Shown here: piece by piece, positions 1-64,000 of the stretch | Numbering within the stretch: the stretch's first letter is position 1 | Layout: each line of letters starts with the position of its first letter | Source of the DNA: Streptomyces spinoverrucosus | GTDB lineage: Bacteria; Actinomycetota; Actinomycetes; Streptomycetales; Streptomycetaceae | Length of the DNA stretch: 64,000 bases | Reading direction: 5' to 3' | Assembly: GCF_015712165.1 (NCBI RefSeq) | Contig: NZ_JADPZX010000001.1 | Coordinates: forward strand, 4,171,001-4,235,000 | Program-made: the position numbers and the translations under genes | The notes under the pieces: generated by a model | Told to the model about the DNA's origin: nothing | What the model saw: only the letters and a program-made list of their open reading frames with translations | Database searches by the model: none

Positions 1-902
1 TGGACCAGCCCGCGCATCTCCTCGGCGGTCTGGAAGCGGTCGTCGGGCTCCTTGGCGAGCGAGCGCATGACGAGGCCGTCCAGCTCCGGCGGCGAGCCCT
101 CGTAGATCTCGGACGGCGCGGTGGGGATGTCCTGGACGTGCTGGTAGACCACCGACAGCGGGGTCTCGCCGACGAACGGCGGGCGCAGCGCCAGGAGTTC
201 GTACAGCAGACAGCCCGTCGCGTACAGGTCGGAGCGGTGGTCGACGGCCTTGCCGAGCGCCTGCTCCGGGGAGAGGTACTGGGGGGTGCCCATGACCATG
301 CCGGTCTGCGTCATCGTCGTGGACGCCCCGTGCAGGGCGCGGGCGATGCCGAAGTCCATCACCTTGACGGCGCCGTTGTGCGTGATGATGACGTTCGCCG
401 GCTTGATGTCGCGGTGCACGATGCCGTGCTGGTGCGAGTAGGCGAGCGCCTCCAGGACGCCGGAGACGATGATCAGGGCCTGCTCCGGGCCGGGCGCCTC
501 GGCGTTGTGCAGCAGATCGCGGATGGTGCGGCCCTCGACCAGCTCCATCACGATGTACGGCACCGACTGGCCGCCCACGAAGTCCTCGCCGGAGTCGTAC
601 ACGGCGACGATCGCGTGGTGGTTGAGGCCGGCCACCGACTGGGCCTCGCGCGTGAAGCGGGCCTTGGACACCGGGTCCTCGGCGAGGTCGGAGCGCAGCA
701 GCTTGACCGCCACGGTGCGCCCGAGGCGCACGTCCTCGGCCGCGAACACCTCGGCCATGCCGCCCCGGCCGAGTCTGCGGGTCAGCCGGTACCGGCCGTC
801 CCCGACAAGCCCTCCATTACCCCACATTTCCGGCGCATCTGACATCCCGCCGCCAGTCGCCTCGGGGTCGGACGGGCCCTGAGCGCGCTGCTGCTGTGCC
901 AT
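1..902 (-). CDS. Ser/Thr protein kinase, 3' end beyond window
   Basis: A PknA/PknB-type eukaryotic-like Ser/Thr kinase read on the minus strand; only the first 300 residues are inside the window. From ATG at 902 the kinase fold starts near residue 38. It has a glycine loop (LGRGGMAEV, about 44-52), the ATP-binding lysine in VAVKLLR (about 67), the catalytic loop HRDIKPANV (Asp near 165), DFGIARA and an SPEQA activation-segment end. The C-terminal part is missing, so extracellular PASTA repeats cannot be judged. A second ATG at 845 (MSDAPEMW) is a possible alternative start. It is divergent from another kinase gene, which suggests a duplicated pair sharing a control region. Confidence 0.93.
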   Translation of the reverse strand, partial: MAQQQRAQGPSDPEATGGGMSDAPEMWGNGGLVGDGRYRLTRRLGRGGMAEVFAAEDVRLGRTVAVKLLRSDLAEDPVSKARFTREAQSVAGLNHHAIVAVYDSGEDFVGGQSVPYIVMELVEGRTIRDLLHNAEAPGPEQALIIVSGVLEALAYSHQHGIVHRDIKPANVIITHNGAVKVMDFGIARALHGASTTMTQTGMVMGTPQYLSPEQALGKAVDHRSDLYATGCLLYELLALRPPFVGETPLSVVYQHVQDIPTAPSEIYEGSPPELDGLVMRSLAKEPDDRFQTAEEMRGLV

Positions 903-1238
903 CAGTCCTCGCCGTCGTTTCTGCCCGCGGTGCGCGCGGTGTTGTTACGGTCTCCGTCGGCCACGCTACAGCCTTCGGGCAAGCCGCCGGTCCGAGATGG
1001 ATACCGGGACCGGTCCGGGACGGACGGGCCGTCGAACCGGTCATGAAACCCCTGTGCCGTCGCGTCGTGCAAATCCTGTGTACCGGCCGCACGGCCGCTG
1101 TAACGCTTCCGCGACGCTTCTTTCGCGTACGGTCACGGAACGGGCACCGAGCTTGACGTGTCAGTGCCCTGGGGCAGACTTGGCCGGGAATAGCACTTTC
1201 GATCAACGGCGCCTGAAGGCCCACGGGGGATACGGAAC
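903..1238. promoter_or_regulatory. Divergent intergenic region between two kinase genes
   Basis: This 336-base gap has no convincing gene. Towards the plus-strand kinase, TTGACG (1153-1158) and CAGACT (1175-1180) are 16 bases apart and resemble a housekeeping -35/-10 pair. A GGGGGA ribosome-binding site (1225-1230) precedes the ATG at 1239. I saw no strong palindrome. The promoter call is inference. Confidence 0.4.
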
Positions 1239-2882
1239 ATGAGCCAGGACGGCGCACAGGGCCGGTACGCGGGGCGGGCGCTCGCCGGCGGCCGGTATCA
1301 GCTGCGTGACTTGCTCGGCCAGGGCGGCATGGCCTCGGTGCACCTCGCTTACGACGCCGTACTCGACCGCCAGGTCGCGATCAAGACACTGCACACCGAA
1401 CTGGGCCGCGAACAGGCGTTCCGCGAGCGCTTCCGCCGCGAGGCGCAGGCAGTGGCGAAGCTCACGCACACCAACATCGTCTCGGTCTTCGACACCGGCG
1501 AGGACGACGTCGACGGCATGACGACGCCGTACATCGTCATGGAGTACGTCGAGGGCCGCCCGCTCGGCTCGGTGCTCGACGAGGACCTGCGGCAGTACGG
1601 CGCGATGCCCGCCGACAAGGCGCTGAAGGTCACCGCCGACGTCCTCGCGGCGCTGGAGATCAGCCACGAGATGGGCCTGGTGCACCGGGACATCAAGCCG
1701 GGCAACGTGATGGTGACCAAGCGCGGCGTGGTCAAGGTCATGGACTTCGGCATCGCCCGCGCCATGCAGTCCGGTGTCACGTCGATGACGCAGACCGGCA
1801 TGGTCGTCGGCACCCCGCAGTACCTCTCGCCGGAGCAGGCGCTCGGCCGGGGCGTGGACGCGCGTTCCGACCTGTACTCGGTCGGCATCATGCTGTTCCA
1901 ACTGGTCACCGGGCGGCTCCCGTTCGACGCCGACTCGCCGCTGGCCATCGCGTACGCGCACGTGCAGGAGGAACCGCCGGTTCCGTCCTCGATCAACCGC
2001 GCGCTGCCGCCGGCCGTGGACGCGCTGATCGCCCGCGCGCTGAGGAAGAACCCCAACGAGCGTTTCCCGACGGCCGAGTCCATGCGTGACGAGTGCCTGC
2101 GCGTGGCGGCGTCCTTCCAGGCGGCCCCGCCGAGCATCGTGCCGGGCACGCCGACGCAGAGCGGTTCGGGCGTCGGCTCGGCGGTCTTCCCGCCGGTCGA
2201 CCAGGCGACCCCGGCGCCGCCCCAGAGCAACGTACAGACGCCGTACCAGCCGCACCCGACGCCGAACCCGAACCCGTACGGCACGCCGACGCCCTCCCCG
2301 GCGTACGGCTATCCGCAGCAGGGCGGCTACCAGACGCCGCACGCCGCGTACGGGCAGCAGCCGACGCCGAGCACGCCGCCGCCGTACAACATCACGCCGC
2401 AGACGCCGGCGCCCACAAGCGGCGGCAAGGGCAACCGGCCGGTGATCATCGGCTCGATCGTCGTGGCCCTGGTCGCGGTCGGCGGTCTCGTCGCGGCTCT
2501 CACGCTGAACGGCGGCGACGGCGGCAACACCGGCGGGGGCGGCGGGGCGAGTGCCTCGGCCTCGTCGTCGGCGACCGAGGCTCCGGGCTACCGAGGGCCG
2601 GACACGACGAAGACGATCGACAAGGAGGAGTGCACGGAGCCGGAGGAGTCGTACAACGACCCCAAGAAGATCCGGATCCCGGACTTCCAGTTCAAGAACA
2701 TCTCGTCGGTCAGGGAGTGCCTCCAGGCCGCTGGCTGGCAGCTGAAGACCAAGGACGTCGACGAGAACACCTACGGCGACGGCACGGTCATGAACCAGTT
2801 CCCGTCCGCGGGCACGGATGTGGACCCGGAGGACATGCCGGAGATCCTGCTCGAGGTGTCGACGGGGAATCCGCCTTACTGA
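1239..2882 (+). CDS. Ser/Thr protein kinase, membrane-anchored, one PASTA-like domain
   Basis: A 547-residue transmembrane Ser/Thr kinase. The catalytic domain spans about 19-285, with LGQGGMASV, VAIK, HRDIKPGNV (catalytic Asp near 151), DFGIARA and SPEQA. A Pro/Tyr/Gln-rich juxtamembrane linker (about 295-395) leads to one membrane helix (about 400-424). A Gly/Ser-rich stretch and a single PASTA-like C-terminal module (about 480-547) would lie outside the cell. In these families the outer part is thought to sense wall fragments while the inner kinase phosphorylates FHA and division proteins. One PASTA-like unit is fewer than the four in the kinase at 61075. ATG 1239 has a GGGGGA box eight bases upstream. 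Confidence 0.93.
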   Translation: MSQDGAQGRYAGRALAGGRYQLRDLLGQGGMASVHLAYDAVLDRQVAIKTLHTELGREQAFRERFRREAQAVAKLTHTNIVSVFDTGEDDVDGMTTPYIVMEYVEGRPLGSVLDEDLRQYGAMPADKALKVTADVLAALEISHEMGLVHRDIKPGNVMVTKRGVVKVMDFGIARAMQSGVTSMTQTGMVVGTPQYLSPEQALGRGVDARSDLYSVGIMLFQLVTGRLPFDADSPLAIAYAHVQEEPPVPSSINRALPPAVDALIARALRKNPNERFPTAESMRDECLRVAASFQAAPPSIVPGTPTQSGSGVGSAVFPPVDQATPAPPQSNVQTPYQPHPTPNPNPYGTPTPSPAYGYPQQGGYQTPHAAYGQQPTPSTPPPYNITPQTPAPTSGGKGNRPVIIGSIVVALVAVGGLVAALTLNGGDGGNTGGGGGASASASSSATEAPGYRGPDTTKTIDKEECTEPEESYNDPKKIRIPDFQFKNISSVRECLQAAGWQLKTKDVDENTYGDGTVMNQFPSAGTDVDPEDMPEILLEVSTGNPPY

Positions 2883-2903
2883 GCCACTGCCCGAGTCACG
2901 AGA

Positions 2904-2929
2904 AAGGGCCCGGCGTGCGCCGGGCCCTT
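2904..2929. terminator. Bidirectional hairpin between convergent genes
   Basis: A perfect 12-bp inverted repeat (AAGGGCCCGGCG / CGCCGGGCCCTT) with a very short central TG. It lies between the kinase stop at 2882 and the convergent gene ending at 2940. A-rich and T-rich flanks on the two sides suit termination from either strand. Confidence 0.85.
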
Positions 2930-2939
2930 CGCGGTGTCC

Positions 2940-3485
2940 TTACAGGTACGGTCCGCCCGAGCGACCGCCCGTGCGGGGGTCGTCGCCCTCCTGGGTGATG
3001 CCCGGCGGCAGGGCGCGGCGCATCTGCTCCAACTGGGCCCGCGCGGCCATCTGCTGGGCGAACAGCGTGGTCTGGATCCCGTGGAAGAGCCCCTCCAGCC
3101 AGCCGACCAACTGGGCCTGCGCGATCCGCAGTTCGGCGTCGCTGGGGGTGGCCTCGTCGGTGAACGGCAGGGAGAGCCGCTCCAGCTCCTCCACGAGCTC
3201 CGGCGCCAGGCCGTCCTCCAGCTCCTTCACCGAGCTCGCGTGGATCTCCTTGAGCCGGACCCGGCTGGCCTCGTCGAGAGGAGCCGCCCGCACCTCCTCC
3301 AGGAGCTGCTTGATCATGCTGCCGATCCGCATCACCTTGGCCGGCTGCTCTACCTGCTCGGTCACCGGGGTCTCGTGGGAGTCGTCGTCCCCACCGCCAC
3401 CGCCGCCGAGTGCCATGCCGTCCTGGCCCACGACCAGGATCCGCTGGGCGTTCTCCGACGACCGTTCGTTCCTCGGCATCTCCAT
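2940..3485 (-). CDS. bpa: Bacterial proteasome activator (Bpa/PafE, DUF2587 family)
   Basis: A 181-residue protein matching the DUF2587 family of ATP-independent 20S proteasome activators (Mycobacterium Bpa/PafE, Rv3780). The helical core is the conserved stretch starting VMRIGSMIKQLLEEVRAAP, with the long helix region ending MAARAQLEQMRR. The protein ends GGPYL; the extreme C-terminus of this family docks into proteasome alpha-ring pockets, and the mycobacterial tail is, as I recall, GQYL. ATG at 3485 (MEMPRNERS) is preferred over the upstream in-frame extension because it matches how I remember the family starting. A second ATG follows at 3479. A Gly/Asp-rich disordered segment follows the N-terminal strand. 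Confidence 0.85.
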   Translation of the reverse strand: MEMPRNERSSENAQRILVVGQDGMALGGGGGGDDDSHETPVTEQVEQPAKVMRIGSMIKQLLEEVRAAPLDEASRVRLKEIHASSVKELEDGLAPELVEELERLSLPFTDEATPSDAELRIAQAQLVGWLEGLFHGIQTTLFAQQMAARAQLEQMRRALPPGITQEGDDPRTGGRSGGPYL

Positions 3486-3651
3486 GCCGTCATTGTCTCG
3501 CACACCTCCACCCCACCATCGAGGCGCCCCCCGTGCAGGGTGATCCACCGATTACGACCACTTGGCGGCGCCCGGAATGCCGTAATCGTCAACGGATGTG
3601 AGGCTTGTGTCGTCGATTGTGGCGACCTGTTTCCGGGAGGGGGTCACGGAC

Positions 3652-4164
3652 GTGACTCCAAGGCGGCGCGTGAAGCGTGCGGCGCGGGTGGTGGTGCTGG
3701 GCGTGGCGCTGAGCACCGTCGTGCTCGGGTGCGGGGCTGTGACGTCGTACGAGGCTGAGGACCCGTCGTACGACCAGAAGGCGGCGTGGTACGCGAAGGT
3801 GCCGCCCGCGAGCGGCGAACCCTCCGGCTCCGGCTCGACCTCCGCCTCTCCCGATCCGAGCTGGGCCGGGAGCCGGGCCGGGGAGGGGCGGATGCGGCCG
3901 GGGCGGCCGGAGGAGCCGTGGCCCGGGACGGCGACGGCGCGCCCGAGCGGGACCGGCGCCGCCGACGACGTGGCCGCGTCGCCGTCGGCGTCCGATCCCG
4001 GGGTGGCCGCCCGCGAGGACGAGGACGAGCAGCAGGCCGTTCCGGACTCCGACATGTCCGAACCGGTGCTGCGGATCCTGCCGCTGGGCAGTGGGCTGGT
4101 GCTCATCGGCCTCGGCCTCGGGCTCGCCTTCGTGGCGCTGCGGGTGCGCCGGGCGCAGGGGTGA
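3652..4164 (+). CDS. Small putative lipoprotein with C-terminal membrane helix
   Basis: A 170-residue hypothetical protein. From GTG 3652 (strong GGGAGGGGG box nine bases upstream) the N-terminus is a basic, then hydrophobic signal ending in a lipobox VVLGC with Cys near residue 27. A low-complexity Ser/Pro/Gly/Asp/Glu-rich middle follows. A second hydrophobic helix (PLGSGLVLIGLGLGLAF, near the C-terminus) is followed by an Arg-rich tail, so the predicted topology is lipid anchor outside and tail inside. Having both anchors is unusual for a lipoprotein. No enzymatic domain is recognised. An upstream ATG at 3598 is possible but would bury the signal sequence. Confidence 0.7.
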   Translation: MTPRRRVKRAARVVVLGVALSTVVLGCGAVTSYEAEDPSYDQKAAWYAKVPPASGEPSGSGSTSASPDPSWAGSRAGEGRMRPGRPEEPWPGTATARPSGTGAADDVAASPSASDPGVAAREDEDEQQAVPDSDMSEPVLRILPLGSGLVLIGLGLGLAFVALRVRRAQG

Positions 4165-4190
4165 GGTCGCTCCCCTTGGGGTCCCCTTCG

Positions 4191-5171
4191 TTACGCGGTG
4201 ACCAGCAGGACCTTCCCCACATGGCCGCTCTCCTCCAGCAGGCGGTGGGCGTCCGGGGCGTCCGGCATGGGCAGCTCGCGGTCGATCACCGGTCGGACGT
4301 GACCGGCGTCGAGCAGCGGCCAGACGTGCTCGCGTGCGGCGGCGACGATGGCCGCCTTCTCGTCGAGCGGGCGGGCGCGCAGCGAGGTCGCGCTGATCGC
4401 GGCGCGCTTGCTGAGCAGGCTGCCGATGTTCAGCTCGCCCTTGACGCCGCCCTGCATGCCGATGATCGCCAGTCGGCCGTTGACGGCGAGGGCCTGGACG
4501 TTGCGGTCGAGGTACTTGGCGCCCATGTTGTCGAGGATGACGTCCGCGCCCGAGCCGGCCGTGGCCTGCCTGATCTCCTCGACGAAGTCCTGCTCCCGGT
4601 AGTTGATCAGGATGTCGGCGCCCAGTTCGGCGCAGCGCTCCAGCTTCTCCTTGGTGCCCGCGGTGACGGCGACCTTGGCGCCGACCGCCTTGGCGAGCTG
4701 GATCGCCATGGTGCCGATGCCGCTGGAGCCGCCGTGCACGAGCAGGGTCTCGCCGGGGCGCAGGTGGGCGACCATGAAGACGTTCGACCAGACCGTGCAG
4801 GTGACCTCGGGCAGCGCCGCGGCCTGCCGGACGTCGAGGCCGCGCGGCACGGGCAGCAGCTGGCCGGCCGGAACGGCGACCTTCTCGGCGTAGCCGCCAC
4901 CGGAGAGCAGCGCGCACACCTCGTCGCCCACGGCCCAGCCGGCGACGCCGGCGCCGAGCGCGGCGATCCGTCCGGAGCATTCCAGGCCGGGGTAGGGGGA
5001 AGCGCCGGGCGGCGGGTTGTAGAAGCCCTGTCGCTGCAGGATGTCCGCCCGGTTCACCGCGCTGGCCGCCACCTCGACCAGCACCTCGCCCTCCCCGGCG
5101 ACCGGATCAGGGACCTCGTCCCACACCAGCGCCTCGGGCCCACCAGGTTCGGGAATCGTGATCGCATGCAT
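4191..5171 (-). CDS. NAD(P)H:quinone oxidoreductase (zeta-crystallin/PIG3 type)
   Basis: A 326-residue zinc-independent medium-chain dehydrogenase/reductase of the quinone oxidoreductase (PIG3/QOR) branch. It begins MHAITIPEPGG, has the NRADILQRQGFY segment typical of this branch, and a Rossmann nucleotide-binding motif LLVHGGSSGIGTMAIQLA near residues 140-160. Members transfer hydride from NADPH to quinones or enones. The zinc-ligand Cys/His set of alcohol dehydrogenases is absent. Start ATG at 5171 is chosen because the open frame upstream carries no family sequence. The gene is divergent from the ABC exporter at 5344. Confidence 0.9.
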   Translation of the reverse strand: MHAITIPEPGGPEALVWDEVPDPVAGEGEVLVEVAASAVNRADILQRQGFYNPPPGASPYPGLECSGRIAALGAGVAGWAVGDEVCALLSGGGYAEKVAVPAGQLLPVPRGLDVRQAAALPEVTCTVWSNVFMVAHLRPGETLLVHGGSSGIGTMAIQLAKAVGAKVAVTAGTKEKLERCAELGADILINYREQDFVEEIRQATAGSGADVILDNMGAKYLDRNVQALAVNGRLAIIGMQGGVKGELNIGSLLSKRAAISATSLRARPLDEKAAIVAAAREHVWPLLDAGHVRPVIDRELPMPDAPDAHRLLEESGHVGKVLLVTA

Positions 5172-5343
5172 AAGGCGGACGCTACTCCTGTCAGGCCCGG
5201 GCCGACCCGGCCACACGGGGCCCTCCATCCCCCTCGGGCGTTGGACGGGGGTCTCCCAGGAAAACTCTGTGCGTCGGCGATGAGTTTGCGCCACGGTGGG
5301 GGTCTCCCCATGCGTAATCGAAGTACGCGGAAGGACATCACAC

Positions 5344-6365
<1,022 letters not shown>

Positions 6366-6369
<4 letters not shown>

Positions 6370-7214
6370 GCACCGCGACCACCACCGAGACCAAGGAACT
6401 GGCCCCCGTCAGCACCGAGTCGCTGGCCGCGCTGCTCGTCGCCAAGGAGCGGCCGCCGCGGCCGAGCGCCCTGTCGGCGTCGCTGACGTTCGGCTGGCGG
6501 GCGATCCTGAAGATCAAGCACGTCCCGGAGCAGCTCTTCGACGTCACCGCCTTCCCGATCATGATGGTGCTGATGTACACCTACCTGTTCGGCGGGGCGC
6601 TGGCCGGTTCGCCGAAGGAGTACATCCAGTTCCTGCTGCCGGGCATCCTGGTGATGTCGGTCGTGATGATCACGATGTACACGGGTGTCTCGGTCAACAC
6701 GGACATCGAGAAGGGCGTCTTCGACCGCTTCCGCAGCCTGCCGATCTGGCGGCCGTCGACGATGGTCGGCTATCTGCTCGGAGACGCCCTGCGCTACACC
6801 ATCGCGTCCGTGGTGATGCTGACCGTCGGCATGATCCTCGGCTACCGGCCGGACGGCGGGGTCGGCGGTGTGCTCGCCGGGATCGTGCTGCTGGTGGTGT
6901 TCTCGTTCGCGTTCTCGTGGATCTGGACCATGTTCGGGCTGATGCTGCGCACCGAGAAGTCGGTGATGGGCGTCAGCATGATGGTGATCTTCCCGCTGAC
7001 CTTCCTGTCCAACGTCTTCGTCGACCCGCGCACCATGCCGGGCTGGCTCCAGGCGTTCGTCAACAACAGCCCGGTCACCCATCTGGCCTCGGCGGTGCGG
7101 GAGCTGATGGCCGGTCAGTGGCCCGCCGACGAGATCGCCTGGTCACTGGGCTGGGCGGGCCTGTTCGTGCTGGTCTTCGGGCCGATCACGATGCGGCTGT
7201 ACAACCGCAAGTAG
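6366..7214 (+). CDS. DrrB-type ABC-2 permease
   Basis: A 282-residue ABC-2 family permease partnering the ATPase encoded just upstream. After a soluble N-terminus of about 60 residues there are six predicted membrane helices, including [36 protein letters not shown] and a C-terminal [16 protein letters not shown]. The segment [18 protein letters not shown] is the conserved cytoplasmic ABC-2 motif. The ATG overlaps the ATPase stop (ATGA). Predicted to form the DrrA2B2 export pump. Confidence 0.93.
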
Positions 7215-7231
7215 CCCGGACGTGATCCGGC

Positions 7232-7894
7232 TCAGCGCTGTGGGCCGCGCCCGTTCTGGGGTGCGGCCCGCGGCACGATGGTGATCACCCGGTCCGTCAG
7301 CTCCAGCGTCCGGACGGCCGGATCGTCGTAGTGCAGCACCCGGTGCCCGCGTACGACGCTGATCACCAGGTCGTCCGTCTCGCGCGGGCTCCGGCCCACC
7401 TCCGCCTTGGTCACCGGCCGGTCGATCACGTCGAGCCCGCTGCCCTGGCGGATGAGGTCCTCCATGACCAGCCCGGCAGCGGGGCTGAGCACGGACAGGC
7501 CCAGTAGCCGCCCGGCCGCGCCCGCGCTGGTGATGACCTCGTCGGCGCCGGACTGCTGCAACAGCGGCGCGTTCTCCTCCTCGCGCACCGCCGCCACGAT
7601 CGTCGCGCCACGGTTGAGCTGCCGGGCGGTCAGCGCCACCAGGACGGCCGTGTCGTCACGCTGGGTCGCGATGATGATCTTCTTCGCCCGTTGCACCTCG
7701 GCCCGCTTCAGTACGTCGCTGCGGGTCGCGTCCCCGAGCACGGCGGCGTAGCCCTCGGCCGTCGCGGCGTCGACCGCCTTGGAGCTCGGGTCGATCACGA
7801 CGACCTGGTCCTTCTTCACCCCTGTGGCACAGACGGCGTGGGTCGCGGCCCGCCCCTTCGTACCGAAGCCGACGACGACAGTGTGGTCGCGCAA
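7232..7894 (-). CDS. TrkA-N/TrkA-C potassium channel regulatory half, pore domain missing
   Basis: The translation from TTG 7894 (220 residues) begins LRDHTVVVGFGTKGR and carries a complete RCK/TrkA-N NAD-binding fold plus a TrkA-C-like tail (RVITIVPRA). Relatives, including the intact neighbour at 8086, carry a two-helix pore with TTGYGD before this region. Here homology stops at the codons for WRSSLRD, and the upstream frame runs antisense into the neighbour without pore sequence. A GGAGG box six bases before TTG 7894 could support a stand-alone cytosolic regulator; the alternative is a 5'-truncated pseudogene. An open frame reaches 8131 but lacks family sequence there. Confidence 0.65.
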   Translation of the reverse strand: MRDHTVVVGFGTKGRAATHAVCATGVKKDQVVVIDPSSKAVDAATAEGYAAVLGDATRSDVLKRAEVQRAKKIIIATQRDDTAVLVALTARQLNRGATIVAAVREEENAPLLQQSGADEVITSAGAAGRLLGLSVLSPAAGLVMEDLIRQGSGLDVIDRPVTKAEVGRSPRETDDLVISVVRGHRVLHYDDPAVRTLELTDRVITIVPRAAPQNGRGPQR

Positions 7895-8085
7895 GGAGGA
7901 CCTCCAGCAGGGTGTGCGGCCATCGGACCGGGTACGGCGCCCGGACGTCGAGTCCGACGCTACCCAGCGCGTCGGCGCGCGCCCACCCCGGTCGGCGTGT
8001 CGGGCCGGGGGGCACGGCGACCGCGCCGGACCCCGTGCGGAACGATGGAGTCGACAGTCCGTACCGACGCCGCAGGGGGCCAGCG

Positions 8086-9192
8086 ATGAAGGACGACGAG
8101 CATCCATCCGCGCAGGGGGTGAGGGCCGCACTGCTGCGGTCCCTGTGGAGCCGCTCGCGCAAGGAGGCCCGCGCCGACGCCGAGGCGGGCCGCGCCATCA
8201 CGATGCCGGTGCTGAACGTCGTACCGCCGCTCCAGCAGGTGCTCAAGCGCCTGACCATGGCACTGCTGGTGCTGGTCGTCACGATCCTGATCGTGTACGT
8301 CGACAGCGAGGGCTACACCGACAACTCCGACGGCAGGGTAGATCTGCTCGACGCCGCGTACTACGCCACCGTCACCCTCTCCACCACCGGCTACGGCGAC
8401 ATCACGCCGGTCAGCGAGGCCGCCCGGCTGACCAACATCTTCGTCATCACACCGCTGCGCGTGCTGTTCCTGATCATCCTGGTCGGTACGACCCTGGAGG
8501 TGCTCACCGAGCGCACCCGCCAGCAGGTCCGCATCCACCGCTGGCGTGCCCGCACACGGGATCACATCGTGGTCATCGGATACGGCACCAAGGGGCGGCA
8601 CGCGGTGCAGACCCTGGTCGGTCAGGGCATCGGCAAGGACCGGATCGTCGTCGTGGACGCCCAGCGCAAGTCGGCCGAGGCGGCCGGTGACGACGGCCTG
8701 GTGGCGGTGACCGGTGACGCCACCCGCTCGGAGACCCTGCTCAAGGCCGAACTCCACCGCGCCACCCGCGTGATCATCGCCCCGCAGCGCGACGAGACGG
8801 CCACTCTGATCACCCTCACCGCGCGCCAGCTGAACAAGCACGCCACGATCGTCGCCGCCGTCCGCGAGGACGAGAACGTGCCGCTGCTCAAGCAGAGCGG
8901 CGCGGACACCGTCGTGACCAGCTCCAGCTCGGCCGGCCGGCTGCTCGGCACCTTCATGGCCAGCCCGCCCGTGGCCCGGACGCTGGAGGACCTCATGACC
9001 CTCGGCAGCGGTATGGACCTCATCGAGCGTTCGGTCACCCCGGACGAGGTGGGCCGGACCCCCCGGGAGTGCGCGGACCTCGTGGTGGCGGTCGTGCGGG
9101 ACAAGAAGATGCTGGACTACGCCGACGGGTGGCGAACGGAGCTGCGGGCGGGGGACCGGGTCATCGCGGTCAGTCGGCCGGTCACCACCTGA
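8086..9192 (+). CDS. Potassium channel protein with RCK (TrkA-N) domain
   Basis: A 368-residue two-transmembrane potassium channel. A basic N-terminus leads to helix 1 (MALLVLVVTILIVYV, about 60-78), a pore loop with the selectivity filter TTGYGD (about 100-105), and helix 2 (FVITPLRVLFLIILVG). A long linker (TLEVLTERTRQQVRI) then leads to the RCK NAD-binding domain starting DHIVVIGYGTKG, with a TrkA-C-like end. Such channels assemble as tetramers gated by the RCK ring. ATG 8086 has a CAGGGGG box. It is divergent from, and homologous to, the truncated gene ending at 7232, implying an old duplication. Confidence 0.93.
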   Translation: MKDDEHPSAQGVRAALLRSLWSRSRKEARADAEAGRAITMPVLNVVPPLQQVLKRLTMALLVLVVTILIVYVDSEGYTDNSDGRVDLLDAAYYATVTLSTTGYGDITPVSEAARLTNIFVITPLRVLFLIILVGTTLEVLTERTRQQVRIHRWRARTRDHIVVIGYGTKGRHAVQTLVGQGIGKDRIVVVDAQRKSAEAAGDDGLVAVTGDATRSETLLKAELHRATRVIIAPQRDETATLITLTARQLNKHATIVAAVREDENVPLLKQSGADTVVTSSSSAGRLLGTFMASPPVARTLEDLMTLGSGMDLIERSVTPDEVGRTPRECADLVVAVVRDKKMLDYADGWRTELRAGDRVIAVSRPVTT

Positions 9193-9240
9193 CGGGGGCT
9201 TCCGGGAGCGGCTGACGGGCGACTACGGTGCGTCGTCGAT

Positions 9241-9254
9241 GTTTCACGTGAAAC
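9241..9254. promoter_or_regulatory. parS: parS chromosome-partition site 1
   Basis: An exact 14-base palindrome GTTTCACGTGAAAC, the ParB-binding parS consensus of Streptomyces and other bacteria. ParB loads here and spreads to organise the origin-proximal region. It lies between the channel gene and moeA. Confidence 0.93.
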
Positions 9255-9263
9255 ACACCCCGA

Positions 9264-9277
9264 GTTTCACGTGAAAC
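9264..9277. promoter_or_regulatory. parS: parS chromosome-partition site 2
   Basis: A second exact GTTTCACGTGAAAC, 23 bases downstream of the first. It overlaps the 3' end of moeA: the gene's last residues CFT and its TGA stop are written inside the site. Confidence 0.93.
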
Positions 9278-10819
9278 ACACCCCGATCCCGGCCGCGGCC
9301 CACGGCAGGTCCAGGACCTCCGCCGCCTGACCGGGCCGTGCCCCGCCCGGCGGTACGACCGCGAGGGCGTCGGCGGCCGCTACGCCACGCAGCATGGCCG
9401 GACCGTTGTAGTGCAGCGGCACCGCGCGGTCGGCCCGCACCACGACGGGGATGAGCCGGGTGTCGTACGGATGGCCGTGCACCGCCTCCTGCAAGGGCAG
9501 CGCGTACGGCTCCTGCGCCGGGCGTGCCGCGAGCGTGCGCAGCAGGGGCTCGGCGAGGGTGAGGAGGCCGGAGACGGCGGCCAGGGGGTTGCCGGGCAGG
9601 CCGACGAGGTGCTGGTTCTCCTTGGTGCGGGCCAGCAGCATGGGGTGGCCCGGGCGCACCTTGACGCCGTTGACCAGCAGCTCCGCGCCGATACGGCGCA
9701 GGGTGGGGTGGACATGGTCGACGGGGCCGGAGGCGGTGCCGCCGGTGGTGACGACGAGGTCGGCGTCGCTGGCCGTGATCGCCTCGTGGAGGGCGTCGGC
9801 GTCGTCGCCGATGCGCCGCACGGTCGTGACCTCGGCGCCGAGCGCCCGCAGCCAGGGCGGCAGCATCGGGCCGAGGGCGTCACGGATCAGACCGTCGTGC
9901 GGGAGGCCCTCGGTGAGGAGTTCGTCGCCGAGCACCAGGACGTCGGCGCGGGGGCGGGGGACGGCCGTGAGGGTGTCGTACCCGGCGGCCGCGGCGAGGC
10001 CCAGCACGGCGGGGGTGACGAGAGTGCCGGGCGGCAGCAGCTGGTCGCCGCTGCGGCACTCCTGACCGCGCGGGCGGATGTCCTGGCCGTGGCTGACGTC
10101 GCGCGTGGCGTGCAGCCTGCCCCGGTCGTCCGTACGGCCGTGTTCGCTGCGCAGCACAGCGGTGGTGTCCGGCGGGATCCGGGCGCCGGTGGCGATCCGG
10201 ACGGCCTCGCCGTCGTCCAGCCGCGCGTGCTCCGCGTGGCCCGCCAGCACGCCGTTGTCCCGTACGTCCCAGGGGCCGGGCCCGGCGACCGCCCAGCCGT
10301 CCATCGCCGAGGTGTCGAAGGAGGGGAGGTCGGTGAGAGCGGCGAGGGGGGCGGCCAGGGTGAGGCCGAGCGCGGAGTCGCGGGGGAGCGAGACGGGGGC
10401 GCGGCGGGCGCCGCCCCGGCCGGCTCGGGCGGCGATCTCACGGGCCTCGGGCCAGGGAGTGGCCTTGTGGTGGCGGTCCTGGGGGGTGCGGGGTTGGGGG
10501 TGGTGGGGAGTGGGTGCAGCGGCGGTGGGGGCGGGGTGGGGGCGTCTGCGTTGCCCCGGGCCGGGGGGTCGTCGTGGCGTGGGGCTGTGTCCTGGCGGCG
10601 GGTGCTGTCCTGGTGAGAGGCGTTGTCCCAGCCAGGGGCGTTGGCCCGGCCAGGGGCGTTGGCCCGGCCAGGGGCGTTGGCCCGGCCAGGGGCGTTGTTC
10701 CGGCCAGGGGCGTTGTTCCGGTCCTCCTTCACGAGTGCCAGTGCCTCCTCGACGTGCCGCTCCTCGACGTCCTCGACGTCCTCGACGTCCTCGCCGTCAC
10801 GGATGCCGGGGGCGGTCAT
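9267..10819 (-). CDS. moeA: Molybdopterin molybdotransferase MoeA, apparent frameshift near N-terminus
   Basis: MoeA inserts molybdate into adenylylated molybdopterin. From ATG 10304 down to the stop at 9267 the frame reads MDGWAVAGPGPWDV, VVTTGGTASGP and VGLPGNPLAAVSG, all MoeA hallmarks. The same frame is homologous further upstream (ALGLTLAAPL, LTDLPSFDTSA) but has no usable start codon there. A well-placed ATG at 10819, overlapping the mobA stop (ATGA), opens another frame encoding an Asp/Glu-rich start, tandem NAPGR units and a Pro-rich linker. The two frames must join somewhere about 10490-10570, in C-rich homopolymer sequence; one missing base would fix it. Either a sequencing error, a real disabling mutation or slippage. 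Confidence 0.7.
10623..10722 (-). repeat. 18-bp tandem repeat inside moeA N-terminal extension
   Basis: About five copies of an 18-base unit (plus-strand form GGCCAGGGGCGTTGGCCC, with TTGTTCC variants). In the frame of ATG 10819 they encode repeated N(N/A)APGR units. The unit length is a multiple of three, so copy-number change keeps the frame. The codons just after it decay into related DNA/DST repeats. Confidence 0.85.
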
Positions 10820-11745
10820 CCGGCGTCCGGGCGGGGCTCGGGGGTGGTCTTCGCGTCGGCGGCGCCTGCGGCGTCGGCGTCGGCGGCGTCCTCCTCCGCC
10901 CAGCGCAGCGCCAGCGCGGTGGCCTTGCGGGAGGCCTCGGCTACGGCTTCGGGGCCGCCGCCGGCCAGGGCCGCGGCGTAGCCGACGAGGAAGGTGGTCA
11001 ACGGGGCCGCGGGGCGTGCCACCCCGTGGGCCGCGTCGCGAGCGAGGTCGAGCAGGACACCGGTGTCGACGTCGAGGTCGATGCCCAGCTCGTCCTTGAC
11101 TGCGGAGATCCATTCATCCAACACGAGCCCATGCTCCCTGATACGTGCCCTGGCAGTGGCGATGTCGTCCCAGGTGTCGCAGTCGAAGGACGCGACGGGG
11201 TCGAGGACGCGGGTGAGGTTCAGTTCGGCGGTGAGGAGCCGCAGGGGCAGGCCGGTGAGCCCGCCGTGCTCGGCTCCGAGGTGCGCGAGCGTTTCACGCA
11301 GACGCGGTGCGCGGTAGGCGGCCACGAGTGGCTGGTCACGGCCGCCGGGGTCGGTGAGCAGCGCGCCGTCGGCCGGGCCCGCCTCCAGCTCGGCGAGCAG
11401 CCCCTTCACGGTGGGCTCGCCGAGGAAGGGCAGGTCCGCGGAGAGGACCACCACCCGGTCGGCGCCGGTCAGCGGCAGGCCCGCCGCGAGGGCGGCGAGC
11501 GGTCCGCCGCCGGGCGGGTCCTCGCGCGTCCACGTCACCGGCCGTGCCGTCGGCCTCGGGTCGGCCACGACGACGGTGGTCCAAGCGTCGGCGCAGGCGG
11601 CGAGCACCCGGTCCAGCAGCGGGCGTCCGCCCACGCGCACGCCGGGCTTGTCGGCCCCGCCGAGCCGCCGCGCGGCACCGCCGGCGAGCACGATCGCGTC
11701 GTAGCCGCCGACGTCGCCCGATGCGGGGCGTTGGATGTCGCTCAC
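10816..11745 (-). CDS. mobA: MobA-like molybdenum cofactor guanylyltransferase fused to DUF6457
   Basis: A 309-residue two-domain protein. Residues about 14-200 are a MobA/NTP-transferase fold: AIVLAGGAARRLGGADKPG is the nucleotide-binding loop with its conserved Lys, followed by VVVLSADLPFL. MobA attaches GMP to Mo-molybdopterin. Residues about 208-285 (LDEWISAVKDELGIDLDVD...) match the actinobacterial DUF6457 helical domain, often found with MobA. The tail is Ala/Asp-rich. It overlaps moeA by four bases, so the two Moco genes form an operon. Confidence 0.88.
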   Translation of the reverse strand: MSDIQRPASGDVGGYDAIVLAGGAARRLGGADKPGVRVGGRPLLDRVLAACADAWTTVVVADPRPTARPVTWTREDPPGGGPLAALAAGLPLTGADRVVVLSADLPFLGEPTVKGLLAELEAGPADGALLTDPGGRDQPLVAAYRAPRLRETLAHLGAEHGGLTGLPLRLLTAELNLTRVLDPVASFDCDTWDDIATARARIREHGLVLDEWISAVKDELGIDLDVDTGVLLDLARDAAHGVARPAAPLTTFLVGYAAALAGGGPEAVAEASRKATALALRWAEEDAADADAAGAADAKTTPEPRPDAG

Positions 11746-11799
11746 CCATTGAGTATGCGTGCCGCCCGCCGTCTCAGGGAACGTGGGCGGGCCGCCCGA

Positions 11800-13425
11800 T
11801 CACAGCGTGCGCAGCAGCACCGCCGGCTGTTCCACACAGTCCGCGACATAACGCAGGAAGCCGCCCGCCGTGCCGCCGTCGCAGACCCGGTGGTCGAAGG
11901 TGAGCGAGAGCTGCACGACCTGCCGCACCGCCAGCTCGCCCTCGAAGACCCAGGGCTTGGGGACGATGCGGCCGACGCCGAGCATGGCCGCCTCGGGGTG
12001 GTTGATGATCGGCGTGGAGCCGTCGACGCCGAACACGCCGTAGTTGTTCAGCGTGAAGGTGCCGCCGGTCAGCTCCGCCGGGGTGAGCTTCCCGGCCCGG
12101 GCCGCCTCCGTGAGCCGGGCGAACTCGGCGGTCAGCCCCTCGGCATCCCGCGCGTGCGCGTCCCGGACGACCGGCACGACCAGTCCCCGCTCGGTCTGGG
12201 CGGCGAAGCCCAGGTGCACATGGTCCAGCTGGACGACCTCCCTGGCCGCCATGTCGACGGTGGAGTTCAGCTCGGGGAAGCGGGCGAGCGCGGCGGTGCA
12301 GATCCGGGCCAGCAGGGCGAGCAGGGCGATCTTGGGGCCGCCGGCCGCGTTCATCGCGGTGCGGGCCCGCATCAGCTCCGTCGCGTCGGCGTCCACCCAG
12401 CAGGTCGCGTCCGGGATCTCCCGCCTGCTGCGGGACAGCTTCTCGGCGACGGCTCCCCGGACGCCCTTCAGGGGAACGCGGGTGCCGGCGGTGAGGCCCG
12501 TCGAGGTGACCGGGGCGGGCGTCGGTGCGTGCGGCTCGGCCTGGGCCGGTGCGGCGGCCACACGTGCGCGCGGCTCGGCCTGCGCCGGTGCGGCGGCTCC
12601 CCGCGTGCGCGGCTCGGTCTGCGGCTGGGCGGAACGGCCCTGCGCGGCGGCGGCCCGCAGCGCGTACTCCACGTCCGCACGCAGGATCAGCCCGTCCGGC
12701 CCCGAGCCCGTCAGCTCCCGCAGATCCAGCCCGTTCTCCCGGGCGAGCCGCCGTACGAGGGGCGAGATCACCGGCACGGGGCCTTCGCCGCGGGTGCCGT
12801 CGCCGTTGGCGTGGCCGTCGACGGGTTCCGTCGGGGACACCGGGGCAGGAGCGGCCTGTGCCTGCGCTGCGACCGATGCCCTCGCAGGAGACATGGGCGC
12901 CTGGGGCCGCACCCGCCGGCGCCGCGCCGGGGCCGCACCCGTGCCGTAGCCCACGAGGACGTTGCCGGATCCTGTGTCGGAGCCGCCGCCGGTCCGCGCA
13001 GGATCCGAGCCGTTGGCCGAAGCAGCGCTGGAGCCCTCGACGGCAGCGGCGCCGGCAGCCGAGCCCGCACCCGTGCCCTGAGCCGCCCCGGAGCCCGACC
13101 CCAAACCCGTGCCCTGAGCCGCCCCGGCACCTGTGCCCGAACCCGCGTCCGTGCCCTCACCCGCGTCCTCGGAGGCCACCGCGCCCACCGCCACCGTCAG
13201 CAGCGGGGCCCCGACCGGGAGTTCCGTGCCCTCCTCGCCGAAGCGGGCCGTGACCACGCCGCCGTAGGGGCAGGGGACCTCGACCATCGCCTTGGCCGTC
13301 TCGACCTCGACGACCGGCTGGTCGACGGCGACGACGTCGCCGACCTGCACCAGCCAGCGCACGATCTCCGCCTCGGTGAGCCCTTCTCCGAGGTCGGGGA
13401 GCTTGAACTCCAGCACCTGTGCCAT
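11800..13425 (-). CDS. bkdC: Branched-chain 2-oxoacid dehydrogenase E2 (dihydrolipoyl acyltransferase)
   Basis: A 541-residue E2 core enzyme. It has an N-terminal lipoyl domain (about 1-76) with the lipoylated Lys in VETAKAMVEV, then a very long Gly/Ala/Ser/Pro linker. The peripheral subunit-binding domain (SPLVRRLARENGLDLRELTG) follows, then a second Ala/Pro-rich linker and the catalytic domain ending with the active-site FDHRVCDGG. It transfers the branched acyl group from E1 to CoA. In Streptomyces these CoA esters are primers for branched fatty acids and building blocks for polyketides. The start ATG 13425 overlaps the E1beta stop by one base (TGATG). The unusually long, repeat-rich linker (13000-13170) is notable. 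Confidence 0.94.
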   Translation of the reverse strand: MAQVLEFKLPDLGEGLTEAEIVRWLVQVGDVVAVDQPVVEVETAKAMVEVPCPYGGVVTARFGEEGTELPVGAPLLTVAVGAVASEDAGEGTDAGSGTGAGAAQGTGLGSGSGAAQGTGAGSAAGAAAVEGSSAASANGSDPARTGGGSDTGSGNVLVGYGTGAAPARRRRVRPQAPMSPARASVAAQAQAAPAPVSPTEPVDGHANGDGTRGEGPVPVISPLVRRLARENGLDLRELTGSGPDGLILRADVEYALRAAAAQGRSAQPQTEPRTRGAAAPAQAEPRARVAAAPAQAEPHAPTPAPVTSTGLTAGTRVPLKGVRGAVAEKLSRSRREIPDATCWVDADATELMRARTAMNAAGGPKIALLALLARICTAALARFPELNSTVDMAAREVVQLDHVHLGFAAQTERGLVVPVVRDAHARDAEGLTAEFARLTEAARAGKLTPAELTGGTFTLNNYGVFGVDGSTPIINHPEAAMLGVGRIVPKPWVFEGELAVRQVVQLSLTFDHRVCDGGTAGGFLRYVADCVEQPAVLLRTL

Positions 13426-14429
13426 CAGCTCTCGGCCTCCCATTGCAGTCGCGCCACGGCGTCCAGGATGCGGTCGACGCCAGGGAGATGGTGCCTCTCC
13501 AGCATCGGCGGCGGGTAGGGGATGTCGAACCCGGCCACGCGCAGCACCGGCGCCTCCAGGTGGTGGAAGCAGCGCTCCGTGACCCGGGCCGCGATCTCCC
13601 CGCCCGGTCCGGCGAACCCGCCCGACTCATGGACGACGACCGCTCGCCCGGTCCGTCGTACCGAGGCACAGACCGTCTCGTCGTCGAACGGCACCAGGGA
13701 GCGCAGGTCGACCACTTCGAGGTCCCACCCTTCGGCCCGGGCCGCCTCGGCGGCTTCGAGGCAGACGGGTACCGACGGCCCGTACGTGATGAGCGTGGCG
13801 CTCCGACCGGAGCGCCGCACCACCGCGCGGCCAATGGGTTCAACGGTCTCGGGGGCCTCCGGGTTCCAGGCGTCCTTCGACCAGTACAGCCGCTTGGGCT
13901 CCAGGACGACGACCGGGTCGTCGGAGGCGATGGCGGCGCGCAGCAGGCCGTAGGCGTCGGCGACGGTCGCGGGCGTGACGACATGGAGCCCCGGAGTCGC
14001 CATGTAGTACGCCTCGGAGGAGTCGCTGTGGTGTTCGACGCCGCCGATGCCGCCGCCGTAGGGGACGCGGATGGTGATCGGCAGGGGCATCTTGCCGCGC
14101 GTGCGGTTGCGCATGCGCGCCACATGGCTGACGAGCTGCTCGAACGACGGGTAGGCGAACGCGTCGAACTGCATCTCGACGACCGGCCTGAGCCCGTACA
14201 TCGCCATGCCGACGGCCGTGCCGAGGATGCCGGCCTCGGCGAGCGGGGTGTCCGTGCAGCGGTCCTCGCCGAACTCCTTGGCGAGCCCGTCGGTGACACG
14301 GAAGACGCCGCCCAGGGTGCCGACGTCCTCGCCCATCACGTGCACGGACGGGTCGGCGGCCATGGCGTCGCGCATCGCGCGGGTGAGGGCCTGGGCCATG
14401 GTGGCGGGCTTCACGGCGACCGTCGTCAT
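13425..14429 (-). CDS. bkdB: Branched-chain 2-oxoacid dehydrogenase E1 beta
   Basis: A 334-residue E1 beta subunit, the partner that completes the thiamine-diphosphate site of BCKDH. It begins MTTVAVKPATMAQALTRAM. Conserved blocks are GEDVGTLGGVFRVTDGL, the substrate-side segment MQFDAFAYPSFEQ and PYGGGIGGVEHHSDSSEAY. ATG 14429 overlaps the E1 alpha stop by one base (TGATG). A longer frame running upstream is antisense shadow and is rejected. Confidence 0.94.
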   Translation of the reverse strand: MTTVAVKPATMAQALTRAMRDAMAADPSVHVMGEDVGTLGGVFRVTDGLAKEFGEDRCTDTPLAEAGILGTAVGMAMYGLRPVVEMQFDAFAYPSFEQLVSHVARMRNRTRGKMPLPITIRVPYGGGIGGVEHHSDSSEAYYMATPGLHVVTPATVADAYGLLRAAIASDDPVVVLEPKRLYWSKDAWNPEAPETVEPIGRAVVRRSGRSATLITYGPSVPVCLEAAEAARAEGWDLEVVDLRSLVPFDDETVCASVRRTGRAVVVHESGGFAGPGGEIAARVTERCFHHLEAPVLRVAGFDIPYPPPMLERHHLPGVDRILDAVARLQWEAES

Positions 14430-15562
14430 CACAGGGCCCCTTCCTGCCCGGCCTCCAGCTCGGCCCGCAACAGGGCCTGCTGCTCGCGCAGTTGCGGGGT
14501 CGGCTCGGCGTAGACGTGGGCGAACAGGTCCATGGGGTCGAGTTCGGGGTCCTGGTTCAGGCGGGCGCGCAGGTCGGCGGCGAGTGCCTCGGCGTCCTCG
14601 CGCGCGGCCCGGGCACCGGCCTCGTCGAGCCAGCCCCGCTCGGTCAACTCCCGCTCCAGCAGTGCGATCGGGTCGTGGTCCCGCCAGGCGTCGACCTCGG
14701 AGTCCGCGCGGTAGCGCTTGTCGTCGTCCGCGTTCGTGTGCGCCTCCACGCGGTACGTCACCGCCTCCACGAGCGTCGGACCGCCCCCCGCGCGCGCGTG
14801 CCGTACGGCGTGGGCGAGGACCTCGTGCACGGCGGCGGCGTCGTTGCCGTCGACCAGGCGGCCCGGCATGCCGTACCCGACGGCCTTGTGGGCCAGGGAG
14901 GGCGCGGCGGTCTGCTTGGCGAGCGGGACGGAGATCGCGAAGCCGTTGTTCTGGACCAGGAAGACGACCGGGGCCTGCCATACGGCGGCGAAGTTCAGCG
15001 CCTCGTGGAAGTCGCCCTCACTGGTGCCGCCGTCACCGACGATCGCCAGCGCGACCACGTCGTCGCCCTTGAGGCGGGCGGCGTGCGCGAGGCCGACTGC
15101 GTGCGGGAGCTGGGTGGCGAGCGGGGTGCACAGGGGGGCGACGCGGTGGGCGTACGGGTCGTAGCCGGTGTGCCAGTCGCCGCGCAGCAGGGTGAGCGCC
15201 TCGACGGGGTCCACGCCCCGGACGACGGCGGCGAGGGTGTCGCGGTAGCTGGGGAAGAGCCAGTCGCGGTCCTTCAGGACCAGCGCGGCGGCGACCTCGC
15301 AGGCCTCCTGGCCGGTGCTGGACGGGTAGACGGCGAGGCGGCCCTGCTTGGTGAGAGCGGTGGCCTGCGCGTTGTACCGGCGGCCGCGTACCAGCTGGGC
15401 GTACAGCCGGCGCAGGAGTTCGGGGTCGGCCTTGGCAGCCGCCTCGGTGCCGAGCACGCGGTACGGAGCCGCGTCGGGCAGCAGCGGCGTGGGGTCGGTG
15501 CGGGGCTGCCAGGCGGGCGGCGGCGACGGTTTGTACGCGCCACGCTGCTCCATGACCGTCAT
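14429..15562 (-). CDS. bkdA: Branched-chain 2-oxoacid dehydrogenase E1 alpha
   Basis: A 377-residue E1 alpha subunit that decarboxylates keto acids of Val, Leu and Ile with thiamine diphosphate. The ThDP motif is seen as IVGDGGTSEGDFHEALNFA ... VQNNGFAIS (GDG-X-about 25-NN). The phosphorylation-loop-like region YRVEAHTNADD is also present. First gene of the bkdABC operon; ATG 15562 has a GAGGAGGT box. The promoter contains an ACCGA-N4-TCGGT dyad (15624-15637). Confidence 0.94.
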   Translation of the reverse strand: MTVMEQRGAYKPSPPPAWQPRTDPTPLLPDAAPYRVLGTEAAAKADPELLRRLYAQLVRGRRYNAQATALTKQGRLAVYPSSTGQEACEVAAALVLKDRDWLFPSYRDTLAAVVRGVDPVEALTLLRGDWHTGYDPYAHRVAPLCTPLATQLPHAVGLAHAARLKGDDVVALAIVGDGGTSEGDFHEALNFAAVWQAPVVFLVQNNGFAISVPLAKQTAAPSLAHKAVGYGMPGRLVDGNDAAAVHEVLAHAVRHARAGGGPTLVEAVTYRVEAHTNADDDKRYRADSEVDAWRDHDPIALLERELTERGWLDEAGARAAREDAEALAADLRARLNQDPELDPMDLFAHVYAEPTPQLREQQALLRAELEAGQEGAL

Positions 15563-15623
15563 GACGGCACCTCCTCGTGGGAGCGGCTTCGGGGAGGCGC
15601 GGCCTCTGTGATGCGCCTCACCT

Positions 15624-15637
15624 ACCGATTGTTCGGT
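15624..15637. promoter_or_regulatory. PaaR-like dyad in bkd promoter
   Basis: ACCGATTGTTCGGT, an ACCGA-N4-TCGGT inverted repeat about 60 bases before bkdA. It shares the outer arms of the two dyads in the paa region but has TG instead of CG at its centre. Confidence 0.6.
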
Positions 15638-15671
15638 CGACGGCACATTTTGGCTACAGGCGACCCACGGC

Positions 15672-15693
15672 TGTGGACAAACGGTTCTCCACA
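15672..15693. promoter_or_regulatory. Inverted pair of DnaA-box-like 9-mers
   Basis: TGTGGACAA (15672-15680; reverse of the DnaA box TTGTCCACA) faces TTCTCCACA (15685-15693). They lie in the divergent bkdA/bkdR promoter. DnaA could bind or titrate here; inference only. Confidence 0.45.
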
Positions 15694-15737
15694 GCCTGAG
15701 ATGGACGCATTACGTCCATGGTAGAGAGGTGGGGGAC

Positions 15738-16238
15738 ATGGCATCTGAACAAATGGCCGAAGGGCCGGAGGCCGGCGCCACCCTGCCGCCGCCGCGTCCC
15801 CTCGACGCGATCGACCAGGACATCCTGCGGATGCTCCAGGCCGACGGCCGCGCGTCGATACGGTCCGTCGCCGAACGGGTCCATGTCTCGCGCGCCAACG
15901 CCTACGCGCGCATCAACCGGCTCGTCGAGGACGGCGTCATCCGCGGTTTCGGAGCCCGCGTCGACCACGAGCGCGCGGGTCAGGGGACGTCGGCGTACAT
16001 CACCCTGAAGATCGTCCAGAACTCCTGGCGCACGGTGCGCGAGCAGCTCAGACAGCTGCCCGGCGCCTCGCACATCGCCCTCGTCGGGGGCGATTTCGAC
16101 GTGCTGCTGCTGGTGCACACCTCCGACAACCGGGCGCTGCGCGAGGTGGTGCTCACCCGGCTCCAGGCGATCCCGGAGGTGCTCAGCACGCGCACGTTGC
16201 TGGTGTTCGAGGAGGAGGACCTGGAACCGCAGGGCTAG
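15738..16238 (+). CDS. bkdR: Lrp/AsnC-family regulator (BkdR-like)
   Basis: A 166-residue Lrp/AsnC regulator. The N-terminal winged HTH (DAIDQDILRMLQADGRASIRS ... VSRANAYARINRLVEDGVI, about 22-72) is followed by the RAM/ligand-binding domain (GTSAYITLKI ... ALVGGDFDVLLLV). It is transcribed divergently from bkdABC, which it likely regulates in response to branched-chain amino acids, as described for Streptomyces BkdR. ATG 15738 is chosen; GTG 15729 is in frame and possible. Confidence 0.88.
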   Translation: MASEQMAEGPEAGATLPPPRPLDAIDQDILRMLQADGRASIRSVAERVHVSRANAYARINRLVEDGVIRGFGARVDHERAGQGTSAYITLKIVQNSWRTVREQLRQLPGASHIALVGGDFDVLLLVHTSDNRALREVVLTRLQAIPEVLSTRTLLVFEEEDLEPQG

Positions 16239-16278
16239 AGCGTGGCGTTCGGATCGTGCCGGGGTCGCTGGTCCTGGG

Positions 16279-16869
16279 TCAGCGGTCCTGCCGGAGCCCG
16301 CCGAACACCAACTGCGCCACCGCGTCGACCACTTCGCGCTCCCCCATGCCGCGCCCGTCGGGCCGGTACCACTCGACGATCGAGTTGATCATGCCGAAGA
16401 CCAGCCGGGTGGCCAGCCGCACCTCCACGTCGCCGCGCACATCCCCGTCCGCGGCGGCGGCCTTCAGCAACTCGGCGACCCGGTGGTCGAAGTCGCGGCG
16501 CCGCTCCAGCGCCCACCGCTCGGTGTCCGTGTTGCCACGCACCCGCAGCAGCAACGTCACGTACGGGAGTTCGGCTATGAGGACCTCGACCATGCGCCGC
16601 ACGACGTACTCCAGCCGCTCGACGGCACGCCCCACGCGCGCGGGCTCCTCGTCGAGGATCCCGAAGAGTTCGTCCAGCGCCCGGCTCACGGCCCGGCGCA
16701 GCAGCTCCTCCTTGCCCGTGACGTGGTGGTAGATCGACGACTTGGAGATGCCGGCGGCCTTGGACAGGTGCTCCATGGAGGTGCCGTCGTAGCCGCGCTC
16801 GTTGAAGACCTGTACGGCGACCGACAGCAGCGTCTCCGGGGTGTACGTGTCGCGCTTGGCAGTGGTCAT
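16279..16869 (-). CDS. paaR: TetR/AcrR repressor, PaaR-like
   Basis: A 196-residue TetR regulator: HTH at about 12-55 (LLSVAVQVFNERGYDGTSME ... GISKSSIYHHVTGKEELL) and a helical ligand domain. Its start overlaps the stop of the 3-hydroxyacyl-CoA dehydrogenase gene (ATGA), so it is the last gene of that unit, set beside paaN and near paaABCDE. Repression relieved by phenylacetyl-CoA is the known behaviour of PaaR and is inferred here from context. The candidate operators are ACCGA-N4-TCGGT dyads. Confidence 0.82.
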   Translation of the reverse strand: MTTAKRDTYTPETLLSVAVQVFNERGYDGTSMEHLSKAAGISKSSIYHHVTGKEELLRRAVSRALDELFGILDEEPARVGRAVERLEYVVRRMVEVLIAELPYVTLLLRVRGNTDTERWALERRRDFDHRVAELLKAAAADGDVRGDVEVRLATRLVFGMINSIVEWYRPDGRGMGEREVVDAVAQLVFGGLRQDR

Positions 16870-18383
16870 GACGTGCTGCCCTCCCGCTTGTCGGAGGCGT
16901 ACGCGTGGCGGTAGAGCGCGAGGGACGGCGCGTAGCGCCCGGAGGGGTCGCGCAGGTGCAGGTCGTCGAGGAGGGCGTACGCCCAGTTGCGGCCCAGGCG
17001 GCGGCTCCATTCGAAGGGGCCGAGCGGGTAGTTGACGCCCAGCCGCATCGCGGTGTCGATGTCCTCCTCGGTGGCGACGCCCTTGGCTACGGCGTCGTAC
17101 GCGAGGTCGAGGATCCGCGCGACGGTGCGGGCGACGATCATGCCGGGCACGTCGCCGATGACGCTGACCTTCTTGCCGAGTGCCTGGAACAGGCCGGTGG
17201 CCTCGCTGAGGGTCTGCGGGGAGGTGTCCTGGGATGCGGACAGGGCGATGCGGGTGGCCCGCCGGTAGTCGAGGGCGAGGTCGAAGTAGACGACGTCCCG
17301 GAACTCCACCGAGGTCTGGCCGTCGGCGAGCGCCAGCTGGCCGCCGCTGGGCAGCACCAGCCGTGTGCCGTGGTCCTCGTCCTCCTCGCGGACCTGGATG
17401 CCCGCCTCGCGGATCAGCGCCAGCAGCTCGGACGCGGGGCCCAGGTCGCCCTCGGCGACGACGTAGGCGGGCGGCTGGACGGTTTCCGCGGTGTGCGGCT
17501 CGGCGCGCTCGGCGTCGTCCCGGTAGTCGTACCAGCCCTGGCCGGACTTGCGGCCGAGCCGGCCGGACTCCACCAGGCGGCGCTGGGCGAGCGACGGCGT
17601 GAAGCGCACATCCTGGAAGAAGGACTGCCACACGGAGTGCGTCACGGACTCGTTGACGTCCTGCCCGATGAGGTCGGTCAGCTCGAAGGCGCCCATCCGG
17701 AAGCCGCCGCACTCGCGCAGCACGGCGTCGATGGTGGCGGGGTCGGCGCCGTGCGCCTCGTAGACGGCGAAGGCCTCGGCGTAGAAGGGCCGGGCGATGC
17801 GGTTGACGATGAAGCCGGGGGTGTCGGCGCAGGCCACCGGCGTCTTGCCCCAGGCGCGGGCCGTCTCGTACGCGCGCGTGGCCGAGGTGACGTCGGTGGC
17901 GAACCCGGAGACCACCTCGACCAGCGGCAGCAGCGGGGCGGGGTTGAAGAAGTGCAGGCCGACGAAGCGGCCCGGGGCGCGCAGGGCGCCGCCGATGGCC
18001 GTCACCGACAGCGAGGAGGTGTTGGTGGCGAGCAGACAGTCCTCGGCGACCACGTCCTCCAGCTCGCGCATCAGCTCCTGCTTGACGTCCAGCCGCTCCA
18101 GGACGGCCTCGACGACGAGGGCGCAGTCGGCGAGCTCGGCGAGGCTCTCGGCGGGCAGCAGACGGGCGCGCGCGGCGTCCCGGTCGGCGCCGGTGAGCCG
18201 CTCCTTCTCGACGAGCCGGTCGAGCCGGGCACCGATCGCGGCGGCGGCTTCGTGGGCGCGCCCGGGGACGGCGTCGTACAGCCGTACGGGGTGGCCCGCG
18301 ACCAGCGCCACCTGGGCGATGCCCTGGCCCATGGTGCCGGTGCCGACGACGGCCACGGGGCTGCTGAGGTCGAGTGCTGTCAT
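16866..18383 (-). CDS. paaH: 3-hydroxyacyl-CoA dehydrogenase (PaaH-like)
   Basis: A 505-residue NAD-dependent 3-hydroxyacyl-CoA dehydrogenase. The N-terminal Rossmann fold begins VAVVGTGTMGQGIAQVALVAG (about 11-31), with the conserved ATNTSSLSVTAI segment and a catalytic-region GLHFFNPAPLLPLVEVV. Two 3HCDH C-terminal domains follow (GFIVNRIARPFYAEA... and MIVARTVARILDLAYDAV). In phenylacetate catabolism PaaH oxidises 3-hydroxyadipyl-CoA. Length suits the two-C-domain PaaH/PaaC type. It is divergent from paaN. Confidence 0.88.
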   Translation of the reverse strand: MTALDLSSPVAVVGTGTMGQGIAQVALVAGHPVRLYDAVPGRAHEAAAAIGARLDRLVEKERLTGADRDAARARLLPAESLAELADCALVVEAVLERLDVKQELMRELEDVVAEDCLLATNTSSLSVTAIGGALRAPGRFVGLHFFNPAPLLPLVEVVSGFATDVTSATRAYETARAWGKTPVACADTPGFIVNRIARPFYAEAFAVYEAHGADPATIDAVLRECGGFRMGAFELTDLIGQDVNESVTHSVWQSFFQDVRFTPSLAQRRLVESGRLGRKSGQGWYDYRDDAERAEPHTAETVQPPAYVVAEGDLGPASELLALIREAGIQVREEDEDHGTRLVLPSGGQLALADGQTSVEFRDVVYFDLALDYRRATRIALSASQDTSPQTLSEATGLFQALGKKVSVIGDVPGMIVARTVARILDLAYDAVAKGVATEEDIDTAMRLGVNYPLGPFEWSRRLGRNWAYALLDDLHLRDPSGRYAPSLALYRHAYASDKREGSTS

Positions 18384-18406
18384 GGACGCGATCCTCCCGC
18401 ACGGGG

Positions 18407-18415
18407 TTTTCCACA
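18407..18415. promoter_or_regulatory. DnaA-box-like 9-mer
   Basis: TTTTCCACA, one mismatch from TTGTCCACA, just upstream of the paaH start in the paaH/paaN gap. Confidence 0.3.
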
Positions 18416-18438
18416 GATGCGGCGGACCCCCTTGAGCC

Positions 18439-18452
18439 GACCGATCGTTCGG
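18439..18452. promoter_or_regulatory. PaaR-type operator between paaH and paaN
   Basis: ACCGATCGTTCGGT, an inverted repeat ACCGA-N4-TCGGT. The surrounding 16 bases (18436-18451) are the exact reverse complement of 23186-23201 before paaA. It matches the core ACCG-NN-CG-NN-CGGT that I recall for Corynebacterium PaaR. Confidence 0.75.
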
Positions 18453-18543
18453 TTACTCTAACTCTGACTGCGTGTTCCTGCCCATGTTTCTGCCCAGGTC
18501 ATGAGCTCGACGAGGAGCTCACAAGACGAGGAGTTGGTCCCGC

Positions 18544-20235
18544 ATGGCCGCCGAACTCACCGCCCACGAGCTGATCACCCAGCACCGGCCCACCCTCGAC
18601 CAGGCGCTGGAAGCGATCCGCACACGCGCGTACTGGTCCCCCCACCCCGAGCACCCGAAGGCCTACGGGGAGAACGGCAGCCTGGACGCCGCCGCGGGCA
18701 AGGCCGCCTTCGACGCCCTGCTCGGCAACCGCCTCGACCTCGGCCAGCCCGGCACGGACGACTGGGTGGAGGGTGAAGTCTCCCCGTACGGCATCGAGTT
18801 GGGCGTCAGCTACCCGCACGCGGACATCGACGTGCTGCTGCCCGCCATGCGGGCCGGACAGCGCGCCTGGCGTGACGCGGGTCCGGAGGCCCGGGCCATG
18901 GTCTGCCTGGAGATCCTCAAGCGGATCAGCGACCGGACGCACGAGTTCGCGCACGCCGTCATGCACACCTCCGGCCAGGCCTTCATGATGGCGTTCCAGG
19001 CGGGCGGCCCGCACGCGCAGGACCGCGGCCTGGAGGCGGTGGCGTACGCGTACGTGGAGCAGGTCCGCACCCCCGACACCGCGGAGTGGACCAAGCCGCA
19101 GGGCAAGCGCGACCCGCTCGCGCTGACCAAGCGGTTCACCGCGGTCCCGCGCGGCATCGGCCTGGTGATCGGCTGCAACACCTTCCCGACGTGGAACGGC
19201 TACCCGGGCCTGTTCGCCTCCCTCGCCACCGGCAACGCTGTCCTGGTCAAGCCCCACCCGCGCGCGGTGCTGCCGCTCGCGCTCACCGTGCAGGTGGCGC
19301 GCCAGGTGCTCACGGAGGCCGGCTTCGACGCGAACCTGGTCGCGCTGGCCGCCGAGCGCCCCGGTGAGGGCATCGCCAAGACCCTCGCCGTCCGCCCCGA
19401 GATCCGGATCATCGACTACACCGGCTCGACGGCGTTCGGCGACTGGCTGGAGGCCAACGCCCGCCAGGCGCAGGTCCACACGGAGAAGGCCGGCGTCAAC
19501 ACGGTGATCGTGGAGTCGACCGGCGACTACAAGGGGATGCTGTCCAACCTGGCGTTCTCGCTGTCGCTGTACAGCGGCCAGATGTGCACCACCCCGCAGA
19601 ACCTGCTCATCCCCCGCGACGGCATCCGCACCGACCAGGGCCCCAGGTCCTTCGACGAGGTGGTCGCCGACCTCGCCCAGGCGGTCGACGGACTGCTCGG
19701 CGACGACACGCGCGCGAACGCGCTGCTCGGCGCCATCGTCAACCCGGACGTCAAGGCACGCCTGGAGGCCGCGGCCGGCCTGGGCGAAGTCGCCCTCGCC
19801 TCACGGGAGATCAGCAACCCCGACTTCCCGGGTGCGGTGGTCCGCACGCCCGTGGTCGTCAAGCTGGACGGCGCCAAGCCCGACGACGAGGCCGCCTACA
19901 TGAGCGAGTGCTTCGGCCCGGTCTCCTTCGCCGTCGCCGTCGACTCGGCCACCGACGCGGTGGAGTTGCTGCGCCGGACCGTCCGCGAGAAGGGCGCGAT
20001 GACGGTCGGCGCGTACACGACCGACGAGGAGGTCGAGCGGGAGATCGAGGAGGCCTGCCTGGAGGAGGCCGCGCAGCTCTCGCTGAACCTGACCGGTGGG
20101 GTGTACGTCAACCAGACCGCCGCCTTCTCCGACTTCCACGGCTCGGGCGGCAACCCGGCGGCCAACTCGGCGCTGACCGACGGGGCGTTCGTCGCGAACC
20201 GCTTCCGGGTGGTGGAGGTACGCCGGGAGGCCTGA
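18544..20235 (+). CDS. paaN: Phenylacetate degradation aldehyde dehydrogenase PaaN
   Basis: A 563-residue aldehyde-dehydrogenase-superfamily protein of the PaaN type, proposed to oxidise the semialdehyde made after ring opening of the phenylacetyl-CoA epoxide/oxepin. Recognisable blocks are VIGCNTFPTWNGYPGLFASL (cofactor fold), the catalytic-Cys region SLSLYSGQMCTTPQNLL, and C-terminal NLTGGVYVNQTAAFSDFHG. It lacks the C-terminal hotdog hydratase of E. coli PaaZ. ATG 18544 follows a GAGGAG-rich leader. Its 3' end is four bases from the convergent methyltransferase. Confidence 0.9.
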   Translation: MAAELTAHELITQHRPTLDQALEAIRTRAYWSPHPEHPKAYGENGSLDAAAGKAAFDALLGNRLDLGQPGTDDWVEGEVSPYGIELGVSYPHADIDVLLPAMRAGQRAWRDAGPEARAMVCLEILKRISDRTHEFAHAVMHTSGQAFMMAFQAGGPHAQDRGLEAVAYAYVEQVRTPDTAEWTKPQGKRDPLALTKRFTAVPRGIGLVIGCNTFPTWNGYPGLFASLATGNAVLVKPHPRAVLPLALTVQVARQVLTEAGFDANLVALAAERPGEGIAKTLAVRPEIRIIDYTGSTAFGDWLEANARQAQVHTEKAGVNTVIVESTGDYKGMLSNLAFSLSLYSGQMCTTPQNLLIPRDGIRTDQGPRSFDEVVADLAQAVDGLLGDDTRANALLGAIVNPDVKARLEAAAGLGEVALASREISNPDFPGAVVRTPVVVKLDGAKPDDEAAYMSECFGPVSFAVAVDSATDAVELLRRTVREKGAMTVGAYTTDEEVEREIEEACLEEAAQLSLNLTGGVYVNQTAAFSDFHGSGGNPAANSALTDGAFVANRFRVVEVRREA

Positions 20236-20239
20236 GCAG

Positions 20240-21025
20240 TCAGGCCGCCGCGCCCCCGGTGGCGCTCCAGTGGTACAGCGTCATGGCCACGCTGGTCGCG
20301 AGGTTGTAGCTGGAGACCTGGGGGCGCATCGGCAACGCCACCAGATGGTCGGCACGCGCGCGTACGGCCGCGGACAGGCCGCTGCGCTCCGAGCCGAACG
20401 CGAGCAGCGCGTCGTCCGGCAGCTTCAGGCCGCGGATGTCCTCGCCCTCCGGGTCGAGGGCGAACAGCGGCCCGGGCGGCAGTTCCTCGACGTCCAGCCG
20501 CTCCACGGCGGTCGCGAAGTGCAGCCCGGCGCCGCCCCGGACGACCGTGGGATGCCAGGGGTCGAGCGTGCCGGTCGTGACCACGCCGGTCGCCCCGAAG
20601 CCGGCCGCCAGCCGGATCACGGCCCCGGCGTTGCCGAGGTTGCGCGGCTCGTCGAGGACCACGACGGGCGCGCTGCGGGGCGTGCGGGCCAGCGCCCGCA
20701 GATTGGCCTCACGGGACGGCCGTACCGCCAAGGCGGCCACGGCCGTCGGATGCGGGCGCGGCACCAGGGAGGCGTACGTCGACTCCGGGACCTCGGTGAG
20801 CAGCGCGGCCAGCGTCTGCCGTACGTCCGGCGCGAGCTCGTCGGCGAGGGCAAGCGCGGCCTCGCGGTCGGCGGCAACCGCGAGGGGCACCTCGGCTCCG
20901 AAGCGCAGGGCGTGCTTGAGGGCGTGGAAGCCGTCGAGCAGCACGGACGTGCCGGCGAGGCGGCGCCAGGCGCTCACCTGCTGCTGTGGGGAGCCGCCGG
21001 AGTCCCTGGCCGCGGGGTCGTTCAT
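20240..21025 (-). CDS. SpoU/TrmH-family RNA 2'-O-methyltransferase
   Basis: A 261-residue SPOUT methyltransferase. SpoU motifs are visible: EPRNLGNAGAVIRLAAGFGA (motif 1), FGSERSGLS (motif 2) and SYNLATSVAMTLYHW (motif 3, trefoil-knot SAM site). An N-terminal substrate-binding part lies at about 20-100. Uses SAM to methylate ribose in tRNA or rRNA; the exact target is not readable. It overlaps the upstream HTTM gene by four bases (ATGA), forming an operon with two membrane-protein genes inside the paa region. Confidence 0.9.
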   Translation of the reverse strand: MNDPAARDSGGSPQQQVSAWRRLAGTSVLLDGFHALKHALRFGAEVPLAVAADREAALALADELAPDVRQTLAALLTEVPESTYASLVPRPHPTAVAALAVRPSREANLRALARTPRSAPVVVLDEPRNLGNAGAVIRLAAGFGATGVVTTGTLDPWHPTVVRGGAGLHFATAVERLDVEELPPGPLFALDPEGEDIRGLKLPDDALLAFGSERSGLSAAVRARADHLVALPMRPQVSSYNLATSVAMTLYHWSATGGAAA

Positions 21026-22248
21026 GCCGTGAAGCCTACGTGGGTCTGTTCGGCGTCCCCCGGGCGCTCGGCGGCGTCCGGCCTCCGCTGCGCCGGGACC
21101 TTGGGACGACCGCGCCGGAACAGCCGCCCACGCGCGCGTGCGGCCCAGTCACCCAGGCGGCGCAGGAACGACGTCGGCAGGAAGACCGCGTCCGCCGCGA
21201 TCATCGCCAGCGAGAAGAACGGCAGCCCGAGCACCACGGCGATCACGGCGTGCTCGATGATCATCGCGGCCAGCAGGACGTTCTTGACCCGCCGGTGGAA
21301 CAGCGTGAACGGAAAGGCGACCTGGACGATCACGGTCCCGTACGTGATGAGCATGACCAAGGTGCCGCTGGCGGACAGCAGGTCGGCGAGGGCGGGCCAG
21401 GGCGAGAAGTACTCCAGGTGCAGGGGGTAGTAGACGGCGGTGCCGTCCTGCCAGCGGGAGCCCTGGATCTTGTACCAGCCGGCCGTGGCGTAGATCAGAC
21501 AGGCCTCGGCCATGATCACGAGCAGCGCGCCGTTGTGCAGGATGTTGGCGATCACGTCGAGCAGGATCCGGGGCTGACCGGTGCGCGTGAGGCGCCCCGC
21601 GAGCCACCACAGGGCCTGCGCCACCCACACGCCCCACAGCAGCGCCGGCACCAGCCAGTCGCCGTCCAGCCGGCCCGCCATGGTCACGCCGAACAGCACC
21701 AGCCCGAACACGCCCCACAGCGCGGGGCCGGTCCGGTCGGTGACCCGCTTCCCGCGCGCGCGTGCCTCGCGTGCGCGCCGGGCCCGTCGCGCGTCCAGGG
21801 ACCACACCTGGCCGCATCGTGTGAACACCAGGTACACGCACATCAGGTGCAGCACGTTGTCGCCGCCGTCGCCCATGAAGACGCTGCGGTTCTGCAGCGA
21901 GAGCACGCCGACCATGAAGAGCACGGACATGGTGCGGGTGCGCCAGCCCAGCATCAGCAGCAGGCTGGTCAGCACGCCGAGCGCGTAGACGGTCTCGAAC
22001 CAGAGCTGCCCGTCGGACCACATCAGGGCGGTGAAGGCGCCGTTCGCGCCGATCAGCTGCTCGGCGAGGTCCCAGCTCCACGGGCCGTCGGGGCCGTACA
22101 GCTCCTGCCGGTGCGGGATCTCGCGCAGCAGGAACAGCAGCCAGGTCGCGGTGAACCCGATGCGGATCACGGCGGTCTGGTACGGGCCGAGGGCGGACTC
22201 CGTGACCCGGGCGATACCCCGGGAGACGGCCAGGGCGAAGCGGCTCAC
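21022..22248 (-). CDS. HTTM-domain membrane protein (gamma-carboxylase-like)
   Basis: A 408-residue integral membrane protein with the HTTM (horizontally transferred transmembrane) fold shared with vitamin K-dependent gamma-carboxylase. Several helices are evident (VIRIGFTATWLLFLLREIP, VYALGVLTSLLLML, GVFGLVLFGVTMAG, LVMLITYGTVIVQVAFP). Characteristic pieces are FMGDGGDNVLHLMCVYLVF and ATAGWYKIQGSRWQDGTAVYYP. GTG 22248 overlaps the DUF5819 stop (GTGA); the frame upstream of it is shadow. HTTM and DUF5819 genes are commonly paired in actinobacteria. Biochemical role unknown. Confidence 0.85.
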   Translation of the reverse strand: MSRFALAVSRGIARVTESALGPYQTAVIRIGFTATWLLFLLREIPHRQELYGPDGPWSWDLAEQLIGANGAFTALMWSDGQLWFETVYALGVLTSLLLMLGWRTRTMSVLFMVGVLSLQNRSVFMGDGGDNVLHLMCVYLVFTRCGQVWSLDARRARRAREARARGKRVTDRTGPALWGVFGLVLFGVTMAGRLDGDWLVPALLWGVWVAQALWWLAGRLTRTGQPRILLDVIANILHNGALLVIMAEACLIYATAGWYKIQGSRWQDGTAVYYPLHLEYFSPWPALADLLSASGTLVMLITYGTVIVQVAFPFTLFHRRVKNVLLAAMIIEHAVIAVVLGLPFFSLAMIAADAVFLPTSFLRRLGDWAARARGRLFRRGRPKVPAQRRPDAAERPGDAEQTHVGFTA

Positions 22249-23000
22249 CGGACGCCTCCCCCGGCCTTGTCGTGCGGCACCGACCACCAGGGCAGCACCC
22301 GGTACACCGGCTTGAGCGATATCCGCTCCTCGCTCCACTCGGGCGGACGGACGCTGGTGGTCCGCGAGCGGATCTGGACCTGCTCGACGACACCGCCCGG
22401 CCCGGCCGCGTCCGCGCGGTCCAGGCGCAGCACCACGATCCGGCGCAGATACGTCTCGCTCAGCGCGCCGCGCAGGCCCGAGGGGCGGTTGTTGCCGTCG
22501 TGGGTGGCGGTGTAGAAGTCCCAGGCGCGGCGCAGCTCGTTCTGCTGGGTGTGGCTCGGCAGCAGATTGCCGTCGATGGCCCTGCCGTCCTGCGCGGACA
22601 GGTCGTACCAGCCGGTGGTGCGGATGCTGCCGTCACCCGTTCGGATCTCTGCGCGGACCTGGACCGCGATGTTCTGCTGCAGCGGGTTCGGCGCGAACAG
22701 TTTCCAGTTCTGTTCGAACTCCGGGTAGATCCATTCGTCGATCGCCTTGCCGTGCTGCTTGGTGACCGTGTTCGACGGCGCGACGTGCAGAAAGACCATC
22801 CCCAGATGTACACAGACGGCGACCGCGACGACGGCGAGGGCCAGCGCGACGCCGATCTGATAGCGCGGGGAGAGGGCGGCGACACCGGTGCGGGGTCCCG
22901 GCAGGGGCTCGCTCACGCCGTCAGGGGCGCCCTGCGCGCCCCCCGCGGGCGGCGCGCTCGCACCCCTGTCGTACGTGTCCTTCGCGCCCTGCGCGTCCAT
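22245..23000 (-). CDS. DUF5819 family membrane-anchored protein
   Basis: A 251-residue protein with a disordered Ala/Gly/Pro N-terminus, one membrane helix ([20 protein letters not shown]) and an extracytoplasmic domain. The extracytoplasmic domain carries the family's [20 protein letters not shown] and [11 protein letters not shown] segments. It is predicted to work with the HTTM protein encoded next, possibly as an accessory. ATG 23000 has a GGGGCGGA box and fits better than the frame's earlier in-frame start at 23084. Confidence 0.82.
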
Positions 23001-23107
23001 TCCGCCCCGATTCCGATCCCGTTCCGGTCCTTCTGCGCCGCCCGGCAGCCCCCTCGCACGCGAACGGTACTCAGGCCGACCCACCGGGCACAGCCCCTTC
23101 GATCAGC

Positions 23108-23139
23108 TCGTCCACAGCCGCGCCGACGGGTTATCCACA
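23108..23139. promoter_or_regulatory. Two DnaA-box-like 9-mers upstream of paaA
   Basis: TCGTCCACA (23108-23116) and TTATCCACA (23131-23139) lie in the same orientation in the gap between the DUF5819 gene and paaA. Confidence 0.4.
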
Positions 23140-23184
23140 GCGGTTGACACCTTACGGCGCCCGTCCGACCATGGAATCGCACGA

Positions 23185-23198
23185 ACCGAACGATCGGT
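23185..23198. promoter_or_regulatory. PaaR-type operator upstream of paaA
   Basis: ACCGAACGATCGGT, an ACCGA-N4-TCGGT dyad about 40 bases before the paaA start. With flanks (23186-23201) it is the exact reverse complement of the site at 18436-18451. Confidence 0.75.
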
Positions 23199-23239
23199 CG
23201 GGAGCATGCTCCGGGCAGACCCAGGGTCGAGGGGGCCTC

Positions 23240-24247
23240 ATGGCGACAGCAGCCGCGCAGAAGACGGACCACACAGCGTCGTACGACGGGGACGGCACCG
23301 CCGCCGCCACCGCCGGGTACGAGCGCGCCTTCGACGCCGCCGTGGCCGCCGACGAGCGCATCGAGCCACGCGACTGGATGCCCGACGCCTACCGGGCGAC
23401 GCTGGTCCGCCAGATCGCCCAGCACGCGCACTCCGAGATCATCGGCATGCAGCCGGAGGCCAACTGGATCACCCGCGCGCCCTCCCTGCGCCGCAAGGCC
23501 ATCCTGATGGCCAAGGTCCAGGACGAGGCCGGCCACGGGCTGTACCTGTACAGCGCGGCGGAGACGCTCGGCACGGGCCGCGACGAGCTGCTCGACAAGC
23601 TGCACAGCGGCCGCCAGAAGTACTCCTCGATCTTCAACTACCCCACGCTGACCTGGGCGGACGTCGGCGCGATCGGCTGGCTCGTGGACGGCGCCGCGAT
23701 CACCAACCAGGTGCCGCTGTGCCGCTGCTCCTACGGCCCGTACGCGCGTGCGATGGTCCGCATCTGCAAGGAGGAGTCCTTCCACCAGCGCCAGGGGTAC
23801 GAGCTGCTGCTGGCCCTCAGCCGCGGCACGCCCGAGCAGCACGCGATGGCGCAGGACGCGGTGGACCGCTGGTGGTGGCCGTCCCTGATGATGTTCGGCC
23901 CGCCCGACGACGCATCGCAGCACTCGGCGCAGTCGATGGCCTGGAAGATCAAGCGGCACTCGAACGACGAGCTGCGCCAGCGCTTCGTCGACATCTGCGT
24001 CCCCCAGGCCGAGTCCCTCGGCCTCACCCTCCCCGACCCGAACTTGCGGTGGAACGAGGAGCGGGGGCACCACGACTTCGGGGCGATCGACTGGACGGAG
24101 TTCTGGGAGGTTCTCAAGGGCAACGGTCCGTGCAACGAGCAGCGCATCACACAGCGCAGGCGGGCGCACGAAGAGGGCGCCTGGGTACGGGAGGCGGCCG
24201 CGGCGTACGCGGCCAAGCACAGCGAGACAGGAGCTACGCGCGCATGA
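23240..24247 (+). CDS. paaA: Phenylacetyl-CoA epoxidase subunit PaaA
   Basis: A 335-residue catalytic subunit of the ring-1,2-phenylacetyl-CoA epoxidase, a bacterial multicomponent diiron monooxygenase. The diiron ligands are in the helices [15 protein letters not shown] and [17 protein letters not shown] (E-x2-H motifs). The EARLY residues [28 protein letters not shown] fall in a conserved block split here by position rather than motif. ATG 23240 has a GAGGGGG box; the frame extends upstream to 23144 through the operator, so those codons are not coding. The stop overlaps paaB (ATGA). Confidence 0.95.
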
Positions 24248-24531
24248 CCAACACCGACTGGCCGCTGTGGGAGGTCTTCGTGCGCTCGCGCCGGGGCCTG
24301 TCCCACACCCACGCCGGCAGCCTGCACGCCCCGGACGCGGAGCTGGCCCTGCGCAACGCGCGCGATCTGTACACCCGGCGCGGCGAAGGCGTCTCCATCT
24401 GGGTCGTGCCCTCGTCCGCCATCACGGCGTCCTCCCCCGACGAGAAGGACCCGTTCTTCGAACCGGCCGCGGACAAGCCCTACCGCCACCCGACGTTCTA
24501 CGAGATCCCGGAGGGGGTGAAGCACCTGTGA
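24244..24531 (+). CDS. paaB: Phenylacetyl-CoA epoxidase subunit PaaB
   Basis: A 95-residue subunit of the epoxidase. It opens [20 protein letters not shown] and continues [20 protein letters not shown], both family signatures. PaaB bridges PaaAC catalytic units. ATG 24244 overlaps paaA, and its stop overlaps paaC, indicating translational coupling. Confidence 0.95.
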
Positions 24532-25247
24532 CGACCACGGTTCCCACGACGGCCGCCCTCGCCCTGGGCGACGACGCCCTGGTGCTCTCCCACCGCCTGG
24601 GCGAATGGGCCGGCCACGCCCCCGTGCTGGAGGAGGAGGTCGCCCTCGCCAACATCGCGCTGGACCTGCTCGGCCAGGCCCGCGTGCTGCTGTCGCTGGT
24701 CGGCGACGAGGACGAGCTGGCGTATCTGCGCGAAGAGCGCGCCTTCCGCAACCTCCAACTGGTGGAGCAGCCGAACGGCGACTTCGCCCACACCATCGCC
24801 CGCCAGCTGTACTTCTCGACCTACCAGCACCTGCTCTACGCCGAACTGGCCACCGGCGACGGCCCCTTCGCCCCGCTCGCCGCGAAGGCCGTCAAGGAGG
24901 TCGCCTACCACCGCGACCACGCCGAGCAGTGGGCCCTGCGGCTCGGCGACGGCACCGACGAGAGCCATGAGCGGATGCGGCGGGCGTGCGAGGCGCTGTG
25001 GCGGTTCACCGGCGAGATGTTCGAGCCGGTGGAGGGCCTGGACGTGGACGGGGAGCGGCTGCGGTCGGCCTGGCTGGAGTCGGTCGGCGAGGTCCTGAGC
25101 CGGGCCACGCTCCCGCTCCCCGAGGGGCCGCCGTCCGGGGCGTGGAGCGCGGGCGCGGGCCGGCAGGGCCTGCACACCGAGTCGTTCGGGCGGATGCTCG
25201 CCGAGATGCAGCATCTGCACCGCAGCCACCCGGGGGCGTCATGGTGA
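24528..25247 (+). CDS. paaC: Phenylacetyl-CoA epoxidase subunit PaaC
   Basis: A 239-residue structural ferritin-fold subunit. LSHRLGEWAGHAPVLEEEVALANIALDLLGQ is the conserved first helix pair (residues about 20-50), followed by YLREERAFRNLQLVEQPNGDF. PaaC pairs with PaaA and supports CoA binding. It starts with GTG 24528 overlapping paaB (GTGA) and ends seven bases inside paaD. Confidence 0.94.
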   Translation: MTTTVPTTAALALGDDALVLSHRLGEWAGHAPVLEEEVALANIALDLLGQARVLLSLVGDEDELAYLREERAFRNLQLVEQPNGDFAHTIARQLYFSTYQHLLYAELATGDGPFAPLAAKAVKEVAYHRDHAEQWALRLGDGTDESHERMRRACEALWRFTGEMFEPVEGLDVDGERLRSAWLESVGEVLSRATLPLPEGPPSGAWSAGAGRQGLHTESFGRMLAEMQHLHRSHPGASW

Positions 25248-25768
25248 CCACGACCGCCCTGGAAGAGGAACTCATCGCGATCGCCGGCTCGGTGCCCGAC
25301 CCCGAGCTGCCGGTCCTCACCCTGCGGGAACTGGGCGTCCTGCGCGCGGTACGCCTGCGCGGCGAGGACGCGGTCGACGTCGAGCTGACCCCGACGTACA
25401 CCGGCTGCCCCGCGATAGAGGCCATGTCCCTGGACATAGAGCGGGCGCTGCACGAGCACGGCATACGGGAGGTCACCGTCCGCACGGTGCTTTCGCCGGC
25501 CTGGTCGACGGACGACATCACGCCCGAAGGGCGCCGCAAACTGCGGGAGTTCGGTATCGCACCACCCCGGGTGGGCACGCGTTCCGGACCGGTGTCACTG
25601 GAGCTGGGCCCGACGCGCGCGCTCACACAGGAACCGGACCCCGTCCGCTGCCCGCACTGCGGTTCCGCCGACACCGAGCTGCTGAGCCGTTTCTCCTCCA
25701 CGGCCTGCAAGGCACTCCGGCGCTGCCTGGCGTGCCGTGAACCGTTCGACCACTTCAAGGAGTTGTGA
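25241..25768 (+). CDS. paaD: Phenylacetate 1,2-epoxidase maturation protein PaaD
   Basis: A 175-residue MIP18/DUF59-family protein. Residues about 8-90 hold the DUF59 fold with VPDPELPVLTLRELGVLR and the conserved Cys in TPTYTGCPAIEAM. A C-terminal four-Cys zinc-like motif (CPHCGSADTELL ... CKALRRCLACREPF) is typical of PaaD. It is thought to assist iron-sulfur or diiron assembly. It overlaps paaC by seven bases and abuts paaE (TGATG). Confidence 0.93.
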   Translation: MVTTTALEEELIAIAGSVPDPELPVLTLRELGVLRAVRLRGEDAVDVELTPTYTGCPAIEAMSLDIERALHEHGIREVTVRTVLSPAWSTDDITPEGRRKLREFGIAPPRVGTRSGPVSLELGPTRALTQEPDPVRCPHCGSADTELLSRFSSTACKALRRCLACREPFDHFKEL

Positions 25769-26826
25769 TGGCCCGCTTCCACACGCTCCCGGTGATCGCG
25801 GTCGACCGGCTCACCGACGACTCCGTCGCCGTCACGCTCGCGGTGCCCGAGGAGCTGCGCGCGGAGTACCGGTACGCGCCCGGCCAGCACATCGCCCTGC
25901 GGCGCACCGTCGACGGCGTCGACATCCGGCGGACGTACTCGATCTGCGCCCCGGCGCCCCGGGACGGCGAGGGACCGTGCACCCTGCGGGTGGGGGTGCG
26001 GCTGGTGGAGGGCGGCGCCTTCTCGACGTACGCGCTCAAGGAGATCAACGTCGGTGACGAGCTGGAGGTGATGACACCGGCCGGCCGCTTCACCCTCGAC
26101 CCCGCTCCCGGGCTGTACGCGGCGATCGTCGGCGGCAGCGGGATCACGCCGGTGCTGTCGATCGCGACGACGCTGCTGGCACGCGAGCCCGAGGCCCGGT
26201 TCTGCCTGATCCGCAGCGACCGTACGTCCGCCTCGACGATGTTCCTGGAGGAGGTCGCCGATCTGAAGGACCGCTTCCCCGAGCGGTTTCAGCTGGTGAC
26301 CGTGCTCTCCCGGGAGGAACAACAGGCGGGACTGCCGTCCGGGCGGCTGGACCGGGAGCGGCTGACGGGCCTGCTGCCGGCGCTGCTGCCGGTGGCCGAC
26401 GTGGCGGGCTGGTACCTGTGCGGGCCGTACGGGCTGGTGCAGGAGGCCGAGCGGGCGCTGCGCGGACTTGAGGTGCCGCGCGGCCGGATCCACGAGGAGA
26501 TCTTCCATGTGGACGCGGCGCCGGCCGCCGCGCCGTCGACGGCCCCCACGCACAGCACGGTGACCGCGCGGCTCGACGGCCGAGGCGGGACCTGGCCGGT
26601 GCAGGACGGTGAGTCGCTGCTGGAGACGGTGCTGCGCAACCGTTCCGACGCGCCCTACGCCTGCAAGGGCGGGGTGTGCGGCACATGCCGGGCCTTCCTG
26701 GTCTCCGGGGAGGTGCGCATGGACCGCAACTTCGCGCTGGAACGGGAGGAGACGGAGGCCGGGTATGTGCTGGCGTGCCAGTCGCATCCGGTGACGGAGA
26801 GGGTGGAGCTGGACTTCGACCGCTAG
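25768..26826 (+). CDS. paaE: Phenylacetyl-CoA epoxidase reductase PaaE
   Basis: A 352-residue NADPH-dependent reductase that feeds electrons to PaaA. Order: FAD-binding domain (RTYSICAP motif), NAD(P)-binding domain (AAIVGGSGITPVLSIATTLL), and a C-terminal plant-type 2Fe-2S ferredoxin with YACKGGVCGTCRAF and a fourth Cys in LACQSHP. Last gene of paaABCDE. ATG 25768 overlaps the paaD stop; a GTG one codon earlier is in frame. Confidence 0.94.
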   Translation: MARFHTLPVIAVDRLTDDSVAVTLAVPEELRAEYRYAPGQHIALRRTVDGVDIRRTYSICAPAPRDGEGPCTLRVGVRLVEGGAFSTYALKEINVGDELEVMTPAGRFTLDPAPGLYAAIVGGSGITPVLSIATTLLAREPEARFCLIRSDRTSASTMFLEEVADLKDRFPERFQLVTVLSREEQQAGLPSGRLDRERLTGLLPALLPVADVAGWYLCGPYGLVQEAERALRGLEVPRGRIHEEIFHVDAAPAAAPSTAPTHSTVTARLDGRGGTWPVQDGESLLETVLRNRSDAPYACKGGVCGTCRAFLVSGEVRMDRNFALEREETEAGYVLACQSHPVTERVELDFDR

Positions 26827-26861
26827 CCGGTGAGGCGTCCCCTCGCACCATTCCCTTCTCC

Positions 26862-26875
26862 TAGAACCTGTTCTA
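26862..26875. promoter_or_regulatory. KstR-like operator
   Basis: TAGAACCTGTTCTA, a perfect inverted repeat matching the published KstR (cholesterol regulon TetR repressor) consensus TNNAACNNGTTNNA. It is 46 bases before the acyl-CoA dehydrogenase start, where repressor binding would block transcription. Confidence 0.65.
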
Positions 26876-26920
26876 TCTTGACGCTCCGTCAGATGGCGGA
26901 TCCGTCGGGAGGACAGGACC

Positions 26921-28057
26921 GTGGACTTCACCTTCACCGAGGAGCAGCAGGCGGCGGCCGAGGCGGCGCGGGGTGTGTTCGCCGATGTCGCGCCGGACAC
27001 AGTGCCGAGCCCCACGCTGACCAGGGGCGCCGTGGCCGACGACTTCGACCGGGCGCTGTGGGGCAGGCTCGCCGACGCGGATCTGCTCGGGCTGTTGCTC
27101 GCCCCGGAGCACGGCGGGGCGGGCCTAGATGCCATCGCGCTGTGCCTGGTGCTGCGGGAGGCGGGGAAGGTGCTGGCGCGGGTGCCGCTACTGGAGAGCT
27201 GCGCGGCGCTGGCGGCCGTACAGGCGTACGGCGGTGCGGAGTTGAAGTCCGCGGTGCTCGCGCGGGGTGGGCGGGGCGAGGTCGTGCTGACCGTCGCCGG
27301 GCAGGGGCGTACCGGCGGTCACGACCCCGCCGAACGGGCGGTGACCGCGCGACGGGACGGGGACGGCTGGGTCCTGGACGGAGTGCAGACGGCGGTGCCG
27401 TGGGCGTACGACGCCGACTTCACCGTCGTACCGGCGCACACCGGCGCCGATCGGAGCGTCCTCGCCCTCGTCCCACGGGGGCATCAAGGGGCCGAAGTGG
27501 CCGAGCAGTTCGCGACGACCGGGGAGCGGCTCGGGGAGCTGCGGCTGGAGTCGGTGCGGGTGCCGGAGCGCTACGTCATCGAGGGCGAGGGGGCCTGGGA
27601 GTGGCTGCGGGAGCTGCTGGCCACCGGGACGTGTGCGCTGGCGCTGGGGCTCGGGGAGCGGGTGCTGCGGATGACCAGCGAGTACACGGGGAAGCGTGAG
27701 CAGTTCGGGTATCCGGTCGCGACGTTCCAGGCCGTGGCCGTGCAGGCCGCCGACCGCTATATCGACCTGCGGGCGATGGAGGCCACCCTGTGGCAGGCGG
27801 CCTGGCGGATCGGCTCGGGGGCGCCGGGGGCGTTGCCGGCCGCCGGGGATGTGGCCGTCGCCAAGATCTGGGCGTCGGAGGGGGTACGGCGGGTGGTGCA
27901 GACGGCGCAGCATCTGCACGGGGGGTTCGGTGCGGACGTCGACTATCCGCTGCACCGGTACCACGCCTGGGCGAAGCACCTGGAACTGTCACTCGGACCG
28001 GCGGCGGCACATGAGGAGGCGCTGGGGGATCTGCTGGCGGCGCATGCGCCGGGGTGA
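26921..28057 (+). CDS. Acyl-CoA dehydrogenase family protein
   Basis: A 378-residue flavin acyl-CoA dehydrogenase. The N-terminal helical domain (MDFTFTEEQQAAAEAARGVF), the beta-barrel middle and the C-terminal helical domain (LGLGERVLRMTSEYTGKREQFG, then VVQTAQHLHGGFGADVDYPL) are all in place. The LHGGFG segment is a FAD-contact motif. The catalytic base is not obvious, as in the partner chains of heteromeric steroid-type FadE enzymes. GTG 26921 has a GGGAGGA box. The KstR-like operator just upstream points to steroid or isoprenoid side-chain oxidation; substrate unproven. Confidence 0.88.
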   Translation: MDFTFTEEQQAAAEAARGVFADVAPDTVPSPTLTRGAVADDFDRALWGRLADADLLGLLLAPEHGGAGLDAIALCLVLREAGKVLARVPLLESCAALAAVQAYGGAELKSAVLARGGRGEVVLTVAGQGRTGGHDPAERAVTARRDGDGWVLDGVQTAVPWAYDADFTVVPAHTGADRSVLALVPRGHQGAEVAEQFATTGERLGELRLESVRVPERYVIEGEGAWEWLRELLATGTCALALGLGERVLRMTSEYTGKREQFGYPVATFQAVAVQAADRYIDLRAMEATLWQAAWRIGSGAPGALPAAGDVAVAKIWASEGVRRVVQTAQHLHGGFGADVDYPLHRYHAWAKHLELSLGPAAAHEEALGDLLAAHAPG

Positions 28058-28067
28058 GGGCCACCGT

Positions 28068-28143
28068 AGGTCATACGTGGCCCCACAGGTCATACGTGGC
28101 CCCACAGGTCATACATGGCCCCACAGGTCATACGTGGCCCCAC
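28068..28143. repeat. 19-bp tandem repeat, four copies
   Basis: Four back-to-back copies of AGGTCATACGTGGCCCCAC (28068, 28087, 28106, 28125). The third has ATACATGG in place of ATACGTGG. They fill the gap between the convergent acyl-CoA dehydrogenase and rhodanese genes. Confidence 0.95.
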
Positions 28144-28154
28144 TCGGCACCGGC

Positions 28155-28499
28155 TCAGACCACGGCCCCCGGCTCTCCTGCGTCCGTGATGACCGGACGC
28201 CCGTTTGCCTCCCATGCCTCCATGCCGCCGGCGACGTTCACGGCGTCGATGCCCTGCTGGTTCAGGTACATCGCGACCTGGGCCGAGCGGCCACCGGAGC
28301 GGCAGATGACGTGGACGCGGCCGTCCTGTGGGGCGGCCTCGGTCAGCTCGCCGTACCGGGCCACGAACTCGCTCATGGGGATGTGCAGCGCCCCGGCGGC
28401 GTGACCCGCCTGCCACTCCTCGTCCTCGCGGACGTCCAGCAGGAAGTCGTCGTCCTTGAGGTCCGTGACCCCGACGGTGGGAACAGCTCCGAAATTCAT
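28155..28499 (-). CDS. Single-domain rhodanese-like sulfurtransferase
   Basis: A 114-residue stand-alone rhodanese. The fold markers are FLLDVREDEEWQAGHAAGALHIPM and the active-site loop VICRSGGRSAQVA, where the Cys would carry the persulfide. Moves sulfane sulfur to acceptors such as thiols or cyanide; physiological partner unknown. ATG 28499 is followed by MNFGAVPTV; longer upstream frame is shadow of the next gene. Confidence 0.9.
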   Translation of the reverse strand: MNFGAVPTVGVTDLKDDDFLLDVREDEEWQAGHAAGALHIPMSEFVARYGELTEAAPQDGRVHVICRSGGRSAQVAMYLNQQGIDAVNVAGGMEAWEANGRPVITDAGEPGAVV

Positions 28500-28534
28500 G
28501 GTCCCGACGCTACCCGAACCACACGCGCTGCCGG

Positions 28535-29383
28535 TCAGCCCTGACCGATCAGCTCCGCCAGCTCCGCCTCGCGCCCCGCGACCTCCGCGAGCAGTTGCTC
28601 GGCGATCTCGTCGAGGAGGCGGTCGGGGTCGTCCGGCGCCAGCTTGAGCATGGAGCCGATGGCGCTCTCCTCCAGCTCCCGGGCGACGACCGTGAGCAGT
28701 TCCTTGCGCTGGGCGAGCCACTCCAGGCGGGCGTACAGCTCCTCGCCGCGGCTCGGGCGGCGCTCCTCCGGCACCGGTCCGGCCGCCCACTCCTCGGACA
28801 GCTCGCGCAGCAGCGCCTCGTCGCCACGGGCGTAGGCGCTGTTCACGCGGGTGAGGAACTCCTCACGCCGCTTGCGCTCCCCGTCCTCCTGGGCGAGGTC
28901 GGGGTGGGCCTTGCGGGCCAGGTCGCGATAGAGGCGGCGGGCCTCCTCGCTGGGGCGCACCCGCTGCGGGGGCCGGACCGGCTGGTCCGTGAGCATCGCG
29001 GCGGCCTCGGGGAACAGGCCGTCGCCGTCCATCCAGCCGTGGAACAGCTCCTCCACGGAGGGCATGGGCAGCACCCGGGCCCGCAGCTCCTGCGCCTTGC
29101 GAAGGTCCTCGGGGTCACCGGTCCGGGCCGCCTTCGCCTCGGCTATCTGCGCGTCCAGTTCCTCGAGGCGGGCGTACATCGGGCCGAGCTTCTGGTGGTG
29201 CAGCCGGGAGAAGTTCTCGATCTCGACGCGGAAGGTCTCCACCGCGATCTCGTACTCGATCAGCGCCTGCTCGGCCGCCCGCACGGCCCGCTCCAGCCGC
29301 TCCTCGGGCCGGGGCGCGCCGTCCTGGGGCGCAGCCCGCGTCTCACCGGCGGCACCGCCCTGCTCAGCATCCGGGGTCGTCAC
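28535..29383 (-). CDS. J-domain (DnaJ-like) protein with coiled coil
   Basis: A 282-residue cytosolic protein. An N-terminal Glu/Arg/Ala-rich coiled coil (about 30-95) is followed by a J-like domain with the hallmark HPD tripeptide (YRDLARKAHPDLAQEDG, about 155-175), then FLTRVNSAYARGD. A second helical Leu/Glu-rich part forms the C-terminus. HPD would stimulate a DnaK-type Hsp70. The J-domain is internal, not N-terminal, and no Gly/Phe or zinc-finger region follows, so it is a specialised co-chaperone. Start GTG 29383 is inferred. Confidence 0.8.
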   Translation of the reverse strand: MTTPDAEQGGAAGETRAAPQDGAPRPEERLERAVRAAEQALIEYEIAVETFRVEIENFSRLHHQKLGPMYARLEELDAQIAEAKAARTGDPEDLRKAQELRARVLPMPSVEELFHGWMDGDGLFPEAAAMLTDQPVRPPQRVRPSEEARRLYRDLARKAHPDLAQEDGERKRREEFLTRVNSAYARGDEALLRELSEEWAAGPVPEERRPSRGEELYARLEWLAQRKELLTVVARELEESAIGSMLKLAPDDPDRLLDEIAEQLLAEVAGREAELAELIGQG

Positions 29384-29428
29384 CCGACCAGCGTAGGCCA
29401 CGCCCCACACGCCCCCGGGCCACCACCA

Positions 29429-29876
29429 CCGACCAGCGCCTCACACCGGCCTCACCGACCCCGGACCACCACCCCTGACCGACGACCTCATTCCCCGCCC
29501 CAGCGGCCGACCAGCGCCTCACACCGGCCTCAGCGACCCCGGGCCACCACCCCTGACCGACGGCCTCATTCCCCGCCCCAGCGGGCCGACCAGCACCTCA
29601 CACCCCCACCTCAACAGACCCGGCCATCACCACCGACCGACGTCTCACACCCGCCCCAGCGGCCGACCAGCACCTCACACCCCCACCTCAACAGACCCGG
29701 CCATCACCACCGACCGACGTCTCACACCCGCCCCAGCGGGCCACCGACGCTCCACACCCCACCCTCAGCGGCCCCCGGCCACCAGCGCCACCACCCGCCG
29801 ATCGGCGCTCAGACCCGCCCAAGCGGGCCGGCGGCCGCTTCACACCCCACCTCAGCAGGCCGACGACGCCTCACAC
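29429..29876. repeat. Degenerate ~78-bp tandem repeat filling an intergenic gap
   Basis: The gap between the J-domain and DUF2252 genes (both minus strand) is C/A-rich repeated DNA. Units begin CCGACCAGC-CCTCACACC at 29429, 29507, 29586 and 29663, each 77-79 bases, and end GCCCCAGCGG(G). Two more diverged units follow at 29741 and 29828. Copies 1-2 and copies 3-4 form two closely matching pairs. The last unit runs into the 3' end of the DUF2252 gene. No gene or strong hairpin is seen. Confidence 0.85.
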
Positions 29877-31301
29877 CCCCACCTCCGCCCGAACCCGCCC
29901 CGACCGCACCGCCGCCACGAGCGCCGCATGATCCGCCTCGGTCACGTCGGCGTAGGTGACGGCGAACGCCGCCATCGCCTCGTCCAGCTCCTCGTTCTTG
30001 CCGCAGTACCCGGAGATCAGGCGAGGGTCGGCGCTGTGGGAGTGGGCGCGGGCGAGGAGTGCGCCGGTCATGCGGGCGTAGTCGTCGAGCTGGTCCGTGG
30101 AGAGCGCCGCCGGGTCCACGCTGCCCTTGCGGTTGCGGAACTGGCGGACCTGGAACGGGCGGCCGTCGACGGTCGTCCAGCCGAGCAGGATGTCGCTGAC
30201 GACCTGCATCCGCTTCTGGCCGAGGACGACCCGGCGGCCCTCGTGGTCGACGGGCGGCGCCTCGAAACCGGCGGTCAGCAAGTGCGGCGTCAGCGCCGAG
30301 CCGCGGGCCTCCTTCACCTGGAGGATCAGCGCCTCACCTCGGTGGTCCAGGAGCAGGACGACGTACGAACGCAGGCCCACGCTGCCCGTGCCCACGATCC
30401 GGAACGCCACGTCGTGCACCGCGTGCCGGGACAGCAGCGGCAGACGGTCCTCCGACAGCGTCGTCAGGTAGGCCTCCAGCGCCGCCGCCACGGCCGCCGC
30501 CTCCCCGTCCGGGACCCGGCGCAGCACCGGGGGCGCGTCCACGAACCGGCGTCCGCCTTCCTCGGTCAATTCGGTCGACCGCGCCGCGAACCGCCCGCTG
30601 GTGTTGGCCCGCGCCTTCTCCGAGACCCGCTCCAGCGTGCCGAGCAGGTCATGGGCGTCGGTGTGGGACACCAGCTCCTCGTCCGCGATCGCGTTCCACG
30701 CGTCCAGCACCGGGAGCCTGGCCAGCAGCCGCATGGTGCGGCGGTAGGCGCCGGCGGCGTCATGGGCGGCCGCCCGGCAGGTGTCCTCGTCGGCCCCCGC
30801 CTCCCGGCCCGCGAGCACCAGCGAGGCGGCGAGCCGCTTCAGGTCCCACTCCCAGGGGCCGTACACCGTCTCGTCGAAGTCGTTCAGGTCGATGACCAGG
30901 CCGCCGCGCGCGTCGCCGTACAGACCGAAGTTCGCCGCGTGCGCGTCGCCGCAGATCTGGGCGCGGATGCGGGTCATGGGGGTGCGGGCGAGGTCGTACG
31001 CCATCAGGCCCGCCGATCCGCGCAGGAAGGCGAACGGCGTGGCCGCCATCCTGCCCACGCGTATCGGCGTGAGCTCCGGGATACGGCCCCGGTTCGACTC
31101 CTCGACCGCGGCCACCGCGTCGGGCCGGGCGCCGTCGAGGTCGAGGGTGGCGTGGGCGTGCCGCGGGACCCGCTCGCGCAGGGTCTTCCCCTCCGTCTTG
31201 GGCGAGCGCGCGCCCTGGCCGGTCCACTCGGCGAAGCCCCGCACTCGTGGAATCCGCACCGTCCCGGAACCCGCGCCCTGCACACCGACCTCGGTCACCA
31301 C
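29871..31301 (-). CDS. DUF2252 family protein
   Basis: A 476-residue member of the DUF2252 family, remote kinase-like (aminoglycoside-phosphotransferase-like) fold. The stretch FAFLRGSAGLMAYDLA, CGDAHAANFGLYGDARGGLVIDLNDFDET and the following WEWDLKRLAASL are the family core: GDAH and DFD resemble the catalytic HxD and metal-binding D of phosphotransferases. Function unknown. GTG 31301 has a GGGAGG box seven bases upstream; a second GTG follows immediately. Confidence 0.87.
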   Translation of the reverse strand: MVTEVGVQGAGSGTVRIPRVRGFAEWTGQGARSPKTEGKTLRERVPRHAHATLDLDGARPDAVAAVEESNRGRIPELTPIRVGRMAATPFAFLRGSAGLMAYDLARTPMTRIRAQICGDAHAANFGLYGDARGGLVIDLNDFDETVYGPWEWDLKRLAASLVLAGREAGADEDTCRAAAHDAAGAYRRTMRLLARLPVLDAWNAIADEELVSHTDAHDLLGTLERVSEKARANTSGRFAARSTELTEEGGRRFVDAPPVLRRVPDGEAAAVAAALEAYLTTLSEDRLPLLSRHAVHDVAFRIVGTGSVGLRSYVVLLLDHRGEALILQVKEARGSALTPHLLTAGFEAPPVDHEGRRVVLGQKRMQVVSDILLGWTTVDGRPFQVRQFRNRKGSVDPAALSTDQLDDYARMTGALLARAHSHSADPRLISGYCGKNEELDEAMAAFAVTYADVTEADHAALVAAVRSGRVRAEVGV

Positions 31302-31378
31302 GACCGCCTCCCCCGTGTCTCACACGAACATCAACGCGAGCCGACGGTACAACCCGGCCGCCACATCCCGTCAGACCC

Positions 31379-31405
31379 TGTGGACAACTCCTCACCTGTG
31401 GAAAA
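31379..31405. promoter_or_regulatory. Pair of DnaA-box-like 9-mers
   Basis: TGTGGACAA (31379-31387, exact reverse of TTGTCCACA) and TGTGGAAAA (31397-31405) lie upstream of the DUF2252 gene. Confidence 0.4.
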
Positions 31406-31454
31406 CGCACGCACCCGGTGACACCCGGCCCGTGGTCCGACCGGGCGCCATGCC

Positions 31455-31590
31455 CACAAAGACGTCACGCTCACAAAGACGTCACCCCCACAAAGACGTC
31501 ACCCCCACAAAGACGTCACCCCCACAAAGACGTCACCCCCACAAAGACGTCATGCCCGCAAAGGCGTCATGCCCGCAAATACGCCAACAC
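31455..31590. repeat. 17-bp tandem repeat growing out of a gene's 3' end
   Basis: Eight tandem units of 17 bases (consensus CACAAAGACGTCACCCC) start at 31455, 31472, 31489, 31506, 31523, 31540, 31557 and 31574. The last two are diverged (CGCAAAGGC, CGCAAATAC) and include the stop codon of the response regulator. On its coding strand every unit contains TGA, and because 17 is not a multiple of three these fall in all frames. Confidence 0.95.
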
Positions 31591-32226
31591 CGCCAACACC
31601 CGCCGATGCGTCTCCTCCGCCGGCGGCAGATCGAGCTTGGTCAGGATGCTCCCGATGTGCTTGCCCACCGCCGCCTCGGACACCACCAGCTCCCGCGCGA
31701 TCGCCCCGTTCGACTTCCCCTCCGCGACCAGCGCGAGCACCTCCCGTTCGCGCGGGGTCAGCCGCTCCAGCGGATCCCGGCGCCGGCGCAGCAGCTGCCG
31801 TACCACCTCGGGGTCCACGACCGTGCCGCCCGCCGCCACCTCACCGAGGGTGTCCATGAACTCCTCGACCTGCCCGACCCGGTCCTTCAGCAGGTACCCG
31901 ACCCCCCTCCCGTCGCCGGAGTCCAGCAGCTCGGCGGCGTACGCCCGCTGCACGTACTGACTCAGCACGAGCACCGGCAGCCCGGGCCGCAGCTCCCGCA
32001 GCCGTACCGCCGCGCGCAGGCCCTCGTCCTGGAACCCGGGCGGCATCCGGACGTCCGTCACCACCACGTCGGGCCCGTGCTCCTCGACCGCCGCGACGAG
32101 CCCCCGCGCGTCCCCGACGGCGGCGGCCACCTCGTGCCCGCACCGGCCGAGCAGCTCGATGAGCCCTTCCCGCAGCAACACGCTGTCCTCGGCGAGAACT
32201 ACGCGCAGAGATCGGACGGCTCGCAA
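31567..32226 (-). CDS. NarL/LuxR-family response regulator
   Basis: A 219-residue response regulator. Receiver domain: acidic pair near residues 13-14 (LAEDSVLL), phospho-acceptor Asp near 58 ([10 protein letters not shown]) and the Lys in YLLKDRVG. The LuxR HTH is C-terminal ([22 protein letters not shown]). No ATG fits: TTG 32226 has a GGAG box six bases upstream and lies 28 bases inside the histidine kinase gene, so the pair is translationally coupled. Likely controls the divergent ABC transporter. Confidence 0.87.
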
Positions 32227-33500
32227 GGCAACTCCACGCGCAACAGGGTGGGCCCACCCGGCGGACTGGACACGGAGAGTCTGCCATCGAGCACCGACAC
32301 CCGGTCCGCGAGCCCGGTCAGCCCGGTCCCGGCCGACGCGTCCGCGCCACCGCAGCCGTCGTCACGCACCTCCAGGACGAGCCGTCCCCCAGTGTGCCCG
32401 CCGCGCACCTCGGCGCGCGCGGCCCCGCTGTGCTTGGCGATGTTGGCAAGCGCCTCGCACACCACGAAGTACGCGGCCGACTCGACCGCCCGCGGCAGCC
32501 GCCCCGGCAGTTCCAGGTCGATGTCGACCGGGACCACCGAGCGGTCGGCGGCGTCGGCGACCGCCGCTTCCAGGCCGAAGTCGGTGAGCACCTTGGGATG
32601 GATTCCGTGGATCAGCTCGCGCAGCTCCGCCAGTGCCCGCCCCGCCTCCTCGTGCGCCTGGGCGAGTCGGTCGGCGAGCGGCCCCGGCGGTGCGTCGAGA
32701 CGGGCCAGTCCGAGCGTCATCGTCAGGGCCACGAGCCGCTGTTGGGCCCCGTCGTGCAGATCGCGCTCGATCCGCCGCCGCTCCGCCTCGAAGGCGTCCA
32801 CCAACCGCACCCGGGACCGCGTCAGTTCGACGACCCTGGCCCCCAACTCGGCGTCCCGAGGGGCGATCAGCAGCCGGGTGAGCGCGCCCCGGGCACCGGC
32901 GGCGACCCCGAGGGCGTAGGCCCCCAGGCAGCACAGGACGACCCCGAGGGCCGCGAACCCGACGGCGGCCGGCCAGGTGGTGACCGCCCACAGCTTGAGC
33001 ACCTTCACCTCGTCGAAGCCGACGGCCATCAGCAAAGGCGTACCGACCAGCGACAGCGGGCAGAGCAGCGCGAACACGACCACCAGGGCGTCGACGGGCC
33101 ACAGCAGCCCCGCGAACAGCAGCGCATGGCCCAGCTCCCGCCAGGTCACCGGCTCCCTGAACCGCGTCGACAGCCAGGCCCACAGCCCCCCGCGCGCGGG
33201 CGCCCGATGCTGATCGCGAGCAGGGTCCGGGTCCAGGTCGACCAGCCGCAGCCTGCGCCGCTCCACCCGGGCCACCGGAATTCCGGCCAGGACCAGGGCG
33301 AGGAGCATCGGCACGCCGACGAGGACGAGGACGAGCACCCCGCCGAGCGCGGCCAGGACCACGAGCGCGACAAGGGTGACGGCGCCGACGACCACACCTG
33401 ACACCAGGTACCCGGCCGCCCGCCACGGCCACGCCGACAGCAGGAAGCCCGGCCCGGACATGGCCTGCCACACGTTCCGAGGAGGCTGCATGCGGATCAC
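32199..33500 (-). CDS. NarL-type sensor histidine kinase
   Basis: A 433-residue membrane histidine kinase. The N-terminal part (about 1-210) has four to five hydrophobic segments of the 'putative sensor' type found in actinobacterial NarL-class kinases. It is followed by the HisKA_3 dimerisation helix with phospho-acceptor His in [19 protein letters not shown], and a C-terminal HATPase ([16 protein letters not shown]-box, [18 protein letters not shown]). No extracellular loop is large, suggesting intramembrane sensing as in antibiotic-responsive systems next to ABC pumps. GTG 33500 or ATG 33491 may be the start. Confidence 0.87.
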
Positions 33501-33620
33501 CGTAGAAGCAGCCGAGGCGGCCCGGCCATCCGTCCAGGGAGCGGGTCGGGGGTATGCCTGGCCCTACCCCAAGTCTCCGTTCCACCGCACTGCGCCGACC
33601 CACTCCCGGGCGATTTCGTA

Positions 33621-33633
33621 GGACCACTGGTCC
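33621..33633. promoter_or_regulatory. Perfect dyad in ABC transporter promoter
   Basis: GGACCACTGGTCC is a 13-base perfect inverted repeat 25 bases before the transporter ATG at 33659, on the side of the divergent two-component operon. Candidate operator for the adjacent response regulator; inference. Confidence 0.5.
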
Positions 33634-33658
33634 TCAACCGCCATCCACCGAGGGAGAC

Positions 33659-34396
33659 ATGGAAACCAACGCGATCGAACTGCGCGCCGTGAGCAGGCGG
33701 TACGGAACGGGCGACGGCGGCGTGACGGCGCTCGACCACGTCTCCCTCGCCTTCCCCGCCGGCACCTTCACCGCCGTAATGGGGCCCTCCGGCTCCGGCA
33801 AGTCCACCCTGCTCCAGTGCGCGGCGGGCCTGGACCGCCCCACGTCCGGCTCGGTCACCGTGGGCGGGACGGAACTGACCGGGCTGAGCGCGACCAGGCT
33901 GACGCTGCTGCGCCGCGAGCGCATCGGCTTCGTCTTCCAGGCGTTCAACCTGCTGCCCTCGCTCACCGCCGAGCAGAACGTCGCCCTGCCGCTGCGCCTG
34001 GCGGGCCGGCGCGTCCCCAAGGCGCGGATCCGCGAGGCGCTCCAGCAGGTCGGGCTCGGTGACCGCGCGGGGCACCGGCCCACCGAGCTGTCCGGCGGCC
34101 AGCAGCAGCGCGTCGCACTCGCCCGCGCCCTGGTCACCCGCCCCGAGGTGCTCTTCGGTGACGAGCCGACCGGCGCGCTCGACTCGCGCACCAGCCGTGC
34201 GGTACTGGCGCTGCTGCGCGGCATGGTCGACCGCGAGGGCCGGACGATCATCATGGTCACCCACGATCCGGTGGCCGCCTCCTACGCGGACCGCGTGGTC
34301 TTCCTGGTGGACGGCAGCCTCAACGGCGAGTTGACCGGCGCGAGCGCCGACGACATCGCCACCCGGATGACCGGGCTGGAGGCCGTGCCGTGCTGA
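33659..34396 (+). CDS. MacB/LolD-type ABC transporter ATPase
   Basis: A 245-residue ABC ATPase of the type VII (MacB/LolD) group: Walker A MGPSGSGKSTLLQCAAGLD, the family Q-loop FVFQAFNLLPSLTAEQNV, signature LSGGQQQRVALARAL and Walker B EVLFGDEPTGALDS. It is followed by an FtsX-type permease overlapping by seven bases. Such pairs act as mechanotransmitters or export/resistance modules for cell-envelope antibiotics. ATG 33659 has a GAGGGAG box. Confidence 0.94.
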   Translation: METNAIELRAVSRRYGTGDGGVTALDHVSLAFPAGTFTAVMGPSGSGKSTLLQCAAGLDRPTSGSVTVGGTELTGLSATRLTLLRRERIGFVFQAFNLLPSLTAEQNVALPLRLAGRRVPKARIREALQQVGLGDRAGHRPTELSGGQQQRVALARALVTRPEVLFGDEPTGALDSRTSRAVLALLRGMVDREGRTIIMVTHDPVAASYADRVVFLVDGSLNGELTGASADDIATRMTGLEAVPC

Positions 34397-36822
34397 GCGT
34401 CGCCCTGAGCACCCTGCGCACCCGCTGGGCCACCTTCGCCGGCAGCTTCGTCGCCCTCTCGCTCGGTGTCGCCCTGCTCACCGTGACGGGCCTGGCCCTC
34501 GCCTCCTCCCTCGACGCGCCCGAACGCGCCCCGGAACGTTTCGCCGCCGCGCCCGTGGTGGTCCAGGGCCAGGACACCCTCCGGGTGCCCACGCCGGTCG
34601 GTGACCGCACCGCGAAACTGGCCCACCCCCGCCCGGTTCCCGCCGAGACCGTGGCCGCGCTCGGGAAGCTGGGCCCGGTCACCGAGGACCGGTCCTTCCC
34701 CGTGACGGCGGCGCGCGGGCCCGGCGACCTGCTGGGCCACCCCTGGTCCACCGCCCGTTTCGCGCCGTACGACCTGACCTCGGGCCGCGCTCCCCGGGCC
34801 GCCGACGAAGTGGTCGTCAGCGGCACCTGGGCAGCCCCCGGCGACCGCGTACCCACCGGCCACGGCACCGTCCGCGTCGTCGGCACCGTCACCGACCGGG
34901 GCTTCGAGAACGCCGTCTTCTTCACCGACACGCGCGCCGCCGAACTGTCCCCGTCGAGCACGCGACTGGTCGTCGAGGCCGACGCGAGAGCCGTACGGAA
35001 GGCGGTGTCCGGCAGGCCGGGCGTCGATGTCCTCACCGGAGCCGACCGCCGGTACGCCGACCCCGACCCCGACCGTGACACCGAGGCACTCACCGCGATG
35101 AACGCCCTTTTCGGCACGGCCGGCGGCGTCACCGCCTTCGTCTCCGTCTTCGTCGTGGCGTCGACCTTCGCCTTCGCGGTGGCACAGCGCCGCCGGGAGT
35201 TCGGCCTGCTGCGCACCGCCGGGGCGACCCCGGGTCAGCTGCGGCGGCTGGTGGTCACGGAGGCTCTGCTGGTCGGCGTACTCGCCTCGGCGACGGGCTG
35301 CGTCCTCGGCGCGTACGGCGCCCCGTGGCTTGCCGAGTGGACCGTCGACGGCGGCCTGGCCCCCGCCTGGTTCACCATCGGCGACCACGACTGGCCGTAC
35401 CACCTGGCCTTCTGGACCGGCCTGACGGTCGCGCTGTGCGGTGCGACGGCCGCGTCCTGGCGGGCCGGCCGCACCGGCCCCACGCAGGCGCTGCGCGAGG
35501 CGTCCGTGGACACCAGGGCCATGACGCGGGGCCGTTGGCTGTGCGGCATGGGCCTGCTGCTGACCGCCGGCGTGACCCTGGCCGTGGCCCTGCTCACCGA
35601 GCCGGGCGAGCTGCTGCACCGCAAGACCTACGTCAGCCGCCCCATGCTGCTGATCACCGGGGTCGTGCTGCTCGCGCCGCTGCTGGTGCGCCCGCTGACC
35701 CGGCTGCTCGCCTGGCTGCCGGCCCAACTGCCCGGCGCGGGCGGCATGCTGGTGCGGGAGAACGCCGCCACGGGCGTCCGGCGTACGGCCGCGATCGCGG
35801 CGCCCGTGCTGGTCACGGTCGCTCTCGCGGGCTCGCTGCTGGGCGCCACCGCGACGCTGAACGAGGCGAAGGCCACCGAGGTGCGGGACCGTACAGCGGC
35901 CGACTTCGTGGTGACTCCGGCGGGCGGTACGTCCTTCGACGCGGCGACGCTGCACAGGCTGCGCCAGGTGCCGGACGCCGAGGTGTCGGCGTCCTCGTCG
36001 AGCGCGGTGTACGTGCTGGAGGAGGGCGTGGCCCTGGTCCGGTCCGACGCCCGCGCCGCCGAGCCCGGCCCGCTCGCCGCCACCGCCCGCCTGCCGCTGG
36101 TCGCGGGGCGCACGACCGACCTCGACGACGACTCGATCATCGTCAACGAGGAGTGGGAGCGGCACACCGTGGGACAGCGGGTGGACGTCTGGCTCGGGGA
36201 CGGTACGCGGAGGTCGCTGCGGATCGCCGCGGTGATGCCGACCGGGACCGGCGACAACGGCGTGTACGTCACCCCGGCCAACGCGCCCGGCGCGCGGGTG
36301 GACCGGGTGGACGTGAGGGCGGCCGGTGCCGACCATGCGGCAGTGGCCGCCGGGCTGCGGCAGGCGGCGGGACCGGGCGCCCGGGTCCTCACCAGGGACC
36401 AGTGGGTGCGGGCCGCTCGCCCCGACACCGACCGGACCACCCGCCTCGGCTTCCTGCTCGTCCTCGGCATCGCCCTGCTGTACACCGGCGTCTCCGTGGC
36501 CAACACCATGGTCATGGCGACCTCCGACCGGATCCGCGACCTGGCCGTACTGCGGCTGGCCGGGGCGACGCACGCGCAGGTGCTGCGGCTGGTCGGCGCG
36601 GAGGCGCTGACGGTGGTCGCGGTGGGCGGCGTGCTGGGTGCCCTGGTCGCCGTACTCAACCTGACGGGCATGTGGACGGCCCTCGGCCTGCTGTCGGCGC
36701 ACCCCACCCCGGACCTGCCCTGGCCGGCCCTCGGCGCGACGGTGGGCGCGTGCGCGGTCCTCGCGGTGGTGTCGTCGGTCACCTCCACGGCACTGGCCCT
36801 GCGCACCAACGCCATGACCTGA
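34390..36822 (+). CDS. FtsX-like permease, long form
   Basis: An 810-residue permease with two FtsX domains. An N-terminal helix (about 15-40) is followed by a periplasmic-type domain (about 45-235), three helices (GVTAFVSVFVVASTFAFAVA ...), a second anchor near 375-420 and another extracytoplasmic domain (about 490-670). The last three helices include LGFLLVLGIALLYTGVSVANTM and end in ALRTNAMT. REFGLLRTAGATPGQLRRL and RDLAVLRLAGATHAQVLRL are the two conserved coupling segments. Starts at GTG 34390 inside the ATPase gene. Confidence 0.92.
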   Translation: MLSVALSTLRTRWATFAGSFVALSLGVALLTVTGLALASSLDAPERAPERFAAAPVVVQGQDTLRVPTPVGDRTAKLAHPRPVPAETVAALGKLGPVTEDRSFPVTAARGPGDLLGHPWSTARFAPYDLTSGRAPRAADEVVVSGTWAAPGDRVPTGHGTVRVVGTVTDRGFENAVFFTDTRAAELSPSSTRLVVEADARAVRKAVSGRPGVDVLTGADRRYADPDPDRDTEALTAMNALFGTAGGVTAFVSVFVVASTFAFAVAQRRREFGLLRTAGATPGQLRRLVVTEALLVGVLASATGCVLGAYGAPWLAEWTVDGGLAPAWFTIGDHDWPYHLAFWTGLTVALCGATAASWRAGRTGPTQALREASVDTRAMTRGRWLCGMGLLLTAGVTLAVALLTEPGELLHRKTYVSRPMLLITGVVLLAPLLVRPLTRLLAWLPAQLPGAGGMLVRENAATGVRRTAAIAAPVLVTVALAGSLLGATATLNEAKATEVRDRTAADFVVTPAGGTSFDAATLHRLRQVPDAEVSASSSSAVYVLEEGVALVRSDARAAEPGPLAATARLPLVAGRTTDLDDDSIIVNEEWERHTVGQRVDVWLGDGTRRSLRIAAVMPTGTGDNGVYVTPANAPGARVDRVDVRAAGADHAAVAAGLRQAAGPGARVLTRDQWVRAARPDTDRTTRLGFLLVLGIALLYTGVSVANTMVMATSDRIRDLAVLRLAGATHAQVLRLVGAEALTVVAVGGVLGALVAVLNLTGMWTALGLLSAHPTPDLPWPALGATVGACAVLAVVSSVTSTALALRTNAMT

Positions 36823-36869
36823 GACTCTCCGGCCCGGGCACCGGCGGAAGATCACTCGGCCCGGGGCCA

Positions 36870-37240
36870 CGGGCTGTCGCATGGAGCGGAAGCAGTTGCG
36901 CAGCTCGGTGACGAAAAGATCCGGCTGCTCGAAGGCCGCGAAATGGCCGCCCTTGGGGATGTCGTCGTTCCAGTAGAACAAGTGGCTGTAAGTCCGCTCG
37001 GCCCATACCTTCGGCGCCTGGTGGAGCTCCCCGGGGAACACGCTGACCCCGACGGGCACGTCCACGTTGAGGGTACGGAAGTCGGTGCTGAAGCTCTCGG
37101 CGTACAACCTGGCCGAGGATGCGGCCGTGTTCGTGTGCCAGTAAAGGCTGATGTTGTCCAGAATCCGGTCACGGCCGAAGAGCCGGTCGGGGTCCAGGTC
37201 GCTGTCGGACCATTGACCGAGCTTCTCGCGGCACGTAACG
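36870..37240 (-). pseudogene. Epoxide hydrolase C-terminal remnant
   Basis: Only the last ~120 residues of an EHN-type epoxide hydrolase (alpha/beta hydrolase) are recognisable. They include RILDNISLYWHTNTAASSAR, VPVGVSVFPGELHQAPK and the catalytic-His loop GGHFAAFEQPDLFVTELR. The N-terminal nucleophile region is absent, and the frame passes through where the stop should be into antisense of the permease gene. A truncated relic of about 370 bases in an otherwise gene-free 530-base gap. Confidence 0.8.
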
Positions 37241-37353
37241 GCCGATGCAGCAGAATCCGGTTGGCGATGAGCTCGCCCTCTCACACTCAATGGCTTTAAC
37301 AGTCAAGTCACCGAAGAGCGCAAGACCCCGGCGCGAGCAATCAGGCGGTGCAC

Positions 37354-37860
37354 TCAGCGTACGGGCGAGTCGATGCGCTGCAGGATGCGCTCGGCGTCCT
37401 GGCCCAGTCGGCGCAGGCGCTCGCCGGACAGGTTGTCCACCACGAGGTGACGAACGTAAGCCACGTGACCCGGCGCGGACGATTCCAGCTTGGCCATGCC
37501 GTCGGGCAGGAGGATGGCGTTGGTGAAGCGCCCGTCGGTGGGGTCCGGTTCGCGCCGGACGTACCCGCGGCTTTCCAGTCGTTTCACCAGGTGCGACAGC
37601 CTGGACAGCGACGAACTGGTGTGCTCGGCCAGGGCACTCATGCGCAAGGTCCGTTCGGGAGCCTCGGCCAGCATGGCCATGGCCATGTATTCGACCATGC
37701 TCAGCCCCGCGTCGCGCTGCAGCTGGGCGTCGAGGGCCCAGGGAAGCCGGGTGACCAGTCGGACCATCGACATCCACGACGCCAGTTCAGCCGGCGTGAG
37801 CCACAGATCGGCGTGCTCGTCGTGCTTGTCGGCCTGCAGGGACTCGTCGGGGGTGGTCAT
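37354..37860 (-). CDS. MarR-family regulator
   Basis: A 168-residue MarR winged-helix repressor. Core: LSMVEYMAMAMLAEAPERTLRMSALA (helices 2-3), the recognition region TSSSLSRLSHLVKRLESRGYV, and the wing REPDPTDGRFTNAIL with the DxR motif. It is divergent from the pirin gene; the shared gap carries the palindromes at 37906-37948, making autoregulation and control of pirin likely. Confidence 0.92.
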   Translation of the reverse strand: MTTPDESLQADKHDEHADLWLTPAELASWMSMVRLVTRLPWALDAQLQRDAGLSMVEYMAMAMLAEAPERTLRMSALAEHTSSSLSRLSHLVKRLESRGYVRREPDPTDGRFTNAILLPDGMAKLESSAPGHVAYVRHLVVDNLSGERLRRLGQDAERILQRIDSPVR

Positions 37861-37905
37861 TTCGCGAGCGTATCAGCCCGGCCACCCGAATTCGCTCGGA
37901 TGACT

Positions 37906-37948
37906 TGAACATTCATGCCATCCATGCGTATCGTGAATGTTGAACATT
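37906..37948. promoter_or_regulatory. Operator-like palindromes between marR and pirin genes
   Basis: AATGTTGAACATT (37936-37948) is a 13-base perfect dyad. TGAACATTCA (37906-37915) and TGAATGTTGA (37934-37943) form a second, spaced inverted repeat with one mismatch. They lie in the 123-base divergent gap and probably bind the MarR protein. Confidence 0.65.
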
Positions 37949-37983
37949 GAACATGCCGGATCCTCGCGGAGAGGGAGCGCACC

Positions 37984-38751
37984 ATGAGCGCACTGCTGAC
38001 ACCCAGGGTGGACGTCCGGCGCGCCGGACGGCGGTCGGCGACCCGGTTGTCCTGGCTCGACTCCAAGCACTCGTTCTCCCTGGGCACTCACCGGCCGGAC
38101 CCGGCCAACACGCACCACGGTCTGCTGCTGGTCAACAACGAGGACCTGGTGCAGCCGGGTACAGGCTTCGAGACGCACCCGCATCGGGACATGGAGATCG
38201 TCACCTGGGTACTACAGGGCTCACTGGTCCACCAGGACTCCAGCGGCCACTCCGGCGTGATCTACCCCGGGCTCGCCCAGCGCATGAGCGCCGGCACCGG
38301 CATCCTGCACTCGGAGAAGAACGACTCCTACACATCCACCGGCGAACGCCCCACCGACCCGGTGCACTTCATCCAGATGTGGGTCCTGCCCGACGAGGCC
38401 GACGTCACACCCGGCTACGAACAACTCGAAATCGACGGCGAGTTGCTGTCCGGAGGGCTGGTCACGGTGGCATCCGGCATGGACAAACACAAAGACGGCA
38501 CCGCCATCCGAATCCAGAACCGGCACGCCGCGCTCTACGCCGCACGGCTACGTCCCGGACAGCAAGTGATCCTTCCCGAGGCGCCGTACCTGCACCTGTT
38601 CGTTGCCCGTGGCTCGGTGGACCTGGAGGGCACGGGCGCACTCAACGAGGGCGACGCCGTGCGTTTCACCGCCACGGGCGGCCACCGGGTCAGCGCCACC
38701 GAACCCGCCGAAGTCCTCGTGTGGGAGATGCACGCCACCGTCGCCCCGTGA
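37984..38751 (+). CDS. Pirin family (bicupin) protein
   Basis: A 255-residue pirin/YhhW-type bicupin. The N-terminal cupin contains the metal ligands in FETHPHRDMEIVTWVLQG and HQDSSGHSGVI, followed by MSAGTGILHSEKND with further His/Glu ligands. The C-terminal cupin lacks them. Members act as quercetinase or redox-linked metal proteins. ATG 37984 follows a GAGAGGGAG box. It sits beside the MarR gene and upstream of a hydrolase, SDR and SnoaL-like gene, a likely stress/detoxification group. Confidence 0.9.
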   Translation: MSALLTPRVDVRRAGRRSATRLSWLDSKHSFSLGTHRPDPANTHHGLLLVNNEDLVQPGTGFETHPHRDMEIVTWVLQGSLVHQDSSGHSGVIYPGLAQRMSAGTGILHSEKNDSYTSTGERPTDPVHFIQMWVLPDEADVTPGYEQLEIDGELLSGGLVTVASGMDKHKDGTAIRIQNRHAALYAARLRPGQQVILPEAPYLHLFVARGSVDLEGTGALNEGDAVRFTATGGHRVSATEPAEVLVWEMHATVAP

Positions 38752-38821
38752 CCGGCTCGACAACGGATCAGAACGAGAACACCAGACCAGCGCACCTGTG
38801 CGCCCTCAAAGGGAGTCAGTG

Positions 38822-39760
38822 ATGTCCATCCACGAAATGAACACCTTAAAGGCAGGATCCGACGCCGAACGAGGAGCACGTCAGGACGCCGCCGACGACG
38901 GCCCGCGGCCGGTTCGGACCATTGCCTACGGTCCCCATCCCTCTCAGGTGGGCGAGCTGTACCTGCCCTCAGGGGAGGGGCCCTTCCCGGTCGTCGTCCT
39001 GATCCACGGTGGCTTCTGGACGGCCATGTTCGACCGCCGGCAAGTCGTTGGTCTCGCCGCAGACCTGGTGACGCTGGGGTACGCGGTATGGAACATCGAA
39101 TACCGGCGCATCGGCGAGCCGGGAGGCGGCTGGCCCGGGACGTTCCTGGACGTGGCCGCCGCCGTGGATGCCGTCGCGGGCATCGACCCCTCGGTCGATG
39201 CGGACAGGGTGGTCGTCGTCGGTTATTCGGCAGGAGGCCACCTCGCGGCCTGGACCGCTCACCGATCCACCCTCCCACCAGCCGCCCCCGGCGCGAATCC
39301 GAAGGTCCAGCCGCTCGGTGCGGTGTCGCTGGCGGGAGTGCTGGACCTCGTCGCCGCGGACGCCGCCAAGCTCGGCTCCGTCCTGGCCGACCTCGACGTC
39401 GAGCCGCCGGCCGGCGCGCCGGGGCCGTCGGACTCCGCCGTCTGGCCGGCCGTGGCCGCCCGGATCAAGGACGGTGCCGCCCGCCTGCTACTGGGCGGCA
39501 CGGCCGCCGACGTTCCCGACCGCTACGCCCAGACCTCCCCCGTCGAACTGCCACCCGCCGACATGCCCGTGCTGGTGATCCATGGAGCCGACGACGAAGG
39601 CGTGGCACCGTCCTACAGCCGCGCGTATGCCGATGCAGTATCGGCACGAGGCGGCGACGTGCGCTTCATCGAGGTTCCCGAAACGAATCATTTCGACGTG
39701 ATCGACCCCGCGCGCCCGAGTTGGCGCCTTGCCCGCGACTGGATCCAGGAACTGCTCTGA
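38822..39760 (+). CDS. Alpha/beta hydrolase (esterase/kynurenine-formamidase-like)
   Basis: A 312-residue alpha/beta hydrolase. The oxyanion/HGG region VVVLIHGGFWTAMFDRR precedes the nucleophile elbow VVVVGYSAGGHLAAW (Ser near residue 136); the acid is in VLVIHGADDEGV and the His in PETNHFDVID. The HGGFW plus GYSAGGHLA pattern is typical of the BD-FAE/esterase D2 group, which includes kynurenine formamidases. ATG 38822 has a GGGAG box six bases away. Confidence 0.88.
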   Translation: MSIHEMNTLKAGSDAERGARQDAADDGPRPVRTIAYGPHPSQVGELYLPSGEGPFPVVVLIHGGFWTAMFDRRQVVGLAADLVTLGYAVWNIEYRRIGEPGGGWPGTFLDVAAAVDAVAGIDPSVDADRVVVVGYSAGGHLAAWTAHRSTLPPAAPGANPKVQPLGAVSLAGVLDLVAADAAKLGSVLADLDVEPPAGAPGPSDSAVWPAVAARIKDGAARLLLGGTAADVPDRYAQTSPVELPPADMPVLVIHGADDEGVAPSYSRAYADAVSARGGDVRFIEVPETNHFDVIDPARPSWRLARDWIQELL

Positions 39761-39909
39761 CATCGCCGCGGTACACGTGATCACTCTGCCGGGACAGACC
39801 GGTCGGCCCCTCGCCCAGCAGCGCATCCCCGCCCGACTCCGCCGACCGCGGCGACAACCCGTCCCTTCCAGTCAAGTGACAACCATCCCCCCTCCAAGGA
39901 GAACTGATC

Positions 39910-40656
39910 ATGGGACAGCTCGACGGCAAGACCGCCCTCGTCACCGGCGCCACCTCCGGCATCGGCCTCGCCGCCGCCCGGCGGCTGGCCGCGGAGGGCG
40001 CGCACGTCTTCCTCACCGGCCGCCGACAGCAGGCCCTGGACGAGGCGGTGGCCTCGATCGGCGATCGTGCCACCGGGGTGCGTGCCGATATCGCGGACCT
40101 CGACGACCTCGACCGGCTGTTCGCGGCCATCGGACAGCGGGAGAGCCTCGACATCGTCTTCGCCAACGCCGGCGGCGGCGAATTCACGGCGCTGCCCGAC
40201 GTCACCTGGCAGCACTACGCCGACACGTTCAACACCAACGTCGGCGGCACCCTGTTCACCGTGCAGAAGGCCCTGCCCCTGCTGAGGCCGGGCTCCTCGG
40301 TCATCCTGACCAGCTCCAACATCGACACCAAGGGTGCCGCGTCGTTCAGCGTCTACGCCGCCAGCAAGGCCGCGCTCCGCTCGTTCACCCGCAGCTGGGC
40401 AGCCGAACTGGTCTCCCGCGGCATCCGGGTCAACAGCATCGCCCCCGGCCCCGTCGAGACCCCGGGCCTGAGCCGACTGGCCGACGACCCGCAGTCCGCC
40501 GAGCAGCTGCTGAAGGGCCTGGCAGCCGGCGTACCGATGAACCGGCTCGCACGCCCCGAAGAGATCGCCGAGACCGTGCTGTTCCTCGCGTCCGACGCCA
40601 GCAGCTACATGACCGGCGCCGAGATCTACGTCGACGGCGGCGCCAGCCAGATCTGA
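39910..40656 (+). CDS. Short-chain dehydrogenase/reductase
   Basis: A 248-residue classical SDR. Cofactor motif TGATSGIG (about 12-19), FANAGGG, the catalytic Ser in ILTSSNIDTKG and Tyr-x3-Lys in SVYAASKAALRSF, then IRVNSIAPGPVETPG. Arg in TGRR near the second strand suggests NADP(H). Closest in appearance to glucose/3-oxoacyl reductase-like SDRs. Substrate unknown; follows the pirin and hydrolase genes on the same strand. Confidence 0.92.
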   Translation: MGQLDGKTALVTGATSGIGLAAARRLAAEGAHVFLTGRRQQALDEAVASIGDRATGVRADIADLDDLDRLFAAIGQRESLDIVFANAGGGEFTALPDVTWQHYADTFNTNVGGTLFTVQKALPLLRPGSSVILTSSNIDTKGAASFSVYAASKAALRSFTRSWAAELVSRGIRVNSIAPGPVETPGLSRLADDPQSAEQLLKGLAAGVPMNRLARPEEIAETVLFLASDASSYMTGAEIYVDGGASQI

Positions 40657-40769
40657 CCCGGACCGCCAACCCGATGATCCGATAACCCCGCCACCGTGAA
40701 CCACACCGGAGCGCCGACCGCCACCACGGACCCGGCCGGCGCACCCACGACACCCCTCGGAGGAGCACC

Positions 40770-41123
40770 ATGCACACCGTGACCGACCTGCTCGCCGCCA
40801 ATCTGCACGAGGTCTTCGGCAACCGTGACCCTGCTTCCCGCCGGGCGGCGATCGAGCGGATCTACACCGAGGACGTCGTGTTCACCGACCCCGAAGGCGT
40901 CACCACGGGCTGGGACGCACTCGAAGACAAGGCGCGTGCCCTGCTCGACAAGGTCCCACCGGACTTCGGCTTCAGCGAAGACGGCCGGCGCTACGCCGGT
41001 GCGCACGATGGGGCACTCGCCTGGGCGTTCGGCCCCGAAGGCGAACCCGCGGTGCGCGGCATCGACATCATCACTCTGCGCGAGGAAAGGATCGCCACCG
41101 TCCTGACCCTGTTCACCGCCTGA
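40770..41123 (+). CDS. SnoaL/NTF2-like protein
   Basis: A 117-residue protein with the NTF2-like cone fold pattern (RRAAIERIYTEDVVFTDPEG ... GIDIITLREERIATVLTLF). Such proteins are small isomerases, hydrolases or binding proteins. It ends the pirin-hydrolase-SDR group and has a GGAGGAG box before ATG 40770. Function not assignable. Confidence 0.88.
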   Translation: MHTVTDLLAANLHEVFGNRDPASRRAAIERIYTEDVVFTDPEGVTTGWDALEDKARALLDKVPPDFGFSEDGRRYAGAHDGALAWAFGPEGEPAVRGIDIITLREERIATVLTLFTA

Positions 41124-41270
41124 GCCGAACCGCGCGGTACCTGTTCCGTCCGAGCCCGTTTGCCCCGAGGCGGCCAATGACGGCCTCCCGAGGGCTGCCC
41201 AGCGAGCGCCACGAGCAGAACTCGTCCCTCTCCTCGGAGAGTTGCCGCCGACACCGAAGACCTGGCGGGG

Positions 41271-41497
41271 CGGGAGCGGCGTCCGGCCCTGTTCACCGGG
41301 TTCGGCGGCCGGCTCACCGTCGTCAACAACAAACTGCTGCGCGCCGCCCGCGACATGCTGCCCAACCCGGAGAACAGCATCGAAACCACCGGGCCCTGCT
41401 CGGCGTTTCGGTGGGCACCCACTACAACCACATCCCCGACCTCAAAGAACTGCGGGCCTCCGGGCTCCCCGCTCAGCTCTCCGGCGGCGGCCGGTGA
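41271..41497 (+). pseudogene. Recombinase-like C-terminal HTH remnant, frameshifted
   Basis: Two adjacent frames give RAARDMLPNPENSIETT (to about 41395) and, one base off, LLGVSVGTHYNHIPDLKELR ending in TGA at 41497. Joined, they resemble the C-terminal helix-turn-helix of resolvase/recombinase-family proteins. The catalytic N-terminal part is missing. Probably a degraded transposon or element gene; family assignment from memory and modest. Confidence 0.5.
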
Positions 41498-41643
41498 CCA
41501 CGACGCTCCGACCCTGCCCGCCGGCAGCTCCTCGTGCGTCGTCGATGATCTGCGCGACGGACTGATGAGGCACTTGGCGTCGGCCGTCATCCGTGGGGAG
41601 GTTGTGTCTGAAAAGAACCTCTGAGGTGATCGCATTGTTGACG

Positions 41644-41671
41644 CATGCACATGTTCATGAACATGTGCATG
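41644..41671. promoter_or_regulatory. 28-bp perfect palindrome
   Basis: A fully self-complementary 28-base sequence centred on GTTCATGAAC, with arms CATGCACAT / ATGTGCATG, followed directly by a further GAACATGA half. It is AT-richer than its surroundings and lies 73 bases before the TTG start of a broken secreted-protein gene. Candidate operator or remnant of a mobile-element end. Confidence 0.75.
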
Positions 41672-41743
41672 AACATGATCTGCCGGCAACGAGCGACACG
41701 CTTCGCTGTCGCTCAAGTCCACACAGTCAACGGAGGGGACATC

Positions 41744-41965
41744 TTGAGAGCCAGGACGGTCATAGCGTCGGCAACGCTCCTGTTCGGGGCCTTGTCGATG
41801 ACGCCCAGCGTGGCTGATCGGTGAGCGCACGGCAGCACCACGTTCACCAACCTGACCGGCGACAAGAACGACGAGATGGACTCGTGGGCCAACCGCTCCG
41901 CCACGTACGACGGCTGCATGGCCGGAGACTCCAATGGAACGGCTGCTGAGTTGACCGACGCCGTG
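41744..41965 (+). pseudogene. Small secreted protein with in-frame nonsense codon
   Basis: After a GGAGGGG box, TTG 41744 opens a signal-peptide-like sequence (RTVIASATLLFGALSMTPSVAD) that meets TGA at 41822-41824. The same frame continues past the stop with AHGSTTFTNLTGDKNDEMDS and WANRSATYDGCM, which looks like the mature part. A GCTGATCGG-TGA change thus appears to have cut the gene after 26 codons. Further on, the frame runs without a break into an ABC ATPase fragment. Family not recognised with confidence. Confidence 0.6.
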
Positions 41966-42226
41966 GATGCCGCGCTCATCCGAACCAGGGGGGTCTGTAA
42001 GGCCTACCGCTCCGAGGTGGAGACTGTGTGGGCCGCGCGGGATGTGGACTTCATTGCACGGTCCGGCGAGTTCGTGTGCATCTACGGCGCCAGCGGTTCG
42101 GGTAAGTCGACCCTGCTCAATCTGCTGGCAGGCCTGGATCTCGCCGACACCGGCGAGATCCAGGTGGGCGGTGTCCAGGTGAGTACCGCCAGTGAGAAGG
42201 AACGCGCGAAGCTGAGGCCTTCGGTG
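41966..42226 (+). pseudogene. MacB-type ABC ATPase N-terminal fragment
   Basis: About 85 residues of an ABC ATPase: LIRTRGVCKAYRSEVETVWA, Walker A IYGASGSGKSTLLNLLAG and LADTGEIQVGGVQVSTAS. The text then stops matching after AKLR near 42215. Signature motif and Walker B are missing, so it cannot hydrolyse ATP. It shares its frame with the broken secreted-protein gene upstream, which suggests a deletion fused the two. Confidence 0.75.
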
Positions 42227-42239
42227 TTGCGGATGGTGT

Positions 42240-42270
42240 GGCACCGGGGCGGGGTCTCCGCCCCGGTGCC
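42240..42270. terminator. Strong GC hairpin downstream of the aromatic operon
   Basis: A perfect 13-bp stem (GGCACCGGGGCGG / CCGCCCCGGTGCC) with a five-base loop, 44 bases beyond the stop at 42314. It would end the minus-strand operon. Confidence 0.8.
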
Positions 42271-42313
42271 ACTCGGCGGGACCGGGTCTGCAGTGCCGAG
42301 CCCTTGGCCGAGG

Positions 42314-42733
42314 TCATGTGAGGTGTGTGGCCCGCTTGGTCCGCTCCGCGCCCAACCGGGCGTAGAAGTCGATGAGTTCGGGGTTGTCGACTGCCGCTGG
42401 GTTGAGGACCTGCCCGGCGGGGGCGCCCTGGAGGAGGCGCTTGACCGGGACTTCGAGCTTCTTGCCGGTCTTGGTGTGCGGGATGGCCAGTACCCGCTCG
42501 TACGGAGTGGTCGCGTCGACGTCGAAGTACTCCCACACCGCGGCCCAGAACCCCTCCAGGTCGGTGACGGACCAGTGGTGCAGGGCCTGGTAGTCGGTGG
42601 GGTCCTGGATCCCTTCGGCACCCCGGTGCCGGGCGGCCCAGCGGGCGAAGTCCGCGATGCGGCTGCCGGCGGCTGCCTTCGGGTCGGGCGGCAGGAACGG
42701 TTCCGGATACGGCGTGCGGTGCGGGGTGGTCAT
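42314..42733 (-). CDS. Internally deleted acetoacetyl-CoA synthetase (139 aa)
   Basis: The first ~82 residues match the N-terminal cap of acetoacetyl/acetyl-CoA synthetases (SRIADFARWAARHRG, YQALHHWSVTDLEGFWAAVW, YFDV). Residues about 84-130 match the extreme C-terminus (IPHTKTGKKLEVPVKRLLQG, VDNPELIDFYARLG), including the catalytic Lys of the TGKK motif. The roughly 500-residue adenylation core between them is gone, joined in frame at VLA/IPHT. ATG 42733 overlaps the monooxygenase stop (ATGA), so it is still co-translated. Inactive as a ligase; relic or reused mini-protein. Confidence 0.8.
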   Translation of the reverse strand: MTTPHRTPYPEPFLPPDPKAAAGSRIADFARWAARHRGAEGIQDPTDYQALHHWSVTDLEGFWAAVWEYFDVDATTPYERVLAIPHTKTGKKLEVPVKRLLQGAPAGQVLNPAAVDNPELIDFYARLGAERTKRATHLT

Positions 42734-44352
42734 GGTGCGGTGCTCCTCGGCAGGGGGACGGGCCGGGCATCGGCGGGACGGCGGGCTGTGTGCAGCAGCG
42801 GCGCCCAGGCGGCGGTGTCGGTGAAGTCACCGGCGCCGGCGGGGACGGTGTCCATCACGACGCGGTCGGGGCGCAGCAGGACGGCGTCCGTCCGGCCACG
42901 TGTCAGCCAGGCGGCCAGGGCACCGTCGTCGCCCAGGTCGCCGACGTGGATCGTGCGTGCGCCCAGTGCCTCGGCCACGACCGTCATCCGCGGGGTGGGC
43001 GGCACGGCGGTCAGGACGGCGAAGGAGTCCCCGAGGACGTCGTCGAGGCGTACGCGCCTGCCGTCGACGGTCACCCAGGGCTGTGGCACGAGGGTTCCGG
43101 CCGGCATGCGGCCGGTCAGCCGCGCGCGCCGCCGTACCAGCGGGCCGGCGGTCAGTGTGGGGCTGAGGTCGCGGCTCACCGTCGCCGTCACGCCGGGGAT
43201 GCGGCAGGCCGCGCCCACGACGGCCCGGCGGAGCGCCGCGGCGCGGTCCTGGCCGCCGGTCATGGCCCAGCCGACGGCGACCGCGACGCGGATCACGTGG
43301 CGGACGTGCGGCTTGCGTTCGCGCTCGTAGGTGTCCAGCAGTGCGTCGTCCGCGCCCTGCCCGAGAACGCGGGCGAGCTTCCAGGCGAGGTTGTGGGCGT
43401 CGCGCAGGCCCGAACACAGGCCCTGCCCGATGAAGGGCGGGGTGAGGTGGGCGGCGTCGCCGAGCAGGAAGACGCGTCCTTGGCGCCACCGGTCGGCGAG
43501 GCGGGCCCGGAAGGTGTACTGCGCCTGCCGGATCACCTCGAAGTCGTCGCCCGGCGAGACCGGGGACGGCAGGTCGACCCACGGGGCGACCAGTTCGCGA
43601 AGGCGCTCCAGTCCGTCCGGGCCGTCCAGGGACTCATCGGCGGCCAGCCGGAACTCCCAGCGGTAGCGGTCCTCGCCGACGCGCATGAAAGTGGCCGGGC
43701 GGGTGGGGCAGCAGATCTGCTCGACGCCCTCCCAGGTGCGCACCCGGCGGCTGGTGCGCACGTCGATGACCCGCCAGCTCTCCTCGAAGTGCAGGTCCTC
43801 CCACACGGCGCCGATGGCCTCGCGCGTGAGGCTGCCCGCGCCGTCGCAGCCGAGGACGGCATCGGCCCAGACGTGCTCCTCCTCATCGCTGCCGTCGCCC
43901 CGGAGGGTGACCCGGACGGGTCCCGTACCGTCAGTGGGCTGGGTGACGGACACGACCTCCACCCCGCCCCGCAGCTCGCACTCCGGGCGGCGCGCCAGGG
44001 CGTCGCGCAGCAGACGCTCCAGCTCCGGCTGGTCGAACATGCTGGTCTGCGGAAAGCCGTGGTGGCCGTGCGGCGACCGCGGGAATTCCGCGATCATGCG
44101 GCGCCGGGCGTCCAGCAGTCGCAGCCCGCGTGCGGGACGGCTGAAGGCGGCGAACTCCTCGTGGACACCAGCACTTTGCAGGATCCGGCGGACCTCGTCG
44201 TCCACCACGACGGCGCGCGGCAGCGGGTAGATGTCCCGGTGGCGTTCCAGGACGAGGCTGCGCACGCCGCGCCGGGCCAGCAGAAGCGCGGCCGTGACTC
44301 CTACGGGCCCCGCACCGATGATCACCACCGGCCTCCGGGCTGTGGCTCTCAC
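42730..44352 (-). CDS. FAD-dependent aromatic hydroxylase (MhpA-like)
   Basis: A 540-residue class A flavoprotein monooxygenase of the 3-(3-hydroxyphenyl)propionate hydroxylase (MhpA)/PheA group. Motifs: VVIIGAGPVGVTAALLLARRG (dinucleotide fold, residues about 9-29), the DG motif DAVLGCDGAGSLTRE, and GRVFLLGDAAHLTPPFIGQGLCSG (FAD phosphate/GD motif). The C-terminal thioredoxin-like extension is present. It would hydroxylate a phenol-type ring to a catechol for the dioxygenase encoded upstream. GTG 44352 overlaps the FAH gene stop (GTGA). Confidence 0.9.
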   Translation of the reverse strand: MRATARRPVVIIGAGPVGVTAALLLARRGVRSLVLERHRDIYPLPRAVVVDDEVRRILQSAGVHEEFAAFSRPARGLRLLDARRRMIAEFPRSPHGHHGFPQTSMFDQPELERLLRDALARRPECELRGGVEVVSVTQPTDGTGPVRVTLRGDGSDEEEHVWADAVLGCDGAGSLTREAIGAVWEDLHFEESWRVIDVRTSRRVRTWEGVEQICCPTRPATFMRVGEDRYRWEFRLAADESLDGPDGLERLRELVAPWVDLPSPVSPGDDFEVIRQAQYTFRARLADRWRQGRVFLLGDAAHLTPPFIGQGLCSGLRDAHNLAWKLARVLGQGADDALLDTYERERKPHVRHVIRVAVAVGWAMTGGQDRAAALRRAVVGAACRIPGVTATVSRDLSPTLTAGPLVRRRARLTGRMPAGTLVPQPWVTVDGRRVRLDDVLGDSFAVLTAVPPTPRMTVVAEALGARTIHVGDLGDDGALAAWLTRGRTDAVLLRPDRVVMDTVPAGAGDFTDTAAWAPLLHTARRPADARPVPLPRSTAP

Positions 44353-45287
44353 GTCGCGTCCGCCACAGGGGTCCGCTGCTCGCCCAGGTCGATGTGCCCG
44401 TCGGGGGTGGCGATCGTGGCGGTGACGAGGTCACCGCCTCGCAGGTAACGCGGGTTCTTGGCCTGGCCCTTGAAGAACGCCTTCCACTTCAGCGCGGGCG
44501 GCAGCAACGCGGCGATCTTCTCGACCGGCTTGGGCGGGGCCTTCAGGGCGGTGCCCCCGGGCGTGCCGGTCAGCAACAGGTCACCCGGGTCCAGGGTCTG
44601 GAAGCGGGCGAGCAGGGTGAGCGCCTGCGCGGGCCGTACGATCATGTCGGCCAGCGTGCGGTCCTGGCGGGGCACTCCGTTGACCGACAGCCGCAGCCGC
44701 AGGTCGATCAGACGGTCGAAGTCCTCCGGTTCCAGCAGGGCCAGGTACGGCCCGGTGGGCGTGAAGGTCGGGTAGGACTTGCTCTCGTAGAACTGGGTCT
44801 TGGTCAATTGGACGTCGCGGGCGCTGACGTCGTTGGTCAGGACAAGCCCGGCGACGTAGCGCGGCAGGTCCTGCTCCTCGATGACGGTGCCGACGGGCAG
44901 GGTGGCGCCCATGACGAGGCCGAGTTCGACCTCGTAGTCGAGGAACTTCACGTGCGCCGGGCGGACGATCGTCTCGTGCGGTCCGCTGACCGAGCCGGAC
45001 GCCTTACGGAAGAACGTGGGCGGGATGTCGCCGGTGAAGCCTGAATCGCGGGCGTGGCTGCGGTAGTTGACCATCTGGGCGACCACCCGGCAGGGGGTGG
45101 TGACCGGAGGCAGGGCCACCAGGTCGGCGACGGGAGTGCCGCTCTCGGCGGAGGCGGCGGCCTCGCGGACCGCGTCCCGGTCGGCGATCAGTTCGGCGGT
45201 GGTGACCGCCTTGGTGTCGATGCGGACGGCGCGCTCGTCCCGGACGGCCCACCAGCCGTCGGCGGTGCGCAGAACGTTGGTGCTCAT
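44349..45287 (-). CDS. Fumarylacetoacetate hydrolase family protein
   Basis: A 312-residue FAH-fold enzyme, the group that cleaves or hydrates ring-cleavage products. N-terminal domain about 1-70; catalytic domain with NYRSHARDSGF, the metal-binding set KFLDYEVELGLVMGA (E-x-E), TNDVSARDVQ and LLTGTPGGTALK. In this operon it would hydrolyse or decarboxylate the meta-cleavage product. ATG 45287 overlaps the dioxygenase stop (ATGA). Confidence 0.9.
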   Translation of the reverse strand: MSTNVLRTADGWWAVRDERAVRIDTKAVTTAELIADRDAVREAAASAESGTPVADLVALPPVTTPCRVVAQMVNYRSHARDSGFTGDIPPTFFRKASGSVSGPHETIVRPAHVKFLDYEVELGLVMGATLPVGTVIEEQDLPRYVAGLVLTNDVSARDVQLTKTQFYESKSYPTFTPTGPYLALLEPEDFDRLIDLRLRLSVNGVPRQDRTLADMIVRPAQALTLLARFQTLDPGDLLLTGTPGGTALKAPPKPVEKIAALLPPALKWKAFFKGQAKNPRYLRGGDLVTATIATPDGHIDLGEQRTPVADAT

Positions 45288-46429
45288 GAGCTCATCGCTT
45301 TCATCAGGCCCAGCAGGCGCGCCGGGTCGAGTTCGTTGTCGCCGCGCAGGGCCGTCATGACCTCGCGGAGCTTGGCGGGGGACGGGTTGGCGCCCAGGAA
45401 GTCGCGGGTGACCGGCGGGCCCCACTGGGCCAGGCCGCTCGCCGACATCGGCGCCCAGCCGGGCTCGAGGTCGCAGGAGAACAGGTCGCCGTCGGCGAAG
45501 TGCTCCAGCATGAAGCGGTCCGGGTCGCGCCAGTAGTCGAAGAGTTGGCTGCCCTGGATGTGGCGGCCGATGCCCCAGCTGCGCTGGTAGCCGCGCTCGG
45601 CGAGGTACTCCCCACCGGCGGCGATCGCGTCGAGGTCGGTGACCTGGTAGGCGGAGTGGACGTAACCGGTACCGGGCCCCAGGTGCAGGGCGAGGGTGTG
45701 GTGGTCCACGGGCGTGCTGCCCTGATCACAGCGGATGAACGCCATGGTCGGCCCGCGCCGGCGCTGCCCGTCGAGGAACAGGAAGTCGGACACGATCATG
45801 CCGAGGGTGTCCAGGTACCAGTCCAGGGTGCGGGTGAACGCCCGCGTCTCCAGCACCACATGGCCGAGACGCTGGATGCGGGACGGCTCACGGGGCGGGC
45901 GCTGGGTGGTGTTCGTACGACGGTGGTCCGTGCCGAAGTTCAGGAGCAGCGGCGGCTGCTCGGGCAGCGCGGGCAGCGGTTCGGCGCAGTGCACGACCCG
46001 GACCGGGAGTCCCGAGGGATCGAACAGGGCGACCGACCGGCCGCCGCCGGGGACGTCGATGTCCCGGACGGTGTGTCCGACGGCGGCGGCCAGCCGGTCC
46101 ACATCGGCCCGCTCGGCCGCGCGGAACGCCGGTCCGAGGAAGCGGGACGCCTGCCCTCGCCGGATGACCATGCAGGGAGAGCCCGCGAACGTGCCGCGTA
46201 GCCACAGCTCGTGATCGGTGCGCGCGGCGATCGCGAAGCCGAAGTCACGGGCGAACACCTCGGCCCGGTCCAGGTCCGGCTTCTCGAACTCAAGCCAGGC
46301 CAGATCCGCCACTTTGATCACTGGATTCCGGGCTCGTCCGGGGTGTTCACCGCGCAGGGCGCCCTGCTCGCTGTGGAGGTCTTGGTGGGGCGTCAGAGGA
46401 CCGCCCTTGTTAACGGGGATGTGGGACAT
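45284..46429 (-). CDS. VOC-superfamily extradiol ring-cleavage dioxygenase
   Basis: A 381-residue type I extradiol (glyoxalase/VOC) dioxygenase with two tandem vicinal-oxygen-chelate repeats. The C-terminal repeat carries the iron ligands in IQRLGHVVLETRAF (first His), HHTLALHLG (second His) and RFMLEHFADGD (Glu). Cleaves a catechol next to its hydroxyls. First gene of the dioxygenase-FAH-hydroxylase operon; ATG 46429 has a GGAGG box six bases upstream. It is divergent from TetR. Confidence 0.9.
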   Translation of the reverse strand: MSHIPVNKGGPLTPHQDLHSEQGALRGEHPGRARNPVIKVADLAWLEFEKPDLDRAEVFARDFGFAIAARTDHELWLRGTFAGSPCMVIRRGQASRFLGPAFRAAERADVDRLAAAVGHTVRDIDVPGGGRSVALFDPSGLPVRVVHCAEPLPALPEQPPLLLNFGTDHRRTNTTQRPPREPSRIQRLGHVVLETRAFTRTLDWYLDTLGMIVSDFLFLDGQRRRGPTMAFIRCDQGSTPVDHHTLALHLGPGTGYVHSAYQVTDLDAIAAGGEYLAERGYQRSWGIGRHIQGSQLFDYWRDPDRFMLEHFADGDLFSCDLEPGWAPMSASGLAQWGPPVTRDFLGANPSPAKLREVMTALRGDNELDPARLLGLMKAMSS

Positions 46430-46454
46430 GGTGTCCTCCAAGCAACACTGCCGT

Positions 46455-46523
46455 AATGAGGAAATCATCAACTCTGCCGTTTCTCGTCGTCAATAGGCGC
46501 AGCCCAAATAATTGAGGGTCTCA
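46455..46523. promoter_or_regulatory. Divergent promoter with two short dyads
   Basis: ATGAGGAAATCAT (46456-46468) and TGAGGGTCTCA (46513-46523) are short inverted repeats in the 138-base gap between the dioxygenase operon and its tetR. Either could bind the repressor. Confidence 0.4.
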
Positions 46524-46567
46524 TCAGTAATGGCAGTGTCATCGCTGCGACGGTTACACTGGGCGGC

Positions 46568-47206
46568 ATGCCGACGTCAGCCCCGCCCAAGAACCGCTTC
46601 GAGCGGCGCCGCGCCGAGACCCGCCAGGCGCTCGTCCGTGCGGCCCGGCAGATCCTCGCGGAAACCGGGGACACCAGCGCGAGCATCCAGGCCATCGCCG
46701 AGCGCGCCGATGTCGGCTTCGGGTCCTTCTACAACCACTTCGAGTCCAAGACGGAGCTGTTCGACGCGGCGGTGACGGACGCCCTGGATGAGTTCGGGCA
46801 GGTCATCGACGCGCGCGTGGAAGGCATCGACGACCCGGCCGAGCTGGTCGCGGTCGGCTTCCGGCTCACCGCCCGGATGGCCGACTCCCACCCGGAACTC
46901 ATGCGGATCCTGCGCGACCGCGGCCTGGCGCACATCCACTCCGACCGCGGCCTCGCCCCACGCGCCCTGCGCGACCTGGAGATCGGCATCGCCTCAGGCC
47001 GCTTCACATGCGGCAACGCGACCACCGCCCTGTCCGCCCTGGGTGGCACCCTGCTGTCCCTGATGGCTCTCCGGCTGGACCGCCCGGACCTCGACGGCGA
47101 CGAGGCCGCCTCCGACCTGGCCGAGATGGTCCTGCGCATGCTCGGCCTCGCTGCGGAGGACGCCCACGAGGTCACCCGGCGCCCGCTGCCCGAACTCGCC
47201 CGATGA
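46568..47206 (+). CDS. TetR regulator of the aromatic operon
   Basis: A 212-residue TetR/AcrR protein: HTH about 10-60 (ETRQALVRAARQILAETGDT, QAIAERADVGFGSFYNHFES), and a helical ligand domain. It is divergent from the extradiol dioxygenase operon, the usual arrangement for a repressor relieved by an aromatic inducer. The 3' end overlaps the convergent TetR gene by 35 bases. Confidence 0.9.
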   Translation: MPTSAPPKNRFERRRAETRQALVRAARQILAETGDTSASIQAIAERADVGFGSFYNHFESKTELFDAAVTDALDEFGQVIDARVEGIDDPAELVAVGFRLTARMADSHPELMRILRDRGLAHIHSDRGLAPRALRDLEIGIASGRFTCGNATTALSALGGTLLSLMALRLDRPDLDGDEAASDLAEMVLRMLGLAAEDAHEVTRRPLPELAR

Positions 47207-47822
47207 CCTCCTGCACCTGAAGCGCGGCCCTACGTGGTGCTACGCCAGCGGCAACGAGCAACGCGGTTGCCGCGGCCTCACAAGTGGGGTCCGCCCACGG
47301 GCATGCGGCATTCTCCTCGGCGAGGGCCAGCATGAGTGCCTCCAGTGCTTGGGCGAGGACGGGTGCTGGAAGGTGGTCCGCGAAGACGCCTTCGCGCTGA
47401 CCACGCCGTAGGGTTGCGACGGCCTCTGCGCGGGCCGGTGCCAGGGTGGTGCGGATCTCGTCCTCTCCCGGATGGCGCCGTCCCAAGGTGATGAGCATGC
47501 GGTAGTGGTCGCCCACCGTCCATGCCGCGAGCACCATCCGTGTCATCGCCTCGACCGGGTCGGCATCCGCGGTACGGGCTCTGGCGAACGCCTGCCGAAG
47601 TTCACGGCCTGCTTCCTGTGTCAGGTCGGCGATCAGCGCATGTCGGCTGGGGAAGTGTCCGTAGAGGGTGCGCCGGGCAACGCCGGCCGCCTGAGAGATG
47701 CTGCCGAGACTCGCGTCCGGGTCCTCCCGTAGTTTCCGCCGGGCGGTGGCGAGGATGCGTCGGCGGTTGGCGTGAGCATCCTTGCGCTGCACAGTACGGC
47801 CCGGGGTGTCGGTCGTCCGCAT
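47172..47822 (-). CDS. TetR/AcrR-family regulator
   Basis: A 216-residue TetR regulator: HTH about 17-65 (ANRRRILATARRKLREDPDA, ISQAAGVARRTLYGHFPSRH), effector domain ending VQEVIGRVRAAGAG. ATG 47822 (MRTTDTPGRTV) is used; frame upstream is unsupported. Overlaps the other TetR gene tail to tail. Downstream of the alcohol dehydrogenase gene on the same strand, so may regulate it. Confidence 0.88.
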   Translation of the reverse strand: MRTTDTPGRTVQRKDAHANRRRILATARRKLREDPDASLGSISQAAGVARRTLYGHFPSRHALIADLTQEAGRELRQAFARARTADADPVEAMTRMVLAAWTVGDHYRMLITLGRRHPGEDEIRTTLAPARAEAVATLRRGQREGVFADHLPAPVLAQALEALMLALAEENAACPWADPTCEAAATALLVAAGVAPRRAALQVQEVIGRVRAAGAG

Positions 47823-47931
47823 GGTTTCTTCTGTCCACGGTTGCCGGAGAAGCCGTGGGCGCCGGTGCTCCCTCACGCACCGGCGCCCACTCACCCCTGC
47901 CCAGGGTGGCTTGGTGTCCTGCTGACGGGCG

Positions 47932-48978
47932 TCAGGGGACGAGGATGAGGCGGATCGGGTCGCCGATCTTGTTCTCCAGGCGGCTGACCGCGTTGGCCGC
48001 GTCGATGAGCGGGATGTGGTCCGTGATGGAGGGGGCGAGGTCGAGGCGGCCGGCCGCGGTCAGCTGCACCAGCTCGGAGACGGACTCGGGGAAGCCGCCG
48101 TAGTGCCCGCGCACCTGCTTCTGCAGGTAGTTGAAGGTCAGGCCCTCGGTGATGGTCAGCGGCCGGGGGGTGATGCCCACCAGGATGAGGGAGCCGCCCA
48201 GGCCGAGCACGGAGGCGGCCTGGTCGCGGACGGCGGGGACGCCGGCGCAGTCGAAGGCGAAGTCGAGGCCGCGGCCGCCGGTGGCCGCGCGGACCTGGTC
48301 GGCGAAGTCGGGGGCTGCCGGGTCGAGCGCGAGGTCCGCGCCGAAGGCCAGGGCGCGCTCGCGGGCGCCGGGCAGCGGGTCGACGGCGATGATCGGGGCG
48401 GCGCCGACCAGGCGGGCGAGGCGTACGTTGTGCGCGCCGACTCCGCCCACGCCCCAGACGCCGACGGACTGGGCGGCACGGACGCCCGCGGTGGCGACGA
48501 CGGCGGCGTAGGGGGTGGAGACCGCGTCGGGGATGATCGCGGCCTGGTCGAAGGGGAGGCTGTCGGGGATGGGGATGAGGGTGTCCTCGCGGGCGATGAC
48601 GTACTCGGCCCAGCCGCCGTCGTAGTCGATGCCGGCGGTGAGCATCTGGGTGCAGGGGCGGTGGCGCACGCATCCGGCGCACGTGCCGCAGGTCTTGCCG
48701 GCCTCCAGGGTGACGCGGGTGCCGACGGGCAGGCCTCGCTTGAGGTCGGGGCCGTGCGTGTGGATGACGCCCGAGACCTCGTGGCCGACGGTGACCGTGT
48801 CGGAGGTGGCGAACATGGGGACGAGGGAGCCGTCGAGGAGGTGGACGTCGGAGAGGCAGACGCCGGCGGCCTTGACCTGGATGAGGACCTCGCCCGGGCC
48901 CGGCACGGGGATCGGGACCTCTTCCACGGCGAACTTCTTGCTGTCCAGGTGGAAGCGTCCGGCGAGCATGGTGTCCAT
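47932..48978 (-). CDS. Zinc-dependent alcohol dehydrogenase (MDR)
   Basis: A 348-residue medium-chain zinc alcohol dehydrogenase. Catalytic zinc ligands in AAGVCLSDVHLLDG (Cys near 41) and GHEVSG (His); structural zinc Cys cluster CGTCAGCVRHRPC near 97-109. The NAD fold VGVWGVGGVGAHNVRLARLVG has a GxGxxG motif. Oxidises a primary or secondary alcohol; substrate unknown. It lies next to a P450-reductase remnant, so may once have served an alkane or fatty-acid hydroxylation path. Confidence 0.92.
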   Translation of the reverse strand: MDTMLAGRFHLDSKKFAVEEVPIPVPGPGEVLIQVKAAGVCLSDVHLLDGSLVPMFATSDTVTVGHEVSGVIHTHGPDLKRGLPVGTRVTLEAGKTCGTCAGCVRHRPCTQMLTAGIDYDGGWAEYVIAREDTLIPIPDSLPFDQAAIIPDAVSTPYAAVVATAGVRAAQSVGVWGVGGVGAHNVRLARLVGAAPIIAVDPLPGARERALAFGADLALDPAAPDFADQVRAATGGRGLDFAFDCAGVPAVRDQAASVLGLGGSLILVGITPRPLTITEGLTFNYLQKQVRGHYGGFPESVSELVQLTAAGRLDLAPSITDHIPLIDAANAVSRLENKIGDPIRLILVP

Positions 48979-49134
48979 GGTGATCTGCTTTCTGTGAGCG
49001 GCACGACCCGGTGGTTCGGGCCATGGGCCCTGGGGTGTCTGAGTGGCTGTGGGGCCGGGAGGCGTGCGGGGAGGCAGGACGTCCGCACGCCTCCCGGCGG
49101 CTGGGGGTCGGCGCGCCTTGACGGCGTGCGACGG

Positions 49135-49375
49135 TCAGGCGAAGACGTCCTGCTGGTAGCGCTCGTCCGCCTCCAGCTGGGCGAGCCACTGCTGGGCGGT
49201 CTCGTCGTCGCTGCCGGTCTTCTGGCGGTGGATGGCGGCGAGTGCCTCGCGGACGGCGGGGGCCATGCGGCGGCCGTCACCGCAGACGTAGATGTACGCG
49301 CCGTCCTCGATCGCCTGCCACACCGTGTCGGCGGCATGGGCGATGGCGTTCTGCACGAACCGGGCCGGGTGGCCG
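49135..49375 (-). pseudogene. Cytochrome P450 reductase C-terminal fragment (CYP102-like)
   Basis: About 75 residues matching the end of the NADPH-binding domain of CYP102/P450-BM3 fusions or diflavin reductases: FVQNAIAHAADTVWQAIEDG, AYIYVCGDGRRMAPAVREAL and the closing RYQQDVFA. The heme, FMN and most FAD domains are absent, and the sequence just upstream is unrelated. A relic of a large P450 gene. Confidence 0.75.
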
Positions 49376-49471
49376 GTCACCGCGGAGAAGGCGGTTCATC
49401 CCGGCCGCACACAGGGCCGCCGCGCCACGTGCCGACGCTCTCTCACTTCCGCACCGATGGGACGGACCGCG

Positions 49472-50082
49472 GTGACGAACACCGACCACACCCTTCTCAC
49501 CGAGCCGGTGAGCCCCCGTGAGATGCCCGACGCCGCGATAGCGATGCTCGATGCCGAGGGCATCGTGGTGGGGTGGACGCAGGCCGCTCAGCAGCTTGTC
49601 GGTTACTCGGCCGGGGAGGTGGTGGGCCGGTCCGTGGCGCACGTGCTGCCGCCCCCCGAGGACGCCCGGAGGACTTCGGCGTTCGCCGAGCGATGCCGCG
49701 CGCAGGGTGGCTGGTCCGGTACCGCGGCTATACGCCACCGCGACGGCCACACGCTGAAGACGACGCTGCGGGTGTCGTTGCTGCGGGGGCAGGACGCCGG
49801 CACCCGGTGGCTGGTGTCCGTGACGGACATAGGGGCGCTGTCCCTGGGGGCGACCGGGGGACCGGTGCGGGAGTCGCTCCTCAGCACCGGGTGCTGACAT
49901 GTGAGGTCTCCGACACCAACACCGGCCACCCACGCCCCCGTCATCCCCGCAGTCTCGACGAGCACGGCCGCGGCCTCCACCTGGTCGCTCGGCTGTCGCG
50001 CAGGTGGGGTTCGCGCTCCGGGGCGGACGGCAAGGTCGTCTGGGCCGAACAGGACCTGCCCTCCGCAGCCGGCGCCCTGTGA
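49472..50082 (+). pseudogene. SpoIIE-type phosphatase relic (PAS and HATPase ends only)
   Basis: From GTG 49472 a PAS domain is readable (AAIAMLDAEGIVVGWTQAAQ, LVGYSAGEVVGRSVAHVLPP) to a stop at 49897. One frame over, from 49891, the end of an RsbW-like HATPase follows (VLTCEVSDTNTGHPRP, DEHGRGLHLVARLSRRWG, KVVWAEQDLP). The GAF and SpoIIE PP2C middle is gone and the ends are out of frame. The intact relative lies directly downstream at 50167. Confidence 0.78.
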
Positions 50083-50166
50083 CCCGCCGACGAACCAGGC
50101 GGCTGACAGCCGCCCGACCGATGCCCATTTCTCGTAGCCGCAGGCTCGTCAAGGAAGCCGGAGAAC

Positions 50167-52602
50167 ATGGATTCAGCGAACATGGAAAACGCCGACTCGG
50201 CAGGCGCCTCACAAGGAACCAGCGTCTCCGGTGCCGGTCCGGGCGGCAGGACGCCCGCCTTCGACGGCCTGGCAGCCGCCGTTGTCGACGATCGAGGGGC
50301 GGTGGCGGGGTGGACCGGGACGGCAGAGGACCTGACGGGGTTCTGCGCCGAGGAGGTACACGGCCGCCCCGTGCGGGAACTGGTGGCCGACCTCCCTGAC
50401 GACCTGCGCGGGGTCAGGCACGTTCCGACATCCGGGCGGGTGCGGCTGTGGCACCGGTGCGGCAACACGATCGACGTCACGTTCCGCACCACAAGGGTGA
50501 ACGGCTCGGCGAAGTTCCTCGTGTTGGCGGCACCCACCCACTACGTCGCCGACCACCAGCACGGCGCGGCGCTCCTGCGCGCACTGTCCGCACAGAACCG
50601 GATCACGATCGCTCTGCATGACACGGACCTCACCACCGTGCAGACGAACGCCACGCCGGACACTCTCGACGGCCGTCCCGTACAGCCCGGCACCCGGCTG
50701 AGCGACGTGCTGTGCGCCGAGGACGCCGAGAACGTCGAGGCGGTGCTGCGTCAGGTGCTCGAGACGGGCGTCCCGGTGCTGCGCAGGAACCAGCACGTGA
50801 GCTGGCGGCACCATCCGGCGCGGCGGCACGCGCTGTCGCTGTCCGCCTTCCGTCTGGAGAACGCGCGAGGACGCCCCACGGGGGTCGCGGCCCTGTACAT
50901 CGACGACACCGACCGACTGCGCGCCCGTCGACAGCTGGATCTCGCCCGCGAGGTCGCCGAGCGCGTGGGGGGTTCCCTGGATGTCGTGCGGACCGCGCAG
51001 GACCTCGCGGACGTCCTCGTACCCGCCTTCGGGGATCTCGTCTCAGTCAACCTTGCGCAGGCCGTCTTCGACGGTGACGAACCCGCCGAGCGGCTGGGCG
51101 GAGGAGATCTGCATCTGCGCACCGCGGCCCTGGCGCCGGCCAACGCCGCGTGGGCGGCCGGCATCAAGCTCGGCAACCTCGTCCCACCGCTGTCCGACCA
51201 TCCCCTCCTGCGCAGCTCCCAGCACGGCGAGACGGTCGTCTACGGCCGGGACGACTTCGTCGCGCTGATCGGCGGCCCGCAGCTGGTCGAGCAGTTCCTT
51301 CCGCACGACGTCCATGCGGTGATGGTGGCACCGCTGCACGCCCGCGGCCTCACCCTCGGCGCGATCGTGGTCTGGCGCACCGGCCTGTCCGAACCGTTCA
51401 CCGAGGACGAGGTGGATCTCATGAGGCAGATCGCCTCACTGGGGGCACTCGCCATCGACAACGCCCGCCGCTACACGCGCGAGCACAGAGCGGCCGTGGC
51501 CCTGCAGCAGAGCCTGCTTCCTCCGGCCACGACCGACACTCCGGCAGCCGAGACCGCCGGCTTCTACCTGCCCACCGGTGGCGGAGCGGGCACCAGCGGC
51601 GACTGGTACGACGCGATCGCCCTGCCCTCCTTCCGGCTGGCCCTCGTCGCCGGAGACGTGATCGGCCGCGGCATCCCCGCAAGCGCCACCATGGGCCGCC
51701 TGCGCACCGCCATCCAGACGCTCGCCGATCTCGAACTCGAGCCGGACGAGTTGCTCACCCGGACCGCGGACCTGGTCCAGCGCCTCGCGGCCGAAGCACC
51801 ATCCGACACCCACGACCTCGTGGGCGCCACCTGCCTGTACGCGGTCTACGACCCGGTCACCCGACGCTGTGCCATGGCCAGTGCCGGGCACCCTCCGCCC
51901 GTACTCGTCCGGCCCGACGGAACCGCCGAAACCGTCGACATTCTCCCGGGGCCGCCCCTCGCCGTCTGCGGCATGCCGTACGAGACCACCACGATCGACC
52001 TCGAGCCGGGCAGCGTCCTCGCGCTCTACACCGACGGCCTGGTCCACCGGGGCGCCGACGACATCGACGACGGGCTCCGGCGGCTGACCGATGCGCTCGC
52101 CGCGTCCTGCCGCCCGGACCGCGCCCTGGACGAGACCGGCCGGGCCCTTCTCGCCGATCTGGTGGACGAAGCATCACGTGACGACGCAACCCTGCTGCTG
52201 GCACGCACCCGCGCCGTACCGGGCGAGGACACCGCTCACTGGCAGATACCGGCCGATCCCGCCGCCGTCTCCGAGGCCCGGGAATGGACGACCCGCCAAC
52301 TCACCACATGGGGGTTGGACGACCTCCTGTTCACCACCCAACTCATCGTCAGTGAACTGGTCACCAACGCGATCCGCTACGGTCGTCCGCCGGCGGAGCT
52401 GCGACTGATCCGCCACGGCGTTCTGGTCTGCGAGGTCACCGACTCCAGCAGTACCCAACCCCGTCTGCGCCGCGCCCGCACCACCGACGAGGGCGGACGC
52501 GGCCTGTTCCTCGTCGCCCAACTCGCCGACCGATGGGGCTGCCGCCATGGCCAGAACCACAAGACCATCTGGTCCGAACAGCCCATCGAGTGCCCCCGCT
52601 GA
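50167..52602 (+). CDS. PAS-GAF-SpoIIE phosphatase with C-terminal HATPase (RsbU/RsbW-like)
   Basis: An 811-residue multidomain stress-signalling protein. Order: PAS about 30-120 (AAVVDDRGAVAGWTGTAEDL), a second PAS about 145-260, and GAF about 275-430 (VVRTAQDLADVLVPAFGD ... LMRQIASLGALAIDNA). The SpoIIE PP2C follows at about 445-670 (LQQSLLPP, GTSGDWYDAI, VAGDVIGRGI, MASAGHPPPVLV, LALYTDGLVHR). The HATPase is about 685-805 (VSELVTNAIRYGRPPAELRL, DEGGRGLFLVAQLADRWG). The two halves can dephosphorylate an anti-anti-sigma factor and phosphorylate it or bind sigma. Partner not in the window. Membrane helices absent. Confidence 0.9.
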   Translation: MDSANMENADSAGASQGTSVSGAGPGGRTPAFDGLAAAVVDDRGAVAGWTGTAEDLTGFCAEEVHGRPVRELVADLPDDLRGVRHVPTSGRVRLWHRCGNTIDVTFRTTRVNGSAKFLVLAAPTHYVADHQHGAALLRALSAQNRITIALHDTDLTTVQTNATPDTLDGRPVQPGTRLSDVLCAEDAENVEAVLRQVLETGVPVLRRNQHVSWRHHPARRHALSLSAFRLENARGRPTGVAALYIDDTDRLRARRQLDLAREVAERVGGSLDVVRTAQDLADVLVPAFGDLVSVNLAQAVFDGDEPAERLGGGDLHLRTAALAPANAAWAAGIKLGNLVPPLSDHPLLRSSQHGETVVYGRDDFVALIGGPQLVEQFLPHDVHAVMVAPLHARGLTLGAIVVWRTGLSEPFTEDEVDLMRQIASLGALAIDNARRYTREHRAAVALQQSLLPPATTDTPAAETAGFYLPTGGGAGTSGDWYDAIALPSFRLALVAGDVIGRGIPASATMGRLRTAIQTLADLELEPDELLTRTADLVQRLAAEAPSDTHDLVGATCLYAVYDPVTRRCAMASAGHPPPVLVRPDGTAETVDILPGPPLAVCGMPYETTTIDLEPGSVLALYTDGLVHRGADDIDDGLRRLTDALAASCRPDRALDETGRALLADLVDEASRDDATLLLARTRAVPGEDTAHWQIPADPAAVSEAREWTTRQLTTWGLDDLLFTTQLIVSELVTNAIRYGRPPAELRLIRHGVLVCEVTDSSSTQPRLRRARTTDEGGRGLFLVAQLADRWGCRHGQNHKTIWSEQPIECPR

Positions 52603-52631
52603 CCACGGCCTGAGCACTCTGCACCCCTGTC

Positions 52632-52858
52632 GGGCGTGCCGTGTTCCCCAGTGCTCGGCGAGTTGGGCGACCAACAGCAGACCGCGTCCTCCCTCGTCGA
52701 AAGTGCGGGCACGGTCGCGGATCAGGCGCAGCCGTATGGGACGACGACCGTAACGTATGGCGTTGGTGACCAGTTCACTGACCATCAGTTCGGCGGTGAA
52801 CTCGAGGTTCTCCAGGCCCCAACTGATCAACTGCCGGGCGACGTTCGACCGGGCCCCC
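52632..52858 (-). pseudogene. HATPase fragment of another SpoIIE-type phosphatase
   Basis: Minus-strand remnant reading ARSNVARQLISWGLENLEF, VSELVTNAIRYGRRPIRLRL, then RTFDEGGRGLLLVAQLAEHWGTRH. The segment between RLIRD and RARTFDEGG that carries the CEVxD strand in relatives is deleted. No phosphatase domain accompanies it. Third SpoIIE-related sequence in 3.4 kb. Confidence 0.72.
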
Positions 52859-54209
52859 GACACGGAGACGGGGTCGGGGTCCACGTCCCAGCTGGCCGAA
52901 GACCTCTCGGAGCGCGAGCGACGGCTCGCACTGTTCACCGAGTTCATGCTGGACGCCTCCGTGCGCCCGCTGCACGACCTGCTGACCGAGCTCGCAGAGG
53001 TGTCCCTGGGCATCGATGCCACTCCTGTACGTACCTTCTCCCGTCGCCGCCGTGCGAACGGCCCGGAGCTCGCCACGGGCCCGGACGCCGGCTGGTACGT
53101 ACGAGACCGACGCGCCAGTCGCCGATTCCATGCGCCCGTCTCCGCCGCCCGCCAAGAAGGGCAAGCCCAAGACCTCTCAGCGCAGGAAGAAGACGTCGCT
53201 CAGGAACAAGTACCTCTTCGGCTACGACGCCCACCTCATCGTGACCCGAGACGCCGAGCATGAAGCGGTACTCCTCGACGACGGCACCCCCAACCCCGAA
53301 GTCCTCCCGGCCCTCGTCCTCGGCGTCGCCCTCGACAAGCCCGGTCACCGCCCCGCGTACAGCGGCCTGAAGATCCTCAACCGACTCCGGGAGCGTGGAT
53401 ACAAACCCGGCTACCTCGCCGGCGACCGCGCCTACAACAACTCCGACCCCGACGAGTGGCAGCTCCCTGTCCGAGCCATGGGCTACAAACCCGTCTACGA
53501 CTACCGCGCGGACCAGCTCGGCAAGCAGGCCGGAACACACGGCGCGATCCTCGTCGAGGGCCGCTGGTACTGCCCCTCCATGCCCGATCCCCTCATCAAC
53601 GCCACCATCGACCTGCACGCCGACCGCATCGACCGGGAAACCTGGATCAAACTGATCGCCGCTCGCCGCAGCTACCGCATCATGCCCAAAGAGAACGCCG
53701 ACGCCGACGGCTACCAGCGGATGATGTGTCCCGCCGAAGCGGCAAGGCCCAGTGCCCCATCAAACCTCGCACTCTCGGGCGAGGCATCCACCTGCCCCTC
53801 ATCGACCCCGAACCCAGCCCGACCGGCCCGCTCAAGGTCTGCCGCCAGCGCACGATCACCATCGGCCCCGAACCCGGCGCCAAGCAATGGCAGGCCCTCG
53901 ACTACGGCAGCCCGGAATGGCAGAGGGTGTACTTCCAGCTCCGCAACAGCATCGAGGGCTACAACAGCTACGCCAAGAACCCCCTCGCCGAGGGCACCGA
54001 ATCCGCGGGCTCCCGCCGTATCCGCGGTTGCGGCACAAACGATCCTGCTCGCCTTCCAGTTGGCCCACGCGAACCGCCGCAAGATCAAGAAGTGGCTGGA
54101 CACACTGTCGCTCGGCGGCGAACGCCCCCGCCGACGTACCCACCACCGCCGCCCGAAGAAAGAGCCGAGGAGCTGGACCCCGACCGGCCACCTGGCGCCA
54201 GCGGCATAG
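52850..54209 (+). pseudogene. Transposase-like gene with three frameshifts
   Basis: One long homologous protein is spread over changing frames: DLSERERRLALFTEFMLDAS and VSLGIDATPVRTFSRRRRAN (to about 53105), then RNKYLFGYDAHLIVTRDAEH, GYLAGDRAYNNSDPDE and MPDPLINATIDLHADRI (to about 53740). It continues with TITIGPEPGAKQWQALDYG and QLRNSIEGYNSYAKN (to about 54030), then AAQTILLAFQLAHANRRKIK to TAG 54209. Asp in GIDATPV, Asp in GDRAY and Glu in IEGYN could be a DDE triad. I recall similar Streptomyces proteins annotated as transposases; the family name is uncertain. Confidence 0.6.
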
Positions 54210-54330
54210 ATCGATCCGACCCCGGCACCACAGGACCACGAAGACAGGCCCCCACCCGTGAGATAGCTCACGCGTCGGGGCCTGTCGTGTGACCTGACCA
54301 GGCTGTGTGATGCCTCACGGCGATCATGGA

Positions 54331-54383
54331 AACGAGAAACGGGCCCCTGCGGTGACTTCCGTCACCTGCAGAGACCCGTTTCG
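54331..54383 (-). terminator. tRNA-Leu terminator hairpin
   Basis: A long inverted repeat downstream of the tRNA: arms 54337-54356 and 54361-54381 (AAACGGG-CC-CTGC-GGTGAC against GTCACCTGCAGAGACCCGTTT) around a four-base loop, followed on the minus strand by TTTCTCGTTT. Confidence 0.8.
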
Positions 54384-54397
54384 TCGGTTTCTCTCGG

Positions 54398-54481
54398 TGC
54401 GCGAGGGGGGAGTTGAACCCCCACGCCCTTGCGGGCACTGGAACCTGAATCCAGCGCGTCTGCCTATTCCGCCACCCGCGC
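54398..54481 (-). tRNA. tRNA-Leu (anticodon CAG)
   Basis: An 84-nt class II tRNA on the minus strand. Acceptor GCGCGGG pairs with CTCGCGC (one G-U). Anticodon stem-loop is CTGGA-TTCAGGT-TCCAG with anticodon CAG. There is a long variable arm (TGCCCGCAAGGGCGT) as expected for Leu, and a T-arm GGGGG-TTCAACT-CCCCC. The CCA end is not encoded. It marks the edge between the gene-remnant region and the conserved fhaA cluster. Confidence 0.93.
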
Positions 54482-54895
54482 ATTGGGTGTGTCTTTCGGC
54501 CCTTCCCCTTTGGGGCTGGCGCCTTCCGACACCCAGAACATTAGCACGCAGGACGGGGTGGGTTCACATGCCTTGTCCCGGGCAGGGACACCCCCGCACC
54601 GGCACATCGAACGGCCAGGAGGCCCGCGCACGTATCAACCTCGTACCGGTCCGGCCCGTCTGCCCAGGAGCCGGACCGAGTCCACAGTCCGGTGCGGGAC
54701 ACTTGTTTGTGACCCCCTCTACGATCCATGCCAGACGACGTTCGAAGGGGAGCGCCGAAGGGAACTTCGTCAGGCGTCGACACCCGTCGACCGGGCTGAC
54801 AGGGGGAACCAGCCGATTAACCGGCGCGTGGATACGATCAGTAAGCAGTACCGGGTAGGCAGTAGACAGGACGGCAACACCGGAGGAGGTGCCCC
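54482..54895. promoter_or_regulatory. Gap between tRNA-Leu and fhaA; probable promoters
   Basis: 414 bases without a convincing gene. It should hold the divergent promoters of the tRNA and the fhaA operon. A spaced dyad TGTCCC-N5-GGGACA lies at 54574-54590. TACGAT (54833-54838) could be a -10 for fhaA. GGAGGAGGT just before ATG 54896 is a strong ribosome-binding site. Confidence 0.4.
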
Positions 54896-55771
54896 ATGGG
54901 AGTCCTGAAGAAGTTCGAGCAACGTCTCGAAGGTCTGGTCAACGGCACCTTCGCCAAGGTGTTCAAGTCCGAGGTCCAGCCGGTGGAGATCGCCGGCGCG
55001 CTCCAGCGCGAGTGCGACAACAACGCCACCATCTGGAACCGGGACCGGACCGTCGTCCCCAACGACTTCATCGTGGAGCTGAGCGCCCCGGACTTCGAGC
55101 GCCTCAGCCCCTACTCCGGCCAGCTCGGCGACGAGCTCGCCGGCATGGTCCGCGACTACGCCAAGCAGCAGCGCTACACGTTCATGGGCCCGATCAAGGT
55201 CCACCTGGAGAAGGCGGACGACCTGGACACCGGTCTGTACCGGGTGCGCAGCCGTACGCTCGCCTCCTCCAGCAGCCAGCAGGCCCCCGCCCCCGCGGGC
55301 GGCGGTGCCCGCCCCGCGGCCGGTGGCTACGGCTACCCGCCGCCGGGCGCCCCCGCGCAGCCCGCCGGCGCTCCCCCCATGCCCTCGGCGCCCCCGCCCG
55401 GCGCCCGCCCCGGCGGGTACGGCTATCCGCAGCCGGCCCAGCCCGCCGCCCAGCGTCCCGGCGCCGCGCCCGGCGCCGCCCCTGGCTCCCGTACCAGGTA
55501 CTGGATCGAGATCAACGGCACCCGCCACCAGATCTCCCGCCCGACGCTGGTGCTGGGCCGCAGCACCGACGCCGACGTGCGGATCGACGACCCCGGCGTA
55601 TCGCGCCGGCACTGTGAGATCCGGACCGGAACGCCCTCGACGATCCAGGATCTCGGGTCCACCAACGGCATCGTGGTGGACGGGCAGCACACCACCCGCG
55701 CTACGCTCCGCGACGGCTCGCGGATCGTCGTGGGCAGCACCACCGTTATCTATAGGCAAGCCGAAGGGTGA
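54896..55771 (+). CDS. fhaA: FHA-domain protein FhaA (DUF3662)
   Basis: A 291-residue FhaA. Residues about 1-115 are the DUF3662 domain (FEQRLEGLVNGTFAKVFKS, VEIAGALQRECDNNATIW). A Gly/Pro/Tyr/Ala linker (about 125-200) is followed by a C-terminal FHA domain (LVLGRSTDADVRIDDPGVSR, STNGIVVDG) that reads phosphothreonine. In mycobacteria FhaA binds the phosphorylated MviN pseudokinase domain to control peptidoglycan precursor export. First gene of the cell-wall operon. Confidence 0.94.
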   Translation: MGVLKKFEQRLEGLVNGTFAKVFKSEVQPVEIAGALQRECDNNATIWNRDRTVVPNDFIVELSAPDFERLSPYSGQLGDELAGMVRDYAKQQRYTFMGPIKVHLEKADDLDTGLYRVRSRTLASSSSQQAPAPAGGGARPAAGGYGYPPPGAPAQPAGAPPMPSAPPPGARPGGYGYPQPAQPAAQRPGAAPGAAPGSRTRYWIEINGTRHQISRPTLVLGRSTDADVRIDDPGVSRRHCEIRTGTPSTIQDLGSTNGIVVDGQHTTRATLRDGSRIVVGSTTVIYRQAEG

Positions 55772-55781
55772 TCCGGGGGCA

Positions 55782-56291
55782 ATGTCAGAGCTGACCCTCA
55801 CGGTCATGCGGCTGGGTTTCCTGGCCGTACTGTGGCTGTTCGTGATCGTGGCCGTGCAGGTCATCCGCAGCGATCTGTTCGGTACACGCGTCACTCAGCG
55901 CGGGTCCCGACGGGACGCGGGCCGGGCCCAGCAGGCCCAGCGCCAGGCGCCCCCGCAGCAGCGCCAGCAGCCGGCCGGCGGCCGGGCGCGCCGCAACGCC
56001 CCCACCAAACTCGTGGTGACCGAGGGCACACTCACCGGCACCACCGTCGCGCTGCAGTCCCAGACCATCACCCTGGGCCGGGCGCACGACAGCACGATCG
56101 TGCTGGACGACGACTACGCCTCCAGCCGGCATGCCAGGATCTACCCGGACCGGGACGGCCAGTGGATCGTCGAGGACCTCGGGTCCACGAACGGCACCTA
56201 TCTCGACCGGACCCGCCTCACGACCCCCACGCCGATTGCGCTGGGTGCACCGATCCGCATCGGCAAGACCGTCATCGAGCTGCGGAAGTAG
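55782..56291 (+). CDS. fhaB: FHA-domain protein FhaB (FipA)
   Basis: A 169-residue protein with an N-terminal membrane helix (LTVMRLGFLAVLWLFVIVAV), an Arg/Gln-rich linker and an FHA domain (ITLGRAHDSTIVLDDDYASS, HARIYPD, STNGTYLDR). In mycobacteria FhaB/FipA is phosphorylated by PknA/PknB and links to FtsZ and FtsQ. ATG 55782 starts ten bases after fhaA; the open frame from 55305 is shadow. Confidence 0.93.
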   Translation: MSELTLTVMRLGFLAVLWLFVIVAVQVIRSDLFGTRVTQRGSRRDAGRAQQAQRQAPPQQRQQPAGGRARRNAPTKLVVTEGTLTGTTVALQSQTITLGRAHDSTIVLDDDYASSRHARIYPDRDGQWIVEDLGSTNGTYLDRTRLTTPTPIALGAPIRIGKTVIELRK

Positions 56292-56383
56292 TGCTACATC
56301 ATGAATGAGCGCGAGCGGAGCGAGCACGCAGCGGCGGTCCACACCCGGGGCCCCGGCGCGCTCCCGACCGGAGGGTGGGCAGT

Positions 56384-57967
56384 GTGGCTCGACACGACCG
56401 GCTGTACCCGGAGCCGACGGGCGAGGTGCGCATGAGTCTGTCACTGCGCTTCGCCGCCGGTTCGCACAAAGGCATGATCCGCGAGGGCAACGAGGACTCC
56501 GGATACGCCGGTCCACGCCTGCTCGCGATCGCCGACGGCATGGGCGGCGCCGCGGCCGGCGAGGTCGCCTCCTCCGAGGCGATCTCCACCATCGTCCAGC
56601 TCGACGACGACATCCCCGGCTCCGACGTCCTGACCTCGCTCGGCGCGGCCGTCCAGCGCGCCAACGACCAGCTGCGCCAGATGGTCGAGGAGGACCCGTC
56701 GCTGGAGGGCATGGGCACCACCCTCACCGCCCTGCTGTGGACCGGCCAGCGGCTCGGCCTGGTCCACGTCGGCGACTCGCGCGCGTATCTGCTGCGTGAC
56801 GGTGTCCTCACGCAGATCACCCAGGACCACACGTGGGTGCAGCGCCTGGTCGACGAGGGCCGGATCACCGAGGAAGAGGCCACCACTCACCCGCAGCGCT
56901 CCCTGCTGATGCGCGCCCTCGGCAGCGGCGACCACGTCGAGCCCGACCTGTCGATCCGCGAGGTGCGGGCCGGCGACCGCTACCTGATCTGCTCCGACGG
57001 TCTGTCCGGAGTCGTCTCCCACCAGACGATGGAGGAGACCCTCGCCAGCTACCAGGGCCCGCAGGAGACCGTGCAGCAGCTGATCGAGCTGGCGCTGCGC
57101 GGCGGCGGCCCGGACAACATCACCGTCATCGTCGCCGACGTCCTCGACCTCGACACCGGCGACACTCTCGCCGGGCAGCTGTCCGACACCCCGGTCGTGG
57201 TGGGCGCGGTCGCCGAGAACCAGAACCACCTGCACGACAACGGCATCATGCAGACCCCGGCCGGCCGTGCCGCGCACCTGGGCCGCCAGCGGCCCGGACA
57301 GGGCGGCGGGGGCGGCGAGTTCGGCCCACCCGGCTCCGGCGACACCACCGGATACATCCCCACCGACGGCTTCGGCGACTACGGCGACGAGGACTTCGTC
57401 AAGCCGCGGCCCCGGCGCCGCTGGCTGAAGAGATCCATCTACGGCGTCCTCGCGCTGGCCGTCATCGGCGGCGGCCTCTACGGCGGCTACCGCTGGACGC
57501 AGAGCCAGTACTACGTCGGCACCAACGGCGAACACGTCGCGCTGTACCGGGGCATCAGCCAGGACCTGGCCTGGGTCTCGTTGTCGGAGGTCGAGAAGGA
57601 CCACCCCGAGATCGAACTCAAGTACCTGCCGCCGTACCAGCAGAAGCTGGTCAAGGCGACGATCGCCGAGGGCGGGCTGAAGAACGCCCAGGCGAAGATC
57701 GACGAGCTGGCCGTGCAGGCCTCCGCGTGCCAGAAACAGGCGGAGCGGCGTGCCGCCGAGAGCGAGAACAACGCGCAGACCGGCCAGGGCGAGGCCGGGG
57801 GTACCACGGGAACCACCCGCACCTCCCTCACGTCCAAGGCCACGCCGACCCCGTCGGCCACCGGATCCCCGTCCCCGACCCAGTCCGCGACCGCGCCCAC
57901 TCCCAGCCCCGGCCCCAGCCTCTCGGAGGAAGAGCAGAAGGTCGTCTCGCTGTGCGGTAAGCAGTAG
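56384..57967 (+). CDS. pstP: PP2C Ser/Thr phosphatase PstP
   Basis: A 527-residue membrane PP2C, the counterpart of the kinases here. Catalytic domain about 20-255: REGNEDSGYAG and ADGMGGAAAGE (metal Asp), HVGDSRAYLLRDG, CSDGLSGVV, GGGPDNITVIVADV. An acidic, Gly-rich linker, one membrane helix (SIYGVLALAVIGGGLYGGY, near 350) and an extracytoplasmic domain with Ser/Thr/Pro-rich tail follow. GTG 56384 has a GGAGGG box eight bases away; the family N-terminus begins ARHDRLYPEPTGEVRMSLSL. Confidence 0.93.
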   Translation: MARHDRLYPEPTGEVRMSLSLRFAAGSHKGMIREGNEDSGYAGPRLLAIADGMGGAAAGEVASSEAISTIVQLDDDIPGSDVLTSLGAAVQRANDQLRQMVEEDPSLEGMGTTLTALLWTGQRLGLVHVGDSRAYLLRDGVLTQITQDHTWVQRLVDEGRITEEEATTHPQRSLLMRALGSGDHVEPDLSIREVRAGDRYLICSDGLSGVVSHQTMEETLASYQGPQETVQQLIELALRGGGPDNITVIVADVLDLDTGDTLAGQLSDTPVVVGAVAENQNHLHDNGIMQTPAGRAAHLGRQRPGQGGGGGEFGPPGSGDTTGYIPTDGFGDYGDEDFVKPRPRRRWLKRSIYGVLALAVIGGGLYGGYRWTQSQYYVGTNGEHVALYRGISQDLAWVSLSEVEKDHPEIELKYLPPYQQKLVKATIAEGGLKNAQAKIDELAVQASACQKQAERRAAESENNAQTGQGEAGGTTGTTRTSLTSKATPTPSATGSPSPTQSATAPTPSPGPSLSEEEQKVVSLCGKQ

Positions 57968-57994
57968 GCAAGCCGTGAGAGGCCCCGTCACACG

Positions 57995-59434
57995 ATGAGC
58001 AGTACTACCAACCCGTCGACGCAGCACACGTCCACGATCGGCTCGATCGGCACGCCGAGCCGGCGCAACACCGAGCTCGGGCTTCTGGTGTTCGCCGTCG
58101 TCATCCCGGTCTTCGCCTACGCCAACGTCGGCCTCGCCATCAACGACGAGGTGCCGGCCGGCCTGCTGAGCTACGGGCTCGGCCTGGGCCTGCTGGCCGG
58201 CGTCGGCCATCTCGTCGTCCGCAAGTTCGCGCCGTACGCCGATCCGCTGCTGCTGCCGCTGGCCACCCTGCTCAACGGCCTCGGCCTGGTCGCCATCTGG
58301 CGGCTGGACCAGTCCGAGCTGCTGCAGGACATCGGCCAGGCCGGCACCGCCGCCCCGCGCCAGCTGCTGTACACGGCGATGGGTATCGCGCTGTTCATCG
58401 TGGTGCTGATCTTCCTCAAGGACCACCGCGCCCTGCAGCGCTACACGTACATCTCGATGGTCGGCGCGCTGTTCCTGCTGCTGCTGCCACTGGTGCCGGG
58501 CCTCGGCCAGAACATCTACGGCGCCAAGATCTGGATCTCGGTCGCCGGATTCTCCATCCAGCCCGGTGAGTTCGCGAAGATCGTGCTGGCGGTCTTCTTC
58601 GCCGGCTACCTGATGGTCAAGCGGGACGCGCTCGCGCTCGCCAGCCGCCGCTTCATGGGCCTGTACCTGCCGCGCGGCCGCGACCTCGGCCCGATCCTCG
58701 TGGTCTGGGCGATGTCGATCCTGATCCTGGTCTTCGAGACCGACCTCGGCACCTCGCTGCTGTTCTTCGGAATGTTCGTCATCATGCTGTACGTCGCCAC
58801 CGAGCGGACCAGCTGGATCGTCTTCGGTCTGCTGATGTCCGCGGTCGGCGCCGTCGGCGTGGCCTCCTTCGAACCGCACATCCAGCAGCGCGTCGACGCC
58901 TGGCTCGACCCGATGCGCGAGTACACGCTCTCCCGCCAGGGCGTCGGCGGTCACTCCGAGCAGGCCATGCAGGCACTGTGGGCGTTCGGCTCCGGCGGCA
59001 CCCTGGGCACCGGCTGGGGCCAGGGCCACTCCGAGCTCATCCGGTTCGCCGCCAACTCCGACTTCATCCTCGCCACCTTCGGCGAGGAGCTGGGCCTGGC
59101 CGGTGTGATGGCGCTGCTGCTGCTGTACGCGCTGATCGCGGAGCGCGGCGTGCGTACCGCCCTCGCCGCCCGCGACCCGTTCGGCAAGCTGCTCGCCATC
59201 GGCCTGTCCGGCGCCTTCTCCCTGCAGGTGTTCGTCGTGGCCGGCGGTGTGATGGGGCTCATCCCGCTCACCGGTATGACGATGCCGTTCCTGGCCTACG
59301 GCGGTTCCTCCGTGATCGCCAACTGGGCGCTGATCGGCATCCTGCTGAGAATCAGCGACACCGCGCGCCGCCCGGCGCCGTCCCCCGCCCCCAACCCCGA
59401 CGCCGAGATGACCCAGGTGGTCCGCCCGTCATGA
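57995..59434 (+). CDS. SEDS peptidoglycan polymerase (FtsW/RodA/SpoVE family)
   Basis: A 479-residue SEDS protein with about ten membrane helices. Family segments: GQNIYGAKIWISVAGFSIQPGEFAKI, ETDLGTSLLFFGMFVIMLY, the extracellular loop LGTGWGQGHSELIRFAANSDFI and GVMGLIPLTGMTMPFLAYGGSS. SEDS proteins are glycosyltransferases that work with a class B PBP; the pbpA gene overlaps it by four bases. RodA- or FtsW-type cannot be told apart by eye; the gene sits in the actinobacterial rodA/ftsW slot. Confidence 0.94.
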   Translation: MSSTTNPSTQHTSTIGSIGTPSRRNTELGLLVFAVVIPVFAYANVGLAINDEVPAGLLSYGLGLGLLAGVGHLVVRKFAPYADPLLLPLATLLNGLGLVAIWRLDQSELLQDIGQAGTAAPRQLLYTAMGIALFIVVLIFLKDHRALQRYTYISMVGALFLLLLPLVPGLGQNIYGAKIWISVAGFSIQPGEFAKIVLAVFFAGYLMVKRDALALASRRFMGLYLPRGRDLGPILVVWAMSILILVFETDLGTSLLFFGMFVIMLYVATERTSWIVFGLLMSAVGAVGVASFEPHIQQRVDAWLDPMREYTLSRQGVGGHSEQAMQALWAFGSGGTLGTGWGQGHSELIRFAANSDFILATFGEELGLAGVMALLLLYALIAERGVRTALAARDPFGKLLAIGLSGAFSLQVFVVAGGVMGLIPLTGMTMPFLAYGGSSVIANWALIGILLRISDTARRPAPSPAPNPDAEMTQVVRPS

Positions 59435-60903
59435 ACAAGCCCCTGCGCCGGATCGCGATCTTCTGCGGACTGCTCGTTTTGACGCTGCTGATCCGCGACA
59501 ACTGGCTCCAGTACGTCCGGGCGGACGAGCTGGCCTCCGACACCGACAACCGCCGCGTGGCCATCGAGCGGTACGCCACCCCGCGCGGCGACATCATCGT
59601 CGACGGCAAGGCCATCACCGGCTCCAAGCAGGCCTCCAGCGGCGACTTCGAGTACGTCCGCACCTACAAGGACGGCCCCATGTGGGCGCCGGTCACCGGC
59701 TACGCCTCCCAGGCCTTCGGCACCAACCAGCTGGAGAACCTGGAGGACGGCATCCTCACCGGCAACGACGACCGGCTGTTCTTCCGCAACACCCTCGACA
59801 TGCTCACGGGCAAGAAGAAGGCGGGCGGCAACGTCGTCACCACCCTCAACGCGGCCGCGCAGAAGGCCGCGTACGAGGGTCTGGCCAAGCGCGGCAAGGG
59901 CGCGGTGGTGGCCCTCGACCCGGAGACCGGCGCGATCCTGGCGATGGCCTCCTACCCGTCGTACGACCCCTCGACGATCGCCGGGTACTCCGACGACGAC
60001 CAGAAGGCCTGGAACAAGCTCCAGAAGAAGGGCAACGCGAACGACCCGATGCTCAACCGGGCGCTGCGCGAGACCTACCCGCCGGGCTCGACGTTCAAGG
60101 TGGTCACCGCGGCGGCGGCCCTGGAGCACGGGCTGTACACGGACGCGGACTCGCCCACCAAGACGCCGCTGCCGTGGACCATGCCGGGCACCACGACCGT
60201 GCTGAAGAACGAGGGGAACATCCCCTGCAAGAACGCGACCCTCAGGGTCGCCCTGCAGTGGTCCTGCAACACCGTCTTCGGCAAGGTCGGCTCCGACCTC
60301 GGCAACGACAAGATGCTGGAGACGGCGAAGGAGTTCGGCTTCACCGAGGAGCAGTTCACGCCGGTCCGCGCCAACGCGTCGGTGTTCTCCGAGGACATGG
60401 CTCCCTCAGAGGTGGCGCTGTCCTCCATCGGCCAGTTCAACACCGCCGCGACCCCGCTGCAGATGGCCATGGTCGCCTCCGCCGTCGCCAACGACGGCAC
60501 GCTGATGAAGCCGTACATGGTCGACAAGCTCCAGGCGTCCACCGTCACCACCATCGAGCAGACCGAGCCCGAAGAGCTCAGCAAGCCGCTGTCCCCGGAC
60601 AACGCCCAGGTCCTGCAGTCGATGATGGAGACGGTCGTCGACAAGGGCACGGGAAGCAACGCGAAGATCGACGGCGTCACCGTGGGCGGCAAGACCGGTA
60701 CCGCCCAGCACGGCGTCGACAACAGCGAGAAGCCGTACGCCTGGTTCATCTCGTACGCCAAGCTCGACGACGGCAGCTCGCCGGTCGCCGTGGCCGTGGT
60801 GGTCGAGGACGAGGCGGCGGACCGTGGCGACATCTCCGGCGGCGGCCTCGCGGCCCCCATCGCGAAGAGCGTCATGGAGGCGGTCATCAAGAGCAAGCAG
60901 TGA
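59431..60903 (+). CDS. pbpA: Class B penicillin-binding protein (PbpA-like)
   Basis: A 490-residue transpeptidase. N-terminal anchor helix (IAIFCGLLVLTLLIRDNW), a short dimerisation region, then the penicillin-binding domain with SxxK in GSTFKVV (Ser near 220), SxN as SCN (near 278) and KTG in GGKTGTAQ (Lys near 421). Cross-links peptidoglycan with its SEDS partner. ATG 59431 overlaps the SEDS stop (ATGA). Confidence 0.95.
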   Translation: MNKPLRRIAIFCGLLVLTLLIRDNWLQYVRADELASDTDNRRVAIERYATPRGDIIVDGKAITGSKQASSGDFEYVRTYKDGPMWAPVTGYASQAFGTNQLENLEDGILTGNDDRLFFRNTLDMLTGKKKAGGNVVTTLNAAAQKAAYEGLAKRGKGAVVALDPETGAILAMASYPSYDPSTIAGYSDDDQKAWNKLQKKGNANDPMLNRALRETYPPGSTFKVVTAAAALEHGLYTDADSPTKTPLPWTMPGTTTVLKNEGNIPCKNATLRVALQWSCNTVFGKVGSDLGNDKMLETAKEFGFTEEQFTPVRANASVFSEDMAPSEVALSSIGQFNTAATPLQMAMVASAVANDGTLMKPYMVDKLQASTVTTIEQTEPEELSKPLSPDNAQVLQSMMETVVDKGTGSNAKIDGVTVGGKTGTAQHGVDNSEKPYAWFISYAKLDDGSSPVAVAVVVEDEAADRGDISGGGLAAPIAKSVMEAVIKSKQ

Positions 60904-61074
60904 GAGCCCCGTCACGTCGTCTTCACATCGATGCACGTTGGGATACCGGTCCTGTATCGGCTGACGGGCTTGGCCAGGTCACACAGAGCGAGCCGGGTAC
61001 GGTAGGCCCGGACGGCAGTCTCCGGCCGCACGACATGCCGGTCGGGACCGACGGAGAGGGCTGGTAGGTAGCTT

Positions 61075-63072
61075 ATGGAAGAGCCGCGTCGCCTCGGCGG
61101 CCGGTACGAGCTGGGTCAGGTGCTCGGCCGTGGTGGCATGGCGGAGGTCTACCTCGCGCATGACACCCGCCTCGGCCGCACCGTGGCGGTGAAGACGCTG
61201 CGCGCGGACCTCGCGCGTGACCCGTCGTTCCAGGCCCGCTTCCGCCGGGAGGCCCAGTCGGCCGCCTCGCTCAACCACCCCGCGATCGTGGCGGTCTACG
61301 ACACGGGCGAGGACTACATCGACGGGGTCTCGATCCCGTACATCGTCATGGAGTACGTCGACGGCTCCACACTCCGTGAGCTGCTGCACTCCGGCCGCAA
61401 ACTGCTGCCGGAGCGCGCCATGGAGATGACCATCGGCATCCTCCAGGGCCTGGAGTACGCCCACCGCAACGGCATCGTCCACCGCGACATCAAGCCGGCG
61501 AACGTCATGCTGACGCGCAACGGCCAGGTCAAGGTCATGGACTTCGGCATCGCCCGCGCCATGGGCGACTCCGGAATGACGATGACGCAGACGGCCGCCG
61601 TGATCGGCACCGCCCAGTACCTCTCCCCGGAGCAGGCCAAGGGCGAGCAGGTCGACGCGCGCAGCGACCTCTACTCCACCGGCTGCCTGCTGTACGAACT
61701 GCTGACGGTCCGCCCGCCCTTCGTGGGCGACTCTCCCGTCGCGGTCGCCTACCAGCACGTACGGGAAGAGGCGCAGCCTCCGTCGGTCTTCGACCCCGAG
61801 ATCACGCCGGAGATGGACGCGATCGTCCTCAAGGCACTGGTCAAGGACCCGAACTACCGCTACCAGTCGGCCGACGAGATGCGCGCCGACATCGAGGCCT
61901 GCCTCGACGGCCAGCCGGTCGCGGCCACGGCGGCCATGGCCTCCGTGGGCTACGGCGGCTACCCCGACGACCAGCCGACGACGGCCCTGCGCTCCGACGG
62001 TCACGCGGGCGCGACCACACTGCTGCCGCCGGCCAACCCGGACGACAGCGGCTTCGGCTACGACGACCGTCCGGACCGGCGCCGCCAGAAGAAGTCCAAC
62101 ACCTCCACGATCCTGCTGGTCGTCGCGGCCGTCCTGGTCCTCGTCGGCGCCATCCTGATCGGGCGGTTCGCGTTCAGCGGCAACGGCGGTGTGGGCAACG
62201 ACACGGTGCCGGTACCGAACCTCGTCGGCCAGACCGAAGCCGATGCCAGAAAGCTCCTGGCCAACAGCGAGCTGGAGGTCGGAACGGTCACGCAGAAGCC
62301 CTGCGAGGAGGAGAAGAAGGGCAACGTCTGCTCGCAGGACCCGCAGCCCAAGACGGAGGTCGACAAGAACACCACCGTCAACCTCGTGGTGTCGACGGGT
62401 GCGCCGAAGGTGGCGGTGCCGAACGTGATCGACAAGAACGTCGACACGGCAACGCAGCAACTGGAGGACAAGGGCTTCAAGGTCGAGACCGAGACGACGG
62501 AGTCCTCCTCCCAGGAGACGGGCACGGTGCTCAGCCAGGACCCCGACCCGGGCACGGAGTTGGAGAAGGGCTCCACGGTGACGCTGGAGGTCGCCAAGGC
62601 CGAGGAGAAGGCGACCGTCCCGAGCGTCGTCGGCCTGAGCTGTGCGGACGCCCAGAAGCGGATGCAGGACAACAACCTCACGGGCATCTGCGACGAAACA
62701 CCGGTCACCGATCCCAACCAGGCCGACAAGGTCATCGAGACCACGCCGGCGCCGGGCTCCCAGGTCGACAGGGACTCGACGGTGACCATGAAGGTCGGCA
62801 AGCTGCAGCAGAAGACCCAGGTGCCGGAGGCCCGCAACCAGACGGTCGCCCAGGCGAAGCAGACGCTGCAAGCACAGGGCTTCACCAACATCCAGTTCGC
62901 CAACGGCAGCGACCAGAGCGACACCGCTCTCGTCATAAACCAGGATCCGGCTCCCGGCACCGAGGTCGACGACCCGGCCGCGACGCCGATCACGCTGACG
63001 ACCGTGAACCTCGGCGGCAACAACGGAGGCAACGGCAACGGCGGCTTCATCGGCGGCGGCGACGGAGACTGA
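61075..63072 (+). CDS. pknB: PASTA-domain Ser/Thr kinase PknB
   Basis: A 665-residue receptor-like kinase. Kinase domain about 10-275: LGRGGMAEVYLAHD, VAVKTLR, HRDIKPANVM (catalytic Asp 138), DFGIARAMGDSGMTMTQTA (activation loop with Thr pair) and SPEQAKGEQ. Linker, one helix (TILLVVAAVLVLVGAILIG, near 345) and four PASTA repeats (about 380-645) that bind muropeptides. Controls wall growth by phosphorylating FHA and division proteins; opposed by PstP. Gly/Asn-rich tail. Confidence 0.95.
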   Translation: MEEPRRLGGRYELGQVLGRGGMAEVYLAHDTRLGRTVAVKTLRADLARDPSFQARFRREAQSAASLNHPAIVAVYDTGEDYIDGVSIPYIVMEYVDGSTLRELLHSGRKLLPERAMEMTIGILQGLEYAHRNGIVHRDIKPANVMLTRNGQVKVMDFGIARAMGDSGMTMTQTAAVIGTAQYLSPEQAKGEQVDARSDLYSTGCLLYELLTVRPPFVGDSPVAVAYQHVREEAQPPSVFDPEITPEMDAIVLKALVKDPNYRYQSADEMRADIEACLDGQPVAATAAMASVGYGGYPDDQPTTALRSDGHAGATTLLPPANPDDSGFGYDDRPDRRRQKKSNTSTILLVVAAVLVLVGAILIGRFAFSGNGGVGNDTVPVPNLVGQTEADARKLLANSELEVGTVTQKPCEEEKKGNVCSQDPQPKTEVDKNTTVNLVVSTGAPKVAVPNVIDKNVDTATQQLEDKGFKVETETTESSSQETGTVLSQDPDPGTELEKGSTVTLEVAKAEEKATVPSVVGLSCADAQKRMQDNNLTGICDETPVTDPNQADKVIETTPAPGSQVDRDSTVTMKVGKLQQKTQVPEARNQTVAQAKQTLQAQGFTNIQFANGSDQSDTALVINQDPAPGTEVDDPAATPITLTTVNLGGNNGGNGNGGFIGGGDGD

Positions 63073-63092
63073 CCGCCCCGCGCGGCACGTAT

Positions 63093-63134
63093 GAGTGAGC
63101 CCCGGCCCCCTGAGAGGGGTGCCGGGGCTCACTC
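63093..63134. terminator. Bidirectional hairpin between pknB and sortase genes
   Basis: A 14-bp stem GAGTGAGCCCCGGC / GCCGGGGCTCACTC between convergent genes, inside further partial symmetry (ACGTA...TACGT). Confidence 0.85.
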
Positions 63135-63145
63135 GTACGTGATGC

Positions 63146-63898
63146 CTAGCGGCGCAGCTCCTTCGGCGGTGTCCGCTCGCTGTCCACCTTCTCCACGCGC
63201 TCCAACTCGCCCCACACCACGTACCGGTAGCGGCTGGTGAAGACCGGCGTGCAGGTGGTCAGGGTGATGTACTTGCCGGCCTTCGTGCGGCCGGACTCCT
63301 TGGGGATCGCGTCGAGGACCTTGACGTTGTACTTCGAGGTCTCGGGAAGGATGGCGTAGGCCTTGTAGACGTACCACTTGTCCTTCGTCTCGAAGACAAT
63401 CGGGTCGCCCTTCTTCAGCTTGTGGATGCCGTGGAACTTCGCGCCGTGGCCGTCGCGGTGCGCGGCGAGCGAGAAGTTGCCGTTCTTGCCGCTGCTGGGC
63501 AGGGTCGCCTTGACGGGGTCGGTGTAGTAGCCAGCGACACCGTCGTTGAGGAGCTCCGACGACGTGCCCTTCTTGATCAGGATCTCGCCCTTGGTCATCG
63601 CGGGCACATGCAGGAAGCCGATGCCGTCCCTGGTGTCCAGCGCGCCGGGGCCGGTCGACTCGTTGGTGGCCCAGTTGTCGCGGACCTTGTTGCCCTCCTG
63701 GTCCGCCTTGCGGTCGGCGAGGACGTTCGTCCACCACAGCGAGTAGACGACGAACAGGCCGAGCACCAGGCCCGCGGTGATGAGGAGTTCACCGAAGACA
63801 CTGACCGCCATGGCGATCGGGCCGGGTCCGCGGCGCCGTGGCTCGGGCGCCTCGGGGGCGGCGTCGGTGTGCTCTTCACGATCGGTGGTCGCTGCCAC
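63146..63898 (-). CDS. Class E sortase
   Basis: A 250-residue class E sortase that attaches LAXTG-type proteins to peptidoglycan. Disordered N-terminus, one membrane helix (VSVFGELLITAGLVLGLFVV, about 33-52) and the sortase barrel with catalytic His near 147 (LAAHRDGHG), Cys near 216 (ITLTTCTPVF) and Arg near 223 (SRYRY). GTG 63898 starts 13 bases after the upstream sortase stop. Streptomyces class E sortases anchor chaplins, so this pair may act in aerial growth. Confidence 0.92.
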   Translation of the reverse strand: MAATTDREEHTDAAPEAPEPRRRGPGPIAMAVSVFGELLITAGLVLGLFVVYSLWWTNVLADRKADQEGNKVRDNWATNESTGPGALDTRDGIGFLHVPAMTKGEILIKKGTSSELLNDGVAGYYTDPVKATLPSSGKNGNFSLAAHRDGHGAKFHGIHKLKKGDPIVFETKDKWYVYKAYAILPETSKYNVKVLDAIPKESGRTKAGKYITLTTCTPVFTSRYRYVVWGELERVEKVDSERTPPKELRR

Positions 63899-63911
63899 GT
63901 GTCATCTGCCC

Positions 63912-64000
63912 TTAACTGACGAGCGCATCCGGCTTGCCCTTGCTGCGCGGCCGTTCCTCGACCATCTTGCCCCAGACGATCATCCGGTACTTGCTGGTGA
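63912..64000 (-). CDS. Second class E sortase, C-terminal end only
   Basis: Twenty-nine codons at the window edge read TSKYRMIVWGKMVEERPRSK, then GKPDALVS and stop TAA at 63912. This parallels the end of the neighbouring sortase (TSRYRYVVWGELERVEK), so it is the tail of a tandem paralogue. The remainder lies outside the window. Confidence 0.8.
   Translation of the reverse strand, partial: TSKYRMIVWGKMVEERPRSKGKPDALVS

Follow-up and report, generated by a model that had tools for sequence, protein, structure and literature searches.

One TetR-type repressor, PaaR, probably controls both phenylacetate breakdown and the branched-chain keto-acid dehydrogenase (bkd) genes in Streptomyces and close relatives, since the paa and bkdA promoters share a switch that is conserved in a near-perfect manner. 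As a whole, the best explanation of the sequence data, and one we regard as likely, is that the bkd dyad is a true PaaR operator at which PaaR would repress bkdABC and from which it would be relieved by phenylacetyl-CoA. The regulator and its operator are of known kinds, while bkd as a target would be the new element. Motif identity, genome-wide rank, conservation and tree pattern were computed here, whereas for the co-variation of bkd and paa support comes from those parts of published expression studies that were available.

The bkd-paa locus and its dyads

The window, i.e. the whole stretch of DNA analysed, comprises 64,000 nt of Streptomyces spinoverrucosus (GCF_015712165.1, NZ_JADPZX010000001.1, positions 4,171,001-4,235,000, forward strand). 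It contains the following features:

11800..13443, minus strand: bkdC, E2 subunit (related models, below cut-offs)
13440..14429, minus strand: bkdB, E1 beta subunit (related models, below cut-offs)
14429..15562, minus strand: bkdA, branched-chain keto-acid dehydrogenase E1 alpha subunit (profile matches; SCO3831 counterpart)
15624..15637, minus strand: bkd dyad, predicted operator; ACCGAACAATCGGT read toward bkdA, 62 bases upstream of the bkdA ATG
15729..16238, plus strand: bkdR, Lrp/AsnC-family regulator, divergent from bkdA (profile matches; SCO3832 counterpart)
16279..16869, minus strand: paaR, TetR repressor PaaR, ortholog of SCO3833 (structure 2iai)
16866..18383, minus strand: PaaH-like 3-hydroxyacyl-CoA dehydrogenase (TIGR02279 below, PRK08268 above cut-off)
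18440..18453, no strand assigned: PaaR-type dyad between the divergent paaH-paaR and paaN (sequence match)
18544..20235, plus strand: paaN (TIGR02288 above cut-off)
23185..23198, plus strand: PaaR-type dyad upstream of paaA (sequence match)
23240..24247, plus strand: paaA, gene 1 of the epoxidase operon (TIGR02156 above cut-off)
25765..26826, plus strand: paaE-like gene of the same operon as paaA (TIGR02160 just below cut-off)

The protein encoded at 16279-16869 exceeds the Pfam cut-offs for TetR_N and TetR_C_24, corresponding to a TetR fold with N-terminal HTH. The 2iai chain matches it over residues 1-194. Its second-best PDB match is 3vpr (E 9.5e-20), which we take to be the Thermus PaaR. 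No PaaR model reached its cut-off in an NCBIfam search of this protein. The paaR gene overlaps paaH and adjoins paaN and paaA; paaH and paaN are nearby in 80/80 Streptomyces loci. Because the end of paaH overlaps the start of paaR, both genes are probably carried on one transcript. In the accessible text of the respective papers, SCO3831 is named bkdA2 (PMC12323332) and SCO3832 bkdR (PMC8176718).

An earlier note on this DNA had reported an inverted repeat common to three promoters, and exact dyads are indeed located at 15624, 18440 and 23185. The paaH/paaN copy, placed by that note at 18439-18452, lies one base higher at 18440-18453. Both paa copies are reverse complements of each other as described, over 18 bases and not 16, and the bkd dyad carries the one core change reported for it with both half-sites intact. 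The exact pattern ACCGA-N4-TCGGT occurs in 4 copies in the window, the fourth at 6951, vs 0.16 expected, and none of 100 shuffles (0/100) reaches 4. With two mismatches, the count of 62 vs 44.06 expected is a modest excess over chance. In the whole genome (8.85 Mb) only 4 sites deviate by at most one mismatch from ACCGAACGATCGGT: those at bkdA, paaH/paaN and paaA, and one upstream of the unlinked phenylacetate-CoA ligase gene paaK on contig C3 (at two mismatches, the control of this search gave 6 and 0). The paaH/N, paaA and paaK sites fit the PaaR sites given in reviews.

The loose 10-base dyad is found at 24 places genome-wide vs 5 for the control (pattern read backwards). Besides the three sites, 12 of these 24 were compared with reading frames by a crude composition filter, which called 7 in coding-like frames and 5 outside. 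The 6951 copy is among those 5, yet a separate check puts it in a coding frame. It was rejected as a regulatory site: since it lies within an ABC-permease-like reading frame, it is probably a chance occurrence.

Conservation of the bkd dyad

The bkd dyad was found upstream of bkdA in 170/170 Streptomycetaceae loci inspected (80/80, 20/20, 30/30 and 40/40), which were drawn from several collections with some species possibly included twice and represent 161 distinct contexts. Of 394 family genomes, 384 contain the 14-mer as such, vs 0 for the control; this number gives presence, the position at bkdA being read at the inspected loci, among the matches listed. In one set of loci (L277-L316) identity is 100% across the dyad window and 67.5% in the best non-overlapping window. 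In the 80 Streptomyces loci the remaining promoter is nearly as conserved as the dyad (99.9% window).

The tree was built from 82 chosen bkdA rows and rooted for drawing only. In one genome (G356) PaaR is not detectable; bkdR and other promoter blocks are kept, and the right half-site of the bkd dyad is lost. This is a single case on a long branch in a genome that is 93% complete. Three further genomes (G500, G612, G692) possess PaaR, yet one or two bases of their bkd half-sites are substituted. These substitutions are uncompensated, and the dyad was therefore rejected as an RNA hairpin. A broken PaaR in G500 was rejected as well, the TGA being the gene's own end and the frame open. In G366, paaR adjoins bkdR and a dyad is present at paaN, but none at bkd.

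Outside the family, bkdA promoters of 22 homologs show no such dyad, bkdR-bkdA pairs included. PaaR-type dyads at paa genes were found in 32/40 PaaR regions from other families (40 read of 46 non-family genomes with PaaR), and the recognition-helix region of PaaR from these families is similar to that of Streptomycetaceae PaaR.

Could the bkd dyad be read by another protein, BkdR or some other regulator of branched-chain catabolism, and merely resemble the paa operators? Its core ACAA is fixed across loci while paa cores vary, and bkdR adjoins the dyad in the loci read. The altered half-sites in the three genomes with PaaR point in the same direction. However, the loss of half the dyad together with PaaR in G356, where bkdR is retained, and the non-family bkdR-bkdA pairs argue against such a reader. 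Moreover the 14-mer differs by a single base from sites whose other occurrences are at paa genes. We thus consider another reader rather unlikely.

Proposed regulation by PaaR

Assuming that PaaR is the reader, we infer that by binding to its dyads it would hold down the divergent paaH-paaR and paaN, the control of paaH-paaR being autoregulation, as well as paaABCDE and the unlinked paaK; within Streptomycetaceae, bkdABC would be a further target. Its release, also at bkd, would be brought about by phenylacetyl-CoA. The bkd operator probably covers the -10 region, with AACAAT within the dyad and T(A/G)GCCA 17 bases upstream; this -10 was read from sequences chosen for the 14-mer, and promoter scans found no consensus promoter. 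Such an overlap would explain why the asymmetric bkd core is static while paa cores drift. A feed-forward arrangement is likely: the keto-acid dehydrogenase, if acting on phenylpyruvate, would make phenylacetyl-CoA, so that the inducer would switch on the enzymes for its own formation and breakdown alike.

According to the accessible parts of the publications, bkd, paa and the unlinked paaK are up together in the S. rimosus HP126 transcriptome, and bkd and paa genes change jointly in HP126 and its derivative. HP126 bears many mutations and duplications, and bkd and paaCDE are linked there. In SCUT-3 grown on feather, bkd, paa and paaK genes are likewise up together. That one TetR repressor may serve the three operons, as the earlier note proposed, thus gains support from genome-wide rank, family conservation, the loss in G356 and this co-expression.

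Alternatively, PaaR might bind the bkd dyad yet hardly affect transcription, or might activate it, and the site would be kept mainly as core promoter. The frozen core and the proposed -10 inside the dyad, bearing in mind the selection of these sequences for the 14-mer, are consistent with this. A -10 box leaves unexplained why the half-sites ACCGA and TCGGT on either side are intact, though, and the joint changes in HP126 and its derivative, as far as reported in the accessible text, speak against it; we judge this reading improbable. The 14-mer also occurs in G351 and G376, where it was rejected as a bkd site without PaaR (an unrelated gene with repeats, and a position before a GntR-like frame). 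Such occurrences in two family genomes and the copy at 6951 would suit a chance resemblance without function, which is hard to reconcile with the conservation across Streptomycetaceae and therefore extremely improbable.

Fatty acids and many antibiotics are built from branched-chain acyl-CoA starters that the bkd complex supplies. If PaaR gates bkd family-wide, precursor supply would be set in part by aromatic catabolism, and branched-chain precursors should shift too in paaR mutants. It would also provide a simple candidate cause for the parallel increase of bkd and paa genes in the oxytetracycline overproducer.

In the same genus, S. pristinaespiralis PaaR (SSDG_03033; Zhao et al. 2015, via PMC10933834 and PMC7089894) is likewise described as a TetR-type paa repressor, and its putative site AACGA-N4-TCGGT fits the dyads found here. 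Unlike our proposal, the accessible passages of both papers give no bkd target. Corynebacterium glutamicum PaaR (Chen et al. 2012, via PMC3840689) is another actinobacterial TetR-type regulator of phenylacetate genes. The PaaR proteins of Burkholderia cenocepacia and Thermus thermophilus are TetR-type with phenylacetyl-CoA as effector, as proposed here, and their dyads ACCGACCGGTCGGTT and CNAACGNNCGTTNG fit our sites; in contrast to our proposal, the excerpted text lists paa genes only as targets (PMC9493321). BkdR/SCO3832 (PMC8176718) and Saccharopolyspora PccD (PMC10933834) likewise act on branched-chain keto-acid dehydrogenase genes. BkdR belongs to the Lrp family, unlike TetR-type PaaR; PccD is a TetR protein whose listed site is unrelated to the PaaR dyad. 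The accessible portions of these two sources mention no tie to phenylacetate for either. No report of bkd as PaaR target was found in the accessible passages of open-licence papers, the 2012 and 2015 PaaR studies being represented there through citing papers.

A second element upstream of the dyads

A second element, TTNTCCACA, marks all three promoters (bkdA, paaH/paaN and paaA); in the window, its boxes precede the dyads by 33-54 bases and are oriented with transcription. Tentatively, the promoters of bkd and paa in Streptomycetaceae might form a two-input module, the dyad being bound by PaaR and TTNTCCACA by some other factor. Aromatic and branched-chain acyl-CoA metabolism would then be gated by two signals together, one being phenylacetyl-CoA and the other possibly linked to DnaA. 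The boxes are:

15672..15680, minus strand: TTGTCCACA box; distance to the downstream bkd dyad, 43 bases
15685..15693, plus strand: TTCTCCACA box, inverted partner of the TTGTCCACA box at 15672..15680
18407..18415, plus strand: TTTTCCACA box; distance to the paaH/N dyad, downstream when read toward paaN, 33 bases
23131..23139, plus strand: TTATCCACA box; distance to the downstream paaA dyad, 54 bases

In appearance the TTNTCCACA boxes resemble DnaA boxes, the consensus of which is TTGTCCACA.

PaaR-type dyads in the window and in the genome

The window is located at positions 4171001-4235000 of contig C1 of the source genome (G000), on the Streptomyces chromosome. The earlier note had linked paaH/paaN, paaA and bkdA by a common inverted repeat, ACCGA-N4-TCGGT, through which one TetR repressor may coordinate them. 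The common dyad is confirmed at all three promoters:

15624-15637, dyad, bkdA promoter
18440-18453, dyad, paaH/paaN
23185-23198, dyad, paaA
minus strand, bkdA, bkdB and bkdC (branched-chain keto-acid dehydrogenase E1 alpha, E1 beta and E2)
plus strand, bkdR

Exact copies of the dyad number four in the window versus 0.16 expected. The fourth copy, at 6951-6964, falls within an ABC-permease-like frame and recurs in only some related loci, a minority; it is probably coding sequence. Other genes around the dyads are the TetR gene (16279-16869, minus strand), a paaH-like gene whose end overlaps the start of the TetR gene, paaN and paaA. The TetR product, referred to as PaaR here, is an ortholog of SCO3833 (PDB 2iai), and its second PDB match is 3vpr, which we take to be the Thermus PaaR. 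In the excerpts of the respective publications SCO3832 carries the name bkdR (PMC8176718) and SCO3831 the name bkdA2 (PMC12323332). Directly upstream of bkdR a different inverted repeat (ATGGACG-N5-CGTCCAT, 15701-15719) is mostly kept across 80 Streptomyces loci; it is possibly a BkdR site, which is a guess.

The genome (8.85 Mb, both strands counted) was searched for ACCGAACGATCGGT. The exact sequence occurs at two sites, paaH/N and paaA, and two sites have one mismatch, namely bkdA (ACCGAACAATCGGT) and contig C3:79064 (ACCGAATGATCGGT). All others among the 49 matches have two mismatches; the backward control returned 6 and 0. The C3 dyad (79064-79077; 9065-9078 of locus L145) lies far from the window and immediately upstream of a gene whose product matches the NCBIfam model of the phenylacetate-CoA ligase PaaK with 704.5 bits (cut-off 646.3). 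A looser 10-base dyad is found at 24 genome places versus 5 for its backward control, and 7 of 12 other places checked fall in coding-like frames according to a crude filter. The 14-mer ACCGAGAGGTCGGT or its complement is present in five genome copies (C1:2073975, 3351605, 5130627, 5292403 and 6147569).

Conservation within and beyond Streptomycetaceae

All 80 Streptomyces loci retrieved with the TetR protein as query carry the bkd 14-mer upstream of bkdA, and 79 of them have an exact paaH/N dyad. The 14-mer is likewise found in 20/20 further Streptomyces selected for divergent PaaR, in the 30 best matches to bkdA from Streptomyces (30/30) and in 40/40 loci hand-picked further down the bkdA match list, where 39 belong to genera other than Streptomyces. 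Throughout the family it occurs in 384 of 394 genomes, mostly as a single copy (backward control 0 among the matches listed), including two (G351, G376) in which it sits at unrelated places. As another promoter window reaches 99.9% identity in the 80 Streptomyces loci, the conservation argument rests on the broader set. Identity in loci L277-L316 is 100% over the 14-mer and at most 67.5% over any window that does not overlap it. The bkd core is ACAA; other dyads with perfect half-sites in these loci have the cores ATGA (12), ACGA (10), ATGG (8) and ACAT (5), plus one odd match.

The bkd 14-mer was not found in 10 of the 394 family genomes. In five of them (G348, G361, G364, G374, G378) a close bkdA is missing, the search giving either no match at 1e-60 or one of 40-43% identity; G500, G692 and G612 possess PaaR and show the bkd half-site bases with one or two substitutions. 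The bkdA genes of G366 and G382 branch outside the dyad clade, and in G366 paaR adjoins bkdR with a dyad in the paaN promoter and none in the bkd promoter. G356, which at 93% completeness falls outside the 394, has the bkdR-bkdA pair and other blocks of the promoter, but of the dyad only the left half-site; PaaR was not matched there at 1e-15. PaaR was also not matched in 3 of 160 Streptomyces (G035, G114, G149). Their best bkdA matches have 40-64% identity and the dyad was not found in the 4-kb loci, thus they do not test the link between PaaR and bkd. On a bkdA tree of 82 chosen rows five changes of the dyad label are required, which would fit a single gain at a 54-row clade (support 100/99) plus four losses.

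Of 197 genomes of the class, 66 contain PaaR, 46 of these outside Streptomycetaceae. Among 40 non-family PaaR regions, 32 contain one or more dyads with no more than two mismatches, many adjoining paaA, paaN, paaR or paaK, and 8 contain none. PaaR proteins elsewhere have a recognition-helix region (SKSAIYHH, TKSAIYHH and similar) close to that of the PaaR in the window (SKSSIYHH). None of 22 non-family bkdA loci (55-68% identity, from genomes with PaaR) has a PaaR-type site in the bkdA promoter; one of the 22 (L181) has a two-mismatch site ~1.4 kb upstream. Hence, among the genomes sampled, the bkd link appears confined to Streptomycetaceae. Two genomes of another family have a dyad in front of a metabolite/H+ symporter gene: G330 carries the bkd-type 14-mer there, near a paa cluster (L233:1708), and G286 a similar dyad adjoining bkdC (L241:12306). 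The symporter is possibly a phenylacetate importer.

Proposed regulation and published data

The comparative evidence supports a single TetR repressor for paa and bkd, as had been suggested. PaaR bound at the dyads probably blocks paaH-paaR, paaN, paaABCDE, paaK and bkdABC, and phenylacetyl-CoA probably releases it. The bkd operator may cover the -10 region, AACAAT being dyad bases 5-10; a consensus promoter scan called no promoter. T(A/G)GCCA is located at a fitting distance upstream of AACAAT in 134 of 161 distinct bkd contexts, which were selected by the 14-mer so that AACAAT is invariant by construction. An operator over the -10 region would explain the frozen bkd core. Hypothetically, Bkd could act on phenylpyruvate and make phenylacetyl-CoA, which would close a feed-forward loop.

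Regulator and operator are of known kinds. According to excerpts of two reviews, PaaR of S. pristinaespiralis, a paa repressor, has the putative site AACGA-N4-TCGGT (PMC10933834); the sites in Burkholderia and Thermus are ACCGACCGGTCGGTT and CNAACGNNCGTTNG, the effector being a CoA ester of the pathway (PMC9493321). The bkd target would be a family-specific extension, which was not found described in the literature searched (key subscription papers and RegPrecise were outside its scope).

For S. rimosus HP126, Table 2 of PMC10612213, comprising genes selected by its authors, gives +5.0, +4.6 and +4.7 for bkd E1 alpha, E1 beta and E2, and +4.1, +3.5 and +3.3 for paaE, paaD and paaC. A phenylacetate-CoA ligase, whose locus tag is distant, is listed with +3.1. 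The delta-v3 column gives -2.9, -2.7 and -2.7 for bkd, -1.4, -1.0 and 0 for paaE, paaD and paaC, and -1.3 for the ligase. The strain carries 184 nucleotide exchanges as well as rearrangements that include duplications, and as the bkd and paaCDE tags are near each other, the region as a whole may be affected. On feather medium Streptomyces SCUT-3 shows a rise of paaK, paaABCDE, paaI, paaJ and bkdABC, the bkd copy being unspecified in the excerpt (PMC7181669). Both data sets represent co-variation of bkd and paa and not tests of PaaR.

A second shared element

The window contains six copies of TTNTCCACA versus 0.36 expected, four of them in the three dyad promoters (15672-15693, 18407-18415, 23131-23139). 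Of the 307 boxes in the 80 Streptomyces loci, 283 lie at most 90 bases from a dyad; away from dyads these loci have 1.0 box per 64 kb, and other places of the source genome 1.3 per 64 kb (2 in 99 kb). The box accompanies the dyad at bkd in 80/80, at paaH/N in 74/79 and at paaA in 47/48 cases, with a distance that is fixed or almost so for bkd and paaH/N and more variable for paaA. In L277-L316 it is found at 28/76 dyads, in non-family PaaR loci at 2/55, and in the paaK promoter of the source genome in one-mismatch form only. The element resembles a DnaA box. The remaining two boxes of the window (31379-31405) are located between frames 29871-31301 and 31567-32226, away from PaaR-type dyads.
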